From Skermanella pratensis (GTDB lineage: Bacteria > Pseudomonadota > Alphaproteobacteria > Azospirillales > Azospirillaceae), in assembly GCF_008843145.1 (NCBI RefSeq), contig NZ_CP030265.1:897001-961000 (forward strand): DNA of 64,000 bases. The letters are read 5' to 3'. A program made the translations under genes and the position numbers. The stretch's first letter is position 1, and every line of letters starts with the position of its first letter. Positions 1-64,000 of the stretch are shown piece after piece. Below the pieces are notes generated by a model, which saw only the letters and a program-made list of their open reading frames with translations, was not told where the DNA came from and searched no databases.

Positions 1-107
1 GTCTTCCGGCATATTCGACGCGGGGCCGGCCCGGGGGCTTTGGCATCCGCGCCGGCGGCCCAATCTTAATGCCATGGCAAACGAACTGCACGGGAATCAC
101 TGGAACC

Positions 108-743
108 ATGGCCAAGAAGGCTGATCTGTCACGCCAAATCATCGATGCCGCCATGAAGCAGGCCGCGGACAAGGGATGGCGGGCCACGACCATGGCCGAC
201 ATCGCCGCCGAAGCGAAGCTGTCGCTGGCCGACATATACCGGATCTTTCCGGGCAAACCCGACATCCTGCGCGGGTTCACCCGCCAGATCGACGAAGCCG
301 TGCTGTCCGGGAGCGGGCAGGGGGACGACGGGGAATCCCCGCGCGACCGGCTGTTCGACGTGATGATGCGCCGCTTTGACGCACTAACCCCCTACCGGGC
401 TGCGGTGGAGAGCATTTCCCGCGACCTGCGCTCCGATCCGATCGCCGCGGCGTGGCACGCCTGCGCCCTGCGGCGCTCGCTCGCCTGGATGCTGGAAGCC
501 GCCGGGATCTCGGCGGACGGTCTCCCCGGCGTGCTCCGGGTCAAGGGGCTGGGGGCGATCTACCTGGCGGTCATGAGGGTTTGGCTGACCGACGACAGCG
601 CCGACCTGTCGCGCACCATGGCGGCGCTCGACGCCAGGCTGCGCCAGGCGGAGCAGTTCTCCCGCACCCTGCGCTCCCGCGGGGGCCGCGGCGGCGCCTC
701 CCGGCCGGACGGCTCCCCGGACCAACCCGGCGTAACGGTCTGA
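108..743 (+). CDS. TetR family transcriptional regulator
   Basis: A 211-residue DNA-binding regulator. The N-terminal helix-turn-helix is visible at about residues 10-55 (TTMADIAAEAKLSLADIYRIF, then PGKPDIL), the classic TetR pattern, followed by an all-helical ligand/dimer domain of normal length. I chose the ATG at 108 (MAKKADLS) over an in-frame ATG at 69, because the extra 13 residues do not look like the family; neither has a strong Shine-Dalgarno sequence. It lies just upstream of, and in the same direction as, a phasin gene; whether it controls that gene is not shown. The target and ligand cannot be read from the sequence. Confidence 0.85.
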   Translation: MAKKADLSRQIIDAAMKQAADKGWRATTMADIAAEAKLSLADIYRIFPGKPDILRGFTRQIDEAVLSGSGQGDDGESPRDRLFDVMMRRFDALTPYRAAVESISRDLRSDPIAAAWHACALRRSLAWMLEAAGISADGLPGVLRVKGLGAIYLAVMRVWLTDDSADLSRTMAALDARLRQAEQFSRTLRSRGGRGGASRPDGSPDQPGVTV

Positions 744-818
744 GGGCCGCTGTTGTTGCGCTGCACAAAAGAAGTTGACGCAGAATTGCGCAATCTGCAT
801 GATGCGGCATCAAACCTG

Positions 819-829
819 TTGCGGCGCAG
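819..829 (+). promoter_or_regulatory. Possible PhaR-type box upstream of the phasin gene
   Basis: TTGCGGCGCAG matches CTGC-N3-GCAG, the published form of PhaR sites in Rhodobacter, with one mismatch. It sits about 30 bases before the phasin start, in a stretch rich in TGC/GCA repeats (about 750-830) that would suit a polyhydroxybutyrate-responsive repressor. This is motif reading only. Confidence 0.35.
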
Positions 830-859
830 CAACGATGAATGCTTTCAAGGGGATGGCAC

Positions 860-1312
860 ATGGCAAAGACTAACCCGTTCTTCGACGTCGACGTTTCCAA
901 GTTCACCGACGTTTCGAAGCTGATGTCCGAATTCAAGCTTCCCGGTGTCGACGTCGAGTCCGCGCTCGCCGCGCAGCAGAAGAACATCCAGGCCCTGACC
1001 GCCGCCAACCAGCTCGCGTTCGAAGGCTTCCAGGCCGTTGCCCGCCGGCAGTCCGAGATCCTGCGCCAGACCATCGAGCAGACCACCTCCATCGTGTCCG
1101 AGCTGCTCGCCGCCGGCTCGCCGGAGGAGAAGGTCGCCAAGCAGGCCGACCTCGTGAAGGTCGCCTTCGAGAAGGCCCTGGCCAACACCCGCGAGCTGGC
1201 CGAACTGGTCACCAAGTCCAACTCCGAGGCCGCCGACGTGATCAACAAGCGCGTCAGCGAGAGCCTGGAAGAGCTGAAGTCGGCCGTCGCCAAGGCCAAG
1301 GCGGCGAAGTAA
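860..1312 (+). CDS. Phasin family protein (PHA granule-associated)
   Basis: A 150-residue, mainly helical, alanine-rich protein with the phasin signature: [11 protein letters not shown] at the start, a core [20 protein letters not shown], a long amphipathic helix, and a C-terminus rich in alanine and lysine. Phasins coat polyhydroxyalkanoate granules and control their size and surface. The start at 860 has a clear Shine-Dalgarno AAGGGG at 847-852; an upstream in-frame ATG at 839 lacks one. The leader holds TGC/GCA repeats compatible with control by PhaR. The family assignment is strong; the paralogue cannot be named. Confidence 0.9.
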
Positions 1313-1457
1313 GCACGATCGAGGCAGGGTCCGGCGGTCGCCGGGCTTGGTCCGCCAGGGTGGGGCCGCAGCCGGGAAACCGGCGGCGGCCTTGTCATTT
1401 GCGCGCCCGGCCGCTAGCCTCCGCAACCTTGAAATAAAGAGGGGGGAGGGACTGCGC

Positions 1458-1823
1458 ATGACCGGCAAGGGCGGAACGACGGCCACCATGAACATCGGCT
1501 TCGAGGATTTCCTCAAGGTCGACATCCGCGTCGGGACGATCACCGCCGTGGAGCCTTATCCCGAGGCGCGCCGCCCGGCCTACAAGCTCCAGGTGGATTT
1601 CGGCCCGGAGATCGGGGTGCGTCGCACCTCCGCCCAGATCACCCGGCATTATACGCCGGAAACGCTGGTCGGCCGCCAGGTTGCCGGGGTCGTCAATTTC
1701 CCGCCGAAGCAGATCGGCAAGTTCATGTCCGAAGTCCTGGTATTGGGCTTCCCCGACGAGAACGGGGAGGTCGTGCTCGTCACGCCGGAGCGCAAGGTTC
1801 CGGACGGCGGACGGCTGTATTGA
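1458..1823 (+). CDS. csaA: CsaA-type tRNA-binding protein
   Basis: A 121-residue single-domain protein with the tRNA_bind OB fold: [14 protein letters not shown], then a five-stranded barrel ending in [19 protein letters not shown]. CsaA is a small homodimeric relative of the tRNA-binding domain of methionyl- and phenylalanyl-tRNA synthetases and has been proposed to be a chaperone. The ATG at 1458 follows a G-rich Shine-Dalgarno (GGGGAGGG, about 1443-1450). A second ATG at 1488 would give 111 residues, closer to the family's usual length, so the start is not settled. Confidence 0.88.
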
Positions 1824-1986
1824 CGGTGCGCCGATCCAAAATCGAGCCGATTCCCCGGCTTCCGCCGACAGATGTCGTCTGCAGGAAAATCCCGCGCCTT
1901 CACCTGATGTAAAGCGGAAATGACTTACTGAGTACTGAAGATGCCGGTGCATCATGCTCGTCATCACTTCAGTTTTGCGGTAATTC

Positions 1987-3128
1987 ATGGCAAATCCAAA
2001 AAGCCTCTCCACTCTACTGTCCGTCAGCATCGCCGTCCTGTGCATCGCGCCGGTCGCGGGGGTCAGCCTGCTCGCCAACGGGACGATCGGCACCCGGCTG
2101 CGCGACCAGGCGGGCGCCGGTGCGCTGGACCTCAGCGCCCAGATCGCCGACAAGCTGGATCGCAGCATGTTCGAGCGCTGGCAGGACATCCGGATGATCG
2201 GCGGGATCCAGGAAACCCTGGAAACCGATTCCGACTCCGACCGGCTGAGGGTCAAGCTCGACATCCTTCAGCGCAGTTCCCCGGAATACGCCTGGATCGG
2301 TCTCGCGAGCCCGGAAGGCAAGGTCCTCGTCAGCACCAGGGGCCTGCTGGAAGGCGCCGACGTGTCGGGCAGGCCGTGGTTCCGGGCCGGCAGCCGCGAC
2401 ATGTTCGCCGGCGACGTGCACGAGGCGGTGCTCCTTGCCAAGAAACTGCCGCCGAACGCCGATGGCGACCCTCTGCGCTTCGTAGACGTCGCCATGCCGC
2501 TGAAGCGTCCCGACGGCGTCCCGCTCGGTGTCCTGGGGGCCCATCTCAGCTGGTCCTGGGGGAGGAGATCACCGCCTCGGTCCTCGGGATCCGGGGTGAC
2601 CGGAGCGAAAGCGTCGAAGCGCTCATCGTCAGCCGCGAGGGCGACGTGCTCCTGGGGCCGGACGACATGATCGGCAGGAAGCTGGACCTGCTCAGCCTGG
2701 GCGCCGCGCGCCAGGGCGGCACGCGATACGGCTTCGAGACTTGGCCCGACGGCCGCGACTACCTGACCGCCACGACCCTGACGGTGGGGCATCGCGATTA
2801 TCCCGGACTCGGCTGGTCCGTGGTCGTGCGCCAGGAGGCCGACACGGTCCTGGCCCCGATCCGGCTGTTCCAGTGGACGCTGGCGCTGCTGGCCCTGGGC
2901 GCCGCCCTGGCCGCGGCGTTCGCGGGATCGATGCTGGCGAAGCGGATCACCCGGCCGCTGCTGGAGATCGCGGACGCGGCCGACCGCATCCGCGAGTACG
3001 ACCACGACGCCCGCATCCCCTATGCCCGCTCCTATGCCGAGGTCTTCCGGCTCTCCAGCGCGCTGGTCGACCTGGACGCCAGGCTGCGTCGGCGCGTGGC
3101 CAACCGGCCCAAGGCTCCCGCCGCCTGA
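1987..3128 (+). CDS. Cache-HAMP membrane sensor without output domain (one-base frameshift)
   Basis: A membrane sensor reconstructed from two frames, about 380 residues once repaired. It has an N-terminal transmembrane helix (about 9-31), a periplasmic double-Cache region containing GRPWFRAG and DVAMPLKRPDG, a second transmembrane helix near the C-terminus (LFQWTLALLALGAALAAAFA) and a HAMP-like segment (RITRPLLEIADAADRIREYD). The frame breaks at the G run 2558-2562: adding one G continues the conserved LGVLGAHLSWSWGEEI into the second frame. The gene stops right after HAMP, so there is no visible GGDEF, EAL, kinase or chemotaxis domain. It lies beside a c-di-GMP-responsive polysaccharide synthase locus on the opposite strand. 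Confidence 0.8.
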
Positions 3129-3156
3129 GGCCGCTCCTCCTCGACCTGCCGGCGGC

Positions 3157-5121
3157 CTACTGGGCCGCGCGGCGGCCGAGCCCGGCCAGCAGGCCCCGCC
3201 AGTTCACCCGCGAAACGTTGAGCTGGTAGCCGTCCGAGTAGATCTTCCGGATCATCCTGTCGCGGGTCTCGGCATCGTGGAGGAACTTCACCACGAAGGC
3301 GCCGTCGCGCTCGTTGACGACCGTCACCGGCACCATGCCGACATCGGCCATATGGAGCAGGAAGCCGTCGCCGACGGCGGCCGGAGCGGTCCCTTGGATG
3401 CGGGCTCCGCCGAGCGAGATGTCGATCAGGCGCGCCGGGATCAGGTCGCCGGACAGCTCCATCTCCACCTCCTCGTCGGTCGGGTAGCGTTCGTCGCCGC
3501 GCAGCCGGGGCAGTTCGATGCACACCATCATCGCCAGCAGCAGGACAATCAGGTTGTAGAAGCTCCAGAACAGGATCACGAGCTTGCCGTCCCCGGCGCC
3601 GCCGTCCGGGGCATAGTCGGACAGCATGGCGTAGACCATGCCGCCGACTGTCATCAGCGACAGCGCGCCGAACCGCCGCATCATGGCCCACTGAACGACC
3701 CGCCTGCTGCGCTCGCCGCCCTTGGCGGTGACCTTGAACTTCTGTCCCTTGGGTCGCAGCAGGCCCGTGAATACCGCCCGGTTGATCTCGAACATGGTCA
3801 GCACCTGGCTGACATCGTTCATGATCGGGACGATCTTGCCCCCGGTGGTCCAGTTCAGCGCGATCATGACGGCGACGAAATAGGGGACGAAGTATGTCAC
3901 CACGTCGGGAAACGACGCGTTCACCGCGCTGATGCCGAACCACCAGTAGAGCGCCGGGATCACCAGGCAGGCCAGCCGGAAACAGAAGGTCGAACTCCAG
4001 TAGAGCAGGGCGTCCAGCAGGCCGAGACGGTCCATCCAGTCCAGCCGGTTGCGCCGGAACGGGCTGAGCGGCCCGCGGACGATCTGCATCAGCCCCAGGC
4101 ACCAGCGTCCCCGCTGGGTCACGTACTCCTTCATCCCCTCGGGGGCCAGGCCGTCGCTCAACCGCTCGTTCAGGTAGACGGTGCGCAGCCCGTGCTGCTT
4201 CAGGCGCAGGGTGACCAGGAAGTCCTCGGTCACGCTGTCGGTCGGAAAGCCGCCGATCGCCCTCAGCCCGTCCCAGCGCATCATCGAGGAGGTGCCGCAG
4301 CAGAAAGCGATGCCCCAGGCGTCGCGGCAGGCCATCAGATGGTCGAAGAAGAAGCGCTGCTCGTCGGGATAGGCCCGGCCGATCCGCAGGTTCGACTGGA
4401 TCGGGTCGGGATTGAAGAAGTGCTGCGGCGTCTGGACCAGCCCGACCGAGGGGTCGTGGAACAGGGCCAGCGTGCGGCTGACGAAGTCGTCGTGGGCAAC
4501 GAAATCGGCGTCGAGCACGACGATGAACTCCGGCTCCGGCTCCAGGGTGGCCAGGTGCGCCAGGCCGTTGTTGATGTTGCCGGCCTTGGCGTGGCTGTTG
4601 TCGGGCCGGGTCAGGTAGCCGACGCCGCGGGCGGCGCACAGGTCGCGCAGCCAGTCCCGCCGGCCGTCGTCCAGCACCCAGACGCGGAGCTTCGGATGGT
4701 CGATGCCCAGCGCGCCGGCGATGGTCCGCGACAGGATCGCCTCTTCCTCGTTGTAGGTGGTGATCAGGACGTCCACCTGCGGCGGCCGGTCGGCCGGCCA
4801 CCACCGCGCGTTCGCCGTCGCCTCACCCCGCCGGTCGCGGGTCCTGACCAGGATCAAGGAGGAGAGCGTGGAGCCCAGCATCACCAGCATCTCCAGCGCC
4901 ATGAAGACGGCGCCGCAGACGAAATCGGCGTCGAGCGCAGGCGGCGGCAGCGTCTGGGTCAGCCGCCAGGCGATGTAGCGCCAGCCCGTGCCGACCGACA
5001 CCGTGAACAGCAGGACGCGCACCCTCGTGTCGGAGGTCGAGCAGAACGGCAGGATCGACAGGGCCAGCCCCGCGATCACCAGCGACGGCGCCAGGCCCGC
5101 CTCCAGGGCGGAGAAGACCAT
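3157..5121 (-). CDS. GT2 processive glycosyltransferase with PilZ domain (BcsA/BgsA-like)
   Basis: A 654-residue membrane polysaccharide synthase. Catalytic motifs of processive GT2 enzymes are all present: D151-D152-G, D204-x-D206, T298-E-D300 and Q336-RGRW340. Several transmembrane helices flank the catalytic domain. The C-terminal PilZ domain (about residues 540-640) has both c-di-GMP motifs, RxxxR (RGDER) and D-x-S-x-x-G (DISLGG), so the enzyme is probably activated by c-di-GMP. It starts 4 bases after a HlyD-type gene and there is no bcsB, bcsC or cellulase beside it. That arrangement argues against ordinary cellulose synthase and resembles Sinorhizobium BgsA/BgsB mixed-linkage beta-glucan synthase or Alg8/Alg44; the product is inferred, not shown. 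Confidence 0.88.
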   Translation of the reverse strand: MVFSALEAGLAPSLVIAGLALSILPFCSTSDTRVRVLLFTVSVGTGWRYIAWRLTQTLPPPALDADFVCGAVFMALEMLVMLGSTLSSLILVRTRDRRGEATANARWWPADRPPQVDVLITTYNEEEAILSRTIAGALGIDHPKLRVWVLDDGRRDWLRDLCAARGVGYLTRPDNSHAKAGNINNGLAHLATLEPEPEFIVVLDADFVAHDDFVSRTLALFHDPSVGLVQTPQHFFNPDPIQSNLRIGRAYPDEQRFFFDHLMACRDAWGIAFCCGTSSMMRWDGLRAIGGFPTDSVTEDFLVTLRLKQHGLRTVYLNERLSDGLAPEGMKEYVTQRGRWCLGLMQIVRGPLSPFRRNRLDWMDRLGLLDALLYWSSTFCFRLACLVIPALYWWFGISAVNASFPDVVTYFVPYFVAVMIALNWTTGGKIVPIMNDVSQVLTMFEINRAVFTGLLRPKGQKFKVTAKGGERSRRVVQWAMMRRFGALSLMTVGGMVYAMLSDYAPDGGAGDGKLVILFWSFYNLIVLLLAMMVCIELPRLRGDERYPTDEEVEMELSGDLIPARLIDISLGGARIQGTAPAAVGDGFLLHMADVGMVPVTVVNERDGAFVVKFLHDAETRDRMIRKIYSDGYQLNVSRVNWRGLLAGLGRRAAQ

Positions 5122-5125
5122 CGGC

Positions 5126-6334
5126 CTACAGGCCCAGCCAGGCGCGCAGCCGTCCGGTCCCGTCGCCGAAACCGGAGAACGAGATCTTGCCGGTCCGGCC
5201 GACCGCGCAGTTCGCCTCCGGGTCGTTCAGCACGCCGGGCACCGACAGCGCCACGTCGTAGCGCTGGAGATGATCCGGTCCCGGGCTGATCGCCAAGTTG
5301 TTGTAGACCGTCGCGGCGCCGGACCCGGCGAGCCGGAGAACCACCGCGTCGTAGCTCCGGCGGGTGCCGGCCAGCCGGAACCGGGCCGGATCGCCGACCC
5401 GCAGGCGGTTGTAGTCGCGCTCGCCGACCGACGCGGTGACCACCGTGGTCGAGCAGTCCAGCAGGCGCAGGATGTCCTGGCCCTTCCGGGCATATTCGCC
5501 GGCACCCAGCGCCGCCTCCCAGACCCGGCCGTCCACGGGAGAGTTCAGGAACGCCTCGCGCATCCGGCCGACCCGCTGGCGCTCCACGGCGATGTGGTCG
5601 CGCACCTTGGCCAGCCGGCCGGTGCGTTCCTCCAGGCCGGCGCGCAACTCGGCGGCCAGCAGGTCCAGCTCCATCGTCCGCTGGCTCGAATAGGGCGTGT
5701 CGTTGTAGCTGTCGCCCAGGAAGGTCCCTTTGGACGCCGCCGCGTACTGGATCCTCAGCGTCTCGACCCGGGCGGCGGCGGCCTTCGCGGCGAGGGCCGC
5801 GACGCTGTGGCCGGCGCTCGCCTTGTCCAGCATGGCCGCGGACTGGATGCCCTTGGCCTTCAGCTCCTCGGCCCGGACCAGGGTGGCTTCGGATTCCTGG
5901 GTGGTCGCCCTGGCGCCGGCCAGCATGGCCTCCGCCTCGTCGATCTGGGCGCGCAGCTGGCGGAGCCGGCCCTCCTGGTAGGACAGGGTGCGTCCGGCAA
6001 GTTCCGTCCTGCTTTGCTTCAGGTCGGAGAGCCTGGCCCGGAGCAAAGCGGTTTCCGCGGCCAGCGCGTCGGCGGAGCGCTCCAGGTCCTGGACCCGCGC
6101 ATCGTCGGCACGCTCGTCGGTGACGCTGCCCAAGACCTCGCGGGCCTGGACGCGTTGGCCGATCGTCAGAGGCTTCAGTTCCAGGTATCCGTCGATCGGA
6201 GACCTGACCATGGCGACCCGAGCATTGATCACGGCATCACTGCTCACGATCGAGAAACCTTCACCGATCAGGATATACATACCCAAACCGGATATTACTG
6301 CTCCGGCTATCAGCTTAGCCGATTTGTTGGGCAC
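5126..6334 (-). CDS. HlyD-family membrane fusion protein, partner of the GT2 synthase
   Basis: A 402-residue periplasmic adaptor. It has one N-terminal transmembrane helix (about 8-27), a biotinyl-lipoyl-like half (VRSPIDGYLELKPLTIGQRVQ), a long coiled coil (about 80-260), the second lipoyl half (NSPVDGRVWEAALGAGEYARKGQDI) and a beta-barrel region. The start codon is GTG at 6334. The gene is first in the operon and is followed 4 bases later by the PilZ-containing synthase, so it probably couples synthesis to export across the periplasm, as BgsB and Alg44 do. There is no neighbouring ABC or RND pump, which argues against a multidrug role. Confidence 0.85.
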   Translation of the reverse strand: MPNKSAKLIAGAVISGLGMYILIGEGFSIVSSDAVINARVAMVRSPIDGYLELKPLTIGQRVQAREVLGSVTDERADDARVQDLERSADALAAETALLRARLSDLKQSRTELAGRTLSYQEGRLRQLRAQIDEAEAMLAGARATTQESEATLVRAEELKAKGIQSAAMLDKASAGHSVAALAAKAAAARVETLRIQYAAASKGTFLGDSYNDTPYSSQRTMELDLLAAELRAGLEERTGRLAKVRDHIAVERQRVGRMREAFLNSPVDGRVWEAALGAGEYARKGQDILRLLDCSTTVVTASVGERDYNRLRVGDPARFRLAGTRRSYDAVVLRLAGSGAATVYNNLAISPGPDHLQRYDVALSVPGVLNDPEANCAVGRTGKISFSGFGDGTGRLRAWLGL

Positions 6335-6448
6335 CTTTATCTTCCCATCTCAGATACTACCAGATGATGGAAGTATTATTAGAGGATGGTTGATAATCGG
6401 TAAGCGTACCGGGATATGCAGGCCGGCGGCCCCGCGCCGGGGGCCGGG

Positions 6449-7816
6449 TCAGACCGGCAGCCGCACCACCGCGCGCAGGCCGCCGCGCGGGCTTTCCGCC
6501 AGCGTGATGTCGCCGCCGTGGCTTCGGATCACGTCGCGGGCGATGGTCAGGCCGAGGCCGACGCCTCCGGTCGACCGGTTCCGCGATTCCTCCAGCCGGA
6601 AGAAGGGGCGGAACACGTCCTCGTGGGAGCCGGCCGGGATGCCGGGACCGTCGTCGTCCACGGTGATCTCGATCGCGTCGTCGCGCCGGCCGGCCTGGAC
6701 CCAGACATGGTCGGCATAGCGCCGCGCGTTCCCGATCAGGTTGGCGAGGCAGCGCTTGACCGAGTTCGGGCGGAGCGGCAGGCTCATCTCGCCTTCCAGG
6801 TGGACGTCCACGACGGCCCCGTCGCGCCGCGCCGTGCCGACCGCCTCGTTGATCAGGCGGTTCAGGTCGGTCGGCACCGGCGTCTCGGCGCCCTCGCCGC
6901 GGGCGAAGGCCAGGTAACCCTCGATCATCTGCTCCATCTCGATCACGTCGGTCTTCAGGTCGTCCACGTCGGGCCCGTCGCCGAACAGCTCGAGCTGAAG
7001 CTTCATGCGGGTCAGCGGCGTGCGCAGGTCGTGGGAGACGCCGGCCAGCATCTCGGTCCGCTGGCTGATCTGACGCTGGATCCGTTCGCGCATCACCAGG
7101 AAGGCGGCGGCGGCCTGCCGGACCTCCGTGGCGCCCTCCAGCTTGAACCGGGTCACGTCCCGGCCCTTGCCGAAGGCGTCCGCCGCCGCGGCCAGCCGGC
7201 GGATCGGCCGGATCTGGTTGCGCATGAAGATGATCGCGATCGCGAACAGCACCATGGCGGCGCCGACCATCCAGAGCAGGAAGATATAGGTCGTCGAGCT
7301 GAACAGGCGGCGTTCGGGCGCCATCACCGACAGCACGCCGTCGGCCATCTGCACCCGGATCTCGACCCAGTTGCTGGCGATCCGGGTATCGACCGTGAAG
7401 GGCTTCCGCACCCGTTCGTCCAGCGCCATGCCCAGCGTGCGCTCCAGCAGGCTGCTCAGCTCCTGCCGGCGGTTCGGGATGACGGCTTCCGGCTCGAAGG
7501 TGATGATCAGGTCCATGGTGCGCGCCGCCATGGCCAGCGTGTCCGTGCGGTCGGCGATCGAGACATCGCGTTCCAGCTGCTCGATCACCATGCCGATCTC
7601 GCCGGCCACCGCGAAGGCCAGCCGGTTGGTCATGGTCTCCCAGTGCCGGTCGTAGAAGATCCAGGTGGCGACCACCTGGAGCAGGATGACCGGCGTGACG
7701 ATGATCAGCAGCGACCGCCCGAACAGCGTCTGGGGCAGCATCCGCTTGATCAGCCCGCGCGGTCCGCGCCGGTCCGGACCGTAGCTGCGCGCGGTCAGCT
7801 CATGTATCGCCGTCAT
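6449..7816 (-). CDS. EnvZ-like sensor histidine kinase
   Basis: A 455-residue membrane kinase. Transmembrane helices lie at about 37-55 and 178-200 around a periplasmic domain of about 120 residues, followed by HAMP, HisKA with phospho-acceptor H262 (GVSHDLRTPLTRMK), and HATPase_c with N box NLIGNARRYA, DDGPGIP and GVGLGLTIARDVI. It is the third gene of a MarR-regulator-kinase operon (about 40 bases after the regulator) and is clearly the cognate kinase. The overall layout is that of OmpR/EnvZ systems. Confidence 0.92.
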   Translation of the reverse strand: MTAIHELTARSYGPDRRGPRGLIKRMLPQTLFGRSLLIIVTPVILLQVVATWIFYDRHWETMTNRLAFAVAGEIGMVIEQLERDVSIADRTDTLAMAARTMDLIITFEPEAVIPNRRQELSSLLERTLGMALDERVRKPFTVDTRIASNWVEIRVQMADGVLSVMAPERRLFSSTTYIFLLWMVGAAMVLFAIAIIFMRNQIRPIRRLAAAADAFGKGRDVTRFKLEGATEVRQAAAAFLVMRERIQRQISQRTEMLAGVSHDLRTPLTRMKLQLELFGDGPDVDDLKTDVIEMEQMIEGYLAFARGEGAETPVPTDLNRLINEAVGTARRDGAVVDVHLEGEMSLPLRPNSVKRCLANLIGNARRYADHVWVQAGRRDDAIEITVDDDGPGIPAGSHEDVFRPFFRLEESRNRSTGGVGLGLTIARDVIRSHGGDITLAESPRGGLRAVVRLPV

Positions 7817-7859
7817 GGCCCTGCCTCGTCATTCCGGGAAACGGACCCGGCCGATGAAT

Positions 7860-8543
7860 TCATTCCGATCTCAGAACATAACCCTCGCCGCGCACGGTGT
7901 GGAGATAGCGCGGCAGCCTGGGATCGTCCTCCAGCTTGCTGCGCAGGCGGCTGACCTGGACGTCCACGGTGCGGGCGTTGCCGACGATACCGGCGCGGTC
8001 CGCCAGTTCCTCGCGGGTCAGGATGGCTCCGGGCTGGCTTGCCAGGACCCTCAGCAGGGCCGCCTCGGCGCTGGTCAGGCGCACCGTCTCGTCACCGGCG
8101 CGCAGCTCCTCCCGGTCGGGGACGAAGGTCCATTTGCCGATCCGCAGGTCGGCCATCGGCTCGACCGGGCGCGGCACCCGGCGCAGGATCGAGGTGATGC
8201 GCAGGACCAGCTCGCGCGGCTCGAAGGGTTTGCTCATGTAGTCGTCGGCGCCCGCTTCCAGCCCGGCGATGCGGTCGTCCAGCTCGCCCCGCGCGGTCAG
8301 CAGCAGGATCGGCACCTGGCTTTCGCGCCGCAGGCTCTCGGTCAGATCCAGGCCGCTTTCCCCCGGCATCATCACGTCCAGCACGATCAGGTCGAAGGCG
8401 AGGCTGCCGAGCTTGGCCCGGGCGTCGGCCGCGTGCTGCGCGGTGGTCACCATGAAACCGTTCTTCACCAGGTACTTGCGCAGCACCTCCCGCAGCCTCA
8501 GGTCGTCGTCGACCACCAGGATGTGGGGCATCTCCTCGGTCAT
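7860..8543 (-). CDS. petR: OmpR/PetR-like response regulator
   Basis: A 227-residue regulator: receiver domain with acidic pocket D12-D14, phospho-acceptor D56 (LIVLDVMMPG) and K105, then a Trans_reg_C winged helix ending in SRLRSKLEDD and VRGEGYVL. It lies between a MarR gene (23 bases upstream) and a kinase. In Rhodobacter, a MarR-like petP and OmpR-like petR form such a pair and petR is needed for photosynthetic and respiratory growth. The symbol is given by this context and similarity, so treat it as provisional. Confidence 0.85.
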   Translation of the reverse strand: MTEEMPHILVVDDDLRLREVLRKYLVKNGFMVTTAQHAADARAKLGSLAFDLIVLDVMMPGESGLDLTESLRRESQVPILLLTARGELDDRIAGLEAGADDYMSKPFEPRELVLRITSILRRVPRPVEPMADLRIGKWTFVPDREELRAGDETVRLTSAEAALLRVLASQPGAILTREELADRAGIVGNARTVDVQVSRLRSKLEDDPRLPRYLHTVRGEGYVLRSE

Positions 8544-8566
8544 GGCGGCATCCTGTCAGCGTTTCG

Positions 8567-9073
8567 TCAGCGTTTCGGGGGCGGGCGGTCCATCCTGGCG
8601 GTGAATTTCGGGCGGTCCTCGTCGTCGATGATCCCCAGCATGACCTCGCGGAAGCCTTCCACCGCGACGGCGCCGGCCTTGCGGTAGGCCTTCGCGATCC
8701 GCTGGCGCTGGCTCTCGGACAGCTGGCGCTCCAGCTCGACGCCCTTCTCGGTCAGCTCCAGCAGCCGCTGGCGCCGGTCGCGCACGCCCGGCCGCTGGGT
8801 CACGAAGCCCAGGCGGACCAGCTCGCTCAGGACGCGCGACAGGCTCTGCTTCGTTATGCGCAGAATCGATAGCAGCTCTGTAACGGTTATCGCCGGGTTC
8901 CGGCCGATGAAGTAGATGACCCGGTGGTGGGCTCGCCCGAGGCCGATTTTGCCAAGGATTGCATCGGGTTCGGCGGTGAAGTCGCGATAGGCGTAGAACA
9001 GCAGCTCCATGCCCTGGCGCAATTCCTCCTCGCGCAGGAAGAGGGGGTTCACCCCGGTTTTTACGTCAGCCAT
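8567..9073 (-). CDS. petP: MarR family regulator (PetP-like)
   Basis: A 168-residue winged-helix regulator with the MarR core: HHRVIYFIGRNPAITVTELLSILRITKQSLSRVLSELVRLGFV, wing residues RPGVRDRRQRLLELTEKG, and flanking dimer helices. It is the first gene of the petP-petR-kinase operon and is divergent from ilvE, with 77 bases between them that must hold both promoters. Autoregulation or control of ilvE is possible but not shown. Confidence 0.85.
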   Translation of the reverse strand: MADVKTGVNPLFLREEELRQGMELLFYAYRDFTAEPDAILGKIGLGRAHHRVIYFIGRNPAITVTELLSILRITKQSLSRVLSELVRLGFVTQRPGVRDRRQRLLELTEKGVELERQLSESQRQRIAKAYRKAGAVAVEGFREVMLGIIDDEDRPKFTARMDRPPPKR

Positions 9074-9150
9074 GTTGACACAAGTGCAATCCGAATGTTA
9101 CGTGTTACCCGCCATACCGAGACATAATCTAACAATGAAAGTGGTTTGTG

Positions 9151-10047
9151 ATGTCCATGCTTCCCTTCGATGACCGCGAGGGCCAGATCTGGTTCGATGG
9201 CGAACTGATCCCGTGGCGCGACGCCAAGGTCCATGTTCTGACCCACGGCCTGCACTATGCAAGCTGTGTATTCGAAGGTGAGCGGGTTTACAACGGTTCC
9301 GTCTTCAAGCTGACGGAACATTCCGAGCGGCTTGCCAAGTCCGCCGAAGTGCTGGGCTTTTCGCTGCCCTACAGCGTCGGGGAGATCGACGCGGCGACCA
9401 ACCTGGTGGTCAAGGCGCAGGGCTACACCGACGCTTATGTCCGGCCGGTGGCGTGGCGCGGCAGCGAGATGATGGGCGTCTCCGCCCAGCAGAACACCAT
9501 CCATGTGGCGATCGCCTGCTGGGAGTGGCCGAGCTACTTCTCGCCGGAGGCGCGCATGGCCGGCATCAAGCTGCAGACCAGCAAGTGGGCGCGGCCGGCT
9601 CCCAACACGGCGCCGACCAACAGCAAGGCGGCCGGCCTTTACATGATCTGCACCATGAGCAAGCACGCCGCCGAGAACGAGGGTTTCCACGACGCGCTGA
9701 TGCTGGATTACCGCGGGCGCGTGGCCGAGGCGACCGGTGCCAACTTCTTCATGGCGGTGGACGGCAAGCTGCACACCCCCGTGCCCGACTGCTTCCTGGA
9801 CGGCATCACCCGCCGCACCGTGATCGACCTCGCCAAGCGGCGCGGCATCGAGGTGATCGAGCGGGCGATCATGCCGGACGAGCTGAAGACGGCCGACGAG
9901 ATCTTCCTGACCGGCACCGCCGCCGAGGTGACCCCGGTCGGCCAGATCGACGACCTGAAGTTCACGCCCGGCCAGATGTGCCAGACGCTGATGACCGACT
10001 ACGACACCCTCGTGCGCGGCGCCACCGCGGCGGCGGCGGCGGAGTAG
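9151..10047 (+). CDS. ilvE: Branched-chain amino acid aminotransferase
   Basis: A 298-residue class IV PLP aminotransferase that makes the last step to leucine, isoleucine and valine and starts their breakdown. The PLP lysine is K159 in TNSKAAGLY; the substrate-side motif GRVAEATGANFF and the phosphate-binding GITRRTVIDLA and GTAAEVTPVGQID are all present. Length is normal for IlvE (about 300). The ATG at 9151 is directly preceded by an in-frame GTG at 9148, so the start may be one codon earlier. A strong intrinsic terminator follows. Confidence 0.95.
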   Translation: MSMLPFDDREGQIWFDGELIPWRDAKVHVLTHGLHYASCVFEGERVYNGSVFKLTEHSERLAKSAEVLGFSLPYSVGEIDAATNLVVKAQGYTDAYVRPVAWRGSEMMGVSAQQNTIHVAIACWEWPSYFSPEARMAGIKLQTSKWARPAPNTAPTNSKAAGLYMICTMSKHAAENEGFHDALMLDYRGRVAEATGANFFMAVDGKLHTPVPDCFLDGITRRTVIDLAKRRGIEVIERAIMPDELKTADEIFLTGTAAEVTPVGQIDDLKFTPGQMCQTLMTDYDTLVRGATAAAAAE

Positions 10048-10076
10048 CCTGTCCGGTCCGGTCCAGGCGTGTTTCG

Positions 10077-10110
10077 GGGCGGCGGAAGTTTCGGCTTCCG
10101 CCGCCCTTTT
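10077..10110 (+). terminator. Intrinsic terminator after ilvE
   Basis: A perfect 12-base-pair GC-rich stem (10077-10088 with 10095-10106), a six-base loop and a TTTT tract at 10107-10110, 30 bases after the ilvE stop. The rest of the 362-base gap to the next gene (10111-10409) shows no gene and should hold the chemoreceptor promoter. Confidence 0.9.
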
Positions 10111-10409
10111 GCTTGTGCTCCGGCCGCGCTTCCCTTTGAACCGCCCCGGATCGGCCGATGTAGTGCCGCGCATCAATTCTTTCCCCGGGTGTGACGTGTG
10201 CGGGCGAACATTGCGAAAGCGACAGATTGCGAAAATTACGTAGACTTAAAAGTTTTGTCATCCCCTCTGCGACATCTTGTTCAGACATAATCCCGAACTT
10301 CCGACTATTGTAGTGTCGGAGCGGGGCTTCCGGTTCGCGGATCGGACGGCCGATGTCTTCGGATATGCAACCAGTGAAAATCGGCTTCGGTGGTCAAGGA
10401 GGGTTCGTG

Positions 10410-12083
10410 ATGGGAGGGCGTGAGGAGCAGGGCTTGGAGCCGGGCAGGAGCAGGTTCTCGCTCAAGAGCATCAACCAGAAGGTCATCCTGTCGGTCGCGC
10501 TGCTGCTGATCGGCGGGCTGGGCGGGCTCGTCGCCTACCAGAGCTACACGTCGCGAGTCCTGGCACTCAGCACTTTCGACGACAGCAACGCCATCCTCAC
10601 CGCGACTCTGGGCGACAACATGTCCAGCGCGGTGAAATATGCGCGGACCGAGGCGCTCGCCAACTCCTACAAGGAGATCGCGCAGAACACGCGCGCCGGA
10701 CTGGACGGGGTGATGGTCCACGCCGCCGACGGCAAGCTCCTCAACGAGTTCGCGCAGCCCGGCTTCGACAAGACCCTGCTCCAGGCTTTCATCGAGTCCA
10801 ACAAGCTGCCGGCGGACAGCAACATCGTCACGGCTGCGACCGACGACCACACCTACATGATCATCCCCGTGGCGTTCGGAGCCCAGCGCGAGCGGATCGG
10901 CACGCTGGCGGTGGCCTGGAGCCGAGCCGCCGTGATGAAGGCGATCGCCGACGACACCATGGCATCGGCGCTGATCTCCATCGGGATCGTGGCGCTGCTC
11001 GTCACCGCGCTATACCTCCTGCTCCGCCTGGTGGTCATACGCCCGACCGGCGTCATCTCCGAAGCCATGGCGAAGATCACGCGGGGCGACCTGAACTTCG
11101 AACTGGACCTGGTCCGGCGCGGCGACGAGATCGGCACCATGGCGCGTGCGGTCGGCGTCTTCCGCGAGAATGCCATCAAGGTTCTCGACTTCGCCCGCGA
11201 GCAGGACCGCCTGAAGTCGGAAGCCGAGCAGAAGCGGGTCGAGATGGTCGGCAACATGGCCAACGACTTCGACCGCAAGATGGCTTCCGTGCTCGACACG
11301 GTGTCGCGGTCGGCCGACGAGATGGCTTCCTTCGCCCGCGCCATGTCGGAGAAGATGAACGAGGCCGAGCGCGGCACCGCGGAGATCACCCGTGCCACTG
11401 ACAACACCATCTCCAACGTCGGCAACATCGCCGCGGCGACGGAGGAGCTGTCCGCCACCACCAGCGAGATCGCCCAGCGGATCAACGAGAGCGTCGACGT
11501 CGCCCGCAAGACCGCCAGCGCCGCCGACCAGACGAGCCGGACCATCGCCGACCTGGCCGCCCAGGCGCTCAAGATCGGCGACATCGTTCAACTCATCAAC
11601 GACATCGCGGGCAAGACGAACCTGCTGGCGCTGAACGCCACGATCGAGGCGGCGCGCGCTGGCGAAGCCGGCCGGGGTTTCGCCGTCGTCGCGTCGGAGG
11701 TCAAGGCCCTGGCCAGCCAGACCGCCCAGGCGACCGACGAGATCACCCACCAGATCATGGGGGTCCAGCAGGTCACCAACCGCGCGGTGGAGGAGATCCG
11801 CACGATCTCGGCCGTCGCCGACGGCGCGCGGGAGATCGCCTCCGGGATCGCCGCCGCCGTGGAGGAGCAGAACATTACCACCCAGGACATCTCGCAGGCG
11901 GCCGCCCACGCCGCCAACGGCACGCAGGCGGTCGCCAGCAACATCAACGTGGTGACTCTGGGGGTGGTCGACGCCAGCCAGACGACCCGCCAGCTGCTGG
12001 AGGCCAGCCAGGAGGTGACGAAGCAATTCGATTACCTGCGGGCCCAGGTCAAGCAGTTCCTCAACGACATGCGGGCAGCTTAA
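10410..12083 (+). CDS. Methyl-accepting chemotaxis protein
   Basis: A 557-residue receptor: transmembrane helix at about 25-45, periplasmic region of about 140 residues, second helix near 195-215 ([19 protein letters not shown]), HAMP ([22 protein letters not shown]), and a signalling domain with the hairpin tip [44 protein letters not shown]. Start choice: the ATG at 10410 has an excellent Shine-Dalgarno AAGGAGGG at 10396-10403, while the in-frame ATG at 10353 has none. The ligand is unknown and there is no CheW-binding pentapeptide tail. Confidence 0.93.
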
Positions 12084-12096
12084 GCCGGCACCCGCC

Positions 12097-13028
12097 TCAT
12101 CCGACGACGCGGTGCAGGGCGCTGGACAGGGATTGCTTGATCACCCGCTGCGCCCGGTTGGACCAGCGCTGCTCATAGGCCCGCTGGCGCTCCAGCCGGG
12201 CGGTCGGCTTGTCGACGTTCCAGGGATAGTCGACGGGCACCACCGGCTCGGCCTTTTGCACCGCGAACAGGAGCGAATAGACCTTCCGCGGCTGGCTGGA
12301 CCGGTTCGGCCCGGCATAGTGCAGCGTGCGGCTGTGGTGGATCGAAACCGACCCTTGCGCAGCGGGACGGTGATGGCCTTGTCCAGATCGACGCCAACCG
12401 CCTCCAGTCCCTCGATCCGCTTGTCGTCCCGGTAGTTCCGGTGCGTCAGCATCGGCCCCTTGTGGCTCTCCGGAACGAAGGTCAGGCAGCCGTTCTCCTC
12501 GTCCACGTCCTGCAGGGGCAGCCAGATCGTGATGTTCTCCACATGGCTGCCGGCCCGGTGGAACGCCTGGTCCTGGTGCCAGGGGGTGGCTGATTCAGGG
12601 TGCGGCGGCTTGCTGATGGCGTGGTCGAACGAGAACCGCGCGTCCGCACCGAGCAGCGTCCTGGCTACCGCCTCGGCATTGGCCCAGAAAACCGTGCGCA
12701 GCAGTTCCGGCGCGTATTTGGCGGGATGGAGAAGCTGCGGCAGCTTGAACTCGTCGCCCCGGTCCAGCCCGGCGATGTCGTAGAAGTCGCCTTCCTTCCA
12801 GCCGGCGCGGGTCCGGAACAGCCTCTGGAACGAGCGGTCGATCTCGTCGACCTGGGCGATGTCGACGAAGTTGGGGATCGTCAGGTGCCCCTCCTTCCAG
12901 AACGTGTCGATCTGATGCTTGCTGAGCGCCACCCGCGGCTGGCGCTTGACCAGGTTCCAGCGCATGTCGAACGGCAGCGTCTTATCGAGAACCACGTCGA
13001 GAACGGTCAATTCAGTCTCCGAGGGCAA
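12097..13028 (-). CDS. Phytanoyl-CoA dioxygenase (PhyH) family protein (one-base frameshift)
   Basis: An Fe(II)/2-oxoglutarate oxygenase of about 310 residues when repaired. The HxD iron motif is seen in TPWHQDQAFHRAG. The distal histidine and 2-oxoglutarate arginine (HYAGPNRSSQPRKVYS) lie in the other frame, after the break near 12352-12354, where one extra C on the + strand restores a continuous protein ending in HRVVG at 12097. The frame opens at a TTG (13028) with no nearby ATG, so the start is uncertain. The substrate is unknown. It is convergent with the chemoreceptor gene. Confidence 0.8.
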
Positions 13029-13124
13029 TTAGTCGAATTTGTATTTGTCGGGGCAGTTTTTCATGGGCGGGTAAGGGAAATCACTTCGAAAGCCGTACTA
13101 ATCCGTGGGCGCGACGGAACACCT

Positions 13125-13164
13125 CGCCCGGTTCCCGATCGCGTCGCGATGTGGGAACCGGGCG
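13125..13164. repeat. Long hairpin in the fadL-phyH gap
   Basis: A perfect 12-base-pair outer stem (13125-13136 with 13153-13164) encloses a second small palindrome (ATCGCG T CGCGAT). There is no T tract. It lies in a 504-base gap without genes (13029-13532) and is either a transcript end or an extragenic repeat. Confidence 0.7.
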
Positions 13165-13293
13165 CGCCCGGAAGCTGAGGAAATCGAATCGAAAGAACCC
13201 CGATCTCCCTCGAGCGGTGGCCCCGAAGGATATTCTTCGAAAGCCGGGCCATGGCCGGGCTGAACCGGGGGCGTCTTATGTTAGCGCCCGAGT

Positions 13294-13330
13294 CCCTGAT
13301 CCTCTCCACAAGTGCGGGCGAGGATCAGGG
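13294..13330. repeat. REP-like inverted repeat
   Basis: Perfect 11-base arms (13294-13304 and 13320-13330, CCCTGATCCTC...GAGGATCAGGG) followed by GTGAGG. This resembles the extragenic palindromes common in high-GC proteobacteria. It lies between the fadL stop and the phyH start; nothing coding is visible around it. Confidence 0.6.
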
Positions 13331-13532
13331 TGAGGCGGCTCGAAGGTCAAGACGCCGCCCTGGTGGCCGAAGCCCCGGAAGAAGCCTCGGCGGAAACAGT
13401 GACCCCGCGCCGGTACCCAGGCCCGTTCCCGCGCCGCCGAGCGGCCCTTGCGTCGCCACGACCGGAGCGGCGACCCGGGTCCTGCCGGGCACGGGGACCG
13501 ACCCGCCGCCCAGACCGGCCCGCCGCCGCGCC

Positions 13533-14843
13533 TCAGAACTTGTAGCGCAGCGACGCGGCGATGATGTCGACGCTGCCCTCGCTCACGGCGCGCGTGTTGG
13601 TGGACAGGGCGGCGACGGCGCCGGGCTGCGTGGTGTTGATGTCGGCATCGTCGATGATGATGTGGGTATAGGCCACGTCCACGACGAAGCTCTCCGACAG
13701 GGTATAGGAGGCGCCGGCGCTCAGCCAGTACCGGTCGGCGTCCGGCGTGCGGGTCGAGCGGAAATTGTCGACGGTCGGCGTCTCGTCGTATTGGAAGCCG
13801 CCGCGCACCGTCCAGGTATCGTTGATCTCGTACTGCGCGCCGACCGCCAGCGAGAAGGTATCCTCGTAGTTCTGGCCGACGACCTGGTCGGGCAGCCCCG
13901 GCCGCTGGACCCGGATCTCCTCGAAGTTGCTCCAGCCGTACCAATTGTACTCCGCCATCAGGGTCAGCTTCGGGGTCAGCTCGTGGGCGACGCCGACCGC
14001 GATGATGTCGGGCAGGTTGAGGTCCGCGGTGCCGGGCGAGGTGTTGAACGTGGTACCGGCACGGCTCAACTGGACGTCGCCGTCAAGCGTATGCTCCACC
14101 TTGGACCGGTAGTGAATGCCGATCCGCGTCGTCGGGATCGGCTCGAACAGCACGCCCACATTGTAGCCGAACGTCCAGTCGTCGCCCTCCACCTTGGAGA
14201 TGATGTCGGGCCCGGTTCCGGTGAACACCGCGTTGGTCAGCTTGGCGTCGGCATACTGGATGTCGATGCCGCCGCCGATCGAGATCCAGTCGTTGACCCG
14301 GTAGGCGACGCTCGGCGCAATGTTGAGGGTCAGCAGGTCGGTCTCGATCGAGTCGTACCGTCCGAACCAGTTCGGGTCGTACTTGTTGGCGAGGCCGAAC
14401 GGGGCGGAGATGCCCAGTCCCACCCACAGATCCCGGTCCATCAGCGGATAGGCGAAATAGGCGTTCGGAACCGGCGTCGGGTCGTAGGGATTGCCGCCGT
14501 CGTTGCCGCCGGTCGGGCTGGTCAGCGCGCCGGCCGGCGTCTGGATCGTCGTGGTCGATCCGCGGTTCTCCAGATCGGCGCGCGGGATCAGCAGATGGAC
14601 GCCTGCGGTGGCTTCGGGGCCTTCCAGCCGGGTCATGCCGGCGGGATTGAAGAAGATGGTGCTGGCGTCCTCGCTGATCGCGGACTCGCCGGCGAAAGCG
14701 CGACCCAGCCCGGTGACGCTCTGCTCCTTGATGTAGAAGCCGGCGGCCTGGACGGCCTGGGTGCCGGCGAGCAGGGCGATCGCCGAGGTGGCGGCCAGGG
14801 CGGCAGCCGTCGCGCGTCCCGGGAAGCGCTTGGTGGGGGTCAT
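13533..14843 (-). CDS. fadL: FadL/OmpP1/TodX family outer-membrane transporter
   Basis: A 436-residue outer-membrane beta-barrel for long-chain fatty acids or other hydrophobic compounds. It has a signal peptide (about 1-33, cut after VQAA), the plug/hatch signature GFYIKEQSVTGLGRAFAGES and ASTIFFNPAGMT, a Gly/Asn-rich extracellular loop, and a barrel ending in aromatic F (LRYKF), as needed for BAM insertion. Length matches the family. An ACGT-type palindrome 80 bases upstream may be its operator. The symbol reflects family only; paralogues transport aromatics. Confidence 0.9.
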   Translation of the reverse strand: MTPTKRFPGRATAAALAATSAIALLAGTQAVQAAGFYIKEQSVTGLGRAFAGESAISEDASTIFFNPAGMTRLEGPEATAGVHLLIPRADLENRGSTTTIQTPAGALTSPTGGNDGGNPYDPTPVPNAYFAYPLMDRDLWVGLGISAPFGLANKYDPNWFGRYDSIETDLLTLNIAPSVAYRVNDWISIGGGIDIQYADAKLTNAVFTGTGPDIISKVEGDDWTFGYNVGVLFEPIPTTRIGIHYRSKVEHTLDGDVQLSRAGTTFNTSPGTADLNLPDIIAVGVAHELTPKLTLMAEYNWYGWSNFEEIRVQRPGLPDQVVGQNYEDTFSLAVGAQYEINDTWTVRGGFQYDETPTVDNFRSTRTPDADRYWLSAGASYTLSESFVVDVAYTHIIIDDADINTTQPGAVAALSTNTRAVSEGSVDIIAASLRYKF

Positions 14844-14922
14844 TGGGTTGTCTCTCCCTACTGATTCTTTTTCCGCGGATTATTGTTCAGTGCCACGGAT
14901 GCAGGAGAAACGGGTACTAGCA

Positions 14923-14940
14923 GTTTACGTAAACGTCAAG
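14923..14940. promoter_or_regulatory. ACGT-type palindromic operator candidate upstream of fadL
   Basis: GTTTACGTAAACGTCAAG contains a perfect 12-base palindrome GTTTACGTAAAC (14923-14934) that runs into ACGTCAA. Read on the fadL strand it is TTGACGTTTACGTAAAC. A related three-core palindrome occurs at 45539-45558. The form resembles operators reported for LiuR-type MerR regulators of fatty-acid and branched-chain amino-acid use; the regulator is inferred. Confidence 0.55.
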
Positions 14941-14952
14941 CGTCCCGTGGGG

Positions 14953-14991
14953 AGAAAAAGACGAAGCGCCCGCAGGTGTGGCGCTTCGTCT
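14953..14991 (-). terminator. Intrinsic terminator after the CBS-domain gene
   Basis: A perfect 12-base-pair stem (14959-14970 with 14980-14991) with a nine-base loop, followed on the - strand directly by TTTTT (AAAAA on + at 14955-14959). It lies 25 bases after the CBS gene's stop. Confidence 0.88.
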
Positions 14992-15016
14992 ACACAGGCG
15001 TATCCGCGAGTGCGGA

Positions 15017-15451
15017 TCAACCCTGTCCGGTCACGTAGCCGCGCAGGGTTTCCACCTCGAGCTCTGTCTCGTCCAGACGCTGCTTGACCACGTCGCCGAT
15101 GCTGATCATGCCCAGCAGTTTCCCGCCGTCGACCACCGGAAGGTGGCGGAACCGGCGCTTCGTCATGATGGTCATGATCTCGGCGATGGTATCGGAGGGG
15201 GAGCACTGCTGTACGTCGCGGGTCATCACCTCTTCGACCCGCCGGTTCAGCGCGTCGCTGCCGAATCGGGTCAGGGAGCGGATGATGTCGCGTTCGGAGA
15301 TGATGCCGCGGATGCCTTCGTTGCCGTCCAGCACCAGAACGGCGCCGATCCGGTTCTCGGTCAGCAGGTTCGCGGCCTCCCCGATGGTTCGCTCGGGCGC
15401 GACGGAAACGACGTTGGAGCCCTTGCGCTTGATGACGGCTGCGACATGCAT
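15017..15451 (-). CDS. CBS-pair domain protein
   Basis: A 144-residue protein made only of two tandem CBS motifs (about residues 8-62 and 73-130; GAVLVLDGNEGIRGIISERDIIRSL and HLPVVDGGKLLGMISIGDVVKQRL). Such stand-alone Bateman modules bind adenine nucleotides and sense energy state. The start at 15451 has a strong Shine-Dalgarno (AAGGAGGAG). It has its own terminator and no operon partner. Confidence 0.9.
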   Translation of the reverse strand: MHVAAVIKRKGSNVVSVAPERTIGEAANLLTENRIGAVLVLDGNEGIRGIISERDIIRSLTRFGSDALNRRVEEVMTRDVQQCSPSDTIAEIMTIMTKRRFRHLPVVDGGKLLGMISIGDVVKQRLDETELEVETLRGYVTGQG

Positions 15452-15601
15452 GGGACCTGCTCCTCCTTGTCAGGGCGGCCCGTGCGGAAGATGCAGCCGG
15501 ACCGCCATCGTTGGTCTTGTCGGTGGACAGGCCATGATACGTCCATTCCAGGGTCGTCGTGCAAGCCGGAGTTGTCGCTGCTCTCTTTATTGTGCGAGCT
15601 C

Positions 15602-16096
15602 CTACCGTCCGGCTTGAGCCGACTGCCCGGAAACCTGGGTCAGGCAATTCTCGATGATGGTCTGGCACTGGGCGAGCTGGCTGCCCCCGATACCCTCCGG
15701 GCCGCCATAGACGATCCGCTCGACCACGCCTTCGCGGAGCGTGAAAGTCGCCTGGCAGCTGAAGTTCCGGAAATCGTAGGTCGGCGCGAAGGAGCCGTAA
15801 TGGGGAAAGCCGTAACCATAGCCATGATACGGGAAGCGGCTGAAGCCCATCAGCGGCGTGTAGCTCTGGTAGACCACCGTCCGGTTGCTGGTGTAGGTAA
15901 AATATTCCAGGTTGTCGATCGCGGCCGTCCGTTCCGGGACGCCGGCGCAGGACAGCAGCGTCTCCTTCGGCATGCCGACGAAGGCCGTCTGCGCGAACAG
16001 CGCTTCATCGGCGCGCGGGTTGGCGCAGGACGCCAGCGCCGCGGCGCAGAGGCCCAGCAGGGCGGAACGCAGGGGGAATGCCGCAAGGGAGATCAT
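15602..16096 (-). CDS. Putative lipoprotein, small SmpA/BamE-like fold
   Basis: A 164-residue exported protein. The signal peptide ends in a lipobox (LASC, Cys at about 24). The following segment TAFVGMPKETLLSCAGVPERTAAIDNLEYFTYTS resembles the short alpha-beta repeat of SmpA/BamE-like outer-membrane lipoproteins. A Tyr/Gly/Phe-rich loop (FPYHGYGYGFPHYGSF) is unusual. It starts 15 bases after the D-amino-acid oxidoreductase gene and may be co-transcribed. Function unknown. Confidence 0.75.
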   Translation of the reverse strand: MISLAAFPLRSALLGLCAAALASCANPRADEALFAQTAFVGMPKETLLSCAGVPERTAAIDNLEYFTYTSNRTVVYQSYTPLMGFSRFPYHGYGYGFPHYGSFAPTYDFRNFSCQATFTLREGVVERIVYGGPEGIGGSQLAQCQTIIENCLTQVSGQSAQAGR

Positions 16097-16111
16097 CGTT
16101 CGCTTCCTCGT

Positions 16112-17254
16112 TCAGGGCGCCCGCAACCGCTCCGGCGCCAGATCCACGGCCTTCACGCCGAGAGCGGCCAGATCCTCCGGCACCCTGCCGTCGGCCAGCA
16201 GCCCGGCGGCGGTCCGCGCCATGCCCGGCGCGGTCTGGATGCCGTAGCCGCCCTGGCCGGCCAGCCAAAAGAATCCTTCCGCCTCCGGGTCGGGTCCCAC
16301 CACCGGGCTCTTGTCCGGGGCGAAGGTCCGAAGTCCGGCCCAGCGGTGGCTGATCCGCCGGACCTTGAAGAGGCACGCCCGCTCGATCCGGTCAACCGTC
16401 AGGGCGATGTCGAGTTCCTCCGGCTGGACGTCGCAAGGCTCGACCGGCGTCTCGTCGGCCGGCGAGCCCAGGAGCCGGCCGCCCTCCGGCTTGAAATAGA
16501 ACGTTTCGTCCACGTCGCACACCATCGGCCAGAGGGGCAAGGCGGCCTCGTCCGGGACCGGCGTGGGATCGAAGGTGATCGCGGTCCTGCGCTTCGGGAC
16601 CAGGCCGATCGGCGCCAGCCCGGCCAGGACGGCCACGGCATCGGCCCAGGCCCCGGCGGCGTTCACGACCCAGGGGGCATCGTGGACGCCGGCGCGGGTC
16701 TCCGCCCGCCAGGTCCCGCCTCGGCGGGTCAGCGCCAGCAGTTCCGCGTCGGTGACGATCTCGCCGCCTCGGGCGCGCAGCCCGCGCAGATAGCCCTGGT
16801 GGATCGCGGCGACGTCCATGTCCATGGCGTCCGGCTCCCACACCGCGCCCGCCGCATAGTCCGGCCGCAGCATCGGGGCCAGCGCCAGGGTGGCGTCGCG
16901 GTCCAGCAGGCCGACGGAAGGCGTCAGCACGCTGCCGGAATGGAACGCGCGGTCCAGGCTGTCCGTCTGGTCCTCTCGCCCGACCAGCACCACGCCGCGC
17001 GGGGTCAGCACCGGATGTTCGGCGAAGCCGGAGGTCACGACGGCATCGTAGAAGGGGCGGCTGCCGACGGTCAGCGCCCGGATCACCGCGTTGCCGTAGG
17101 TCTCGGTATAGAGGGCGGCGGAGCGGCCGGTCGAGTGATAGCCCGGCTGTGCCTCGCGCTCCAGCAGCACGACCCGGCCGCGGGATGAGAGCTCATACGC
17201 CGCGGAGGCTCCGGCAATGCCGGCGCCGATGATCAGGAAGTCGCAGGAAGTCAT
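16112..17254 (-). CDS. FAD-dependent D-amino-acid dehydrogenase, DauA-like
   Basis: A 380-residue DAO-superfamily flavoprotein. The Rossmann FAD motif IIGAGIAGASAAYEL (7-21), HSTGRSAALYTETYG (the covering-loop motif typical of D-arginine dehydrogenase DauA) and the C-terminal GQGGYGIQTAPGMART are all present. It most likely oxidises D-amino acids such as D-arginine to imino acids; the substrate is inferred. A lipoprotein gene follows 15 bases downstream. Confidence 0.85.
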   Translation of the reverse strand: MTSCDFLIIGAGIAGASAAYELSSRGRVVLLEREAQPGYHSTGRSAALYTETYGNAVIRALTVGSRPFYDAVVTSGFAEHPVLTPRGVVLVGREDQTDSLDRAFHSGSVLTPSVGLLDRDATLALAPMLRPDYAAGAVWEPDAMDMDVAAIHQGYLRGLRARGGEIVTDAELLALTRRGGTWRAETRAGVHDAPWVVNAAGAWADAVAVLAGLAPIGLVPKRRTAITFDPTPVPDEAALPLWPMVCDVDETFYFKPEGGRLLGSPADETPVEPCDVQPEELDIALTVDRIERACLFKVRRISHRWAGLRTFAPDKSPVVGPDPEAEGFFWLAGQGGYGIQTAPGMARTAAGLLADGRVPEDLAALGVKAVDLAPERLRAP

Positions 17255-17338
17255 GATCCGCCATCAGTGTTCAGGGCTTCCCCGTAATCTACGCCCCGGA
17301 GAAGGCTTCGTCACATCCCACTGAGAGGGATGGCGGGA

Positions 17339-20300
17339 TCAGGCGGCGCCCCGCAGTTCCTCGGCGCGGCGCAGATCGACGGAAACCAGCTGGGAAACGC
17401 CGCGTTCGCCCATGGTGACGCCGAACAGGCGGTCCATGCGGGCCATGGTCAGGCGGTGGTGGGTGATGATCAGGAAACGGGTGGCGCCGACGCGGGCCAT
17501 CTCCTCGACCAGGGTGCAGAAGCGGTCGACGTTGGCCTCGTCCAGCGGCGCGTCCACCTCGTCCAGCACGCAGATCGGCGCCGGGTTGGTCAGGAACACG
17601 GCGAACAGCAGCGACAGCGCGGTCAGCGCCTGCTCGCCGCCGGACAGCAGGGACAGCGCCTGGAGCCGCTTGCCCGGCGGGCTGGCATAGATCTCCAGCC
17701 CGGCGTCCAGCGGGTCCTCCGCCTCGGTCAGCTTCAGGTACGCCTTGCCGCCGCCGAACAGCCGGACGAACATGTCCTGGAAATGCCGGTCCACCGTCTC
17801 GAACGAGGCAAGCAGCCGCTCCCGCGCCTCCTTGTTGAGGCTGGAGATGCCCTGGCGCAGCCGGCCGATGGCCGATACCAGGTCGGTCCGCTCGGTCTGC
17901 ATGCCGGCGATCTGCTGGTCCAGCTCGGCCGCCTCGGCTTCCGCCAGCAGGTTGACCGGACCCATGTTCTCCCGTTCGCGCACCAGCTTTTCCAGCCGCG
18001 CCTCGACGCCGGCCGGGTCGGGCAGCGGCTCGCCCGGCGGCAGGTCGGCCAGGGCGGCCGTCTGATCCGGCGCGCATTCCAGCTTCTCGGCGATCCGCTC
18101 GCGGACCCCGTCCAGAGTCTGGCGGGCCGAGGCCACGGCGGCTTCCGCCCGGACGCGGGCCTCGCGGGCGTCACCCAGCCCCGTCTCGGCCTGTTTCAGG
18201 CGCTTCTCGGTGGCGGCCAGCGTGGCCTCGGCCTCGTTCAGGGTGTCGGCGGCGCGTTTCCTCACCCGCTCGGCGTCGGCGATCCGGGTCGACAGGCCGG
18301 CGCGCTCGGACTCGATCTCATCCGGCCGTCCGGCCAGCTCCTCCAGTTCCGCCTTCGCGGTCTCGGCGCGTTCCATCAGTTCGGCGAGGCGCTCGTCCGC
18401 CCCTTCGGACCGGCTGGCCCAGCCGCGCCGTTCCGATTCGATCGCGGCGAGGCGCTGGCGCCGCCCGTGGGCCTCGCGCAGGATGCGGTCCAGCGCGTTC
18501 TGCCGGCCCGAAAGCTCGGCGCGGGTCTCGGCCAGGGTGGCGCGCAGGTCGGCGACCCGCTCCCGCGCCTGCCCTGATTCGGGGAGCGCGTCCAGGGCGG
18601 CCCGCGCCTCGGCGACCTGACGCTCGGCATAGCACCGGTCGGCGTCCAGGCGGTCCACCGCCTCGGTCAGGGCGGTCAGGCGGGAGACGGCCGCAGCGGC
18701 GGCCTGGGCCAGCCTGGCGTGCTGGTCGCGGGTCCGGCCGACCGCGCCGAAGGCGTCCCGCACGGCGTCGCGGCAGCGCCGTTCCTGGGCCGCGGCTTCC
18801 GTCGCGCAGGCGCGGGCGGCCTCGAAGTCCTCCCGCGCCTGCGCCGAGCTGTCCTCGGCGCTTTCAAGCTCCAGGCGAATCTCGGCGAGGCGGTTGCGCT
18901 GCTTTAGCCGGATCGCGGCCGCCGTAGGCGCTCCCGCCGTGACGGACAGCCCGTCCCAGCGCCAGGAGGCACCGTCGCGCGTGACCAGGATCTGGCCGGG
19001 CAGCAGTGTCGGGGCCAGGGCGTCGCCCTCCGCGGCACCCGCGACGACGCCGATATGGTCGAGGCAGCGGGCCAGGGCAGGGGGCGCCCTGACCCGGGAC
19101 GCCAGCGGCTCCGCCCCCGCCGGCAGCGGCGCCGTGCGGTCGAGCGCCGGGTGCGTCCGCCAATGGACCGCCGCGGCCTCGTCCAGCGGCGCGGTCAGGT
19201 CGTCGCCCAGCGCCGCGGCGATCGCCACCTCGTAGTCGGGCGCCACGGTGACGGCATCGATCAGCGGCGGGAACAGGTCGCCGGAGCCGGACTCCAGAAG
19301 CTCCGACAGCGCCCTTTCCTCCGCCTTCAGCCGGGCGCGGGCGCCGTCGGCCGCCTGCTGCGCCTCGCGGCTGCGGGCCTGTGCCGCTTCGGCCGCCGCC
19401 TTGGCATGCTCCGCCGCTTCGGCCCGGTCGCGGGCGAGGTCCAGCGCCTCCTCCGCGGCCGCGACGGCTTCCTCCGCCGCCTCGATGTCGGGGCGGGACG
19501 CCAGTTCGGCCTCCAATGCCGCGCGCTGGCGATGCTGCTCGTCGAGCCGGCGGATCGCGGTCGCCAGCCGTTGGTCCAGGTCGGCGGCCTGCCGCTGAAG
19601 GGCGGTGCGGCGGGCCTCGTCCGCGGCTGTCCGTTCGGTCAGCGCGGTCAGCTCGCGGTCAAGACCCTCGACCCGCTCGCGCGCCTCGGCCAGCGACTCG
19701 CGGGCGGCCTCCTCGACGGCGGCCTCGTCGCCCTGTTCCCCGATCAGGCCGTCCCGCTCGTCGGCGAGGCGGGCGAGCGCCGTCCCGGCGTCCTCCGCCA
19801 GCGCGCGTTCGCGCGCCAAGTCGGTGGCGACCTGGGCCAGCCGTCGCTGATTGGCGGCCCGGGCCTCGGCGACCCGCTTCTCCTCCGCGTCGAGCGCCTC
19901 GCGGGCGATCACCAGCCGCTGGAGCGCCTGCGCCGCCTGGGCCTCCGCCTGGCGGAGGCGGGGCAGCCCCTCGGCGTCGGCGGCGCGCCGGGCGGTCTCG
20001 GCCGCGGCCTCGCCCATGCGGTCGCGCACCAGCACCTCGGCGTCGTTGAAGGCGAGCCGCGCCGCCGCGAGCGCCGCCTGGGCCGCGACCCAGCGGATAT
20101 GGAGCAGCACCGCCTCGGTCCGGCGGACCTGTTCGCTGAGATTGCGGTAGCGGGAGGCCTGCCGCGCCTGCTTGCGCAGCGTGCCGAGCTGGGCGTCCAT
20201 GGTGACGATGACGTCGTCCAGGCGCATCAGGTTGGCCTCGGCCGCCTTGAGGCGCAGCTCGGCCTCGTGGCGCCGGGAATGCAGGCCGGTGATGCCGGCC

Positions 20301-20800
20301 GCCTCCTCCAGCAGGACCCGGCGCTCGGTCGGCTTGGCGTTGATGATGGTGCCGATGCGGCCCTGGCTGACCAAGGCGGGGGAATTGGCGCCGCTGGCGT
20401 TGTCGGCGAACAGCAGCTGGACGTCGCGGGCGCGCACCAGCTTGCCGTTGATCCGATAGTCCGACCCGGAGCCGCGCTCGATCTTCCGCTGGATCTCCAG
20501 GTCGTCGAACTCGTTGAAGCCGGCGGGGGCGGTCCGCCGCGTGTTGTCCACCCCCAGCGTCACCTCGGCGATGTTGCGGGCCGGCCGCTTGTCGGTCCCG
20601 CCGAAGATGACGTCGTCCATGTCGTCGCCGCGCATCTTCTTGGCCGAGGTCTCGCCCATGACCCAGCGGAGCGCTTCGACCAGGTTGGACTTGCCGCAGC
20701 CGTTGGGGCCGACGATGCCGGTCATGCCCGGCTCGATCACCAGTTCGGTAGGGTCGACGAACGACTTGAAGCCCGAAATGCGGAGCTTTACGAACTGCAC
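17339..20800 (-). CDS. smc: Chromosome segregation ATPase SMC
   Basis: A 1153-residue SMC protein. Walker A GPNGCGKSN is at 31-39; two long coiled coils flank a hinge near residues 500-650; the C-terminal head has the ABC signature LLSGGEQALTALSLL and Walker B ICVLDEVDAPLDEANV. Together with ScpA and ScpB it condenses and aligns the chromosome. The open frame continues upstream, but homologues start at FVKLRISGFKSF, so I take the GTG at 20800. Upstream are dsbA-like and dciA genes in the same direction (60 and 83 bases apart), an order usual in alphaproteobacteria. Confidence 0.96.
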   Translation of the reverse strand: MQFVKLRISGFKSFVDPTELVIEPGMTGIVGPNGCGKSNLVEALRWVMGETSAKKMRGDDMDDVIFGGTDKRPARNIAEVTLGVDNTRRTAPAGFNEFDDLEIQRKIERGSGSDYRINGKLVRARDVQLLFADNASGANSPALVSQGRIGTIINAKPTERRVLLEEAAGITGLHSRRHEAELRLKAAEANLMRLDDVIVTMDAQLGTLRKQARQASRYRNLSEQVRRTEAVLLHIRWVAAQAALAAARLAFNDAEVLVRDRMGEAAAETARRAADAEGLPRLRQAEAQAAQALQRLVIAREALDAEEKRVAEARAANQRRLAQVATDLARERALAEDAGTALARLADERDGLIGEQGDEAAVEEAARESLAEARERVEGLDRELTALTERTAADEARRTALQRQAADLDQRLATAIRRLDEQHRQRAALEAELASRPDIEAAEEAVAAAEEALDLARDRAEAAEHAKAAAEAAQARSREAQQAADGARARLKAEERALSELLESGSGDLFPPLIDAVTVAPDYEVAIAAALGDDLTAPLDEAAAVHWRTHPALDRTAPLPAGAEPLASRVRAPPALARCLDHIGVVAGAAEGDALAPTLLPGQILVTRDGASWRWDGLSVTAGAPTAAAIRLKQRNRLAEIRLELESAEDSSAQAREDFEAARACATEAAAQERRCRDAVRDAFGAVGRTRDQHARLAQAAAAAVSRLTALTEAVDRLDADRCYAERQVAEARAALDALPESGQARERVADLRATLAETRAELSGRQNALDRILREAHGRRQRLAAIESERRGWASRSEGADERLAELMERAETAKAELEELAGRPDEIESERAGLSTRIADAERVRKRAADTLNEAEATLAATEKRLKQAETGLGDAREARVRAEAAVASARQTLDGVRERIAEKLECAPDQTAALADLPPGEPLPDPAGVEARLEKLVRERENMGPVNLLAEAEAAELDQQIAGMQTERTDLVSAIGRLRQGISSLNKEARERLLASFETVDRHFQDMFVRLFGGGKAYLKLTEAEDPLDAGLEIYASPPGKRLQALSLLSGGEQALTALSLLFAVFLTNPAPICVLDEVDAPLDEANVDRFCTLVEEMARVGATRFLIITHHRLTMARMDRLFGVTMGERGVSQLVSVDLRRAEELRGAA

Positions 20801-20859
20801 GGCGCGGCCGACCCCAATCCTGTCCAGTACCTGCTGCGAATGTCCGGCCCGCGCGCCGC

Positions 20860-21630
20860 TCAGGAGCCCAGCTTGTCGAGCACGCGGGCGAATTCCGCGA
20901 TCGGCTGGGCGCCCACGATCTTCTCGGTGGTGTCGCCGCGCAGGATCACGAAGGTCGGCGTGGATTCGACCTGGTACTTCTGCTCGGCCTCCAGCCGCCG
21001 TTCGATCAGCTTGTTTGCCAGCGCCTCGTTGCCCATGCAGGCCTGGAACTGCTGCTCGCCGACACCGGCCAGCTTGCCGGTCTGGGCCAGGGCCTGGGCC
21101 GGATCGGCGGCGCCCGCCCACTTGTTCTGGCTCTTGAACAGCACGTCGAGGAAGCCGAAGTACCGCTCCGGGTTGGAGCAGCGGGCCAGCATGCTGGCCT
21201 GGAGCGCCGCCCGGTCGAACGGGAAGTCGCGGAACACCAGCTTGGCCTTGCCGGTGTCGATATAGTCCTTCTTCAGCTGCGGCAACGTGTTGGCGTGGAA
21301 GGTGGCGCAGTGCGGGCAGGTCAGCGAGGAATATTCCAGGATCGTGATCGGCGCGTTGGGGTCGCCCAGCACGCGCTCGCTCAGCGGATCGTTCTTCTCG
21401 GCGGCCTGGGCCACCTGCGCCTGGGTCGCCCGACCCTGGGCGAGCTGGGCCTGGACCACCTGGGTCGGCTTGGGCGTGGAGTCGTCGTCCGGGACGGTCC
21501 CGGCCTGTGCGGGCGCGATGACTTCGGGTGCCGGTTTCTCCTTGGCGATGACGCCGGTGTTCACGAGGCCCACGCCGGCCCCAACAGCGACCACGGCAAC
21601 CATGGCCAATCCCAGCATATAGCGGCGCAA
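20860..21630 (-). CDS. DsbA-family thiol:disulfide protein
   Basis: A 256-residue periplasmic thioredoxin-fold protein: N-terminal signal anchor (about 5-28), a Gln/Ala-rich linker, and a DsbA domain with active site CPHC (TCPHCATFH) and cis-proline TPTFVI. The frame opens with TTG at 21630, and a good Shine-Dalgarno (GGAGGG, five bases before it) supports that rare start; the next ATG is four codons in. It sits between dciA and smc. It probably introduces or isomerises disulfides in exported proteins. Confidence 0.9.
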   Translation of the reverse strand: MRRYMLGLAMVAVVAVGAGVGLVNTGVIAKEKPAPEVIAPAQAGTVPDDDSTPKPTQVVQAQLAQGRATQAQVAQAAEKNDPLSERVLGDPNAPITILEYSSLTCPHCATFHANTLPQLKKDYIDTGKAKLVFRDFPFDRAALQASMLARCSNPERYFGFLDVLFKSQNKWAGAADPAQALAQTGKLAGVGEQQFQACMGNEALANKLIERRLEAEQKYQVESTPTFVILRGDTTEKIVGAQPIAEFARVLDKLGS

Positions 21631-21713
21631 GATGCCCTCCTGCCTACAAAAGCTAGTGAGTATAAGGTTGGCTCACCCGATCGGGCAAGCACTGGACGGG
21701 GTAAAGGGTCGGA

Positions 21714-22178
21714 TCAGGAGCCCGATTTCGCATGGATCGCTCTTCCCAGGCGGACCAGCGCGTCGCGGAGCGACGGGTCGTCGACCGGGCCGGCGGCCCG
21801 CTGGATCCCGGCTTCCTCCTCCGCCGTCATGGGACGCTGGACCTTCGGACGCCGCGGCGCACCGGGCAACGGTCCCTGGATAAGCTTGATCCGCTCGACG
21901 GCGCGGTAGCCGAAGAAGGCGTTGATCCGCTCGATCACCTGCGGTTCGGAGTGCTGGACATCGAGCGCCGCGGCGCCTGAAACCTTGAGATGCAGCGTGG
22001 CGCCCTCGCGCTGGCCGGGCGGGAAGGCCAGCTTCTGGGGCAGGGTGCTGCGGGCCAGTTCCGGCCCCATGATGGTCGGCCAGTCCGTGATCAGCGTGCC
22101 GAACGCCATGCCGCGCTTGCCCAGCGCCTTGCCGGCCACCTTGGGCACGATTCTGGCGAGAGGGCGGGGGGCTGCCAT
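21714..22178 (-). CDS. DUF721/DciA-type protein
   Basis: A 154-residue protein with the DUF721 core (WPTIMGPELARSTLPQKLAFP, TLHLKVSGAAALDVQHSEPQVIERINAFFGY). DUF721 proteins include DciA, the ancestral loader of the replicative helicase. I chose the ATG at 22178 (MAAPRPLAR), which has a GGAG Shine-Dalgarno; the frame stays open further upstream into the mutY spacer. The C-terminal extension (RPKVQRPMTAEEEAGIQ) is alphaproteobacterial in style. It is divergent from mutY. Confidence 0.85.
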   Translation of the reverse strand: MAAPRPLARIVPKVAGKALGKRGMAFGTLITDWPTIMGPELARSTLPQKLAFPPGQREGATLHLKVSGAAALDVQHSEPQVIERINAFFGYRAVERIKLIQGPLPGAPRRPKVQRPMTAEEEAGIQRAAGPVDDPSLRDALVRLGRAIHAKSGS

Positions 22179-22287
22179 TTGGGGATCTCCGAAACGTGAG
22201 GGACTGATGCGGGTGGGTAAACGGAGCGCAGAGACTATTCTCATCGAAGCTATTGTTAAAGCACCTGTTGCGGGGCGACAACACACC

Positions 22288-23415
22288 ATGACACTGCATA
22301 CGATACCAAGCCTTTTCCCCGCACCGCCGGCCCGCACCATGCGACCGGACGAGCTGGCCCGGTCGATGCTGGGCTGGTACGACCGCCACCGGCGCGTGCT
22401 GCCCTGGCGAGCGCCGGCCGGCAGGACCGCCGATCCCTACCACGTCTGGCTGTCAGAAATCATGCTGCAGCAGACCACCGTCGTCACCGTCGGACCCTAC
22501 TTCGAGGCGTTCCTGCGGCGCTGGCCGACCGTCGCCGATCTGGCGGCGGCCGACCTGGACGCCGTCCTCCACGCTTGGGCGGGACTCGGCTATTACGCGC
22601 GGGCCCGCAACCTGCACAAGTGCGCCCAGGTGGTGGCCGACCGGTACGGCGGCCGGTTTCCCGATAATGAACAGGAATTGCGGCAACTTCCGGGCATCGG
22701 TGCCTATACCGCCGCGGCCGTCGCCGCCATCGCCTTCGACCGCCGCGCCACCGTGCTGGACGGCAACGTCGAGCGCGTCATGGCGCGGCTCTTCGCGGTC
22801 GAGGAGCCGCTGCCGGGATCGAAGGAGAAGCTGCGGGGCCTGGCCGACACCATCACGCCCGACCGGCGCCCCGGCGACTACGCCCAGGCCGTGATGGACC
22901 TGGGAGCCACGGTCTGCACGCCGCGCAAGCCGAAATGCCCGCAATGCCCCTGGCACGACGGCTGCGCCGCCCGGGCCGCCGGCATCGCCGAGTCGCTGCC
23001 GCGCAAGACGCCCAAGGCGGACAAGCCGACCCGCCGCGGCATGGCGTTCTGGCTGCTCAACCCCGAAGGCGCGGTGCTGCTGCGCCGCCGGCCCGAGAAC
23101 GGGCTGCTGGGCGGCATGATCGAGGTGCCGTCGGGCGACTGGCTGGAGCGGCCGGCCCGGAGCCTGGCCGCGGCCTCGGGCCAGGCGCCGGCCGCCGCGT
23201 CCTGGCTGCTGCTGCCCGGGCTGGTCCGCCATACCTTCACCCATTTTCACCTGGAACTTCAGGTCGCGGCGGCCCGGCTCGGCCCTGCGGACGGCGACGG
23301 CTGGAAGCGGGCCGACGGCATCTGGGTGCCGGTCGACCGGCTGTCGGAACACGCCATTCCCACGGTGATGCGCAAGGTGGTGCGGCACGCGCTGGGCAGC
23401 ATCGGAGTTTCCTGA
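22288..23415 (+). CDS. mutY: A/G-specific adenine glycosylase
   Basis: A 375-residue base-excision repair enzyme that removes adenine opposite 8-oxoguanine. Catalytic E57 (SEIMLQQT), helix-hairpin-helix LPGIGAYTAAAVAAIAF and catalytic D158 (VLDGNV) are present. The iron-sulfur cysteines are C210, C217, C220 and C226 with MutY spacing, and a C-terminal NUDIX-like 8-oxoG recognition domain follows (about 245-370). The start at 22288 is preferred; the frame is open further upstream, and M18 is an alternative. The DUF1194 gene begins directly after its stop. Confidence 0.95.
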   Translation: MTLHTIPSLFPAPPARTMRPDELARSMLGWYDRHRRVLPWRAPAGRTADPYHVWLSEIMLQQTTVVTVGPYFEAFLRRWPTVADLAAADLDAVLHAWAGLGYYARARNLHKCAQVVADRYGGRFPDNEQELRQLPGIGAYTAAAVAAIAFDRRATVLDGNVERVMARLFAVEEPLPGSKEKLRGLADTITPDRRPGDYAQAVMDLGATVCTPRKPKCPQCPWHDGCAARAAGIAESLPRKTPKADKPTRRGMAFWLLNPEGAVLLRRRPENGLLGGMIEVPSGDWLERPARSLAAASGQAPAAASWLLLPGLVRHTFTHFHLELQVAAARLGPADGDGWKRADGIWVPVDRLSEHAIPTVMRKVVRHALGSIGVS

Positions 23416-24129
23416 ATGATCCTCATCCGGACCTTGGCGGTGGCCGCCGTCCTCCTGCTGGCGGGTCCCGCCGCGCGGGCCGACCAGCCGGTCGACCTGG
23501 AACTGGTCATGGCGGTCGACGCGTCGGGCAGCATCACGACGGGCGCGCTGGAGTTCCAGCTGCGTGGCCACGCCGCCGCCTTCCGCAGCCCGGAGGTGGC
23601 CGACTCCCTGACCGTCGGCGGGACCCGGTCGGTCGCCGTCACGCTGGTCCAATGGGCGGGACCCAACACGCTGGAGGTCGTGGTGCCCTGGACGCGCGTC
23701 GCCGATGCCGCCGACGCCAAGCGGTTCGCCGACCGCATCGGCGCGGCGACGCGGCCCCCGCTGGACGGCAGCACCGCGATGGGCAGCGCCATCGACCGGG
23801 CGGCCGACCTGTTCGACGGCAACGGCTTCGAGGCGCCGCGCCGCGTCATCGACCTCTGCAGCAACGGCTTCAGCAACAGCGGCGTGGACGTGGAGGGTGC
23901 CCGCGACCGCGCCGTGGCGCGGGGCATCACCATCAACGCCCTGGCGATCCTGGACGAGTACGACTGGCTGGAGGAGTATTACGCGGAGAGCGTCATCGGC
24001 GGCCCGTTCTCCTTCGTCCGCACCGCCGAGAGCCGCGAAAGCTTCGCCGAAGCCATCCTGCGCAAGCTGGTGGAGGAGATCGCGGGCGGGGACGGGATGC
24101 CGGAGGGCCTGCGGCTGGCGGCGCGGTGA
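23416..24129 (+). CDS. DUF1194 protein, VWA-like, exported
   Basis: A 237-residue protein with a cleaved signal peptide (about 1-22, ARA) and a von Willebrand A-like domain with the MIDAS triad start DASGS (residues about 36-40), SVAVTLVQWAG and GSTAMGSAIDRA. DUF1194 proteins are alphaproteobacterial secreted proteins of unknown function. It begins one base after the mutY stop, so the two are probably co-transcribed, but no link in function is known. Confidence 0.88.
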   Translation: MILIRTLAVAAVLLLAGPAARADQPVDLELVMAVDASGSITTGALEFQLRGHAAAFRSPEVADSLTVGGTRSVAVTLVQWAGPNTLEVVVPWTRVADAADAKRFADRIGAATRPPLDGSTAMGSAIDRAADLFDGNGFEAPRRVIDLCSNGFSNSGVDVEGARDRAVARGITINALAILDEYDWLEEYYAESVIGGPFSFVRTAESRESFAEAILRKLVEEIAGGDGMPEGLRLAAR

Positions 24130-24259
24130 TGCCGCACCCGCCCTCGGGCGACTGTCCGCGACTCCGACGGGGCTACCATGTGGTCACCGGGAGACTGTTG
24201 TTGCGCGCGCGCCGCGCGCCCGGCCACGGTCCTCAAGTAGGCGTTCCCATGCCGTGCCG

Positions 24260-24994
24260 TCAGGCCGCAAGCAGATCCGCGAGCTCCGGACGGCCCGGGA
24301 CCGGCTCGGCCAGGGGCAGGCGGGCGAAGTCGTCCGGCATCTTGTCCCACAGGCCCGCGGGGAGATCCTTCGGAAGTTTGGGCGGAAGCCCGGCGGGAAG
24401 AGGTTCGGTCATGCCCGGCGATGCTGCGGCGGGGTCACTGCCGGAAGCGGCAGAAAGGTCATCCTCGGTCACTATCTGGACGGCGTCGCCGGGTTGCGGA
24501 CCGGCTTCAGTAGCCGGGGCAGGCTCGGCGGGCACTGTTTCGGCGGCCGGGACGACGAGTTTAGGCGGGATTCCATCCAGCCACTCCCGGGGATCGGGGG
24601 CCGCGTCATAGGCGCCGGCATCGGAGCCGCTGCCTTCGCCGTGGAAATGATGGGAGATCCGGCGGTCTTGGACGATGCCCAGGAGCTTGATCTGGAGTTC
24701 CACGGCGCGCAGCACGATGCCGGGCTTCCTGGCCTCCAGTGCGTCGGCGATGACGGTGTCCAGCACTTCCGCGGCGCGGTCGAGCCGGGACCGGTGGAAC
24801 GCCCGCCGCTCGGCGCGCAGCGTGTCGATGCGCATCCGGACCTCCTCCTGCCCCAGCAGGAAATGGCCGCGCTGCTTGGCGCCGTGGGGCGAGTACCCCG
24901 CCCGCCGCGCGGCCTCCGCCGCCGACGAGCCGGCGGCGATCTCCTCGCAGAAAAGTTCCTGCCGGACGGCGAGACGGGGAACGGGGGCGGTCAT
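24260..24994 (-). CDS. Terminase small-subunit-like DNA-binding protein
   Basis: A 244-residue protein whose N-terminus (RQELFCEEIAAGSSAAEAARRAGYSP, then HFLLGQEEVRMRIDTLRAER) matches the helix-turn-helix region of phage terminase small subunits. The C-terminal half is Pro/Ala/Asp-rich and low complexity (about 145-225). No large terminase, portal or capsid gene is nearby, so it is either a prophage remnant or a domesticated homologue. It lies at the edge of the DarTG patch. Confidence 0.6.
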   Translation of the reverse strand: MTAPVPRLAVRQELFCEEIAAGSSAAEAARRAGYSPHGAKQRGHFLLGQEEVRMRIDTLRAERRAFHRSRLDRAAEVLDTVIADALEARKPGIVLRAVELQIKLLGIVQDRRISHHFHGEGSGSDAGAYDAAPDPREWLDGIPPKLVVPAAETVPAEPAPATEAGPQPGDAVQIVTEDDLSAASGSDPAAASPGMTEPLPAGLPPKLPKDLPAGLWDKMPDDFARLPLAEPVPGRPELADLLAA

Positions 24995-25323
24995 GGCGGC
25001 TTGCCTTTCGCTGGCGGTGGATTGGATCGGATGATAATCCTATTCTGCTCCGTGATGTCAAGGGTACCGACGAGCGCCGGCTGCGCTTGTCCAGGATGTG
25101 CCGGTCTTGCCGGACTGGAAAAGCTTCCGGCTGATCCCCTCGGTGGATCGTCCGTCGAGGACACGAAGTTGGACATGCGCGAGAGCGGTTCTCGCAACTG
25201 GCGTGCCGGAAAAGGTTTAGGCATACGATCCTTGACGAACCGCTGACTGCCTGAGCGATGGCCTGATGGAGGACATCGCGGCTGGGGCGAGCCTGGGTCC
25301 GTCAGGTGCTCTCGGATGTCGTA
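24995..25323. other. Gap without a recognisable gene
   Basis: About 330 bases between the terminase-like gene and darG. No ribosome-binding site with a plausible reading frame, RNA gene or strong hairpin was seen. It marks one edge of the accessory patch. Confidence 0.5.
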
Positions 25324-26358
25324 TCAGGCGTTTGCGAGCCAGCCCTTGTTTTGCAGGGTCTGGAAGGCAATACCGATCTGGCGCGGAGAAAATCGCTTCT
25401 TGCGCTCGTTCCAGGCGTAAGCCTTGGAAACAACTTCCTCTCGGCTGACGGCATTTTCTCTGGTCACTACCCAGTGCACCGTAGCGAGAAGCTCAAGGCC
25501 GAACGGTGTTTCGAACCCTTCCACAAGTTGGGCGACGCGATCGAAGCGAACAGTCGTTTCGTGCTTGTCCGACAAGAAGGATTCGGCATCCTTGACCGCG
25601 CCTGGAACCAGTTCGAGCTGCTTGTCCGGTGCATCGCCGCCATCGGCGTAACCCGATACAAGGTGTCCTTCGACCGCGCGCAGAACATGTCGAAGATTTT
25701 CGGCATAGGGGCCATACGGCGCTTTCGCGTACTGAAGCCGCAGCGGTTCACCCGCTTCCTGCATGAAGTACATCAGCTTATGCACTTCGATCAGTGTCAC
25801 GAACGGATCCATCAGTCCGCTGAGATAGCGATGCATCAATGCCACGAGCGCAGCGCGCCCAGGCGTCATGTTCGGAATTTCGCGCGACCTAGTGTAAACG
25901 GGTGTGCCGGTGGGTTCAAAGACAATCACTTGCAGGTCATCGAAACTGCGCAAGGCTTCCACAATCCGCGGGCGCACATCTGCCCAGTCGAGTCCTCCAA
26001 GACCGCTGCCGAGCGGCGGGATCGCGATCGAGCGAATGCCGCGGGTATGGATTTCTTCGACAAGCGCCTTCAGACCGGAATCGATGTCTTCCATTCGGCT
26101 ATTGCCACGCCAGTGCCGCTTGGTAGGAAAGTTGATGATGAGTCCAGGATTCGTGAGCGCGCGGGTTTCAAACACGAACATTTTGCCGGGCTGCACTTCC
26201 TCGCGCGCGCATGCAGCTTCGTAGGCTTTGAAATTCTCAGGGAAAGCGTTCTTGAACTGAAGGGCGATCCCGCGGCCCATGACTCCGACGCAGTTGACTG
26301 TATTGACGATCGCCTCGGCGTCCGCCGCTAAAATGTCTCCTGTTCTGAACTCAATCAT
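25324..26358 (-). CDS. darG: DarG antitoxin, macrodomain DNA ADP-ribosyl glycohydrolase
   Basis: A 344-residue antitoxin. The N-terminal macrodomain (about 1-155) has NTVNCVGVMGRGIALQFKNAFP, the catalytic-lysine region INFPTKRHWRGNSRMEDI and PPLGSGLGGLDW; it removes ADP-ribose that DarT places on thymidine in DNA. The C-terminal half (about 165-344; LIEVHKLMYFMQEAGEPLRLQYAKAPYGPYAENLRHVL) is the domain that binds and blocks DarT. It lies 12 bases downstream of darT in one operon. Base and codon use is visibly less GC-rich than in the neighbours, consistent with transfer. Confidence 0.93.
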   Translation of the reverse strand: MIEFRTGDILAADAEAIVNTVNCVGVMGRGIALQFKNAFPENFKAYEAACAREEVQPGKMFVFETRALTNPGLIINFPTKRHWRGNSRMEDIDSGLKALVEEIHTRGIRSIAIPPLGSGLGGLDWADVRPRIVEALRSFDDLQVIVFEPTGTPVYTRSREIPNMTPGRAALVALMHRYLSGLMDPFVTLIEVHKLMYFMQEAGEPLRLQYAKAPYGPYAENLRHVLRAVEGHLVSGYADGGDAPDKQLELVPGAVKDAESFLSDKHETTVRFDRVAQLVEGFETPFGLELLATVHWVVTRENAVSREEVVSKAYAWNERKKRFSPRQIGIAFQTLQNKGWLANA

Positions 26359-26370
26359 GGGTAGCCTCCC

Positions 26371-27006
26371 TCAGTAATACCAATCTTTTTTCACTTTCAC
26401 TTGTGGTCGGTGCTCTGCTTTTCCGAATGCCGCAATCGCGCGGGCGCCAATCTGCTCCGAGTAGACAGCGACTCCCCTGACAAGTTCCCAAGGGAAACTC
26501 TCGTGCATGAGAAACTCCGCCATCTTGTGATCTCGGCAGGAAGCCCAGTTTCTTGCCGCAATCGCTTTCCAATTCAGCTGATCGAGGTTCGCAAGTTCAT
26601 TGTAGAAATCAGCCGCACGACTCGCCGCATTGATGTCGGTGAATGCCCAGCGACGCTCGCTGGCGGTTGCCCAAGCTACGACTTCCTGCATGTCCGCAAC
26701 GAGATGCACGACCGGGCCCTGACCATCCTTATACGCTACATTGTGATGGTTGCGTCTGGATATGACATAGAGCATTACGGAGCGGGGGCAGAGGTAGAAA
26801 GGGACATAGTCACCGACGCAGGTACCCGCATGGCAATCAACGGGCAGACGCAGCCGATCGGCCTTGATCTCGCTGTTTCCAATAACCGCCGCCCCCTGCC
26901 GCTTTACCATGACGGAGTCAGGCCACAGACACCCGTCCGCGACTATCGACGCGAGGTTGTCCACGTGAACGATGTGGTAAATCTTTGGACGATCAGGTAT
27001 CGGCAT
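26371..27006 (-). CDS. darT: DarT toxin, DNA-thymidine ADP-ribosyltransferase
   Basis: A 211-residue toxin (formerly DUF4433) that transfers ADP-ribose from NAD+ to thymidine in single-stranded DNA and so blocks replication; DarTG systems also act in phage defence. Visible motifs are YHIVHVDNLASIVADGCLWPD at the N-terminus, DYVPFYLCPRSVMLY, and the catalytic glutamate in KMAEFLMHES. It is first in the operon with darG. Full length, with no broken residues noticed. Confidence 0.93.
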   Translation of the reverse strand: MPIPDRPKIYHIVHVDNLASIVADGCLWPDSVMVKRQGAAVIGNSEIKADRLRLPVDCHAGTCVGDYVPFYLCPRSVMLYVISRRNHHNVAYKDGQGPVVHLVADMQEVVAWATASERRWAFTDINAASRAADFYNELANLDQLNWKAIAARNWASCRDHKMAEFLMHESFPWELVRGVAVYSEQIGARAIAAFGKAEHRPQVKVKKDWYY

Positions 27007-27159
27007 TTCCAGGTGGCTGTTCTTACGTCACTCGTGTTTGCCCATCGGTTTGTTTGGGATGGCTGTTCCGTCTGCCGCCTCCATCCCGTCCCTTGGTCCA
27101 TGTATACCGGCCCAGCTCGATCAATGTCGTTGAAAATCATATGGCATGCCCTGGCGCTG

Positions 27160-27440
27160 ACTCAGTGCGTCAAGCTCTGCAGATTCGTCCATGGCATTGC
27201 GGGCCGGGTGATCGCCGGGGGTGTCCGGTTGGCGCGGAGCCCCGAGGGCGCGGAGCGCCGACCAAGTCTTCGAACGGCGCGCAGTCGCAATGGTTGGCTG
27301 CGGAGAGAGTCACGCCCGGCGGAATGCCATCGGTGACGATATGGACAGGGCGGTCGAAGCCCGACTCTGCCGCAGCCCGACTTAAGGGGCACCGCCGCCG
27401 ATCGATATCGGCCGACAAGTGATCCCCTTCACCGCACACC
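27160..27440 (-). pseudogene. IS5-like transposase remnant
   Basis: An open stretch on the - strand reads FDRPVHIVTDGIPPGVTLSAANHCDC followed by APFEDLVGAPRPRGSA. This matches the middle of IS5-family DDE transposases (VTDAxGxPLAxxLSAANxHD...), including the region around the second catalytic aspartate. There is no start, no N-terminal or C-terminal transposase domain, and no terminal repeats, so it is a decayed fragment. It lies just upstream of darT and supports an insertion history for this patch. Confidence 0.55.
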
Positions 27441-28427
27441 TTGCGCGTCGTTCGCCAGCGTCGTCTCCTCCGTCCGCTTCGGCTTGGGGTCCGCCGGGGT
27501 CCGGCCGGGCGGGATCAGGCCGTCACGCCGGCGCAGCAGGTTGTGGATGGCGGTCGCCGCGACCGCCGCCTGACCCATGGAGACGGAGATCTGGTTCAGG
27601 CCCTCCACCACGTCGCCGACGGCGTAGAAACCGGGGACGGAGGTTTGGCAGTGGCTGTCCACGACCAGGCGGCCCTGGCTGCTCATCTCGGCGCCGAGCT
27701 GGCCGGCGAGGGTCGAGCGGGCCAGCGTGCCGAGGGCGGAATAGAGCGTGTCGAAGGCCAGCTCCGTGCCGTTCTTCAAGATCACCTTGGTGATCCGGCC
27801 GGCCTCCTCGGTCACCCGCTCCACCTGTTCCTCGACGATCGCGACGCCCAGGTTGGACAGTTTCGCCCTGTCCTCGGCCGTCAGGTTCATGGGCGTGCCG
27901 AGCGTCAGCAGGGTCAGGTCCGATGTGTAGCCCCGGATGAACAGCACCTCGCCCATGGCGTCGCGGCCGTGGCCGATCACCGCCACCTTGCGGTCGATCA
28001 CCTCGTAGGCGTCGCAGATCGGGCAGACGCGGATCAGCCCGCGCTGGACCGTGTCGAACAGGTTGGGCAGGCGGGGCTGGTCGTCGATCACGCCGGTGGC
28101 GAGGATGACGGTCTCGGCGTCCAGCTCGACGCCGTCGGCGGTGGTGGCGCGGAAGCCGTGCTCGCCCAGGCGGCGGAGGGACGCGATCGAGCCGGTCTCG
28201 ATGCGGGCGCCGTACTGCCGGGCCTGGCACCGCATCCGCTCCAGCAGCTCGATGCCGTTGATGCCCTCCATGAAGCCCGCATGATTGTGGGAGGTCGGGA
28301 TCCAGGCGCAACGGCTCTTGTCCTCGTCCACCACCAGGGTGCTGCGCCTGAAACGCACGAGGTAGATGGCTGCCGTCAGTCCGCCGGGTCCGCCGCCGAC
28401 GATCAGGCAATCGAGCATGCCGGTCAT
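27429..28427 (-). CDS. Thioredoxin-reductase-like FAD/NAD(P) oxidoreductase
   Basis: A 332-residue two-domain flavoprotein. FAD motif LIVGGGPGGLTAAIYL (8-23), redox pair CPIC (VCPICDAYEVIDRKVAVIG), and C-terminal GFYAVGDVVEGLNQISVSMGQAAVAATAIHN. It has the layout of TrxB, but CPIC in place of CATC and a longer charged tail (PKPKRTEETTL) put it in a divergent branch. Whether it reduces thioredoxin is unknown. A strong hairpin separates it from glcB upstream. Confidence 0.85.
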   Translation of the reverse strand: MTGMLDCLIVGGGPGGLTAAIYLVRFRRSTLVVDEDKSRCAWIPTSHNHAGFMEGINGIELLERMRCQARQYGARIETGSIASLRRLGEHGFRATTADGVELDAETVILATGVIDDQPRLPNLFDTVQRGLIRVCPICDAYEVIDRKVAVIGHGRDAMGEVLFIRGYTSDLTLLTLGTPMNLTAEDRAKLSNLGVAIVEEQVERVTEEAGRITKVILKNGTELAFDTLYSALGTLARSTLAGQLGAEMSSQGRLVVDSHCQTSVPGFYAVGDVVEGLNQISVSMGQAAVAATAIHNLLRRRDGLIPPGRTPADPKPKRTEETTLANDAQGVR

Positions 28428-28502
28428 GGTTCTTTCGACTCCAACGCTATGGCTGAAGCCATCAACGGGACTCGGTGCCGGCCGTTCCCGGTTACTTCGA
28501 GA

Positions 28503-28540
28503 GGGCGTGACGCCGGGATGCCGGTTCCCGGGTCACGCCC
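28503..28540. terminator. Strong hairpin after glcB
   Basis: Outer 9-base-pair stem (28503-28511 with 28532-28540) stacked on a 6-base-pair inner stem (28513-28518 with 28526-28531). It lies 12 bases past the glcB stop on the - strand. There is no T tract, so it may end or stabilise the transcript. Confidence 0.55.
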
Positions 28541-28551
28541 GCAGGCCGGGA

Positions 28552-30743
28552 TCAGCCGGCCAGCTTGGCCTTCAACTCGCGCCGGCGCCGGTGCAGGACC
28601 GGCTCGGTGTAGCCGTTGGGCTGCTCGCGGCCCTTCAGGACGAGGTCGAGGGCCGCCTGGAAGGCGATGCTACCGTCGAAGTCATCGGCCATCGGGCGGT
28701 AGTCCGGGTCGCCGGCGTTCTGCCGGTCGACCACCGCCGCCATCCGCTTCATCGTCTCGATCACCTGCGCTTCCGAGCAGATGCCGTGGCGCATCCAGTT
28801 GGCGATGTGCTGGCTGGAGATACGGAGCGTCGCGCGGTCCTCCATCAGGCCGACATTGTTGATGTCGGGCACCTTGGAGCAGCCGACGCCGTGGTCGATC
28901 CAGCGGACCACGTAGCCCAGGATGCCCTGCGCGTTGTTGTCCAGTTCCTGCTGGATCGCCTCGGGCGTCCAGTTCGGCCGCTCGACCAGCGGGATGGTCA
29001 GGATCTCGTCCAACTTGGCCCGCTTCCTCCCGGCAAGCTCGGCCTGGCGCGCGGCCACGTCGACCTTGTGGTAGTGCAGCGCATGGAGCGTCGCGGCGGT
29101 GGGCGAGGGGACCCAGGCGGTGTTGGCGCCGGCCTGCGGGTGGCCGATCTTGGTCGCCAGCATCTCGGCCATGCGGTCGGGCATCGCCCACATGCCCTTG
29201 CCGACCTGCGCCTTGCCCTTCAGCCCGGCGGCAAGCCCGGTGTCGACGTTCCAGTCCTCATAGGCCTTGATCCAGTTGGCACCCTTCATGTCGCCCTTGC
29301 GCAGCACGGCGCCGGCTTCCATGCAGGTGTGGATCTCGTCGCCGGTGCGGTCCAGGAACCCGGTGTTGATGAAGGCGACGCGGTCCTTGGCGGCCCGGAT
29401 GCACTCCTTGAGGTTCACCGTGGTGCGACGCTCCTCGTCCATGATGCCCATCTTGATCGAGTACCGCGGCAGGCCCAGCGCTTCCTCGACCCGGCCGAAC
29501 AGCTCGTCGGCGAAGGCCACTTCCTCGGGGCCGTGCATCTTGGGCTTGACGATGTAGAGCGAGCCGGCGCGGCTGTTGCGCAAGGCCCCGTTAGCCGCCG
29601 CGTTGGTGCCCTTGATGTCGTGCATCGCGATCAGCGTCGTGAACACCGCGTCCAGGATGCCTTCCGGCGCCTCGCTGCCGTCGTTGAGCTTGACCGCGTC
29701 GATGGTCATCAGGTGGCCGACGTTGCGCACCAGCATCAGGCTGCGGCCGGGCAGGGTCAGTTCGCCGCCGTCGGGCCTGGTATAGGTGCGGTCCGGGTTC
29801 AGCCGGCGCTCGATCCGCTTGCCGCCCTTCTCCAGGGTGGCGCTGAGCTTGCCGGTCATCAGGCCGAGCCAGTTGCGGTAGACGGTGACCTTGTCCTCCG
29901 CGTCGACCGCGGCGACCGAGTCCTCGCAGTCCATGATGGTGGTCAGCGCCGACTCCGCCACGACGTCGGCTATGCCGGCCGGGTCGTCCTTGCCGATGAA
30001 GTGCCGGCGGTCGAACCGGATCTCCAGGTGCAGGCCGTGGTTGGCCAGCAGCACGGCGGACGGGGAATCCGCGTCGCCCTGGTAGCCCGCGAACCGTGCC
30101 GGGTCCTTCAGGCCGGTGGTGCGGCCGTCCTTGAGCGTGACGGCCAGCTTGCCGTCCGCGGCGGCGTAGCCGGCGGCATCGGCGTGGGAGCCTTCGGCGA
30201 GCGGCGCCGCCTCGTCCAGCACCTGGCGCGCGAAGGCGATCACCTTGGCGCCGCGATGGGGATCGTAGCCGCCGACCGGCGTCTTCCCGTCGTCGGGGGG
30301 ATGGCGTCGGTGCCGTAGAGCGCGTCGTACAGGCTGCCCCAGCGGGCGTTCGCCGCGTTCAGCGCATAGCGGGCGTTCATGACCGGAACGACCAGCTGGG
30401 GGCCGGCGACCGTCGAGATCTCGGGATCGACGTTGGCGGTCGCGGCGGAGAAGTCCTCGCCTTCGGGCAGCAGGTAGCCGATCTCGCGCAGGAAGCCCTT
30501 GTATTCCTCCAGGTCGATCGGACGGCCGCGATGCTCGCCGTACCAAGCGTCGATCCTGGCCTGCAGCTCGTCGCGCCTGGCCAGGAGCGCGCGGTTCCGG
30601 GGCGTCAGGTCGTGCAGAATGGAGTCTAGCGCGGCCCACAGCTGGCTGGGCTCCACACCGGTTCCGGGCAGCGCTTCCTTTTCGATGAATTCGTGAAGCT
30701 CGGCGGCGACCTGCAGTCCGCCGATCTGGATCCAATCACTCAA
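28552..30743 (-). CDS. glcB: Malate synthase G (one-base frameshift)
   Basis: Condenses glyoxylate with acetyl-CoA to malate in the glyoxylate route. About 730 residues when repaired, matching GlcB length. It starts with [25 protein letters not shown] and carries [14 protein letters not shown], the glyoxylate-site region [18 protein letters not shown] and [26 protein letters not shown]. The frame breaks at the G run 30295-30300; one added G gives a continuous [17 protein letters not shown] take TTG at 30743 as the start, because a perfect AGGAGG (30752-30757 on the complementary strand) sits eight bases before it; ATGs further upstream lack one. Confidence 0.93.
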
Positions 30744-31061
30744 AACCCCATCCTCCTGCATTTCATTCGTATACATCTCGACTCGTCCGGCACGCGGCCG
30801 AAGCGCATGCCCCATATATAGTCAGGCCAAGCGTGTTTGTGCACTGCGTCATCGCCAGAGTCAAAAATGCAGTCGGCATGGCCGGTGATTCCGGGATTGC
30901 GGCCGGAGTTGCGGCGCGGGCCGGCCGGGGTCTATAGGTCCGGCACGGGAACCCGTCGTTGCAAGTCCGGACGGGCTGCCCCACATCATCGCCACCGCCG
31001 CAGCTCCCGGAACCGGGTTCCGGGGCTGCAACGCTCGAAATCACCATGGAGACGAGAGACC
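30744..31061. promoter_or_regulatory. Divergent spacer between glcB and the DUF2780 gene
   Basis: About 320 bases between divergent starts. It must hold both promoters; I see no clear operator palindrome and no coding sequence in it. Confidence 0.4.
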
Positions 31062-31589
31062 ATGCGGCCATTCCTTCCCTCGCGGGTCCTGCTGCTCGCA
31101 ACCGCCCTGATGCTGGTCGTTGCGGCCGGTCTGCCCCGCGCCGCCGACGCGGCCGACGCCGGGGGGCTGGTCAGCGCGCTGACGTCTCAGCTCGGCGTCA
31201 GCAAGCCGCAGGCGGAGGGAGGCGCCGGCGCGCTGTTCAACCTCGCCAAGCAGCGCATGAACCCCGACCAGTTCGGCCAGGTGGAGAACCAGGTGCCGGG
31301 CATCGGCGGGCTGATGGGCGCCGCACCCGGCGGGTCGAAGGTCGGCGGATCGACGAGCGGCGGGTCGGATGGCGGCGGCCTGGCCGGCATGACGTCCGGC
31401 GCGCTCGGCGGCATGACCGGCGGGAGCGGCGGCGGCCTCGGTGCCCTGGCCCCGCTGGCGGGATCCTTCTCGTCCCTCGGCCTGTCGCCGGACATGGCGA
31501 CCAAATTCTTGCCGGTGGTCCTGGAATACCTCAACTCCAGCGGCGGGGGCGGGGCCGCCGGCCTGCTGAAGGGCGCCCTGACGGGCTGA
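31062..31589 (+). CDS. DUF2780 (VcgC/VcgE-like) exported protein
   Basis: A 175-residue protein with a signal peptide (about 1-27) and the DUF2780 pattern: a helix with LVSALTSQLGVSKPQAEGGAGALFNLAK, QVENQVPGIGGLM, a Gly/Ser-rich flexible middle, and a C-terminal FSSLGLSPDMATKFLPVVLEYLNSSGG. Function is unknown. It is divergent from glcB and followed 34 bases later by a UbiC-like gene. Confidence 0.82.
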   Translation: MRPFLPSRVLLLATALMLVVAAGLPRAADAADAGGLVSALTSQLGVSKPQAEGGAGALFNLAKQRMNPDQFGQVENQVPGIGGLMGAAPGGSKVGGSTSGGSDGGGLAGMTSGALGGMTGGSGGGLGALAPLAGSFSSLGLSPDMATKFLPVVLEYLNSSGGGGAAGLLKGALTG

Positions 31590-31623
31590 CGGGCGCCGGC
31601 CAGCGCACGGGGCGCCCGATCAC

Positions 31624-32133
31624 ATGGCTGCCGTCCTCGCCGACTATGGCGCCTTCGCGCACGAGCTGGTGCCGGCCTCGGCGCTTCCGGACCGGTTCCG
31701 CGCGCTGTTGGACCACGGCCAGTCGATGACCGCCGTGCTCGCCGACCATTGGCGGGCCGAAATCTTCGCCGATGTCGCCTGCCACGACCTGGCCGCAGGG
31801 ACGGCGGCCCTGGTCCGCCGGGTCGTCCTGATGACGGAACCCGGCCGCCTGCCGGTCGAGATCGCGGAGATCCGGGTGGAACCCGGAGCGTTCGACGAGG
31901 CGCTCCTGCGGCGACTCGCCGGAACTTCGGTCCCGTTCGGCCGATCGCTTCAGCGGGAGGGGATCGCTTTCGCCACCGAGCCGGTCGCCTTCTTCAGGGT
32001 GGTGGCGGCCGGAGTCCTGGCCGTGGCCGGGCAGGTGGAGGAGGGCACCGTCCTGTTCGGGCGGCGGGCCAGACTTCTCGGCCGTGACGGCCGGCTGCTG
32101 GCCGAAACCGTGGAGATACTGCCGCGGGCCTGA
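31624..32133 (+). CDS. Chorismate-lyase-like (UbiC/DUF98 fold) protein
   Basis: A 169-residue protein. LLDHGQSMTAVLADHW, the central RRVVLMTEPGRLPVEIAEIRVEPGAF and PFGRSLQREGIAF follow the order of motifs in chorismate pyruvate-lyases (ligand-pocket MT, R-V-x-L strand, late G-x-x-L). No ubi gene is near. I would call it a UbiC-fold protein, with the reaction unproven. Confidence 0.5.
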   Translation: MAAVLADYGAFAHELVPASALPDRFRALLDHGQSMTAVLADHWRAEIFADVACHDLAAGTAALVRRVVLMTEPGRLPVEIAEIRVEPGAFDEALLRRLAGTSVPFGRSLQREGIAFATEPVAFFRVVAAGVLAVAGQVEEGTVLFGRRARLLGRDGRLLAETVEILPRA

Positions 32134-32143
32134 CCCGCCGCGC

Positions 32144-32763
32144 TCAGGAGAGGGTTCCGATCAGGCGGGCGACCTCCGCTGCGCGGACCTGCCACAGCGC
32201 CGAGCCGGTTTCCATCTCGTCCCGCGCCGAACCGGCCTGCGACATGACGACCGTCTTGCTTCCCGGAAACCGGGCGGCCAGGGCCGGCGAGGCCGTGATG
32301 ATCAGATCGGCCCGCCGCGCGAGTTCGCCTTCCAGCTGCTCCAGCGGGCAGTGCGCGACTCCGCCGTGCCGTCCGAAGTCGGTGTCGCAGTGATAGACCA
32401 CGGCATGTTCGTCCAGCTCGCCGACCGCGTCGACCGCCGTCGGCGCGACGTCAGCAGAATCGGCCGCCGCACGTCCAGGGCTGACATGGCGGTGCGGATC
32501 TGGTGGCCGAGCAGTTGCTGGTTGGCCGCCCGGGCGGCTTGATCGGTCGGGAAGGGCAGCGTCAGCGGGACCAGGATCCTGTCCGGCCGGTAGCCGTCCC
32601 CGGGCGGCGCGGTCTTCAGGCGGGGGCAGGTCGGGCAGCAGCCGAGGGTGGGTGAATTGACCCAGACCACCTTGCGTCCGGCGCCGAGATGGCGGACCAG
32701 ATGATAGGTGCCGCTTGACGGCCAACCCCAGTTTTCCCCGAAGACGACAAGATCTATGCTCAT
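32144..32763 (-). CDS. Short glycosyltransferase-like protein (one-base frameshift)
   Basis: About 206 residues when repaired. The N-terminus (LVVFGENWGWPSSGTYHLVRHLGAGRKVVWVNSP) and APTAVDAVGELDEHAVVYHCDTDFG, ADLIITASPALAARFPG match the first Rossmann domain of TuaH-like glycosyltransferases. The frame change lies near 32446, where one added base joins both parts. The second, nucleotide-sugar-binding domain is absent: the frame ends about 40 residues after the first domain. It may be a natural N-domain protein or a remnant. Confidence 0.6.
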
Positions 32764-33116
32764 GCCGCTGTGCTCCCAGTGAGTGCCTTGCCCTGGGCAG
32801 CCGGGATTGCATGGATCGTGCCGTTTGGATTAGTACCGGAGGAATAAGGATTCCGACGGACCGGAACGGGCTCCGGTTTGCGATTCGCAATTCAGATTGC
32901 TTGAGCGGCCCGCGGCTTTCACAATTTTCCGCGGGCCTTGCGAATTGCCACGCGGACTGCGGCGCTGCCGATCGCTCAGGTACGGGATCGCGGCGGAACG
33001 GGGCGGGGACATGCGTGTTCCTGCCCGGCCAATTTCGGGATGTATATCCGGCATTGCCATGCAATCCTGCGCCGTCAACCTTTGATTATCAGCACCTTCC
33101 CTTGGACGAGCCTCTC
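32764..33116. repeat. Nested inverted repeats in a gene-free spacer
   Basis: A 353-base divergent spacer. It holds a nested hairpin: outer arms ATTCGCAA/TTGCGAAT (32883-32890 and 32938-32945) around inner arms GGCCCGCGG/CCGCGGGCC (32907-32915 and 32929-32937). No gene is visible. Both flanking promoters should lie here. Confidence 0.6.
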
Positions 33117-34891
33117 ATGTCATTCAGCCAGGCAGCCGCCTTCTCTATCGTGATCGGCATGGTCGCTCTGCTGGTCTGGGACCGGATCCGCTACGACGTC
33201 GTGGCGCTCGGCGCGCTGCTGGCCGCCGTGGTCTGCGGGATCGTCCCGGTCGACAAGGCCTTCAGCGGGTTCAGCGACGACATCGTGATCATCGTGGCGT
33301 CCGCCCTGGTGGTCAGCGCCGCGGTCGGCCGTTCCGGCATCGTCGAGATGATGCTCCAGCCCTTCGTCGGCCACATGAAGACCACCAACTCCCAGGTCGC
33401 GATCCTGGTGTCGATCGTGACGGTGCTGTCGGGCTTCATGAAGAACATCGGCGCGCTGGCGATCTTCATGCCGATCGCCTTCCAGATTTCGCGGCGGACC
33501 GGCAAGCCGGCGTCGCGCCTGCTGATGCCGCTGTCGTTCGGGTCCCTGCTGGGCGGCGTCGCGACCCTGGTCGGAACCTCGCCCAACATCATCGTGTCGC
33601 GCATGCGCGAGGACATCGTGGGCGAGCCGTTCCGCATGTTCGACTTCGCTCCGGTCGGGGTCGGGCTCGCCGCGGCCGGCGTGACCTTCCTGGTGTTCGG
33701 CTGGCGCCTGCTGCCGCGCAAGCGCGGAGGCGGTCCCAGCGACCAGATGTTCTCGATCGAGGACTACACGACCGAGGCGCGCCTGACGCCCGGTTCGACG
33801 CTGGTCGGCAAGACCGTGTTCGATCTCGAAACCATGGCCGAGGCCGACATCACGGTCGCGGGCATCATCCGCGAGGGGTACCGGCGCTACGTGCCGTCCG
33901 GAACCTGGACCCTGTTCGCCGACGACATCCTGGTGCTGGAGGGCGAAACGCACGCCCTGGAGAAGCTCGTCAAGGACGCCAGGCTGGAACTGGTCGGCAT
34001 GAAGAAGGACGGGAAGGTCGCGTCGGCCCGGCGCGGCGAGGTCGGCATGGTCGAGGCGGTGGTGACCCAGGGATCCCAGATGATCGGCCGGTCTGCCGAG
34101 CAGCTCAGCCTGCGCGAACGGTTCGGGGTCAATCTGGTCGCGGTCAGCCGGCGCGGCCGGCAGATCAGCCAGCGCCTGCGCCGGCTCCGATTCCAACAGG
34201 GCGACCTGCTGGTGCTCCAGGGCATCAAGGACGCCATGCCGGAAGCCCTGGCGACGCTCGGCTGCCTGCCGCTCGCCGAGCGGAACCTGCAACTCGGCCG
34301 CAAGCGCCACGTCTATCTGCCGGTCTCCGTGCTGGCGGTCGCCATGATCCTGGTATCGCTCCAGCTGGTGGGCGTCACCATAGCCTTCTTCGGGGCCGCG
34401 GTGGTTCTGCTGGTGACCCGCGTCCTGAGCCCGCAGGAAGCGTACGAAGTGGTCGATTGGCCGATCCTGATCCTGCTTGGAGCGCTGATCCCGGTCAGCG
34501 ACGCGCTGCGCACCACCGGCGGCACGGACCTGATCGCCGCCTGGCTGTCGGGCGCCGCCGCGATGCTGCCGCCCCTGGGCGCGCTGGGGCTGATCCTGAC
34601 GGTCGCGATGGCGGTGACGCCGTTCCTCAACAATGCCGCGACGGTGCTGGTGATGGCGCCGATCGGCGCGGGCCTGGCGCAGCGGCTGGGACTCAACCCC
34701 GATCCGTTCCTGATGGCGGTGGCGGTCGGCGCCGCGTGCGATTTCCTCACCCCGATCGGCCACCAGTGCAACACGCTGGTGATGGGGCCGGGGGATATCG
34801 TTTCGGGGATTACTGGCGGCTGGGCCTGCCGCTTTCGGTGCTGGTCGTCGTGCTCGGCACGTTCCTGATCAGCGTGTTCTGGCCCATGTGA
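33117..34891 (+). CDS. SLC13-family transporter with two TrkA_C domains (one-base frameshift)
   Basis: About 591 residues when repaired. Two membrane halves of the CitMHS/SLC13 type (FMKNIGALAIFMPIA and TPFLNNAATVLVMAPIGAGLA are the paired hairpin motifs; GTSPNIIVSRM and TPIGHQCNTLVMGPGGYRFGDYW line the pore) flank two cytosolic TrkA_C modules (about 205-385). It imports anions such as dicarboxylates or sulfate; the substrate is unknown. The frame breaks at the G run 34790-34794: one added G yields GPGGYRFGDYWRLGLPLSV and a normal end at 34891. Confidence 0.9.
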
Positions 34892-34922
34892 ACCTGGGGA
34901 TCGAACCTGGGGATCGAACCTG
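34891..34922. repeat. 13-base tandem repeat after the SLC13 gene
   Basis: AACCTGGGGATCG occurs twice in tandem (34891-34903, 34904-34916) plus AACCTG, starting at the stop codon of the transporter gene. Confidence 0.8.
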
Positions 34923-34960
34923 CGGTGAGAACCCATGGACGAAGCCGGCCCAGGAAGGCA

Positions 34961-35004
34961 GGCACCGGCGCTGGCGCGACCTGCGTCGCGTCAGCGCCGG
35001 TGCC
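34961..35004. terminator. 20-bp hairpin between convergent SLC13 and csp genes
   Basis: Arms of 20 bases (34961-34980 and 34985-35004) pair with only one G-T wobble around a CTGC loop. It lies between two convergent genes. There is no T tract on either strand, so it is a probable shared transcript end or an extragenic palindrome. Confidence 0.6.
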
Positions 35005-35063
35005 GGATCCCCGGACCGGCTTCGATTCCCTGATCGACCCGTTCTCCCGGTCGCGGGCCTTGG

Positions 35064-35273
35064 TCAGACCCGCTTCAGGTTGACGGCCGAGGTCTTCCCC
35101 TTGCGGGGGTCGTTCTCGAGGTCGAAGCTGACGGTGTCACCGTCGTTGAGGCCGCTCATGCCCGAGCGCTCGACGGCGGAGATGTGAACGAAGACGTCGG
35201 GCCCACCCTGATCGGGCTGGATGAAGCCATACCCTTTCGTGGCATTGAACCATTTGACGGTACCAGTCGGCAT
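35064..35273 (-). CDS. cspA: Cold shock protein
   Basis: A 69-residue single OB-fold RNA chaperone with both RNA-binding motifs, KGYGFI and VFVHISAVE. The start at 35273 has a GGAG Shine-Dalgarno; upstream in-frame codons do not fit the family. A 237-base spacer upstream could hold the long regulated leader usual for csp genes, but I could not identify a cold box. Confidence 0.95.
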   Translation of the reverse strand: MPTGTVKWFNATKGYGFIQPDQGGPDVFVHISAVERSGMSGLNDGDTVSFDLENDPRKGKTSAVNLKRV

Positions 35274-35510
35274 TTTCTTGGTCTCCCTGACCGTATTATC
35301 AATCGCCCCAACCCTGTCTCGCCTTACGGCATGTTGCAAGCCGCAAATGTCACGAATGGCGCGCGCGACAGTGGTATGCCTTCTCGACAATCTTTCTTGC
35401 AGCCTTCCCGTGCAAGCGTGACCTTCCGGCTGCCCGCGTGTTCTGTGATGTCGAAGGGTCGCAACGGTGCCGATCCATAGCATTTATCCGAAGCACCAGG
35501 GAAAGATCAG

Positions 35511-36449
35511 ATGACAGGACATCGTCCGCTGCGAGAGGGTGTGTACGACACATCCAATGGAACCGGTGCCCGCAGGGGGAGCCTTTCCGACACGGTCGCG
35601 GTTCAGCCCGGCCTTTATCGCAGGATTTCATGGGGCGCCGTGCTCGGCGGCACGCTGATGGTGGTGGCGGTCCAGCTGCTCCTCAGCATGCTGGGCCTGG
35701 GCCTCGGCCTGACCACGATCGATCCGGCGCAGGGGGCGGCGGGGACCCCCGAAGCGTCCACCATGGGCACCACCGCCGTCGTATGGTGGGCCGTCAGCTA
35801 TCTGGTGGCTCTGATCATTGGCGGCTACGTCGCCGCGCGCCTGGCGGGTGCGTTCGAGAAGACCGACGGCGTGCTGCACGGGTTGCTGACCTGGGCGCTG
35901 GCCCTGGTGGTCAGCTTCTGGCTTTTGACCTCCGCGATCGGCAGCGTGATCGGCGGCGCCTTCAACGTGGTCGGCAACGCCGTTTCCGGGATCTCCAGCA
36001 CGGTGGCCGACGCCGTTCCGCAGATCGCCGATGCCAGCGGCCTCTCCGCCGAGCAGATCCAGCAGCGGGCCCAGAGCCTGATGCGGCCGGCCGACCAGAC
36101 CGGGCAGAGCCCGGAGGCGGCGCAGAACGAACTGGTTTCGCTGGTTCCGCGAATCGTCAGCGGCGGCCAGGAAGGCGAGCAGGCCCAGCAGCGCGCGGTC
36201 CAGATCGTCAGCCAGCAGGCCGGCATCAGCGAAGACGAGGCTCGCGCCCGAGTCGACCAGCTTCGCCAGCAGGCCGAGCAGACCGCTCAGCAGGCCGAGC
36301 AGACCGCCCGCCAGGCGGCGGACACCACCGCCAACGCGGTGAGCCAGGCGTCGCTCTGGGGCTTCGGCGCCCTGCTGCTGGGGGCGATCGCCGCCGCCAT
36401 CGGCGGTGCCTCGGGGACTCGCCGCCGCGACGACCTGACCGTGGCGTAA
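35511..36449 (+). CDS. Membrane protein with coiled-coil insert, unknown function
   Basis: A 312-residue protein with four predicted transmembrane helices (about 40-68, 88-112, 120-150 and 278-300). Between the third and fourth is a Gln/Ala-rich helical region with a short internal repeat (QQAEQT repeated around 255-270). The pattern is that of PhnA-like/YrzE-type alphaproteobacterial envelope proteins. It stands alone, with its own terminator. Confidence 0.75.
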   Translation: MTGHRPLREGVYDTSNGTGARRGSLSDTVAVQPGLYRRISWGAVLGGTLMVVAVQLLLSMLGLGLGLTTIDPAQGAAGTPEASTMGTTAVVWWAVSYLVALIIGGYVAARLAGAFEKTDGVLHGLLTWALALVVSFWLLTSAIGSVIGGAFNVVGNAVSGISSTVADAVPQIADASGLSAEQIQQRAQSLMRPADQTGQSPEAAQNELVSLVPRIVSGGQEGEQAQQRAVQIVSQQAGISEDEARARVDQLRQQAEQTAQQAEQTARQAADTTANAVSQASLWGFGALLLGAIAAAIGGASGTRRRDDLTVA

Positions 36450-36469
36450 CGGCTTCCGGCCGAGACATC

Positions 36470-36507
36470 GGGACCGGCCGGCTTCAATCGGCCGGTTCCT
36501 TTGTATT
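36470..36507 (+). terminator. Intrinsic terminator
   Basis: An 11-base-pair stem with one G-T pair (36470-36480 with 36489-36499), eight-base loop, then TTTGTATT. It lies 21 bases after the stop of the preceding membrane-protein gene. Confidence 0.85.
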
Positions 36508-36566
36508 AACGCTTTTGCGTCATGATGCGGGTTCCCGTCGCCTTAACCGGTTCGAAGGCCCGCATC

Positions 36567-36749
36567 ATGTCCTCCACCCTCTGGATGCTCGTCTGCCTGT
36601 ATCTGATCATCGCTGCCGTTTCCGTGATGGAAGCCGGCTTCGTGACGAGCCGACCAAGCCGCGGGGCTCCTTTCGCCGTGTGTGTCGTCGCCCTGCTGCA
36701 TGGCCTGGGATGGCCCCTGCGCATGGCCCTCGGCGCCCGCCGGCCGTGA
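36567..36749 (+). CDS. Small membrane protein, unknown
   Basis: A possible 60-residue protein with two hydrophobic helices (LWMLVCLYLIIAAVSVMEAG and APFAVCVVALLHGLGWPL). It lies between a terminator and the SET gene and reads in the direction of both neighbours. Support is only the hydrophobic pattern and a weak AAGG upstream. Confidence 0.4.
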   Translation: MSSTLWMLVCLYLIIAAVSVMEAGFVTSRPSRGAPFAVCVVALLHGLGWPLRMALGARRP

Positions 36750-36830
36750 TCGGCCGGATTGGTTAGTTAACTCATAATTAACTATGGCCCGCCACCCTGG
36801 GCGCTCCTGGCGCTTGATTTCGGGTGGGAG

Positions 36831-37418
36831 ATGGATGCGATCGATCTGAGGCCCTGGCAACCGGTTGCGGCCGAGAAACCACAACAGAAGCTTGCCCAAT
36901 ACCTCTACCTCTTCGTTGCGCCTTCGGCGGCTGCGGGGCTCGGGCTGTTCACGTCGCGGCCGGTCCGCGCCGGAGCGAGCGTCCTGACCGTCACCGACCC
37001 GGACTATCTGGCGCGGGCGATGAGCCGTCGCGAGATCGCCAGGGCCGGCTACAGCCATGCCGACATCTTCCAGGTCGGGACCGACCTGTTCATCCCGCCC
37101 TACGGCGGCCCCGACGACTTCACCAATCATAGCTGCGAGCCCAATTGCGGTCTGAAGGTCAGGCCCGACGGCTTCTCCATGGTCGCCCTTTACGATATCG
37201 AGGCGAACGAGGAACTGACCTACGACTACTCGACCCATCAGGAGCATCCGGACGAGGACATGGCCTGCGCCTGCGGGTCGCGGACCTGCCGCGGCACGGT
37301 CCGCAGCTTCTCGACCCTGCCGGCCGCGCTGCGGAGGCGCTACCTGGATCTCGGCATCGTGGCGGACTTCGCCGCCGCCGAGCTCCGCCATGACGCGGCC
37401 CTGACCCTGCCGTTCTAG
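36831..37418 (+). CDS. SET-domain protein-lysine methyltransferase
   Basis: A 195-residue compact SET protein. The pseudoknot motif TNHSCEPNC, the catalytic/aromatic ELTYDYS and a post-SET zinc cluster (CACGSRTCRG) are all intact, with the early G-L-G-L-F SAM motif (AGLGLFTSRPV). It uses S-adenosylmethionine to methylate lysine; the bacterial target is unknown. It is 21 bases upstream of the transporter-HEAT-cNMP gene and may share its transcript. Confidence 0.85.
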   Translation: MDAIDLRPWQPVAAEKPQQKLAQYLYLFVAPSAAAGLGLFTSRPVRAGASVLTVTDPDYLARAMSRREIARAGYSHADIFQVGTDLFIPPYGGPDDFTNHSCEPNCGLKVRPDGFSMVALYDIEANEELTYDYSTHQEHPDEDMACACGSRTCRGTVRSFSTLPAALRRRYLDLGIVADFAAAELRHDAALTLPF

Positions 37419-37439
37419 GCCGGGCTGGCGGGAACGGGA

Positions 37440-40145
37440 ATGTCCAAGCCGTCGATGGCGCTGCCGTCCCTCCTGAGACGATATTTCGGGGTTCCAGCCT
37501 GCGTCGTCGAACTGGCGGTTCTGGGAGCCCTGGCGTCCGGCGGCATCCTGGTCCTGACCACCAGCAGCGCCGCGCTCTTCCTGGCCAAGGAAGGCAGCGA
37601 CGCCATGCCGGTCTTCTACATCCTGCTCGCCGCCATCTCGATTCCGCTGGCGTCGACCGTCTCGGCGGTGCTGTCGCGCTGGCTGACGCTTCAGGTTTCC
37701 GCAGCGCTGTGCCTCGCCTCCTCCCTGATGGGGGCGACGCTTTGGGCGGTGGCCGCGGCGGAGATCCCGGGCGCCACCCACGCCGCCTACATCGCGGCCT
37801 ACAGCCTGGAGATCCTCTACGACACGCTGTTCTGGCTGCTCGCTTCGGAATACCTGACGACGCTCGACATGAAGCGGCACGCGGCGCAGCTTGCCATGGC
37901 CTTCGGCGCCGGCGGCGTCGGCGGGGGGCTGATCGCGTCGGCGCTGTCCCAGTTCGTCGCGACCCAGACGCTGCTGCTGGTGTCGTCGGTCCTGTTCGGC
38001 CTCGCCCTTCTGCAGTGCCTGCGCATCGGACGGCGGCTCGAACCGCTGGGCGCCGGGGAGGAGGACGAGGACGAGGGCGGAATTCTGGACGCGCTCCGTT
38101 CCCTGGCCGGCACGATCGCCGGCTTTCCCCTGATCGCCGCGATCGGCGCAGGCATCCTGCTGATGTCGGCGCTGTTCTGCCTTCAGGATTATCTGGCCAT
38201 GGCGGTCTATGCCGAGGCTTACGAGGACGCGGATGCGCTTGCCGGGTTCCTGGCCCTGGTCTATTCCGCTCAGCAGGCGGCGGAGCTGGTCATCCTGGCA
38301 CTGTTCGGGCGGCTGGTGCTGGAGAGGGGAAGCCCGCTGCTGCGCAACCTGATCTTCCCGGTGACCACCCTGCTGAGCCTTGCCGGGCTCTTCATGGCCT
38401 GGGGCCTGCCCGCCGCCGTCGTCATGCACATGAACGCCAACGCGGTGTCGAACGCGATCTTCGAACCGGTCAAGACGCTGAACTACGCCGCGATCCCCTA
38501 CCGCGTCCTGGGGCAGATCCGCATGCTGGTGGAGGGGGTCATCTACCCCGCCGGCATCGCGCTGTCCGGAGTCGGCCTGCTGTGGCTTCAGAGCTGGGCG
38601 GACCCGCGAACCGTCCTGATGGTGACCATCGTCCTCGCGGCCCTGTTCGCCGCCGTCTGCGCTTTCATCGGGATGGGCTTCCTGCCCAGCCTGCTGAAGA
38701 GCCTGCGCCAGCGGGCGGCCTGTCCGCCCGACTCCAGGCGGCGTGCGGGCATGCACCGGTTCTCCCGGGCCGATATCCTGGCGCTTCATGCCCATCCCGA
38801 TCCCCAGGTCCGGCGCCATGCCGAGGACCTGGCCAGGAAGTTCGCTCCAGACCTGGCTCTCGACGACGGGGCCGGGCGGCCCGCCCAGGCGACGGCGTCG
38901 CGGGGTGCCGTCGTCGTCATGGATCCGGCGCGCCATATCCAGGCGCTGGCGCGCATGCTGGAGCAGGGATCCGCGGAAGCGCGCCAGAACGCGGCGGAGG
39001 CGTTGGGCCGGTGCGGCGACGCCGCCATTCCCGAAATCGTGCCTCGGCTTGGCTCCCGCCGGCCCGAGGTCGCCAACGCCGCCGTGCTGGCGCTGGGGGC
39101 GATCGGGACGCGCCGCGCCCGGCGCATCCTTCTGGACCACCTGGCCCCGCTCTACCGGCAGGCTCACTACAACCTTCACGGGCTGGCCGCGGTGACGGGG
39201 CTGTTCGACTCGTCGCAATCGCTGGTGGACGTGATGGCCGCCGCGATCCGGGCGAGCAACCGGCGCATCATCTGGCGGGTGCTGATGGTCAAGGCGGCGC
39301 TGGGCAACAAGCGCGACATCCGGTTGCTTTACAGCCTCGCCCACTCCTCGGACCCCCGGGTCCGGGCGGATGCCATCGAGGCGCTTTCCAGCCTGCCGAC
39401 CGGCCGCTTCATCCGCCCGGTGCTGGCCCTGCTGGAGGCCGGCGCGGGCGACGCGCCGGCCGCCGCGGACGCTCCGCAAGCGGCACGGTCGCCGACCCAG
39501 GCGGCCGGCGCCGTGATGAAGGCGGCATCGACCGACAGGTGGACCCGACTGCTGGCCGCCCGCCTGCTCGATGATGCCGCGGTTCCCGCCGCCGGAGACA
39601 ATGCCATGCTCGATCTGATCCTGTTCCTCAAGACGATTCCCCTGTTCCAGGCCATGACGCTGGAGGAGCTGGGATTTCTGGCGGAACGGGCCGAGACCGC
39701 GACCCCGTCCGCGGGGACATCCCTGTTCGAGGCGGGCGAGCCGATCCGCCACTTCTCGGTGATCCGCGCAGGCACCGCCGAACTGCGGATCGACGGGGTG
39801 CCGGTGGACCGGATCGGCGCCGGAAGCGCGTTCGGCGAGACCGCTTTCCTGGAAGGGGCGACCCATCCGCTGAGCGGCATCGCCGTGACGGACATGGTCG
39901 TCCTGCGCTTCCACCGCGCGCTGATCGCCGACCTGGTCGCCGAACATCCGATGGCGCTGCCGCCGCTCCTCGCCGACTGGCAGCGCCGGCTCGCCCGTCT
40001 CTACGGCAGACTCGCCGAACAGACCGCGACGGGGCCGGGCAGGACCGGTACCCGGCTCCACCTGATCCACAAGACCGATATCCACGCCGCCGCCACCGAT
40101 GTCCATGCCGCCGCCAGGCAGGGGAGCCCCGACGAATGCGCCTGA
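37440..40145 (+). CDS. Transporter-like membrane domain fused to HEAT repeats and a cNMP-binding domain
   Basis: A 901-residue protein of unusual build. Residues about 1-420 form some 11-12 transmembrane helices in an MFS/ADP-ATP-translocase-like arrangement (HAAYIAAYSLEILYDTLFWLLASEYL, NAIFEPVKTLNYAAIPYR). Residues about 435-690 are HEAT-like helical repeats (EARQNAAEALGRCGDAAIPEIVPRL, PEVANAAVLALGAIGTRRARR). Residues about 715-850 are a Crp-type nucleotide-binding domain (IPLFQAMTLEELGFLAERAE, GSAFGETAFLEG). The start of the kinase gene overlaps its end by 10 bases, suggesting a shared signalling role. Ligand and cargo are unknown. Confidence 0.82.
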   Translation: MSKPSMALPSLLRRYFGVPACVVELAVLGALASGGILVLTTSSAALFLAKEGSDAMPVFYILLAAISIPLASTVSAVLSRWLTLQVSAALCLASSLMGATLWAVAAAEIPGATHAAYIAAYSLEILYDTLFWLLASEYLTTLDMKRHAAQLAMAFGAGGVGGGLIASALSQFVATQTLLLVSSVLFGLALLQCLRIGRRLEPLGAGEEDEDEGGILDALRSLAGTIAGFPLIAAIGAGILLMSALFCLQDYLAMAVYAEAYEDADALAGFLALVYSAQQAAELVILALFGRLVLERGSPLLRNLIFPVTTLLSLAGLFMAWGLPAAVVMHMNANAVSNAIFEPVKTLNYAAIPYRVLGQIRMLVEGVIYPAGIALSGVGLLWLQSWADPRTVLMVTIVLAALFAAVCAFIGMGFLPSLLKSLRQRAACPPDSRRRAGMHRFSRADILALHAHPDPQVRRHAEDLARKFAPDLALDDGAGRPAQATASRGAVVVMDPARHIQALARMLEQGSAEARQNAAEALGRCGDAAIPEIVPRLGSRRPEVANAAVLALGAIGTRRARRILLDHLAPLYRQAHYNLHGLAAVTGLFDSSQSLVDVMAAAIRASNRRIIWRVLMVKAALGNKRDIRLLYSLAHSSDPRVRADAIEALSSLPTGRFIRPVLALLEAGAGDAPAAADAPQAARSPTQAAGAVMKAASTDRWTRLLAARLLDDAAVPAAGDNAMLDLILFLKTIPLFQAMTLEELGFLAERAETATPSAGTSLFEAGEPIRHFSVIRAGTAELRIDGVPVDRIGAGSAFGETAFLEGATHPLSGIAVTDMVVLRFHRALIADLVAEHPMALPPLLADWQRRLARLYGRLAEQTATGPGRTGTRLHLIHKTDIHAAATDVHAAARQGSPDECA

Positions 40146-42117
40146 TCCACCGTGTCATCCTTATCCTGTCGGCAGCGGCGCTCGCGATGCTGGTGGGCAA
40201 TGCCCTGATCGTCCACCTGATCGTCGGCGAGGAGTTCAGGTCTATCGAGAGCGCCCTGGCGGAGCGCAACGCCGACCGCGCGGTCGACGCCGTTTCGGAC
40301 AACCTGGCCCACCTGCGCGGCTCGGCCCTGGACTGGGCCACCTGGGACAGCAGCTACCGGTTCATGCAGGGCGAGGGCATCCAAGAATTCGTCGAGCAGA
40401 ACCTGGTGCCGCAGAGCTTCCAGGGAATCAGGGTCAACCTGATGTACTTCGTCCGGTTCGATGGCACGGTGGTCTGGGGGGATATCCACGACCTCGCCGC
40501 GGGTGAGGCCGTGGACCTGCCGGAACTTTCCAGGGACCTGCTGACGCCGGCTCAGCTCGACCTGTTCTCCACCGGGCAGGGAAGGACCGGCACCCCGTCG
40601 GGAATCCTGATGACGTCGGGGGGGCCCATGCTGGTCGTCAGCGCGCCGATCCTCCGGGCCGACGGGACGGGGCCGGCGGCGGGCTTCCTTCTGCTGGGAC
40701 GCTTCCTGGACGCCGACCTGGTCGACCGGCTCGGCCGGCAGGTCCATGCCCGCTTCACCCTCGACCCGGTCGACGCCGGCGGCGGGGCCTCGGGCGGGGC
40801 GGGCGCTTCGGCGGGGCCGGCGCCGACAGTCCAGGAACCGACCGGGGAACTGGCGCGGGACCGGAAGGCCGAGGCGCCGCGGAACCGGGAGTTGACGGTC
40901 GGGGGGATCATCTGACGGTCCGCACCGTGCTCAGCGACATCGCGGGCAAGCCCGCCCTGGTTGTGGAAACCAGCTACGCCCGCACCATCAGCGAGGCCGG
41001 CAGCAGCATGGTAAACTACGTGATCGCGCTGATGGCCGCGGTGCTGGCGCTCGCCGGACTGGCGATCCTGCTGATGCTGAACCGGACGGTCGTCAAGCCG
41101 GTAGCCCACCTGATGCAGCGGGTCCTGGAGGCGCGCGGCTGCGCCGCCCCGGAGCCGGCCGCGTCGGCCGGTTTCTCCGCCGCCGCCGGGGGCAAGTCCG
41201 ACGAGATCGTGATCCTGGGGAACGAGTTCGAGCGCACCATCCAGCAGCTCGACGAAACCCAGAAGCGGCTGGTCGAGCAGAGCTTCTATACCGGCATGGC
41301 GGAGCTTGTCGGCGGCATGACCCACAATGTCCGGAATGCGCTGACCCCGATCTCGATCAAGCTGTGGCATATCGGTCGGGCGCTCGACATGGCGCATCTC
41401 GACAGGATGGAAGCCGCGGTCGAGCGGGTCGAGGCGGCGACCGCCGACCGGCAGGACTGCGCGCTCGCGGTGACGTACCTGAAGGCCTGCATGGAGCATC
41501 TGCGCACCAGCCACTCGACCATCGAGACCGACATCGGGGTGATCGGCGACCAGGCGACCCAGATCGAGCAGATATTCTATGATCATGAGCGTTTCAGCCG
41601 GGCGAAACGGCAGGTTGAAACGATCGATATTTGCCGGGTGGTCGACGAGGCCTCGAAACTGTTGCAGAATGGCGAGAAGATCAGGATCGCGGTGGCGCCC
41701 GCCGTGGCGAAGCTGCCCGCCGTCCGCGGTCACCACGTCGTCCTGACCCAGGTGTTCGGCAACCTGATCGTGAATGCCGAGGAGTCGATCCTGGCTTCGG
41801 GTCATGGGGCCGGAACGATCTCGATCAATGGCGAACTGGTGAGGCGCGACGGCGTGGACATGGTGGAACTGCACGTTTCCGACGATGGGCAGGGTATTCC
41901 GGAGGACAAGCTGGACCGGATCTTCGAGCGCGGCTACAGCACCCGCCGGGTTCACAGCGGTGGCATCGGGCTGCACTGGTGCGCGAACAGTCTGGCTGGA
42001 ATGGGCGGCGGCATATGGGCGGTCAGCGAAGGCATCGGCCGGGGCGCGCGGATGGTGGTCCGGCTCCCGGCCAGGAAGCGGGTCTACAACTTCGACACCC
42101 TGAAAGAGACGGCGTGA
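40136..42117 (+). CDS. CHASE4 sensor histidine kinase (one-base frameshift)
   Basis: About 660 residues when repaired. N-terminal transmembrane helix (5-27), CHASE4 sensor (SALDWATWDSSYRFM is its hallmark), second helix (VIALMAAVLALAGLAILLML), then a kinase core. The H box is unusual, GGMTHNVRNALTPIS, where most kinases have HEIRTPL; the ATPase has NLIVNAEESI, DDGQGIP and GGIGLHWCANSLAGMGG. The frame breaks at the G run 40901-40906: one added G gives GGDHLTVRTVLSDIAGKP. The response regulator follows 3 bases after the stop. Confidence 0.88.
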
Positions 42118-42120
42118 GAA

Positions 42121-42656
42121 TGACCAAGCCTTTCCGCGTCCTCGTGGCGGATGACGAACCCATGCTGCTCGACAGCTACCGCTACGTCATCGAAGACCTG
42201 GCGCCCCGGCGCGACCGCATCACCGAGATCGAGGAACAGCTTTTCGGCCGGTCCGACGACCCCGCGAACCTCGAGGTGGAACTGGTCTGCGTGCGCCAGG
42301 GCGAGCCGGCCGTCTCCCAGGTCGAGGAGGGGCTGAAGAGCGGGCGGCCGTTCGGCGCGGCATTCCTGGACGTCCGCATGCCGCCCGGCATCTCCGGGCT
42401 GGAGGCGGCCAGACGCATCCGGGACCTGGACAGCCTGATCAGCATCGTGATCGTCAGCGGGTTCACCGGGGTGGACGCCCGCGAGATCACCCGCGACATC
42501 CCGCCGGCCGACCGCCTGTTCTTCCTGGCCAAGCCGTTCCAGGCCCGCGAACTCCAGCAATATGTCCTGTCCTTCTCCGCCCGGCACGAGAGCGACCGGA
42601 AGATGCTCGAAGCGGAGGCCGCGCGGAGCCGGAACCTGCACCAGTATTGCGGCTGA
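42121..42656 (+). CDS. Single-domain response regulator
   Basis: A 178-residue receiver with acidic pair D11-D12, phospho-acceptor D84 (AFLDVRMPPG) and K138 (FLAKPF). An extra loop of about 25 residues (TEIEEQLFGRSDDPANLEVEL) sits between helix 1 and strand 2. No DNA-binding or enzymatic domain follows, only a short helix. It is the cognate partner of the CHASE4 kinase and probably acts by protein contact. Confidence 0.88.
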
Positions 42657-42762
42657 CGGTTTCGCGGACCGGCGATCCCGGGCAACTGGTTAACCGCTCG
42701 GAAATGCATTCCCGCTAGGCTGCGGCGGCAAGCCGCTCAGTCCTATCCGGGGATACAGTTCC

Positions 42763-43371
42763 ATGCGCCGTCCCGTTGCCGCCGTCGCCCTCCTGCTCGT
42801 CCTCGGCGCCTGCCAGGCCGCTCCGCCCAGGCCGGAAACGACGGTCGCTGCCCCTCCGGCCCCCGGCGCGGCTCCGCGGTTCGAGACGGTCCAAGGGACA
42901 TGGGTCGCGGCCAAGGCGGCCAACCTGCGCGCCGGGCCCGGCACGGATTTCCCGATCGTCGGCGGGGTCCGGCCGGGCGACCCGCTCCACGTGCTGGGCC
43001 GGGCGCCGGGGACCGAATGGCTCGCAGTACGGCAGGGGAGTTCACAAGCGTTCATCCATACGCGGCTGATCCACCAGACCGACGAGCCTCCGCCGGTGAC
43101 CCAGCAGGCCGTCGCCGCGATGCCGGCCCCGATCCGCCAGATCGCCCCGACCGCACCCGCCAGCGTGCCGGCCTCATCCCCACCAGCCCCCGCGCCGGCA
43201 ACCGTGCCGACCAGCACGCCCGTGGCCGCCCCGACCGCGGCGATCGGTGCGACGGCTGGCGCGCCCATAGTCCTGACAGACTCGCAGACCCGAACCGGAG
43301 CGGCGTCGAGGGGCGTCGGCGACTGGGTGGCGACCGGCGCTCCCGTGCCGCTCAGGCCGATCGCCCGCTGA
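42763..43371 (+). CDS. SH3b-domain lipoprotein
   Basis: A 202-residue lipoprotein: signal peptide with lipobox LGAC (Cys 17), one bacterial SH3 domain (about 45-105; KAANLRAGPGTDFPIVGGVRPGDPLHVLG), then a Pro/Ala/Thr-rich tail that is probably unstructured. SH3b domains often bind peptidoglycan. Its last 20 bases overlap the convergent kinase gene. Confidence 0.82.
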   Translation: MRRPVAAVALLLVLGACQAAPPRPETTVAAPPAPGAAPRFETVQGTWVAAKAANLRAGPGTDFPIVGGVRPGDPLHVLGRAPGTEWLAVRQGSSQAFIHTRLIHQTDEPPPVTQQAVAAMPAPIRQIAPTAPASVPASSPPAPAPATVPTSTPVAAPTAAIGATAGAPIVLTDSQTRTGAASRGVGDWVATGAPVPLRPIAR

Positions 43372-45367
43372 CCGAGCGCAACGCCGCCCGGCGTTTCGGG
43401 GCGGGCAGGGTGACGGTCACCGTCGTGCCGTGTCCCGGTTCGCTGGCCAGGCTGAGTTCGCCGCCGTGCAGTTCCGCCAGCATCTTGGCCAGCGGCAAGC
43501 CGAGCCCGGTGCCCTGGTGCCGCCGCGACATCGAATCGTCAAGCTGGCGGAAAGGTTCCAGGGCGATCCGGATATCCTCCGGCCGCATGCCGACGCCGGT
43601 ATCCCGCACGCTGATCTCCAGGCCGCCTTCGGCCGGCCAGCGGACGGCGACATCGACGCGTCCGCCGGTCGGGGTGAACTTCACGGCATTGGACAGCAGG
43701 TTCAGGATGATCTGACGCAGCCGCACCTTGTCGGCGGTGATCTCGACCGGATGCGCGGGCAGGCTAGTCTCCAGCGCCACTTGGCCCTGGTGCGCCTCGC
43801 TTTCCATCAGGCTGGCGCAGGATCTCACCAGGGCGGAGACATCGACGGTCTCCGGGTGCAGTTCCATGCGCCCGGCCTCCACCTTCGACAGGTCGAGCAC
43901 GTCGCCGATCACCTCCAGCAGGTGCGAGCCGGAGGAATTGATGGCGGCGGCATATTCCTTCTGCTTGGGTGTCAGCGGTCCGAAGAACTCGCGCAGCAGC
44001 ATGTCGGAGAAGCCGATGATCGCGTTGAGCGGCGTGCGCAGTTCGTGGCTCATGTTCGCCAGGAAATGGCTTTTGACCCGGCTCGCCGCTTCGGCCTCGG
44101 CGCAGGCGTCGAGCGCCCGCTGTTCCGCCATGCGCCGCGCGGTCACGTCGGTGTGGGTTCCTATCATGCGGCGCGCGCCACCGGCAGCGTTGCGCGTCAC
44201 GACCTTGCCGCGCGCCAGGATCCAGTGCCAGCCGCCGTCCTTCGCCCGCATCCGGTGCTCGACCTCGTAGCTCGCGCTGCGGCCCTGGCGGCATTCGGCC
44301 AGGGCCCTCATCACCTCGGGCAGGTCGTCCGGATGGACCAGGCTTTCCCACGCGCCCGTCCTGGGTTCGATCTCGTTCGGCTGGTAGCCCAGCATGGTCG
44401 CCCATCGCGCGCTGAAATGGGCCTCTCCGGTCTCGATGTTCCAGTCCCACAGCCCGTCGCGCGCCGCGTCCATCGCCAGCGCCAGCCGCTCCTCGCTGGT
44501 GGCCAGATGTTCGGCGAACTGCCGGGCCCGCGACAGGACGAGGGCGAGCAGCAGGCCCATGATCAGGCCGACCACCACGAGCGGGGGGAGGAACCAGTTC
44601 AGGAAGTCGCGTCCCGGCGTGGGTGGGTTCCAGGTCAGCATCGCCAGGTTGTTCCCCAGGGGAGTCCGCAAGGGGGCGATCAGCGATCCCGGCCTGTCCG
44701 CTCCCGGCGGCAGGATCGCGAAGTCATGGACATGGGCGGTCTGGCCGATGTTATCGAGGAACTTGCCGTCCATCCTGCGCAGGATGACGAGCGTGCCGAG
44801 CGGAGGCGGCTCGGAAAAGTCGGTACTGCCTGCTTCCGGGGTGAAACGCGAGACCGCCGCGATATTCATGCCGCCGCCAAGATCGAGGATCCCCGTCGCG
44901 ACGACAGGTTCCTCCGGTCCTGATGCCATGGCCTGGCGGACCAGCTGCCGGAGTTCCGGATCCGCGCCTACTCCCGGGCTCCCGTCCGGCCCGCCTTGGA
45001 AAGCGTCGTCGGTGCGGCCGTAGATCTGCGTGCCGCCCTGGTTGAATACGAAGACGGCGGCCGCGCCGTGCTGGTCGATCAGGTAGCCACCGAAGTCACT
45101 GTCGGCATAATCGGCGTCGAACTCGATGAAGAGCCGGGTGATCGGCTCGTCCCACCAAGTGTAGTCCTTGGCGAGCACGGCGAGCGCGGCCTTCTCTTCG
45201 GCCAGCGCATGCTCGACCATCCGCCTGGAGTCGCTCGCCGCCTGCTTGTCCTGCCAGAATGCCGAAACGCTCGCCAGTCCGAAGATGGTGGCGGCACCCA
45301 CGGCGAACATGACCACGACAGGAAGCACCAGGCGTCGAACGAGCGGTGAACCCGGAAGCACTATCAT
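43352..45367 (-). CDS. CHASE4-PAS hybrid-type sensor histidine kinase
   Basis: A 671-residue kinase: transmembrane helix at about 10-32, CHASE4 (AKDYTWWDEPITRLF), second helix (FLPPLVVVGLIMGLLLALVL), PAS/PAC (LAMDAARDGLWDWNIETGEAHFS to MIGTHTDVTARR), HisKA (FLANMSHELRTPLNAIIGFSDML) and HATPase_c (NLLSNAVKFTP, DTGVGM, GTGLGLPLAKML). I chose the ATG at 45367 (MIVLPGS), which has GGAGGA six bases upstream, over the ATG at 45388. No regulator gene is adjacent. Confidence 0.92.
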   Translation of the reverse strand: MIVLPGSPLVRRLVLPVVVMFAVGAATIFGLASVSAFWQDKQAASDSRRMVEHALAEEKAALAVLAKDYTWWDEPITRLFIEFDADYADSDFGGYLIDQHGAAAVFVFNQGGTQIYGRTDDAFQGGPDGSPGVGADPELRQLVRQAMASGPEEPVVATGILDLGGGMNIAAVSRFTPEAGSTDFSEPPPLGTLVILRRMDGKFLDNIGQTAHVHDFAILPPGADRPGSLIAPLRTPLGNNLAMLTWNPPTPGRDFLNWFLPPLVVVGLIMGLLLALVLSRARQFAEHLATSEERLALAMDAARDGLWDWNIETGEAHFSARWATMLGYQPNEIEPRTGAWESLVHPDDLPEVMRALAECRQGRSASYEVEHRMRAKDGGWHWILARGKVVTRNAAGGARRMIGTHTDVTARRMAEQRALDACAEAEAASRVKSHFLANMSHELRTPLNAIIGFSDMLLREFFGPLTPKQKEYAAAINSSGSHLLEVIGDVLDLSKVEAGRMELHPETVDVSALVRSCASLMESEAHQGQVALETSLPAHPVEITADKVRLRQIILNLLSNAVKFTPTGGRVDVAVRWPAEGGLEISVRDTGVGMRPEDIRIALEPFRQLDDSMSRRHQGTGLGLPLAKMLAELHGGELSLASEPGHGTTVTVTLPAPKRRAALRSVSGRSA

Positions 45368-45538
45368 CCAGCTTCCTCCAGAGAGCATTATCGCCCCTCG
45401 TTCGAGATTATTAAGCCTATGCCGCCTCGATCAACAGTCTAAAGGTTCTCCTGCATCTGAGGAAGGTGATAGCGCGAACGGCGGTTCAATCAAAACATGG
45501 TACGGACCAGTTATTGTCGAAGTTCCGGGTCGGCAAGC

Positions 45539-45558
45539 ATGACGTTTACGTTCACGTC
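45539..45558. promoter_or_regulatory. Three-core ACGT palindrome
   Basis: TGACGTTTACGTTCACGTCA is an inverted repeat (16 of 20 positions self-complementary) with three ACGT cores, about 170 bases upstream of the CHASE4-PAS kinase gene. It shares TGACGTTTACGT with the site upstream of fadL (14923-14940). No gene lies in this 45368-45772 spacer. Confidence 0.6.
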
Positions 45559-45664
45559 AATCCTGTCTGGTGCGGGGATCCCGTGCCAGGGGGGCACAGC
45601 TGTACGGCTCGATGATTGCCACGAGCGCAAAAGTAACATGTACAGGCGGCAACACCCCCATTCG

Positions 45665-45737
45665 TCATGACCGGGCTTGATCCGCGGCTGTCCGGCACGG
45701 CAATTGCTGTGCCGGACAGCCGCGGCCCGGATCCGGG
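45665..45737. repeat. REP-like extragenic palindrome
   Basis: Core arms 45682-45698 and 45709-45725 pair perfectly over 17 bases. The ten bases between them are themselves nearly palindromic (GGCAATTGCT), so 44 bases form one stem with a single G-T pair. Flanks read CATGACCGGGCTTGATCC and CCCGGATCCGGG, the style of dispersed REP elements in Rhodospirillales and related bacteria. Confidence 0.7.
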
Positions 45738-45772
45738 TTTCCTGTTCGCCGGCATTCGCGGGCGCAAGATCG

Positions 45773-46603
45773 TCAGTCATCCTCCTCCTTGACTTGAGCA
45801 TGGGCGAGCAGTGCCACCAATCCCACTCCGCCGACCACATTGCCCAGCAGCGTCGGCACCAGGAACCCGATCGCGTATTCGCTCCAATCCACCGCTCCGG
45901 CGAAGGCGGCATAGGCCACCTCCACCGATCCGGCGATGATGTGGGAAAGCTGGCCGAGGGCCACCAGATAGGTGAGCCCGATGATCACGAAGGGCTTCGC
46001 CGAACCGGCCAGGGGCAGCAGCCAGACCAGCAGGGCGATGATCCAGCCGGCGAAGATCGCTTTGGCGAACGTGGCCATGGGGCTCGGCTCCGCGGCGTGA
46101 AGGCCGAGCTGCAGGAACTGTTCCTTGGCTTCGGGCGAGAAGACTCCCGTCGATTCGACGCCGAAGGCGAAGAGCAGCGTGCCGAGGATGTTGGCTGCGA
46201 AGACGATAGCCCAGAGCCTGACCACGTCGCGCAGCCCGACCCAGCTCCGCTCGTACAGGAGGGGCAGGATCACGGTCAGCGTGTTCTCCGTGAACAATTG
46301 CTGCCGGCCCAGGATGACGATCAGGAAGCCGAAGCTGTACCCGAAGCTGCTGATCAGCGGCCGCCACGGCTCGTCCGGCAGACCCGCGCGGAGCAGCCCG
46401 TCGCCTACCATGGAGAAGCCCATGGAAAGACCGGCCGCCAGCGCCGACCACATCAGCGAGGATGCCGGGCGCCGAAGTTCCTCCTCTCCCTCCTTGCGTA
46501 CCGCCTCGTAGACGATGAGGGAGCGGGGAGCGGAGATGTTGTCGACGTTCTGACGCTCTTGCGAGGCGAGCCTGGAGGATGGAACGTGCCGGGTATCTAC
46601 CAT
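45773..46603 (-). CDS. Formate/nitrite transporter (FNT) family channel, YfdC-like
   Basis: A 276-residue membrane protein with six hydrophobic segments and FNT features (SSLMWSALAAGLSMGFSMVGDGLL, LGRQQLFTENTLTVILPLL, GVGLVALLAHAQVKEEDD). It has the long charged N-terminus and the LFTENT variant typical of the YfdC branch, whose substrate is not known. The start at 46603 (MVDTRHVP) is preferred over 46654; neither has a strong ribosome-binding site. Confidence 0.85.
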   Translation of the reverse strand: MVDTRHVPSSRLASQERQNVDNISAPRSLIVYEAVRKEGEEELRRPASSLMWSALAAGLSMGFSMVGDGLLRAGLPDEPWRPLISSFGYSFGFLIVILGRQQLFTENTLTVILPLLYERSWVGLRDVVRLWAIVFAANILGTLLFAFGVESTGVFSPEAKEQFLQLGLHAAEPSPMATFAKAIFAGWIIALLVWLLPLAGSAKPFVIIGLTYLVALGQLSHIIAGSVEVAYAAFAGAVDWSEYAIGFLVPTLLGNVVGGVGLVALLAHAQVKEEDD

Positions 46604-46702
46604 GGAAGGATCCGATCTGACGGTTGACCCAGCCACAACAGGCGTACGGCACATTCGGCGGCCCGGAAACTGGATGGCCGGCCGGGACGCGCACCCGGCG
46701 GA

Positions 46703-48625
46703 TCAGTCCGCGTCGGCCGTTTCCTGCGCGAGCGCGGGCCGGTAGAGGCTCTGGGGAGCCATCGGCATCGGGGAGCGCCGGGGCAGGGCCGGACGCGCGC
46801 CTATCCCGGCGATGCCGTCGGGCGCGCCCGGGGCCGCGGCGCGCATCCGGGCCGCCATCTCGGTCAGTTCGGGCTCGGGGGCCACCTCCGCCGGGATCAG
46901 GAACAGGCCGAGCCGGCGGGCCGCCAGGCCGGCGCCGCGCCGGCTCGACCAGCTCGTGAGGACCGGGCTGAGCACCAGGCCGGCGATGATCGGCGACATC
47001 CACCAGAACAGCACGGGACCGACCAGCAGCGCCGTCGAGGCCAGGACGAGGCCCAGGATCACATGCACCGCATGGCGCTGGAACGCCTCGCCCAGCCCCA
47101 CGCCGCGGTCGCCGCGCGGCTGGGCGTCCCAGGAGACGATCCGCCCGACCAGGGTCGAGACGACGAAGCGCGTGTAATAGGCCATGTGGACCGGCGCCTG
47201 CAGCGTCGAGAACACCTGTTCCAGCAGCGCACTGGCCAGCAGGCGCGGGGCGCCCCCGAATCCGGCCCGCGCCCTGGCGTCGGCCAGGACGGCCGCCAGG
47301 CTCAGCAGCTTGGGCAGGAACAGCAGCGTCACGGTCAGGGCGAACATGGCAGCCGCCGCGGCGCCGGGATTGAACAGACCGGAGGTCAGCAGGCCGTAGC
47401 CGCCGCGCTCCTCCCCCAGGATCAGCTGGCCGGCCGACAGCACCAGGAAGGCGAACCATACCGGGGCGGAGACGTAGCACATGATGCCCATCAGGATGTG
47501 CAGGCGGCCCGGCCAGCGGATGCCGTGGGCCGGCAGGAAGCGCATGTGCTGGAGGTTGCCCTGCGCCCAGCGCCGGTCGCGGCCGGCATAGTCGATGGTA
47601 TTGGCGGGGATCTCCTCCCACGTGCCGCCGAGCAGGGGGAGCACCCAGGTCTCCCATGGGCCGCGCCGCATCAAGCAGGCTTCGACCACGTCGTGGCACA
47701 GGATCTCGCCGCCCAGCGGGGCCTTGCCGGGCAGCACCGGCAGGTCGCAGTGGTCCATGAAGGCCTTGACCCGGACGATGGCGTTGTGACCCCAGTAGTT
47801 GGCGTCCTCCTGCTGCCAGAAGTTCAGTCCCAGCACCGACAGGGGCGTGTAGAGGTTGGCCGCGAACTGGTGGATGCGGGCGAACAGCGTCTCCCGGTTG
47901 ACCGGATGGGACACGGTCTGGATCAGGCCGATCCGGGAGTTGTCCTCCATCAGCCGGATCATGCGGCGGATCGTGTCGCCGCCCATCAGGCTGTCCGCGT
48001 CCAGCACCACCATGAAGTCGTACCGATGTCCCCAGTTGGTGCAGAAATCGGCGAGGTTGCCGGCCTTGCGCCCGCCGTTGTCATGGCGCCTGCGGTAGAA
48101 CACCGCCGGCAGCCCCGGCCGTCCGGCGAATTCCGACAGCAGGGCGTCGTAGGCGCGCTCCTCCGCGCGCCAGATCGCCTCGTCGCGGGTGTCGCTCAGC
48201 ACGAACAGGTCGATCCGTCCGACATCGCCGGTCCGCTCCAGGGAGCGGGCCATCACCGCGACGGCGGCGAACACCGCGGCGACGTCCTCGTTGTAGATCG
48301 GGAGCACCACCGCGGTCCGGGCCCTGGGCGGGGTCATGACGTCGATGCCGGCGGCGGTCCGCTCCAGCGGTGGAAAGGCGCGCCTGCCCAGGCAATGCAG
48401 GACGAAGCCCAGCACCACCTGCCAGCCGTTCAGCGCCAGCCAGCCCAGGTTGAGCGTGAACAGGGTCACCAGCACCCAGTCCAGCCCGGTCCGGGGTCCG
48501 CCCATCGCCTCGGCCGCAAGCACCGCCGAAAGCAGGGTCAGAAAAAGCGCCGGGCCCAGAAACAATGCCCTGCGCACCGCAAGGGGCAGGCGCGGCGGAG
48601 TCTCGGCCGAGGGATCGAGCGTCAT
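46703..48625 (-). CDS. opgH: Glucans biosynthesis glucosyltransferase OpgH/MdoH
   Basis: A 640-residue inner-membrane GT2 enzyme that polymerises the beta-1,2-glucose backbone of osmoregulated periplasmic glucans. Motifs: VVLPIYNEDVAAVFAAV, VVLDADSLMGGDTI, HDVVEACLMRRGPWETW and the RRWAQGNLQHMRFL acceptor loop; eight or so transmembrane helices. The start at 48625 (MTLDPSAE) fits the shorter, alphaproteobacterial N-terminus. opgG lies on the other strand, 73 bases away, instead of upstream in one operon. Confidence 0.93.
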   Translation of the reverse strand: MTLDPSAETPPRLPLAVRRALFLGPALFLTLLSAVLAAEAMGGPRTGLDWVLVTLFTLNLGWLALNGWQVVLGFVLHCLGRRAFPPLERTAAGIDVMTPPRARTAVVLPIYNEDVAAVFAAVAVMARSLERTGDVGRIDLFVLSDTRDEAIWRAEERAYDALLSEFAGRPGLPAVFYRRRHDNGGRKAGNLADFCTNWGHRYDFMVVLDADSLMGGDTIRRMIRLMEDNSRIGLIQTVSHPVNRETLFARIHQFAANLYTPLSVLGLNFWQQEDANYWGHNAIVRVKAFMDHCDLPVLPGKAPLGGEILCHDVVEACLMRRGPWETWVLPLLGGTWEEIPANTIDYAGRDRRWAQGNLQHMRFLPAHGIRWPGRLHILMGIMCYVSAPVWFAFLVLSAGQLILGEERGGYGLLTSGLFNPGAAAAAMFALTVTLLFLPKLLSLAAVLADARARAGFGGAPRLLASALLEQVFSTLQAPVHMAYYTRFVVSTLVGRIVSWDAQPRGDRGVGLGEAFQRHAVHVILGLVLASTALLVGPVLFWWMSPIIAGLVLSPVLTSWSSRRGAGLAARRLGLFLIPAEVAPEPELTEMAARMRAAAPGAPDGIAGIGARPALPRRSPMPMAPQSLYRPALAQETADAD

Positions 48626-48698
48626 GGAACAGGTGGCCTTCCGGGAAGTTATTGCTGGGCACGGCGCCCCTGAATGGGGCCGAGGACAGGGCTTATCG

Positions 48699-50279
48699 AT
48701 GAACCACCGCGCCGACGATTTTATTCTGCGGGAACGGATATTTTCACGCCGAGCGTTCTTATCCGGATCCGCCGGCTTGGGAAGTGCCTTGCTGCTGTGC
48801 GGTCCCGGCATAGGGCGCAATCGTGGCATCGCAAGGGCGGAGGAAAGCTTCGGGTTCGAGCAGGTCAGGCGCATGGCGGCCGCGCTGGCGTCCCGGCCCT
48901 ACCAGCCGCCCGACGAGGTCATGCCGGCGGTGCTGCGCGACATGAGCTACGACCAGTACCGCGCGATCCGTTTCCGGCCGTCCAGCGCCCTGTGGGCCGA
49001 CGGGGGCGGATTCAAGGCGCAGTTCTTTCATCGGGGCTTCCTTTATCGGCGGCGGGTTCGCGTCGGCGTGATCGAGGGCGGTACCGTGACGCCGGTGGCC
49101 TACCGACCGGACATGTTCGACCTCGGCGGCCTCGACGTCCCGGACATGCCGGACCTGGGGTTCGCGGGGGTTCGGCTGCACCATCCCGCCGGCGGCGGGT
49201 CCACCGGCGACGAGTTCGCGGTGTTCCTCGGCGCGTCCTATTTCCGGCTGATCGCCCGGGGGCAGGAGTATGGGATTTCCGGCCGGGGGGTCGCGGTCAA
49301 TACCGGCGGCTCCGAGCCGGAGGAGTTTCCCGACTTCACGGAGTTCTGGATCGAGCGTCCGGGGGCGGGAGCGGAGGAGATCACCGTGCTGGCGCTGCTC
49401 GACGGACCGAGCGTGACCGGCGCCTTCCGGTTCCGGTTGCGGCCCGGCGACACCACCGGGGCGCAGGTCGACGCCTCGCTGATCCTGCGCCAGCCGGTCG
49501 GCCGGCTCGGTCTGGCGCCGCTGACCAGCATGTTCCTCCATGGCGAGAACGGCCCGCGCGGTTTCGACGATTTCCGGCCGGAGATGCACGACAGCGACGG
49601 GCTGCTGATGCTGGACGGCGCCGGGGTTTGGAGCTGGCGCCCTCTTGTCAACGGCCGCCCGGCGCCGCTCGCCACCGGCTACGCGATGGCCGGCCCGAAA
49701 GGCTTCGGGCTGATGCAGCGGGACCGCGACTTCGCCAGCTACCTGGATGTTCAGGCCATGCACGAGCGCCGGCCCAGCTTCTGGGTCGAGCCGCGGGGCG
49801 ATTGGGGACAGGGCGCTCTCGAACTCTACGAATTCCCGTCCCTGGAGGAGTACAACGACAACATCGTGGCCTATTGGGTGCCGCAACGGGCACCGGAGCC
49901 GGGCCGGCCGCTGGACTTCGGATACGCCCTGACCGTGATGGGCGGCGGGACCGGCCTGCATCCGCTGGGCCGTGTGACGGGCACGCGCATCGGCTCGGCC
50001 GAGCGGTTGCGGCCGACGGTGCCGCCCTCGCCGGAGCGCCGGTTCTTCGTGGTTGATTTCGAGGGGGACGGACTGCCGGGTCACGGCTCCGGCCTTTCCG
50101 CGGATGTCACCGCTTCCGCCGGCGCGGTGGTCGAGCCGATCGTCGAACATGTGCCGCAGACCGGGGGATGGCGCCTGTATTTCGAGTATCGGCCGGGGAA
50201 GGCCGGGCCGGCGGAGCTGGCGGCGCGGCTGATGCGGGGCGATCGGGTCATGACGGAGACATGGCGCTTTACCTGGTGA
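48699..50279 (+). CDS. opgG: Glucan biosynthesis protein OpgG/MdoG
   Basis: A 526-residue periplasmic protein needed for glucan branching or release. It has a Tat signal (SRRAFLSGSAGLG, about 15-45), the MdoG N-domain (PYQPPDEVMPAVLRDMSYDQYRAIRFRPSSALW), the beta-sandwich catalytic groove (FDDFRPEMHDSDGLLM, WRPLVNGRPAP) and the Ig-like C-terminal domain. The twin-arginine signal is more usual in OpgD, so it could be called OpgD-like. It is divergent from opgH. Confidence 0.92.
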   Translation: MNHRADDFILRERIFSRRAFLSGSAGLGSALLLCGPGIGRNRGIARAEESFGFEQVRRMAAALASRPYQPPDEVMPAVLRDMSYDQYRAIRFRPSSALWADGGGFKAQFFHRGFLYRRRVRVGVIEGGTVTPVAYRPDMFDLGGLDVPDMPDLGFAGVRLHHPAGGGSTGDEFAVFLGASYFRLIARGQEYGISGRGVAVNTGGSEPEEFPDFTEFWIERPGAGAEEITVLALLDGPSVTGAFRFRLRPGDTTGAQVDASLILRQPVGRLGLAPLTSMFLHGENGPRGFDDFRPEMHDSDGLLMLDGAGVWSWRPLVNGRPAPLATGYAMAGPKGFGLMQRDRDFASYLDVQAMHERRPSFWVEPRGDWGQGALELYEFPSLEEYNDNIVAYWVPQRAPEPGRPLDFGYALTVMGGGTGLHPLGRVTGTRIGSAERLRPTVPPSPERRFFVVDFEGDGLPGHGSGLSADVTASAGAVVEPIVEHVPQTGGWRLYFEYRPGKAGPAELAARLMRGDRVMTETWRFTW

Positions 50280-50934
50280 CGTCCAGTCGCCGGGCGGCCA
50301 GCCGCTCCGCCGCCGCCGTGAGGCATGCGGAGATCCGGCGCGCCACGCCGGGGCTGGTGCAGACATAGGTCGGGCTCGGGTGCGGCATGGCAAGGCAGGG
50401 GATGTTCCGGGCCTCCAGCAGGCTCCGGGCGGCCTCGGCCTTGCGCCCGGCGGTGACGACCAGTTCCAACCCCGGCAGCAGGTCCAGGAAGTCGGGCAGG
50501 TGGAGCAGCCCTTCGGCGACCTGAGCGCGGGTCGGATTGCGGTTGGGCGTGCCCGGAACCTGGATCAGCCACGGGACGATGTTCCAGATCACCGTTTCCA
50601 CACGAGCGATGCCGGCCTGTTCCAGGAAACGGAACAGGTTCGCGGCGGTCCCCGTGGGGTTGTCCCGCGACACGAACCCGGTGGCCCGCATCTTGGGTCC
50701 CGGCGTCTCCAGCAGGATCAGCAGCCGGGCCGCCACGCCGCCGTCGAGCGGGTCGGCCAGCGGAACCGGGCTGCCCGTGCGGGCGGCCAGATCCCTGGCG
50801 TACCGGGTCAGCGGCTGCACGTGCGCGCTGTCAGCCAGCGTCCTGCGCCGGGCCAGCTCGCCCGGATCGCGCAACGCCCTGGGGAGTGAAGCCCAGGGCG
50901 AGACCTGATGTGGGATTGTAATGTGGTCAGTCAA
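50269..50934 (-). CDS. Uracil-DNA glycosylase superfamily protein
   Basis: A 221-residue UDG-fold protein. LLILLETPGPKMRATGFVSRDNPTGTAANLFRF occupies the motif 1 region and HPSPTYVCTSPGVARR the C-terminal DNA-intercalation loop (usually HPSP/S). The motif 1 water-activating residue differs from family-1 UDG. It may excise damaged bases or be a nucleotide-binding relative. The only sensible start is TTG at 50934. Its 3' end overlaps opgG by 11 bases. Confidence 0.75.
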   Translation of the reverse strand: MTDHITIPHQVSPWASLPRALRDPGELARRRTLADSAHVQPLTRYARDLAARTGSPVPLADPLDGGVAARLLILLETPGPKMRATGFVSRDNPTGTAANLFRFLEQAGIARVETVIWNIVPWLIQVPGTPNRNPTRAQVAEGLLHLPDFLDLLPGLELVVTAGRKAEAARSLLEARNIPCLAMPHPSPTYVCTSPGVARRISACLTAAAERLAARRLDVTR

Positions 50935-51164
50935 TTTCGGATTTTATTTTAATTGATGTTAGGCGTTCATTAGTAGCTATAAGAATTTGAACCGCATTCC
51001 ACAAAAGGAAACATAGTATCCATATGTATATTTGGGTAGCCCGGATGAACGAAACTTCTCACCAATTGGCGAATGTCCTGTTTGGATCTGCCAACCATCC
51101 TCCGTTGCCACTGATGCGAGTTCAAAGTCGGCGCGCCCGCGCCCGACGAAATTCCGGAGGATCT
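50935..51164. promoter_or_regulatory. AT-rich divergent spacer upstream of the inositol/YcaO operon
   Basis: About 230 bases, of which 50935-51035 are markedly AT-rich against a GC-rich background. It must hold the operon promoter. A TTGAAC at 50987 followed by ATAGTA-like bases has too wide a spacing for a confident sigma-70 call. Low GC at the head of the operon may mark a recombination edge. Confidence 0.45.
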
Positions 51165-52436
51165 ATGAGCGAGATGCCTGCACGCCGTCTCGGCGTTGCA
51201 ATCGTTGGTTTGGGTGGGGCCGTCGCAACGACGGTCGCAGCCGGGCTGGAAATGATCCGCCGCGGCGCCGTCGACCTGTCGGGGTTGCCGCTGGCCGATG
51301 TCTCCCACGCCGGACTGGCGCCTTACAAGAACATCAGCCTGGCCGGCTGGGATCTTTATCCGGACGATCTCGCCTCCGCCGTCAGGCAGCACGGCGTCCT
51401 GGGGCCGGCCGAACTGGATCTGGTCCGCACCCAGTTGGAAGCGGTCCGACCCTGGCCCGCCATCGGAAACGTGAAGTTCTGCCGCAACGTCGCCGGCCGC
51501 GAGGGGGCGAACCTGACCTCCATGCGCGACCAGGTGGCGAGCCTGAAGGACGACCTGACCCGGTTCAAAGCCGACAGCGGCGTCGACGACCTGGTGGTGG
51601 TCCACCTCGCCTCGACCGAACGGCTGGTCGATACCAAGCTGCCGCAGTTCGCGACGCCGGAAGCGTTCGAGATGGCTCTCGACGCCGACGATCCGGAGAT
51701 CGGGCCGGCGATGCTCTATGCCTATGCCGCGATCACCAACGGCATCCCGTACGGAAACTTCACTCCCAGCGTCTCGGCCGACATTCCGGCGCTGAAGGAA
51801 CTGGCGCGGCGGCGCGGCGTGCCCATCGCCGGCAAGGACGGCAAGACCGGGCAGACCCTGATCAAGACCGTGATAGCGCCGGCGCTGCGCGGGCGCTCGC
51901 TGAAGGTGGACGGCTGGTACTCCACCAACATCCTGGGCAACCGGGACGGTTTGGCGCTGGACGATCCGAGTTCGCTGGCGTCCAAGCTGGACACCAAGGG
52001 ATCGGTGCTCGACAGCATCCTCGGCTACAAGGTCGAGAACCATAAGGTGTTCATCCACTACTATCCGCCGCGCGGCGACGACAAGGAGGCCTGGGACAAC
52101 ATCGACCTGACCGGTTTCCTCGGCCACCGCATGCAGATGAAGATCAACTTCCTGTGCAAGGACTCGATCCTGGCGGCCCCGCTGGTGATCGAGATCGCCC
52201 GGTGCCTGGATCTGGCGAAGCAGCGCGGACAGGGCGGCGTGCTGGAGGAACTGGGCGTCTTCTTCAAGGCGCCGCTGATGCCGAACGGTGCCGAGCCGGA
52301 GCACGCCTGGCCCGAGCAGGAGCGCCGGTTCCGGGCCTGGCTCGACAGGTCGGCCGGTTCCGGTTCCGGAACCGCCACCGAGCGCAGCGAGCAGTCCCTG
52401 AAGGCGGCCGCGGCGAGCCTTGCCGATGTCGGTTGA
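51165..52436 (+). CDS. ino1: Inositol-3-phosphate synthase
   Basis: A 423-residue NAD-dependent enzyme converting glucose 6-phosphate to 1D-myo-inositol 3-phosphate. NAD-binding VGLGGAVATTVAAG (14-27), NGIPYGNFTPS, the active-site lysine segment GKDGKTGQTLIKTV, SLKVDGWYSTNILGN, and the C-terminal FLGHRMQMKINFLCKDSILAAPLVIE are all present. GGAGG at 51156-51160 marks the start. First gene of a nine-gene operon; the HD gene starts inside its 3' end (11-base overlap). Inositol is therefore the likely scaffold of the pathway product. Confidence 0.95.
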   Translation: MSEMPARRLGVAIVGLGGAVATTVAAGLEMIRRGAVDLSGLPLADVSHAGLAPYKNISLAGWDLYPDDLASAVRQHGVLGPAELDLVRTQLEAVRPWPAIGNVKFCRNVAGREGANLTSMRDQVASLKDDLTRFKADSGVDDLVVVHLASTERLVDTKLPQFATPEAFEMALDADDPEIGPAMLYAYAAITNGIPYGNFTPSVSADIPALKELARRRGVPIAGKDGKTGQTLIKTVIAPALRGRSLKVDGWYSTNILGNRDGLALDDPSSLASKLDTKGSVLDSILGYKVENHKVFIHYYPPRGDDKEAWDNIDLTGFLGHRMQMKINFLCKDSILAAPLVIEIARCLDLAKQRGQGGVLEELGVFFKAPLMPNGAEPEHAWPEQERRFRAWLDRSAGSGSGTATERSEQSLKAAAASLADVG

Positions 52437-53321
52437 CCGGGCACTGGTCCCGCTGCTGCGGGAGGTCAACGACCTGAAGCGGGTGCGGGCCGCCGGGATC
52501 GAGGGAACTCTGGCGGCGCGTGCCTTCCGGCGCACCTGGGCCCGGCTGGTGGCGGGGGACTCCCCCGCCACCGTCGCCCTGCGGGAAACCGCACTGGCTG
52601 TGGCCGCCGCCCGGCTCGGCGGCATCGACCGCGCCATGCTGACCCGCGCCGGACTCGACGACGATTCCGCGACCGCTGTCCTTCGGAACGGCTTCGACGC
52701 GGTGGCCGGCCCGGTCGATCCGATCCTGGCGGTCACGCTGCGCGACCATCTGGGCGAGCATGAACCCGCCGCCGCCGAGCCGCCGGCCTTCGTCCACGAC
52801 CTGGAGCGGCAGCCGCGCGCGGGCGCCACCCGGCCGGGACACCCCCGGCTGGTGCTTGAGCCGCCGGAGAGCCATGCCGACCATTGCTTCGTCACGGCCG
52901 TTTCGGCGGTGCTGGTCGGCCCTTCCTACGGGGCCGACCCGGCGGGGCCGTTCCTGGCCGGCCTGTGCCACCATTTCCACAACGCCGTCCTTCCCGACAG
53001 CGGCTTCGCGGGGAGATGCTGCTGGGCGACCATCTGGACCCGGTCATCAGGACCCTGACCTACGAGATCATCGCGACGCTGCCGGACCATCTGGCCCATG
53101 CCTGCGAACAGGCCCGCAAGCTCCTGCCGCACGCGGAAACGCCCGAGGCGAAGGCGTTCCACACGGCGGACGTGATCGACCGCATCCTCCAGATGGACCA
53201 TTATGCCCGGGCCGCCGGATTCGAGCTGCGCCACGCGGTCGAGGAGATGGAACTGGTCCATGCCGGTCCGCTTCAGGACTTCCAGACAGGCATGCTGCGC
53301 AACGTCGGACTGATGCGGTGA
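52426..53321 (+). CDS. HD-domain-like protein of the inositol operon (one-base frameshift)
   Basis: About 298 residues when repaired. The first 115 residues are an all-helical domain I do not recognise. Then come HD-type metal ligands: ESHADHCF, LCHHFHNAVLPDSGFAGEMLLGDHL and a late HTADVIDRILQMDHYARAAGF. The usual HD pair is replaced by HH-F-HN. The frame breaks at the G run 53010-53013; one added G restores it. HD proteins can be phosphohydrolases (an inositol-phosphate phosphatase is otherwise missing here) or diiron oxygenases such as myo-inositol oxygenase; either would fit. It overlaps both neighbours. Confidence 0.7.
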
Positions 53322-54469
53322 CGGAAGGCCTGACCCTGCTGAGCCCGACGACCGGCCGGCCGCTGCGCGCCGAAGGTCCGGGCTATCTTGCCGACGGGAC
53401 GGAGCGCTGGCCCGTTGTGGCCGGCATCCCGTTCCTGCGCACCGGCCGCGAGGGTTTGCGCGATGCGGCGCTGGCGGCGCTCGACCGCGGCGACGAGCGC
53501 GCGGCCCTGGCGCTGCTGCTGCGCGACCAGGACGACTGGGCCCGCCTCCCGCCGCCCTCGCTGGACGCCGCCGGAGGCCTCGCCGACGCGGTCGGGCACA
53601 TGACCCTGCGCGAGACCATGGCGACGCTGAACTTCGGGCCGGTGGCCCACTACTTCGCCCACCGCTGGTCGGCCCCGACATTCCTGTCCGCCCTGGGACT
53701 GCTGGAAACCCGCTGGACCGATCCGCCGCTGGTGCTGGAAATCGCCTGCGGCATCGGACAAATCCTGCGCGACCTGAACCGGCGTGGAACGGCCGTGGCC
53801 GGGATCGACGTGGTGTTCGCCAAGCTGTGGCTGGCCAAGACTTTCCTGCTTCCCGACGCTCCGCTGGTCTGCGCCGACGTCACGTCGGGCATCCCGGTGG
53901 CTCTGCCGGAAGGGACGGCGATCCTGTGCCACGACGCCTTTTACTTCATGCCGGAGCAGGAGCGGATCGCCGGCCATCTGATGCGGGCCGCCGGAGCCTC
54001 GGGAACGGTGCTGATCGGACACGCCCACAATGTGCGGTTCGAACACGGCATCGCCGGCCGGCCGCGCACGCCGGAGGAATACGGGGCGCTGTTCCCCGGC
54101 TGCCTGCTGTACGACGACGCGGAACTGGCCCGATCCCCGGCCCCGGCCCGCACGGCGGCGGAACTGGCGACGGTCGAGGCGGTCTCGCTCGCCTGGAGCG
54201 CCGGGACGGTGGATCCCCGGCCGGTCGACCTGCGCTCGCCGCATCCCGGCGCCAGGCTTCGGCTCAACCCGCTGCTGGAGCGCGACGGGAATCGGCTGCG
54301 GCCGGCTTGGCCGACGCCCGCCTTCGCCCGCGAATACGCGGCAGCTACCTATCTGGAGGCCGAGGTGCCGCCCGAAGACCTGCCGGAAGGCACATCCCGG
54401 ATCGACGACCCCCGGATTCGGGACCTGGCCCGGCGCCGCATCCTGCTCGACCTGCCGGAGCGCTGGTGA
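53318..54469 (+). CDS. SAM-dependent methyltransferase with Trm112-like N-terminus
   Basis: A 383-residue class I methyltransferase. The SAM motif is VLEIACGIGQILRDL, with IDVVFAKLWLAKTFL and a late LCHDAFYFMPEQERIAGHLMR. Residues 1-35 (TLLSPTTGRPLRAEGPGYLADGTERWPVVAGIPFL) copy the Trm112/zinc-ribbon pattern but lack its cysteines. It starts with GTG in a GTGA overlap with the HD gene's stop, and its own stop overlaps the next ATG (TGATG). It probably methylates an intermediate of the pathway; O or N cannot be told. Confidence 0.82.
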   Translation: MTEGLTLLSPTTGRPLRAEGPGYLADGTERWPVVAGIPFLRTGREGLRDAALAALDRGDERAALALLLRDQDDWARLPPPSLDAAGGLADAVGHMTLRETMATLNFGPVAHYFAHRWSAPTFLSALGLLETRWTDPPLVLEIACGIGQILRDLNRRGTAVAGIDVVFAKLWLAKTFLLPDAPLVCADVTSGIPVALPEGTAILCHDAFYFMPEQERIAGHLMRAAGASGTVLIGHAHNVRFEHGIAGRPRTPEEYGALFPGCLLYDDAELARSPAPARTAAELATVEAVSLAWSAGTVDPRPVDLRSPHPGARLRLNPLLERDGNRLRPAWPTPAFAREYAAATYLEAEVPPEDLPEGTSRIDDPRIRDLARRRILLDLPERW

Positions 54470-55470
54470 TGACGGACCGGCATCTGGGCTGGGCCGTGGT
54501 CGGGTGCGGCTGGGTCGCCCGCGATTACGTCATCCCGGCGATCCACGCGGCGCGGAACGGCCGCGTCGTGGCGCTGTGCGACCGCGACCCGTCGGGGCTG
54601 GGCAGCCTCGGCACCTCGGACCTGGCGGTCGTGCTGTCCGATCCCGCCGTCCAGGCCGTCTATGTCGCGACGCCCAACGACCAGCACATGCCGGTGGTCG
54701 TGGCCTGCGCCGCCGCCGGCAAGCATGTCCTGTGCGAGAAGCCGATGGCCACGCATTCGGCCGACGCGGAGATCATGGTCGCCGCCTGCGGGCAAGCCGG
54801 GGTGACCCTGGGCATCGCCTACGACCAGCGCTTCCACGCGGCGCATGTCCGCCTTCGGGAACTGGTGGCGGAGGGGGCGCTCGGCACGGTGACCCAGGCC
54901 CGCATCTTCTACGCCTGCTGGCTGCCCCCGGACTGGAGCCCCACGGATCGGACTTCCGGCGACCGGCATACCGACAACTGGCGGGCGGACCCCCGCCGGG
55001 CGGGGGGCGGCGCCCTGTGGGACCTGGCTCCCCACGGCATCGACCTGCTGGAGGTGCTGCTCGGCGGCTCCTGGGCGGAGCTTCGGGCCCTGGTCCAGCG
55101 GCGGGTCCATGATTATGCCGTGGATGACGGAGCCGTGCTGACCGGCCGGTTCGAGGACGGGACGCTGTGCACCATCCAGGTCGCCTACAACTGCCCCGAC
55201 GCCTATCCCCGGCGGACGCTGGAACTGGTCGGGACCCGGGCGATGGCGGTCGCCACCGACACCATGGGCCAGACGCCCGGCGGCACCCTTTCCCTGATCG
55301 ACGCCAGGACCGGCGCGCGTTCCGAAGTGCCGGTCCCCGGTGCCGGGCGAAGCCCGTTCCTGAACCAGATCGAGGCGTTCGGCGACGCCGTCCTGGCCGG
55401 CCGTCCCTTTCCCTATCCCTCCGAGCGCGACCTGCGCCTGTTCACCCTGATGGAGCGATCATGCCGCTGA
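54469..55470 (+). CDS. Gfo/Idh/MocA family NAD(P)-dependent oxidoreductase
   Basis: A 333-residue dehydrogenase: Rossmann motif VVGCGWVARDYVIPAI, VATPNDQHMPVVVACAAAGKHVLCEKPMATH with the family's EKP lysine, then GGGALWDLAPHGIDLLEVLLGG with the catalytic-site D-x-x-x-H. The family includes myo- and scyllo-inositol dehydrogenases, which fits a pathway that starts with inositol phosphate synthase. The next gene starts 10 bases before its end. Confidence 0.9.
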   Translation: MTDRHLGWAVVGCGWVARDYVIPAIHAARNGRVVALCDRDPSGLGSLGTSDLAVVLSDPAVQAVYVATPNDQHMPVVVACAAAGKHVLCEKPMATHSADAEIMVAACGQAGVTLGIAYDQRFHAAHVRLRELVAEGALGTVTQARIFYACWLPPDWSPTDRTSGDRHTDNWRADPRRAGGGALWDLAPHGIDLLEVLLGGSWAELRALVQRRVHDYAVDDGAVLTGRFEDGTLCTIQVAYNCPDAYPRRTLELVGTRAMAVATDTMGQTPGGTLSLIDARTGARSEVPVPGAGRSPFLNQIEAFGDAVLAGRPFPYPSERDLRLFTLMERSCR

Positions 55471-56294
55471 CCCAGTATGCCTGCTCCCACTGCGGGTTCT
55501 GGCAACCCTGGTTTGCCGGGCAGGACCCGATCGGCTGCCCGGTCTGCATGGACGTGCGGAACGCCCTGCCGCCGGACGGCTGGGACTTCCGCACGGTCGA
55601 GGACCTGACCGGAAAGGTCACCACCCGCTGGGCCGAGGCGATGCCCGGCATCGTGGGGTTTTCCTGCGAACCGGCGTTCGGCCTCGGCTCGACCGGCTGG
55701 CTGCTGCTCCGCGACGAGGGCAACATCGCCTTCGAGGGTGCGCCGTTCTATACGCCGGAGGCGCTGGACGAGATCGAGCGGCTGGGCGGCATCGGCATCC
55801 TGGCGGGCTCCCATCCCCACGGGTTCGGCGCGCTGTGGCAACTGGCCGAACGGTTCGACCCGGTCGTCGTGATCCACCGCGACGGGCTGCGCTACACCAA
55901 GGCGTTCCGCGTTTCCTGGCCGTCCGACGACGTCCACGCGCTGGCGCCCGGCCTGACCATGATCGCGACCCAGGGCCACTACGAGGGCCATGCCGTGCTG
56001 CACGACACCCGCGACCGGGCGCTGTTCTGCGGCGACTGCCTGAAGGTGGACCTGGACGGCGAGGGCCGGCCCGTGGCGCTGAGCTGCCACAAGGGCTTCC
56101 ACTACCAGATCCCGCTGAGCCACGACGAGGTGCGCCGCTACCGCGCCGTCTTCGCCGAGCTGGATTTCGACCACGTCTTCACCCCGTTCGAGCACGCCGC
56201 CGGCGTCACTCGCGCCCACGCGCTGGGCTTGTTCGACCGCCTGCTGGCGGGAGCGCCGAGCACCCGCCCGATCCCGCTGGAGAGCCTCGCATGA
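55461..56294 (+). CDS. Zinc-ribbon metallo-beta-lactamase-fold protein
   Basis: A 277-residue protein. Two CxxC pairs (C8/C11, C26/C29) form a rubredoxin-like ribbon, followed by an MBL fold. In the fold, H118-P-H120-G-F-G replaces the normal HxHxDH, so the D and third H of the first motif are missing; H173/H177 (TQGHYEGHAVLH), D192 (FCGDC) and a late FEH remain. This suggests a one-metal or altered site. Role unknown; it could be a hydrolase or a redox partner. It overlaps both neighbours by 10 and 4 bases. Confidence 0.82.
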   Translation: MPLTQYACSHCGFWQPWFAGQDPIGCPVCMDVRNALPPDGWDFRTVEDLTGKVTTRWAEAMPGIVGFSCEPAFGLGSTGWLLLRDEGNIAFEGAPFYTPEALDEIERLGGIGILAGSHPHGFGALWQLAERFDPVVVIHRDGLRYTKAFRVSWPSDDVHALAPGLTMIATQGHYEGHAVLHDTRDRALFCGDCLKVDLDGEGRPVALSCHKGFHYQIPLSHDEVRRYRAVFAELDFDHVFTPFEHAAGVTRAHALGLFDRLLAGAPSTRPIPLESLA

Positions 56295-57751
56295 GCCTGC
56301 AACCCGTCATCGAGGCCTATACCGCGAACCTGCCGCCGGGCGAGCTGGAGCATTTCCGGGTGGACGGGCTGGATCGCATCGGCGTGCCGGTCGTGTTCGC
56401 CTGCCACCGGCAACGGGACGGGGCTCAGTTCGACAGCTTCGGCTATGGCGCGAGTTTCGACCAGGCGCTGGTCGGCGTGCTGGGCGAGCTGGCCGAGAAT
56501 GTCCAGGCCGACTCGGTCCTGCGGAAGGCGGAGCGGGTGCGCGGCAGCTACCGCGACCTCGTGGCAGCGCGCGGGGAACGCGGCGTCTGCGACCCGCTGA
56601 CCCTGTGCCTGCCGGCCGGCTCCGACTATACCCCGGACAAGTTGCTGACCTGGGTGGCGGCGCGGCGCTTTCCCTCGGGCGAGCCGGTTCTGGTGCCGTA
56701 CGAGTTCGCCGCCTGCTACCGGTCGCAGCTGGACGGCATCGAGCCTCTGACGACGCCGATCACCAACGGGCTGGGCGCCGGCGACAGCTTCGAGCGGGCG
56801 CTGGTCCACGGGCTTCTGGAACTGCTCCAGCGCGACGGCAACTGCATCGGCTTCCGCGCCATGGACCAGGGCCGCGTGCTCGACCTGTCCGGCGTGCGCG
56901 ATCCCGACACGCTGCGGCTTCTGGCGCGCCTGGACGAGCTGGGCATCGACGTGATCGCCAAGCTGGCCGCGACGGATTTCGGCTTGGTCAACCTCTATGT
57001 CGTGGGCTCCGACCGCGACGGGCGCTCGACCGTGCCGATCATGCAGACCGCCTGCGGCGAGGCTTGCGACCTGGACCGCGAGCGGGCGCTGAACAAGGCC
57101 CTGCTGGAGTTCTGCTCCAGCCGGTCGCGCAAGGCCATGTCCCACGGCCCGCTGGATCTCGTCGGGCGCATCGCTCCCGAAGGTTACCTGGACCGCTACC
57201 GCGCCCGCCACGTCGCCGGCGCCGAGGAGCCGCGCGCGGTCGAGGCCATGGCCGCCTGGTGCGAACTCCCGTCCGGCGAACTGCGCGGGATGCTGTCGGA
57301 CACCGTGCTGTCGCGGCGGACGACCGAGGCTTTCGCCGACCTGCCGTCCTCGCCCGCCGACACTCCCGCCGAGCGGCTGGAGCGGATCTCCGCCATCCTC
57401 ACGACGGCGGGATTCGACATCCTCTACCTGGACCTGTCACCGCCCGACGGCGCGATTTCCGCCGTCAAGGCGATCGTGCCGGGGCTGGAGTGCGAGACCA
57501 TGAGCTATCACCGAATCGGCGAGCGCGGCATCCGCCGCCTGATGGAGCGGGGCAGCCCCCTTGCCGGCGTCGGGACCCCGCCGGACGGGGCCGCCGCCGT
57601 GCCGCTGCCGCCCGATGCGGTCGAGCGGCTGGGCGGTCCGGGCTGGCTCGACGCCGCCGGCATCGACCGGATCGTCGGCCCGCTCTACCCGCTGTACCGC
57701 GAGCCGGAAAGCCACGCCGTCCGCTTCGCGCTCGAAGCGGCAAGATCCTGA
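56291..57751 (+). CDS. Stand-alone YcaO-domain protein
   Basis: A 486-residue YcaO protein. ATP/Mg-binding features are visible: E66/E69 (LGELAEN), TNGLGAGDSFERALVHGLLELLQRD (E177 kept, second Glu replaced by Q180) and the R-rich DRERALNKALLEFCSSRSRK. There is no proline-rich PxPxP C-terminus. No E1-like/ocin-ThiF, TfuA, SagB dehydrogenase or precursor peptide is nearby. YcaO enzymes activate amide or carboxyl groups with ATP; a few act on small molecules (6-thioguanine). Here it likely modifies a small molecule, inferred from context. A 26-base gap precedes the next gene. Confidence 0.88.
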   Translation: MSLQPVIEAYTANLPPGELEHFRVDGLDRIGVPVVFACHRQRDGAQFDSFGYGASFDQALVGVLGELAENVQADSVLRKAERVRGSYRDLVAARGERGVCDPLTLCLPAGSDYTPDKLLTWVAARRFPSGEPVLVPYEFAACYRSQLDGIEPLTTPITNGLGAGDSFERALVHGLLELLQRDGNCIGFRAMDQGRVLDLSGVRDPDTLRLLARLDELGIDVIAKLAATDFGLVNLYVVGSDRDGRSTVPIMQTACGEACDLDRERALNKALLEFCSSRSRKAMSHGPLDLVGRIAPEGYLDRYRARHVAGAEEPRAVEAMAAWCELPSGELRGMLSDTVLSRRTTEAFADLPSSPADTPAERLERISAILTTAGFDILYLDLSPPDGAISAVKAIVPGLECETMSYHRIGERGIRRLMERGSPLAGVGTPPDGAAAVPLPPDAVERLGGPGWLDAAGIDRIVGPLYPLYREPESHAVRFALEAARS

Positions 57752-57777
57752 AAAGAACAAAGCCGAGAGGCCCGGAC

Positions 57778-58668
57778 ATGCCCCTGCGTTTCGCCTACAA
57801 CACCAACGGCGCCGCCAACCACCGGCTGGACGACGCGCTCACCCTGATCGCCGACAGCGGCTATGACGGGGTGGCCCTGACCCTGGACCATCATCATTTC
57901 GACCCGTTCGCCCCGGACCTGGAGGGCAGGGCGGAGGCCTTGGGATCGCGTCTGCGCAGCCTGGGGCTCGGCCTCGTGATCGAGACGGGCGCGCGCTACC
58001 TGCTCGACCCCCGCGTCAAGCACGAGCCGACCCTGCTGAATCCATCGGCCGAAGGGCGTGCCCTCCGCGTCGACTTCCTGACCCGCTGCGTCCGGATCGC
58101 GGCCATCTGCGAGGCGGAGGCCGTCTCCTTCTGGGCCGGCGTGCCGCAGCCGGGCGTCGTTCCCGCGACCGCCTGGGACTGGCTGGTCGAGGGCGTCGCC
58201 CAGGTCGCCGAGGCGGCGGCCGCGGACGGCGTCACCGTTGCGCTGGAGCCGGAACCCGGCATGCTGGTGGAGACCGTGGACGATTACGGCAGGCTCAGGG
58301 CCGACCTGGCGGAGCGCACGCCGGCACCGCTGCGCCTGGCGCTCGACACCGGTCACCTGCTGGTCACCGGCGAACGCGATCCCGCCGCCGCCGTGGGGGA
58401 GTTCGCCGGCGACCTCGGCACCGTCGCGATCGAGGACATGCGCCGGGGCGTCCACGAGCATCTCCCCTTCGGCCGGGGCGACATGGACATCCCGGCCGTG
58501 CTGGCGGCGCTGGACGCGATCGGGTTCGACCGGCTGGTCTGCGTCGAGCTGTCGCGGGAGAGCCACCGTGCCCACCTCGCCGTTCCCGAAAGCCTCCGGT
58601 GGCTGGAATCGCGGCTTCCCGCCGCGTCCGGCCAATCCCTTCGCCAAGCTTTTCGCCGGAGTGCCTGA
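57778..58668 (+). CDS. Sugar-phosphate isomerase/epimerase-like TIM barrel
   Basis: A 296-residue xylose-isomerase-like (AP_endonuc_2) barrel. Metal ligands are suggested by E (TVALEPEPGML), D-x-GH (LALDTGHLLVTGE), D/H (AIEDMRRGVHEHLPFGRGDMD) and a final E (VCVELSRESHRA). The family includes the inosose enzymes IolE and IolI, consistent with inositol-ring chemistry, and also EboE. The ATG at 57778 follows GAGAGG; the frame stays open upstream through the YcaO gene, but that is not used. Confidence 0.85.
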   Translation: MPLRFAYNTNGAANHRLDDALTLIADSGYDGVALTLDHHHFDPFAPDLEGRAEALGSRLRSLGLGLVIETGARYLLDPRVKHEPTLLNPSAEGRALRVDFLTRCVRIAAICEAEAVSFWAGVPQPGVVPATAWDWLVEGVAQVAEAAAADGVTVALEPEPGMLVETVDDYGRLRADLAERTPAPLRLALDTGHLLVTGERDPAAAVGEFAGDLGTVAIEDMRRGVHEHLPFGRGDMDIPAVLAALDAIGFDRLVCVELSRESHRAHLAVPESLRWLESRLPAASGQSLRQAFRRSA

Positions 58669-58671
58669 CCC

Positions 58672-59943
58672 ATGCGGATCTGCTTCATCAGCCGGCGCTT
58701 CTTCCCCGCGATCTCGGGCATGAGCGTCTATGCCGCCAACCTGCTGCGCGAACTGGTGGCCGGCGGCCATGACGTCGTGATGATCTCCCAGTACCGCAAC
58801 GACCCGGCGGGCTCCGCCGTCTACGGCGGCGGCCCGCCGCCCGCGGTGCCCGGCGTCAAGGTGATCGGGCTGGAATCCCTGGGCGAGCAGGAGGTCGGCC
58901 ACGGCCGTCCGGCCGATTTCGAAGCCGACATGGAGGCGATGGTCGCCACGGCCCTGGCCGAACATGCCGCCGAGCCGTTCGACCTGGTCCACGCCCAGTA
59001 CGGGTATCCCTGCGGCCTTGCGGCGCTGGAGGTCAGCCAGCGGCTGGACATCCCGAACGTCGTGTCGATCCAGGGGGGCGACGGCCACTGGGTCGGCACC
59101 TGCTGCGCCACCCACAAGCAGGCCATGCTGGCGGTTCTGAACCATGCCGGCGCCCTGATCATCGGCAGCAAGAGCTTCGCCGAGGAGGTCCGCGACCACC
59201 ACGGCACCGACCTCGACCGCTTCGTCATCGTGCCGGGCGCTACCGACACCGAGCGCTTCCGTCCCCGGGCCGACCGCGACATCGGCGACCTGCAGGACGC
59301 TCCGGTGCTGCTCTACCACGGCCGCGTCGACCGCCGTAAAGGCGTGATGGAACTGCTCGACGCCTTCGCCCGGCTTCGGGAGGCGAGACCCACGCTGCGG
59401 CTGATCGTCTCGGGCATCGGGCCGGACGTGCAGGCGGTACGGGAGCGGGCATCCTCCGCGGAGTTCGCCGGGGCGGTGACCCTGACCGGCCATGCCGATT
59501 ATTTCGCCGCCGCCGAGGTCTACCGCCGGGGCGACGTCTTCGTCTCGCCCACATACTCGGAAGGCTTCTCCAACACCATCCTGGAGGCCATGGCGAGCGG
59601 CCTGCCGATCGTCTCGACCAATGCCGTCGGCGTGGTCGATTGCCTCACCGACGGCTCCAACGCCCTGCTGGTGGAACCGCGCGACGTGGACGGCCTGGCA
59701 TCCGCGATCGGCCGGATGCTCGACGACGGAGCCTTGCGCCGGCGGCTGGCCCACCAGTCCCTGGAGGAGGTCCGCAGCCTCTATTCCTGGCACGCGATCG
59801 GCCGCCGCATCCAGGAAATCTATGCCCAGGTCCGGGGAACGAGGCCGGACACCACCTGGACCGGCACCTATGATCCGGCCGCGGTGACGCGGGAGACCGC
59901 CGATCCGACCTGCCGGTTCCGGGCGGCCCCGCATCTGCTTTAG
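58672..59943 (+). CDS. GT4 family glycosyltransferase (MshA-like context)
   Basis: A 423-residue GT-B enzyme: N-domain SRRFFPAISGMSVYAANLLRELVAGGHDV, middle LVHAQYGYPCGLAALEV, sugar-nucleotide site VLLYHGRVDRRKGVMELLDAF and EGFSNTILEAMASGLPIVSTNAVG with the E-x7-E motif. In mycothiol synthesis, GT4 enzyme MshA joins GlcNAc to inositol 3-phosphate; the same operon here supplies that acceptor and a PIG-L deacetylase. Donor and acceptor are thus inferred. It starts 3 bases after the TIM-barrel stop. Confidence 0.88.
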   Translation: MRICFISRRFFPAISGMSVYAANLLRELVAGGHDVVMISQYRNDPAGSAVYGGGPPPAVPGVKVIGLESLGEQEVGHGRPADFEADMEAMVATALAEHAAEPFDLVHAQYGYPCGLAALEVSQRLDIPNVVSIQGGDGHWVGTCCATHKQAMLAVLNHAGALIIGSKSFAEEVRDHHGTDLDRFVIVPGATDTERFRPRADRDIGDLQDAPVLLYHGRVDRRKGVMELLDAFARLREARPTLRLIVSGIGPDVQAVRERASSAEFAGAVTLTGHADYFAAAEVYRRGDVFVSPTYSEGFSNTILEAMASGLPIVSTNAVGVVDCLTDGSNALLVEPRDVDGLASAIGRMLDDGALRRRLAHQSLEEVRSLYSWHAIGRRIQEIYAQVRGTRPDTTWTGTYDPAAVTRETADPTCRFRAAPHLL

Positions 59944-59972
59944 ACCTGCCCATACCAGAGGAGGCGCCCCAC

Positions 59973-60748
59973 GTGCCGTCACGCGCAGCGCTGTTCATCT
60001 CCCCCATCTCGACGACGTCGCCTTTTCCTGCGCCGGGACGCTGGCCATGCTCAAGGCGGCGGGCTGGCGGACCGTGCTCGCCACCGTCTTCACACGGTCG
60101 GTGCCGAGTCCCACCGGGTTCGCGCTCGCTTGCCAGACCGACAAGGGCTTGGCTCCGGAGGTGGACTACATGGCGGTCCGGCGGGAGGAGGACGCCGCGT
60201 TCGGGCGGACGCTGGGAGTGGACGAGGTCCACTGGCTCGACCTGCCCGAGGCGCCGCACCGGGGCTACGGCTCCGCCGTCGAACTCTTCTCGGCCATCCG
60301 GCCGGGGGACGAGGTCTGGCGGGAGGCGGCACACCGGATCGGCGCTCTTGCCGACCGGGTCGAGCCGGACCTGATGTTCGCCTGTCAAGCGATCGGCAAC
60401 CATGTGGACCACCGGCAGACCGTCAGGGCGATGGTCCGCCTGGGCCGGCCCGCCGCCTGGTACAGGGACCTTCCCTACGTGATCCGGGCTCCGGAAGAGG
60501 CGCCGCCGCCGGGACTGCCCGGCGGGCTGGTGCCGCTGGCGATCCCCGTCTCCGACCATCTCCCGGCCAAGGTCGCCGGGGCCTGCTGCTACGCCACCCA
60601 GCTTCCTTTCCAGTTCGGCGGGGCGGACCGGGTCGGTTCGGCGCTGACGTCCTTCGCCGCCTACGAGGCGGGAAAGGCCGGCCGGGCCGGCCATGCCGAG
60701 CGCTTCCTGATCGACCCCCTTGCGGCCAAGTCCGTCAGTTCTGCATGA
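59973..60748 (+). CDS. PIG-L/LmbE family deacetylase (one-base frameshift)
   Basis: About 258 residues when repaired. The start is GTG at 59973 with GAGGAGG eight bases upstream. The C run 60001-60005 needs one more C: then FISPHLDDVAFSCAGTLAML gives the zinc motif (P-H-x-D-D) in frame with the rest, including the second histidine motif NHVDHRQ. PIG-L enzymes remove N-acetyl groups from GlcNAc-inositol conjugates (MshB in mycothiol). Last gene of the operon; its end overlaps a convergent membrane-protein gene by 14 bases. Confidence 0.85.
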
Positions 60749-61034
60749 CGCCGGTGCCGGGGGCCGCCGCCTGCGCCGCCGCCGACCGGCGCCGCAGCCA
60801 GACGGTCAAGTAGGTGCCAAGGCAGCCGCCGGCGCACATGAACAGGATGTAGACCGAATTCTCGGCGTACTGGACGACCACGGCGGCGCTCAGCATGTGC
60901 CAGACGAAAGCCAGCACCGCGGCCATTTCCGCCTGCATCGAGACGATGTAGTAGGTGTAGCGTGCGTAAAGGAAATCCAGCGCGAACGCGGACAGGAAGA
61001 CGGCGGCGGCGATCGTCGGGCTGATGTCGAACAT
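60735..61034 (-). CDS. Small three-helix membrane protein, unknown
   Basis: A 99-residue protein with three hydrophobic helices (about 5-22, 35-52 and 58-82) and a basic C-terminal segment (WLRRRSAAAQAAA). I do not recognise a family. The ATG at 61034 is preferred to 61157, because the longer N-terminus is low in structure. It is divergent from the pseudo-receiver gene. Confidence 0.65.
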   Translation of the reverse strand: MFDISPTIAAAVFLSAFALDFLYARYTYYIVSMQAEMAAVLAFVWHMLSAAVVVQYAENSVYILFMCAGGCLGTYLTVWLRRRSAAAQAAAPGTGVMQN

Positions 61035-61185
61035 GGCTGCGGGCTTTGCGAAAGATGTTGTCCTGGAGACTGCCCGCGGGTTATCGCGCATTAAGGTTAA
61101 CTCTAAGTAAACTACGGCGGCGTGATATGTTGCCGTCCGGCGGGTTATGGTTGACAACCCACCTCCGGAGCCCGATCACCGATCC

Positions 61186-61590
61186 ATGAGAATACTGCTG
61201 CTAGAAGGCGACCTCATTCTGGCTGAAGCCGTTGCGGAGGCCTTGCGCGGGGCCGGATACGACCCGATCGGCCCCGTCACCGAAGTGGATGAAGCCATCA
61301 CCCTGGCGGAACAGTTCCGCCCCGATCTGGCGCTGATCAACATCGACCTTCCGGCCGGGCGCGGGCTGGGCGTCGTTGTCGCCCGGACGATCGCCCGCAA
61401 CTGGAACATCAAGTCGCTGTTCACCGCGGGCGACAAGGAGATCGCGCGGCGGAACCGCGACGTCGCCTTCGGATACCTCGCCGGTCCCGCGACGGTCAGC
61501 GAACTGGTCGAATGCATCGAGGCGATCCGGCTGATCCGCAAGGGGGAGTTCCCGATGCGGATCCCGAAGCGGCTGTCGCCGTTCCTGTGA
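61186..61590 (+). CDS. Pseudo-receiver domain protein
   Basis: A 134-residue receiver fold (MRILLLEGDLILAEAVAEALRGAGY; LALINIDLPAGRG; SLFTAGD; FGYLAGP). The phospho-acceptor Asp is replaced by N52 and the conserved Lys by G100, while T80 and the fold remain, so it cannot be phosphorylated in the normal way. Either 61186 or the in-frame ATG at 61147 may be the start; neither has a good ribosome-binding site. No output domain. Confidence 0.8.
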   Translation: MRILLLEGDLILAEAVAEALRGAGYDPIGPVTEVDEAITLAEQFRPDLALINIDLPAGRGLGVVVARTIARNWNIKSLFTAGDKEIARRNRDVAFGYLAGPATVSELVECIEAIRLIRKGEFPMRIPKRLSPFL

Positions 61591-61601
61591 CGGAGCCTAT
61601 G

Positions 61602-61612
61602 CTGCGCCGCAG
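61602..61612. promoter_or_regulatory. PhaR-type box 1 (CTGC-N3-GCAG)
   Basis: CTGCGCCGCAG, an exact match to CTGC-N3-GCAG, about 85 bases upstream of the next small gene. Such sites bind the polyhydroxybutyrate-responsive repressor PhaR in Rhodobacter. Confidence 0.5.
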
Positions 61613-61667
61613 CAAAAGCGTCGTTTTGTCACAATCCCGATGGGCAGGTCTGCGCTTATCGTGTTTG

Positions 61668-61678
61668 CTGCATTGCAG
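61668..61678. promoter_or_regulatory. PhaR-type box 2 (CTGC-N3-GCAG)
   Basis: CTGCATTGCAG, a second exact match, extended to TGCTGC...GCAGCA on both sides, 19 bases before the start of the small gene. Two boxes 66 bases apart in one leader suggest a real operator pair. Confidence 0.55.
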
Positions 61679-61696
61679 CATAACGCGAGGTATCCG

Positions 61697-61915
61697 ATGC
61701 TCGTCACGCTCTCGATGGTGTTTTGCCTGATCGCCGATCCGACCCAGTGCCGGACGGTCACTCCCCTGATCTCCGACGACCAGTATCTCACCATGTCGAA
61801 CTGCCCCATCGCGGGGCAGACCGAGGGAGCCCGGTGGGTCGGCGAGCATCCGAATTACCGCATGACCCGTGTGCGCTGCCAGATGGGGAACAAACCGAAA
61901 GAACGGAGCGCCTGA
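61697..61915 (+). CDS. Small Cys-containing protein, unknown
   Basis: A 72-residue protein beginning with a hydrophobic stretch (LVTLSMVFCLIADPTQC) and containing four cysteines (at about 9, 17, 34 and 60) that could form disulfides. GCGAGG six bases before the ATG marks the start. It is short but has a clear ribosome-binding site and two PhaR-type boxes upstream. Function unknown. Confidence 0.7.
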   Translation: MLVTLSMVFCLIADPTQCRTVTPLISDDQYLTMSNCPIAGQTEGARWVGEHPNYRMTRVRCQMGNKPKERSA

Positions 61916-61929
61916 TTCCGCCGGCCTGT

Positions 61930-61964
61930 ACACCCTCGCCGGCGCGTTCCGCCGGCGAGGGTGT
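61930..61964. terminator. Hairpin between convergent genes
   Basis: Perfect 14-base arms (61930-61943 and 61951-61964) with a seven-base loop. No T tract. It is placed to end both the small gene (+) and the EF-hand-like gene (-). Confidence 0.6.
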
Positions 61965-61985
61965 CCTGGATCAGGTCGTGACGGA

Positions 61986-62825
61986 TCAGGTCGTGACGTT
62001 GATGCTGATCGCCGCCGTAGTGCCGGTCGAGATGCTGCCGGACAGCAGGTTCAGGCTGACATTCGTGGTCATGCCGGGCGTCCCGTTGTCGTAGGACGTG
62101 CTGATCACCGATGCCGACTTGCCGTCGCTGGTCAGCGCCATGAAGCGCTTGGGATCGATCGCGATGTTGTTGGCGGTGGTGGTCGAGTTGTCCGCCGCGG
62201 TGAAGGAGCGCAGCGAATAGGTGTTGGTCACGCCGCCGTCCGCCGAAGTCAAGTCGAAGAAATCCGACATCTTCAAGCCGCGTGTCCCGAAGCCGAACAG
62301 TTCGGACTCGTTGTTAAGGAAGCCGTCGGCGTTGACGTCGTAGCCCAGCATGGTCTGGGAGTTGAAGCCGCCGAACTTGTCGGCCGCCGACTTGTACGCG
62401 TCGTACGCACGCGACTGGAAGGCGTCGAGGTACTTCTGCTTCGTCGTCGGGTCGGTGATCCAGGTGGGATCCTCCGCGGTCGGGTAGGCGCCCTGCTTCA
62501 ACTCCAGGAAGACGGCGGAGTCCATGGTGTCGAAATTGACCAGCGAGCCGAACTTGGCGGCGTTGTCGCTCGTCAGGTTCGTGGCGGTGACCGAGATGTC
62601 GCCGTTGAGCTTGCCGCTGCTGTAATCATAGGAGAGCGCGTTGCCCAGGGTGGAGAACTTCTGCTCCTTGACCGCGGTTCCGCTCTCCGTGAACTTGGCG
62701 GCGGCTTCCGCCTGCCGTTCCGGCGTCAGGGAGTCCCAGATCCTCTTGCGGTCGTCCGTTGCGAGCCGCAGGTTCGAGAGATACCCGGAAGGCATGCTGG
62801 CTGCGGTTGCCGAGGTCGTAGACAT
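61986..62825 (-). CDS. EF-hand-like protein of unknown function
   Basis: A 279-residue acidic, Ser/Thr/Asn-rich protein without cysteine or signal peptide. At about residues 165-180 is a calcium-loop-like YDVNADGFLNNESELFGFG. The N-terminus (SGYLSNLRLATDDRKRIWDSLTPERQ) is helical and the C-terminus is beta-rich, ending in AAISINVTT, as in some type I secreted or surface proteins. The ATG at 62825 has GGAG at good spacing. Possibly secreted; this is inference. Confidence 0.65.
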   Translation of the reverse strand: MSTTSATAASMPSGYLSNLRLATDDRKRIWDSLTPERQAEAAAKFTESGTAVKEQKFSTLGNALSYDYSSGKLNGDISVTATNLTSDNAAKFGSLVNFDTMDSAVFLELKQGAYPTAEDPTWITDPTTKQKYLDAFQSRAYDAYKSAADKFGGFNSQTMLGYDVNADGFLNNESELFGFGTRGLKMSDFFDLTSADGGVTNTYSLRSFTAADNSTTTANNIAIDPKRFMALTSDGKSASVISTSYDNGTPGMTTNVSLNLLSGSISTGTTAAISINVTT

Positions 62826-63088
62826 CGCCCACTCTCCAATCCTATGCGTTCTGCGTCGGACCAATGCAAATGGTGTGCCTCAGTTTTCGATGCACGGCGC
62901 AAGAGTATAACAAGCGCCGCGGATTCGCAAGGGAGACCGGAGCCGGCTATTCCTGCTACCCGCCGCGGCAAGTCTTGCCGGGCCACTCGCGGTCCGGGCG
63001 GCGCTGTTTGCCGGGTCGGGGGAACCGGAACCGCTCGACGCTGTTGCGATGTACGACCCTCAGGTTCATCGAAGGCCGCTCCCCCGCC

Positions 63089-63886
63089 ATGCCCGCGCCC
63101 AGTGCGAAACGATCGTCGGTGCCGTTCAGCCCAAGCTTCCGATGGGCCGGATACCTGCTGGGCTTTGCCTTCGGCGGGTTCTTCGACGGCATCCTGCTGC
63201 ACCAGATCCTGCAATGGCACCATCTGCTGAGCGGACTGGACAGTCCCGCGCTGGCGGACATCCAGGTGCAGATCCTCGCCGACGGCCTGTTCCATCTCGC
63301 CATGTACGCGGTCGCCGGGGCGGGGCTCTGGCTGCTTTGGCGGACCCGGCGGGAGTTCGGCGGGGACGGAGCGGACAGGCTGCTGTTCGGCACCTTTCTG
63401 ATCGGCTTCGGCGTCTGGCATATCGTGGACGCCGTCCTGAACCACTGGATCCTTGGACTGCACCATATCCGCATGGACAGCGACAGCCCGCTGATCTGGG
63501 ACATGGTCTTCTTCGCGTTCGGGATCGCGGTGACTGCCGCCGGGTGGCTGACCCTGCGGAGCGGACCGAACGGCGGGGGAGGGCGGAGCAGAGGGGGCCT
63601 GGCGGCATCCGTGCTGACCCTGGCCGTCGTGATCGCCGGCCCCGTGGCGCTCCTGCCGCCGGCCGGCGTATCGACGGTGACGGCGCTGTTCCCGCCTGGC
63701 ACCGCTCCCGGAGCGGTGCTGGCCGCCGCGGCGACCGTCGACGGCCGCGTGATCGCGGGCGCCGACGGGGTCTGGATCATCGACGTGCCGGACAGACTCC
63801 GGGCGCTCGCGCTGTACCGCGAGGGCGCCGTCCATGTGGGCGGATCGCTCTTCCCGATCGGCTGCTTCTCGGCCGGGCTGTCGTAA
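63089..63886 (+). CDS. DUF2243 membrane protein
   Basis: A 265-residue membrane protein with the DUF2243 signature GYLLGFAFGGFFDGILLHQILQWHHLLSG and WHIVDAVLNHWILGLHHIR: four helices with many membrane histidines, suggesting metal or haem binding. The C-terminal 90 residues add a fifth helix and a small periplasmic-like domain (PAGVSTVTALFPPGTAPGAVLAAAATVDGRVI) that resembles TlpA-associated/heme-export tails. Start ATG 63089 lies in GC-rich DNA without a clear ribosome-binding site. Confidence 0.82.
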   Translation: MPAPSAKRSSVPFSPSFRWAGYLLGFAFGGFFDGILLHQILQWHHLLSGLDSPALADIQVQILADGLFHLAMYAVAGAGLWLLWRTRREFGGDGADRLLFGTFLIGFGVWHIVDAVLNHWILGLHHIRMDSDSPLIWDMVFFAFGIAVTAAGWLTLRSGPNGGGGRSRGGLAASVLTLAVVIAGPVALLPPAGVSTVTALFPPGTAPGAVLAAAATVDGRVIAGADGVWIIDVPDRLRALALYREGAVHVGGSLFPIGCFSAGLS

Positions 63887-63893
63887 GCCGGGC

Positions 63894-64000
63894 TCAGCCC
63901 GGGGTGCAGCCCGGCGGCATCAGGTACAGCGAGCCGTCGGCGCGCTTGATCACGTAGCAGTTGGAGCCTTCGTAGGCCAGGATCGACAGGCTGTTGAACC
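63894..64000 (-). CDS. 3' end of a gene running out of the window
   Basis: The last 35 codons and stop of a - strand gene are visible: FNSLSILAYEGSNCYVIKRA followed by DGSLYLMPPGCTPG. The family is not recognised from this fragment. It is convergent with the DUF2243 gene. Confidence 0.6.
   Translation of the reverse strand, partial: FNSLSILAYEGSNCYVIKRADGSLYLMPPGCTPG

Follow-up and report, generated by a model that had tools for sequence, protein, structure and literature searches.

Gene Content and Organization

The window (the whole 64-kb stretch of Skermanella pratensis DNA analyzed, 64,000 nucleotides) contains nine adjacent genes on the + strand, and ORF and Pfam readings of the window placed each family where the preliminary description had it, the HD call resting on relatives. 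The first gene (51165-52436) encodes an Ino1-type inositol-3-phosphate synthase (Pfam NAD_binding_5 and Inos-1-P_synth), whose best solved structural matches are inositol-3-phosphate synthases (E 1.9e-80). It is followed by genes for an HD-like protein, a candidate inositol-phosphate phosphatase (52426-53321); a SAM-dependent methyltransferase (53318-54469; Pfam Methyltransf_11); a Gfo/Idh/MocA oxidoreductase bearing the motifs EKP and GGxxxDxxxH (54469-55470); and an MBL-fold protein whose HxHxDH motif is altered and whose N-terminus forms a four-cysteine zinc ribbon (55461-56294; Pfam Lactamase_B). A stand-alone YcaO (56291-57751; Pfam YcaO, E 1.6e-54), a xylose-isomerase-like TIM barrel (57778-58668; Pfam AP_endonuc_2), a GT4 glycosyltransferase with an ExxxxxxxE motif (58672-59943; Pfam Glycos_transf_1), and a PIG-L deacetylase complete the operon; the last has an inferred start and spans about 59973-60748, with the Pfam PIG-L match in 60047-60748. 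The genes overlap by 11, 4, 1, 10, and 4 bases and are then separated by gaps of 26, 3, and 29 bases, in agreement with the five overlaps and gaps of 3-29 bases described earlier. An intergenic region (50935-51164) lies between ino1 and a divergent uracil-DNA-glycosylase-like (UDG-like) gene on the - strand (50269-50934; Pfam UDG), which is a possible tenth member. An Rfam search of positions 48000-64000 gave no match, nor did PADLOC with four proteins.

GT4, Gfo/Idh, and TIM, and likewise the PIG-L of a relative, scored far under the curated cut-offs of named enzymes. The closest solved structures to GT4 include MshA and PimA, and both the MshA and BshA models matched it, but far under their cut-offs (98.4 vs. 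462.5 bits for MshA); those nearest to the PIG-L of one intact relative are pseudoaglycone deacetylases. The two pieces of the HD gene in the window had no Pfam match, whereas the intact protein of a Skermanella relative (L007) scored 24.2 bits with HD_3, above the cut-off of 22.5, and the Hymenobacter protein scored 14.5, below it. Residues H150, H153, H182, H183, and D249 are invariant in an alignment of 12 HD sequences; the phosphatase activity is uncertain because HH replaces the expected HD. In the zinc-ribbon MBL protein, C8, C11, C26, C29, H118, and H120 are invariant in six sequences. The YcaO protein, used as a query, found only itself in its own genome.

Frameshifts

The HD gene (near 53010) and the PIG-L gene (near 60010) both change frame in this genome, which was absent from the preliminary description. 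Both frames are open in the five relatives checked, where PIG-L has an HxDD motif. Relative to one related genome, 9 of the 42 window ORFs showed frame changes, none of them operon genes; relative to a second, there were 12/42, including two operon genes, and eight places were common to both comparisons. Note that the comparison misses some frame changes, as the operon genes went unflagged in the first, and may include a few false flags. Elsewhere in the genome, the gene scoring highest with the MshC model, presumably cysteinyl-tRNA synthetase, also spans two overlapping frames. Because frame changes affect other window genes and this presumed synthetase, sequence error appears more likely than decay in HD and PIG-L, and pseudogene decay was rejected as a first choice.

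Distribution of the Operon

All nine genes occur in the same order in 5/5 Skermanella genomes, in Aerophototrophica crusticola, and on one Roseomonas plasmid. Eight, without MBL, are in order in 27/27 Methylobacterium loci (7 + 20), all of which were fetched around a YcaO match, and a plasmid of Hymenobacter (Bacteroidota) carries eight, the methyltransferase not being found. In Methylobacterium the MBL gene is placed away from the operon, and it is also present in one genome (G773) where no operon was found. The methyltransferase and MBL may not be essential to the unit, because the former is absent from the Hymenobacter copy and the latter is placed elsewhere in Methylobacterium and is also present in the operon-negative G773.

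Overall, a YcaO match was obtained in 108/111 Methylobacterium genomes; in one of the three without a match, genes for TIM, GT4, PIG-L, and UDG are present at a contig end. Across the class, YcaO and TIM were each found in 2/376 sampled genomes, the identical pair (S. pratensis and one Methylobacterium), and in the phylum sample YcaO was found in 6/349 (S. pratensis and five Methylobacterium). Among plasmids, a GT4 search at E 1e-60 returned the same four records as the best YcaO matches; the four YcaO copies are 46-50% identical to that of Skermanella, and the next match is 29% identical among the best 30 of 100 records. The distance matrices of five proteins across ten taxa were concordant (Mantel r 0.79-0.95), an agreement for which shared ancestry alone accounts in part. 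Independent scattering in relatives had been named earlier as evidence against a functional unit; none was detected for YcaO and TIM, or for YcaO and GT4 on plasmids, but MBL occurred without the other eight genes in ten loci of other genomes. Block order, co-occurrence, plasmid copies, and concordant distances together uphold the claim that the nine genes form one unit and are not a chance neighborhood. A Methylovulum YcaO from the genome scan was discarded: it is 24% identical and lies within a protein of 744 residues, and the neighboring genes, judged from the ORF list, seem unlike the operon. When viral contigs were searched with TIM, 0/36 pattern matches were confirmed.

Neighboring Genes and Promoter

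The UDG-like gene adjoins the operon in 5/5 Skermanella and lies beside it, downstream, in 25/27 Methylobacterium loci (6/7 + 19/20). Neither the Aerophototrophica genome nor one operon-bearing Methylobacterium genome that was checked (G536) has it, and in another (G774) it is located far away. The Roseomonas plasmid has two spore photoproduct lyase genes at a distance of one gene from the operon.

The promoter of the EcfG general stress regulon is given as GGAAC-N17-20-GTT in the available part of PMC6599016, and the strict M. extorquens consensus as GAAC-N16,17-C/GGTT in that of PMC4814048. GGAAC-N17-GTT was present upstream of ino1 in 14/20 sampled Methylobacterium (random windows averaged 0.34), and the other six have ATT; the pattern GGAAC-N17-[GA]TT, widened post hoc from the same data, occurred in 20/20 vs. 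0.42. Seven further Methylobacterium loci comprised four with GTT, two with ATT, and one (L046) without a site. The strict form was found in just 1/20 of the upstream regions. Neither form was detected in the five Skermanella (up to 400 bases upstream of ino1), Aerophototrophica, Roseomonas, or Hymenobacter. The 20 sampled Methylobacterium copies thus appear to carry a promoter-like site resembling the general stress response type. This site, the near-core status in Methylobacterium, the UDG-like neighbor, and the link to ebo operons described below are new beyond the preliminary description.

Predicted Product

Inositol chemistry, proposed earlier, is supported because TIM also accompanies Ino1 elsewhere: the two are side by side in 9/9 ebo regions read (eight actinobacterial, one Gemmatirosa), and the operon TIM is 46-57% identical to the TIM of those nine regions. 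We predict that Ino1 and TIM are a shared cyclitol module, which offers a new starting point for working out what the ebo operon makes.

Mycothiol biosynthesis uses Ino1, MshA, MshB, MshC, and MshD. Mycothiol itself was rejected as the product, as had been claimed: MshC was over its cut-off in 0/6 operon genomes, while the same model also matched in 13/14 controls, over the cut-off in one. The operon Ino1 scored 37 with the mycothiol-specific model, vs. a cut-off of 638. A standard RiPP locus was not supported. TfuA was not found in 8/10 operon genomes, including that of S. pratensis, and is on another contig in the other two; the YcaO does not have the C-terminal PxPxP motif of azoline-forming YcaOs; and, with gaps of at most 29 bases, there is no space for a precursor peptide gene inside the operon.

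The predicted product, on the best reading, is a glucosaminyl-cyclitol finished by the stand-alone YcaO. Ino1 would make inositol 3-phosphate, from which the HD protein would remove the phosphate; TIM and Gfo/Idh would isomerize or epimerize and oxidize the ring; GT4 would attach GlcNAc, which PIG-L would then deacetylate to a free amine; and the methyltransferase would cap an oxygen. YcaO, with ATP, may activate a carbonyl or enol oxygen for replacement by an amine or sulfide. The product is probably retained in the cell as a protectant because the nine genes include no transporter. On balance, we lean slightly toward the joint reading that the operon is a biosynthetic unit shared through horizontal transfer and that it makes an intracellular, stress-linked small molecule based on inositol with glucosamine. 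The aminoglycosyl-inositol reading of the preliminary description thus stands as to a single unit, inositol chemistry, and a locus that is neither mycothiol nor standard RiPP; use of UDP-GlcNAc and inositol phosphate by GT4, the role of YcaO, and the order of steps are still predictions.

Methylobacterium is a common leaf-dwelling genus that includes the model organism M. extorquens, in which routine genetics makes the operon directly testable. A near-core operon of such a genus would yield a metabolite for which no description was found among the matches listed in the open-licence literature, with a YcaO that lacks a peptide partner. The matches listed likewise showed no published description of the nine-gene operon, in line with its having been called undescribed, and no open-licence paper paired Methylobacterium extorquens with YcaO. 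In the available part of the one open-licence text naming YcaO and Methylobacterium, YcaO comes up in connection with an azoline cluster of Roseomonas mucosa.

Alternative Products

It is unlikely, but worth weighing, that the product is a UV-A screen built by mycosporine-like logic, namely an enaminone or imine that is polar and absorbs UV-A. Gfo/Idh and TIM would form an enolized cyclohexenone from inositol, the methyltransferase an enol ether, and YcaO would activate the vinylogous carbonyl so that the glucosamine amine can attack it, taking the step of the ATP-grasp enzymes that act in mycosporine synthesis. The Hymenobacter carrier was isolated from air, and the habitats of other carriers presumably include air, soil crust, and leaves. 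The stress-type promoter is consistent with a screen, and both the UDG-like neighbor and the lyase genes of the Roseomonas plasmid favor it. Furthermore, UVA-absorbing compounds, including methylobamine, are reported from Methylobacterium (available parts of PMC9664959 and PMC12573535), the genus in which the operon is nearly universal, and a screen would explain them. However, the chromophore chemistry is itself a proposal, no UV link to the operon genes was found among the matches listed in the open-licence literature, and the methyltransferase is absent from the Hymenobacter copy; in addition, ebo cores pair TIM with Ino1 without Gfo/Idh, which means that the substrate of TIM is not necessarily an inosose. 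In its fullest form, which we regard as doubtful, the operon would be a sunscreen route independent of mycosporine and scytonemin genes, starting from an inositol ring and not sedoheptulose 7-phosphate, in which YcaO and not an ATP-grasp enzyme makes the nitrogen-bearing chromophore by glucosamine amine attack; in Methylobacterium it would be under general stress response control, in two genera it would have a dedicated UDG-like DNA-repair enzyme as its partner, and light-exposed bacteria from two phyla would have exchanged it.

A sulfur redox buffer or cofactor seems rather improbable. Here a mycothiol-like glucosaminyl-inositol would receive sulfur from YcaO, as a thioamide or thio-sugar, and MBL would act on its conjugates. 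Ino1, GT4, and PIG-L do parallel Ino1, MshA, and MshB; MBL has weak scores with hydroxyacylglutathione hydrolases; and the best solved match to YcaO is a chain of MJ1094, which we take to be a member of the thioamide-forming group. The NCBIfam model for McrA-glycine thioamidation matched YcaO at 101 vs. a cut-off of 365, but the SagD-type azoline model did better (120 vs. 101 bits, both below cut-off), a sulfur-delivery gene is absent among the nine, and the MshC and TfuA results given above also speak against it.

Decoration of an envelope glycan or lipid, in which GT4 and PIG-L would act on, e.g., osmoregulated periplasmic glucan while a substituent came from the inositol genes, is very unlikely. 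In its favor, mdoG and mdoH adjoin the operon in 5/5 Skermanella and Aerophototrophica, and in Roseomonas the operon is followed by a gene annotated mdoH. However, neither had a match in the Hymenobacter locus or in seven loci of Methylobacterium, flippase, polymerase, export, and membrane genes are all absent among the nine, and a stand-alone YcaO is not known to have a glycan role. An exported aminoglycoside-like antibiotic is the most improbable product, for although Ino1 and Gfo/Idh enzyme types also start the hygromycin A aminocyclitol route (available part of PMC10949010), the nine genes include no transporter, resistance gene, or aminotransferase (inosose aminotransferase included), and an antibiotic cluster would not typically be found in nearly every member of a genus.

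Comparison with Known Systems

The operon shares YcaO with RiPP loci and with McrA or ribosomal-protein thioamidation, but differs in that most operon genomes have no TfuA and in having neither a PxPxP tail nor precursor space. Hygromycin A biosynthesis has the same logic of inositol-phosphate synthase, phosphatase, Gfo/Idh inositol dehydrogenase, and methyltransferase (PMC10949010, in the part available), whereas in the operon the amine would come via GT4 and PIG-L and not an aminotransferase, and YcaO is added. Mycothiol biosynthesis also draws together the Ino1, GT4, and PIG-L families; the operon adds YcaO, TIM, Gfo/Idh, MBL, HD, and methyltransferase, with no MshC over cut-off. The ebo (eustigmatophyte-bacterial) operon, tied to the sunscreen scytonemin in Nostoc in the available part of PMC6282210, likewise combines Ino1 with the same TIM subfamily in the nine regions read. 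On gene content the operon is nevertheless not ebo, as EboA, EboB, EboC, EboE, and EboF had no match in 12/12 operon loci (E 1e-3), and only Ino1 and TIM are held in common.

Conservation of the Operon

The nine genes of the operon (51165..60748, plus strand) form one unit. Pfam and NCBIfam matches confirm the Ino1, HD, methyltransferase, Gfo/Idh/MocA, zinc-ribbon MBL, YcaO, TIM barrel, GT4, and PIG-L genes of the preliminary description. They share one strand; five neighboring pairs overlap and three are separated by gaps of 3-29 bases. A YcaO match was found in 6/59 relatives, namely all five of the genus Skermanella plus Aerophototrophica crusticola, and each of these six has the nine genes in identical order; all nine are also carried by a Roseomonas haemaphysalidis plasmid. 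Methylobacterium (so assigned because one genome and M. bullatum share 94.6% DNA identity over 15 kb) has eight genes in order, without MBL, at seven loci and at 20/20 further loci, the latter drawn from the well-assembled genomes among the 108 of 111 that gave a YcaO match. One YcaO-negative genome, G748, keeps TIM, GT4, PIG-L, and the uracil-DNA-glycosylase-like (UDG-like) gene at a contig end, and its missing YcaO is thus attributed to an assembly gap. In a second, G773, the UDG-like gene and a strong match to MBL were found, but the 20 kb read around the former contain no operon gene; the third, G754, gave no UDG match and a weaker MBL match. A plasmid of Hymenobacter volaticus (Bacteroidota, from air) carries eight genes, lacking the methyltransferase, and its Gfo/Idh is annotated as two pieces.

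YcaO and TIM were each detected in 2/376 genomes of a class-wide sample, with scoring limited to the top few candidates of each genome; in both cases the carriers are our own genome and one Methylobacterium. Sampling across the phylum gave YcaO in 6/349 genomes (our own and five Methylobacterium), and the four plasmid records retrieved with GT4 at E < 1e-60 coincide with the top four YcaO matches. The pairwise distances of Ino1, YcaO, TIM, GT4, and PIG-L agree over ten taxa (Mantel r 0.79-0.95), an agreement that partly reflects mere common ancestry. Independent scatter of the genes in relatives, which would have spoken against the original proposal, was not seen for these five proteins; MBL is the exception. 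The stretch surrounding the operon has no MBL in any of the 20 further Methylobacterium loci, and a strong match lies elsewhere in 27/28 Methylobacterium genomes, among them G773, where no operon was found. The operon MBL has a conserved four-cysteine ribbon and keeps HxH, but not the subsequent D and H of the HxHxDH motif. More weakly related zinc-ribbon MBLs without the other eight genes were seen in several alphaproteobacterial families (loci L028, 8827-9648, and L029-L037).

Sequence Quality

The genome holding the window is a single contig of 5.87 Mb. HD and PIG-L each contain one frame change, and both are open in 5/5 relatives examined. Frame breaks were flagged in 9/42 window ORFs against a first relative, none of them in operon genes, which the script passed over in this comparison and so missed some breaks; against a second relative they were flagged in 12/42, including two operon genes. 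Eight places are common to both comparisons, and a few flags may be artifacts. The MshC model has its best match in another part of the genome, in what is presumably a cysteinyl-tRNA synthetase, and this match is split over two overlapping frames. Because of this and the similar breaks in other window genes, those in HD and PIG-L are probably sequence errors. Frame changes near window positions 2560, 8561, 12360, 20840, 30290, 32440, 40905, and 62840 fall in ORFs open in both relatives and, together with the split synthetase, point to an assembly of poor quality. Two congeneric genomes show full identity, over ~20 kb, with Skermanella stibiiresistens and S. aerolata records, which identifies the genus as Skermanella.

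Neighboring Genes

The UDG-like gene (window 50269..50934, minus strand), of the uracil-DNA-glycosylase superfamily, adjoins ino1 divergently in 5/5 Skermanella; in Methylobacterium, it follows PIG-L in the same orientation in 6/7 and 19/20 loci. Its subfamily occurs in exactly the five Skermanella among the 59 relatives searched, with no match in Aerophototrophica. It was present in 6/8 Methylobacterium genomes tested, among them G773, and in 0/3 genomes of sister genera; the Methylobacterium genome G774 has it at a distance from the operon, and in G536 it was not found. Two differing arrangements around one operon suggest that the UDG-like gene is functionally tied to it, albeit not universally.

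Other neighbors were noted in passing. An mdoH-like glucosyltransferase gene (minus) and mdoG (plus) of osmoregulated glucan synthesis (window 46703-50279) lie beside the operon, as they do in 5/5 Skermanella and Aerophototrophica, and past them is a formate/nitrite transporter gene (45773-46654). On the Roseomonas plasmid (L050), a gene annotated mdoH follows PIG-L, and two spore photoproduct lyase genes (14798-16919) are one gene from PIG-L, near repA and repB.

Putative Stress-Type Promoter

The sequence GGAAC-N17-GTT was found upstream of ino1 in 14/20 sampled Methylobacterium, against a mean of 0.34/20 (maximum 4) in random windows of the same loci and 0.50/20 for a looser pattern in shuffled ino1 upstreams; among spacings between 10 and 25, none but 17 gave a match upstream of ino1 in the 20. 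The remaining six carry GGAAC-N17-ATT in a comparable position, and GGAAC-N17-[GA]TT, a pattern widened after the data had been seen, is present in 20/20 (random-window mean 0.42, maximum 3; other spacings 0-2/20). Six of seven other Methylobacterium loci also have it, L046 being the one without, and all of these counts come from related upstream sequences and are not independent events. The EcfG motif has been published as GGAAC-N17-20-GTT in Sphingomonas melonis (PMC6599016) and as GAAC-N16,17-C/GGTT in M. extorquens (PMC4814048, a study in which microarrays showed 490 genes down in a sextuple ecfG mutant); the strict latter form occurs in 1/20 of the Methylobacterium upstream regions. No such site was found upstream of ino1 in five Skermanella copies, Aerophototrophica, Roseomonas, or Hymenobacter. 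There is thus a good case, on motif grounds, for a putative stress link in Methylobacterium, and beyond that genus such a link is without support.

Predicted Enzymes and Product

The alignment of Ino1 with solved inositol-phosphate synthases extends over its length. The Gfo/Idh protein keeps the EKP and GGxxxDxxxH motifs and most resembles 1,5-anhydrofructose reductases, and the PIG-L of an intact relative is nearest to pseudoaglycone deacetylases; MshA and PimA are among the nearest solved structures to GT4, which scores far under the cut-offs of named models. YcaO lacks PxPxP, and its alignment with MJ1094 (E 3.5e-16) covers the region of the nucleotide site. A TfuA gene was seen on a separate contig in two operon genomes (L142, G029 contig 46; L143, G004 contig 24). 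In the HD protein, H150, H153, H182, H183, and D249 are invariant, with HH in place of HD, and several invariant residues align with the presumed metal ligands of a weakly matching (E 0.007) solved hypothetical protein that we read as an HD hydrolase. An oxygenase is a possible alternative for this protein, and a phosphatase is our default guess.

Protein families and gene linkage are what the data show, and all pathway substrates are inferred. In our preferred reading, synthesis would start from inositol 3-phosphate, which would be dephosphorylated before the ring is isomerized or oxidized; GlcNAc transfer, deacetylation, and methylation would follow. YcaO would use ATP to activate a carbonyl or enol oxygen, whose place nitrogen or sulfur would then take. 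We argue for an internal protectant as product because none of the nine genes encodes a transporter and the operon is near-core in one genus. A UV-A screen is an attractive alternative, as UVA-absorbing compounds have been reported in Methylobacterium (PMC9664959, PMC12573535), but a link between those compounds and the operon genes would be speculative.

Comparison with Known Systems

Searching plasmids with the TIM protein yielded 33 records. Besides the four that carry the operon, there are 29 (25 Streptomyces, two Embleya, one Nonomuraea, and one Gemmatirosa). Nine of the 29 regions were read (L113-L121; eight actinobacterial ebo operons and the Gemmatirosa one), and each of the nine has Ino1 close to the TIM gene and also contains EboC, EboB, EboE, and EboF; EboA was matched in all except Gemmatirosa. 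In L113 and L115, genes for a ScyD/ScyE-like protein and a multicopper oxidase are nearby. The ebo product has been proposed to be an isoprenoid-cyclitol, and in Nostoc, movement of the scytonemin monomer requires ebo (PMC5133447, PMC6282210). When 12 operon loci were searched for ebo genes, only Ino1 and TIM matched. That two otherwise different operons have Ino1 and the same TIM subfamily argues that the TIM protein acts on an Ino1-derived ring.

Searches of an open-licence library brought up no description of the operon among the papers listed. We rate it as a new form of inositol-derived biosynthesis and see a real chance, given a YcaO in a non-peptide setting, that it is something more unusual; it is not mycothiol, not ebo, and not a standard YcaO locus.
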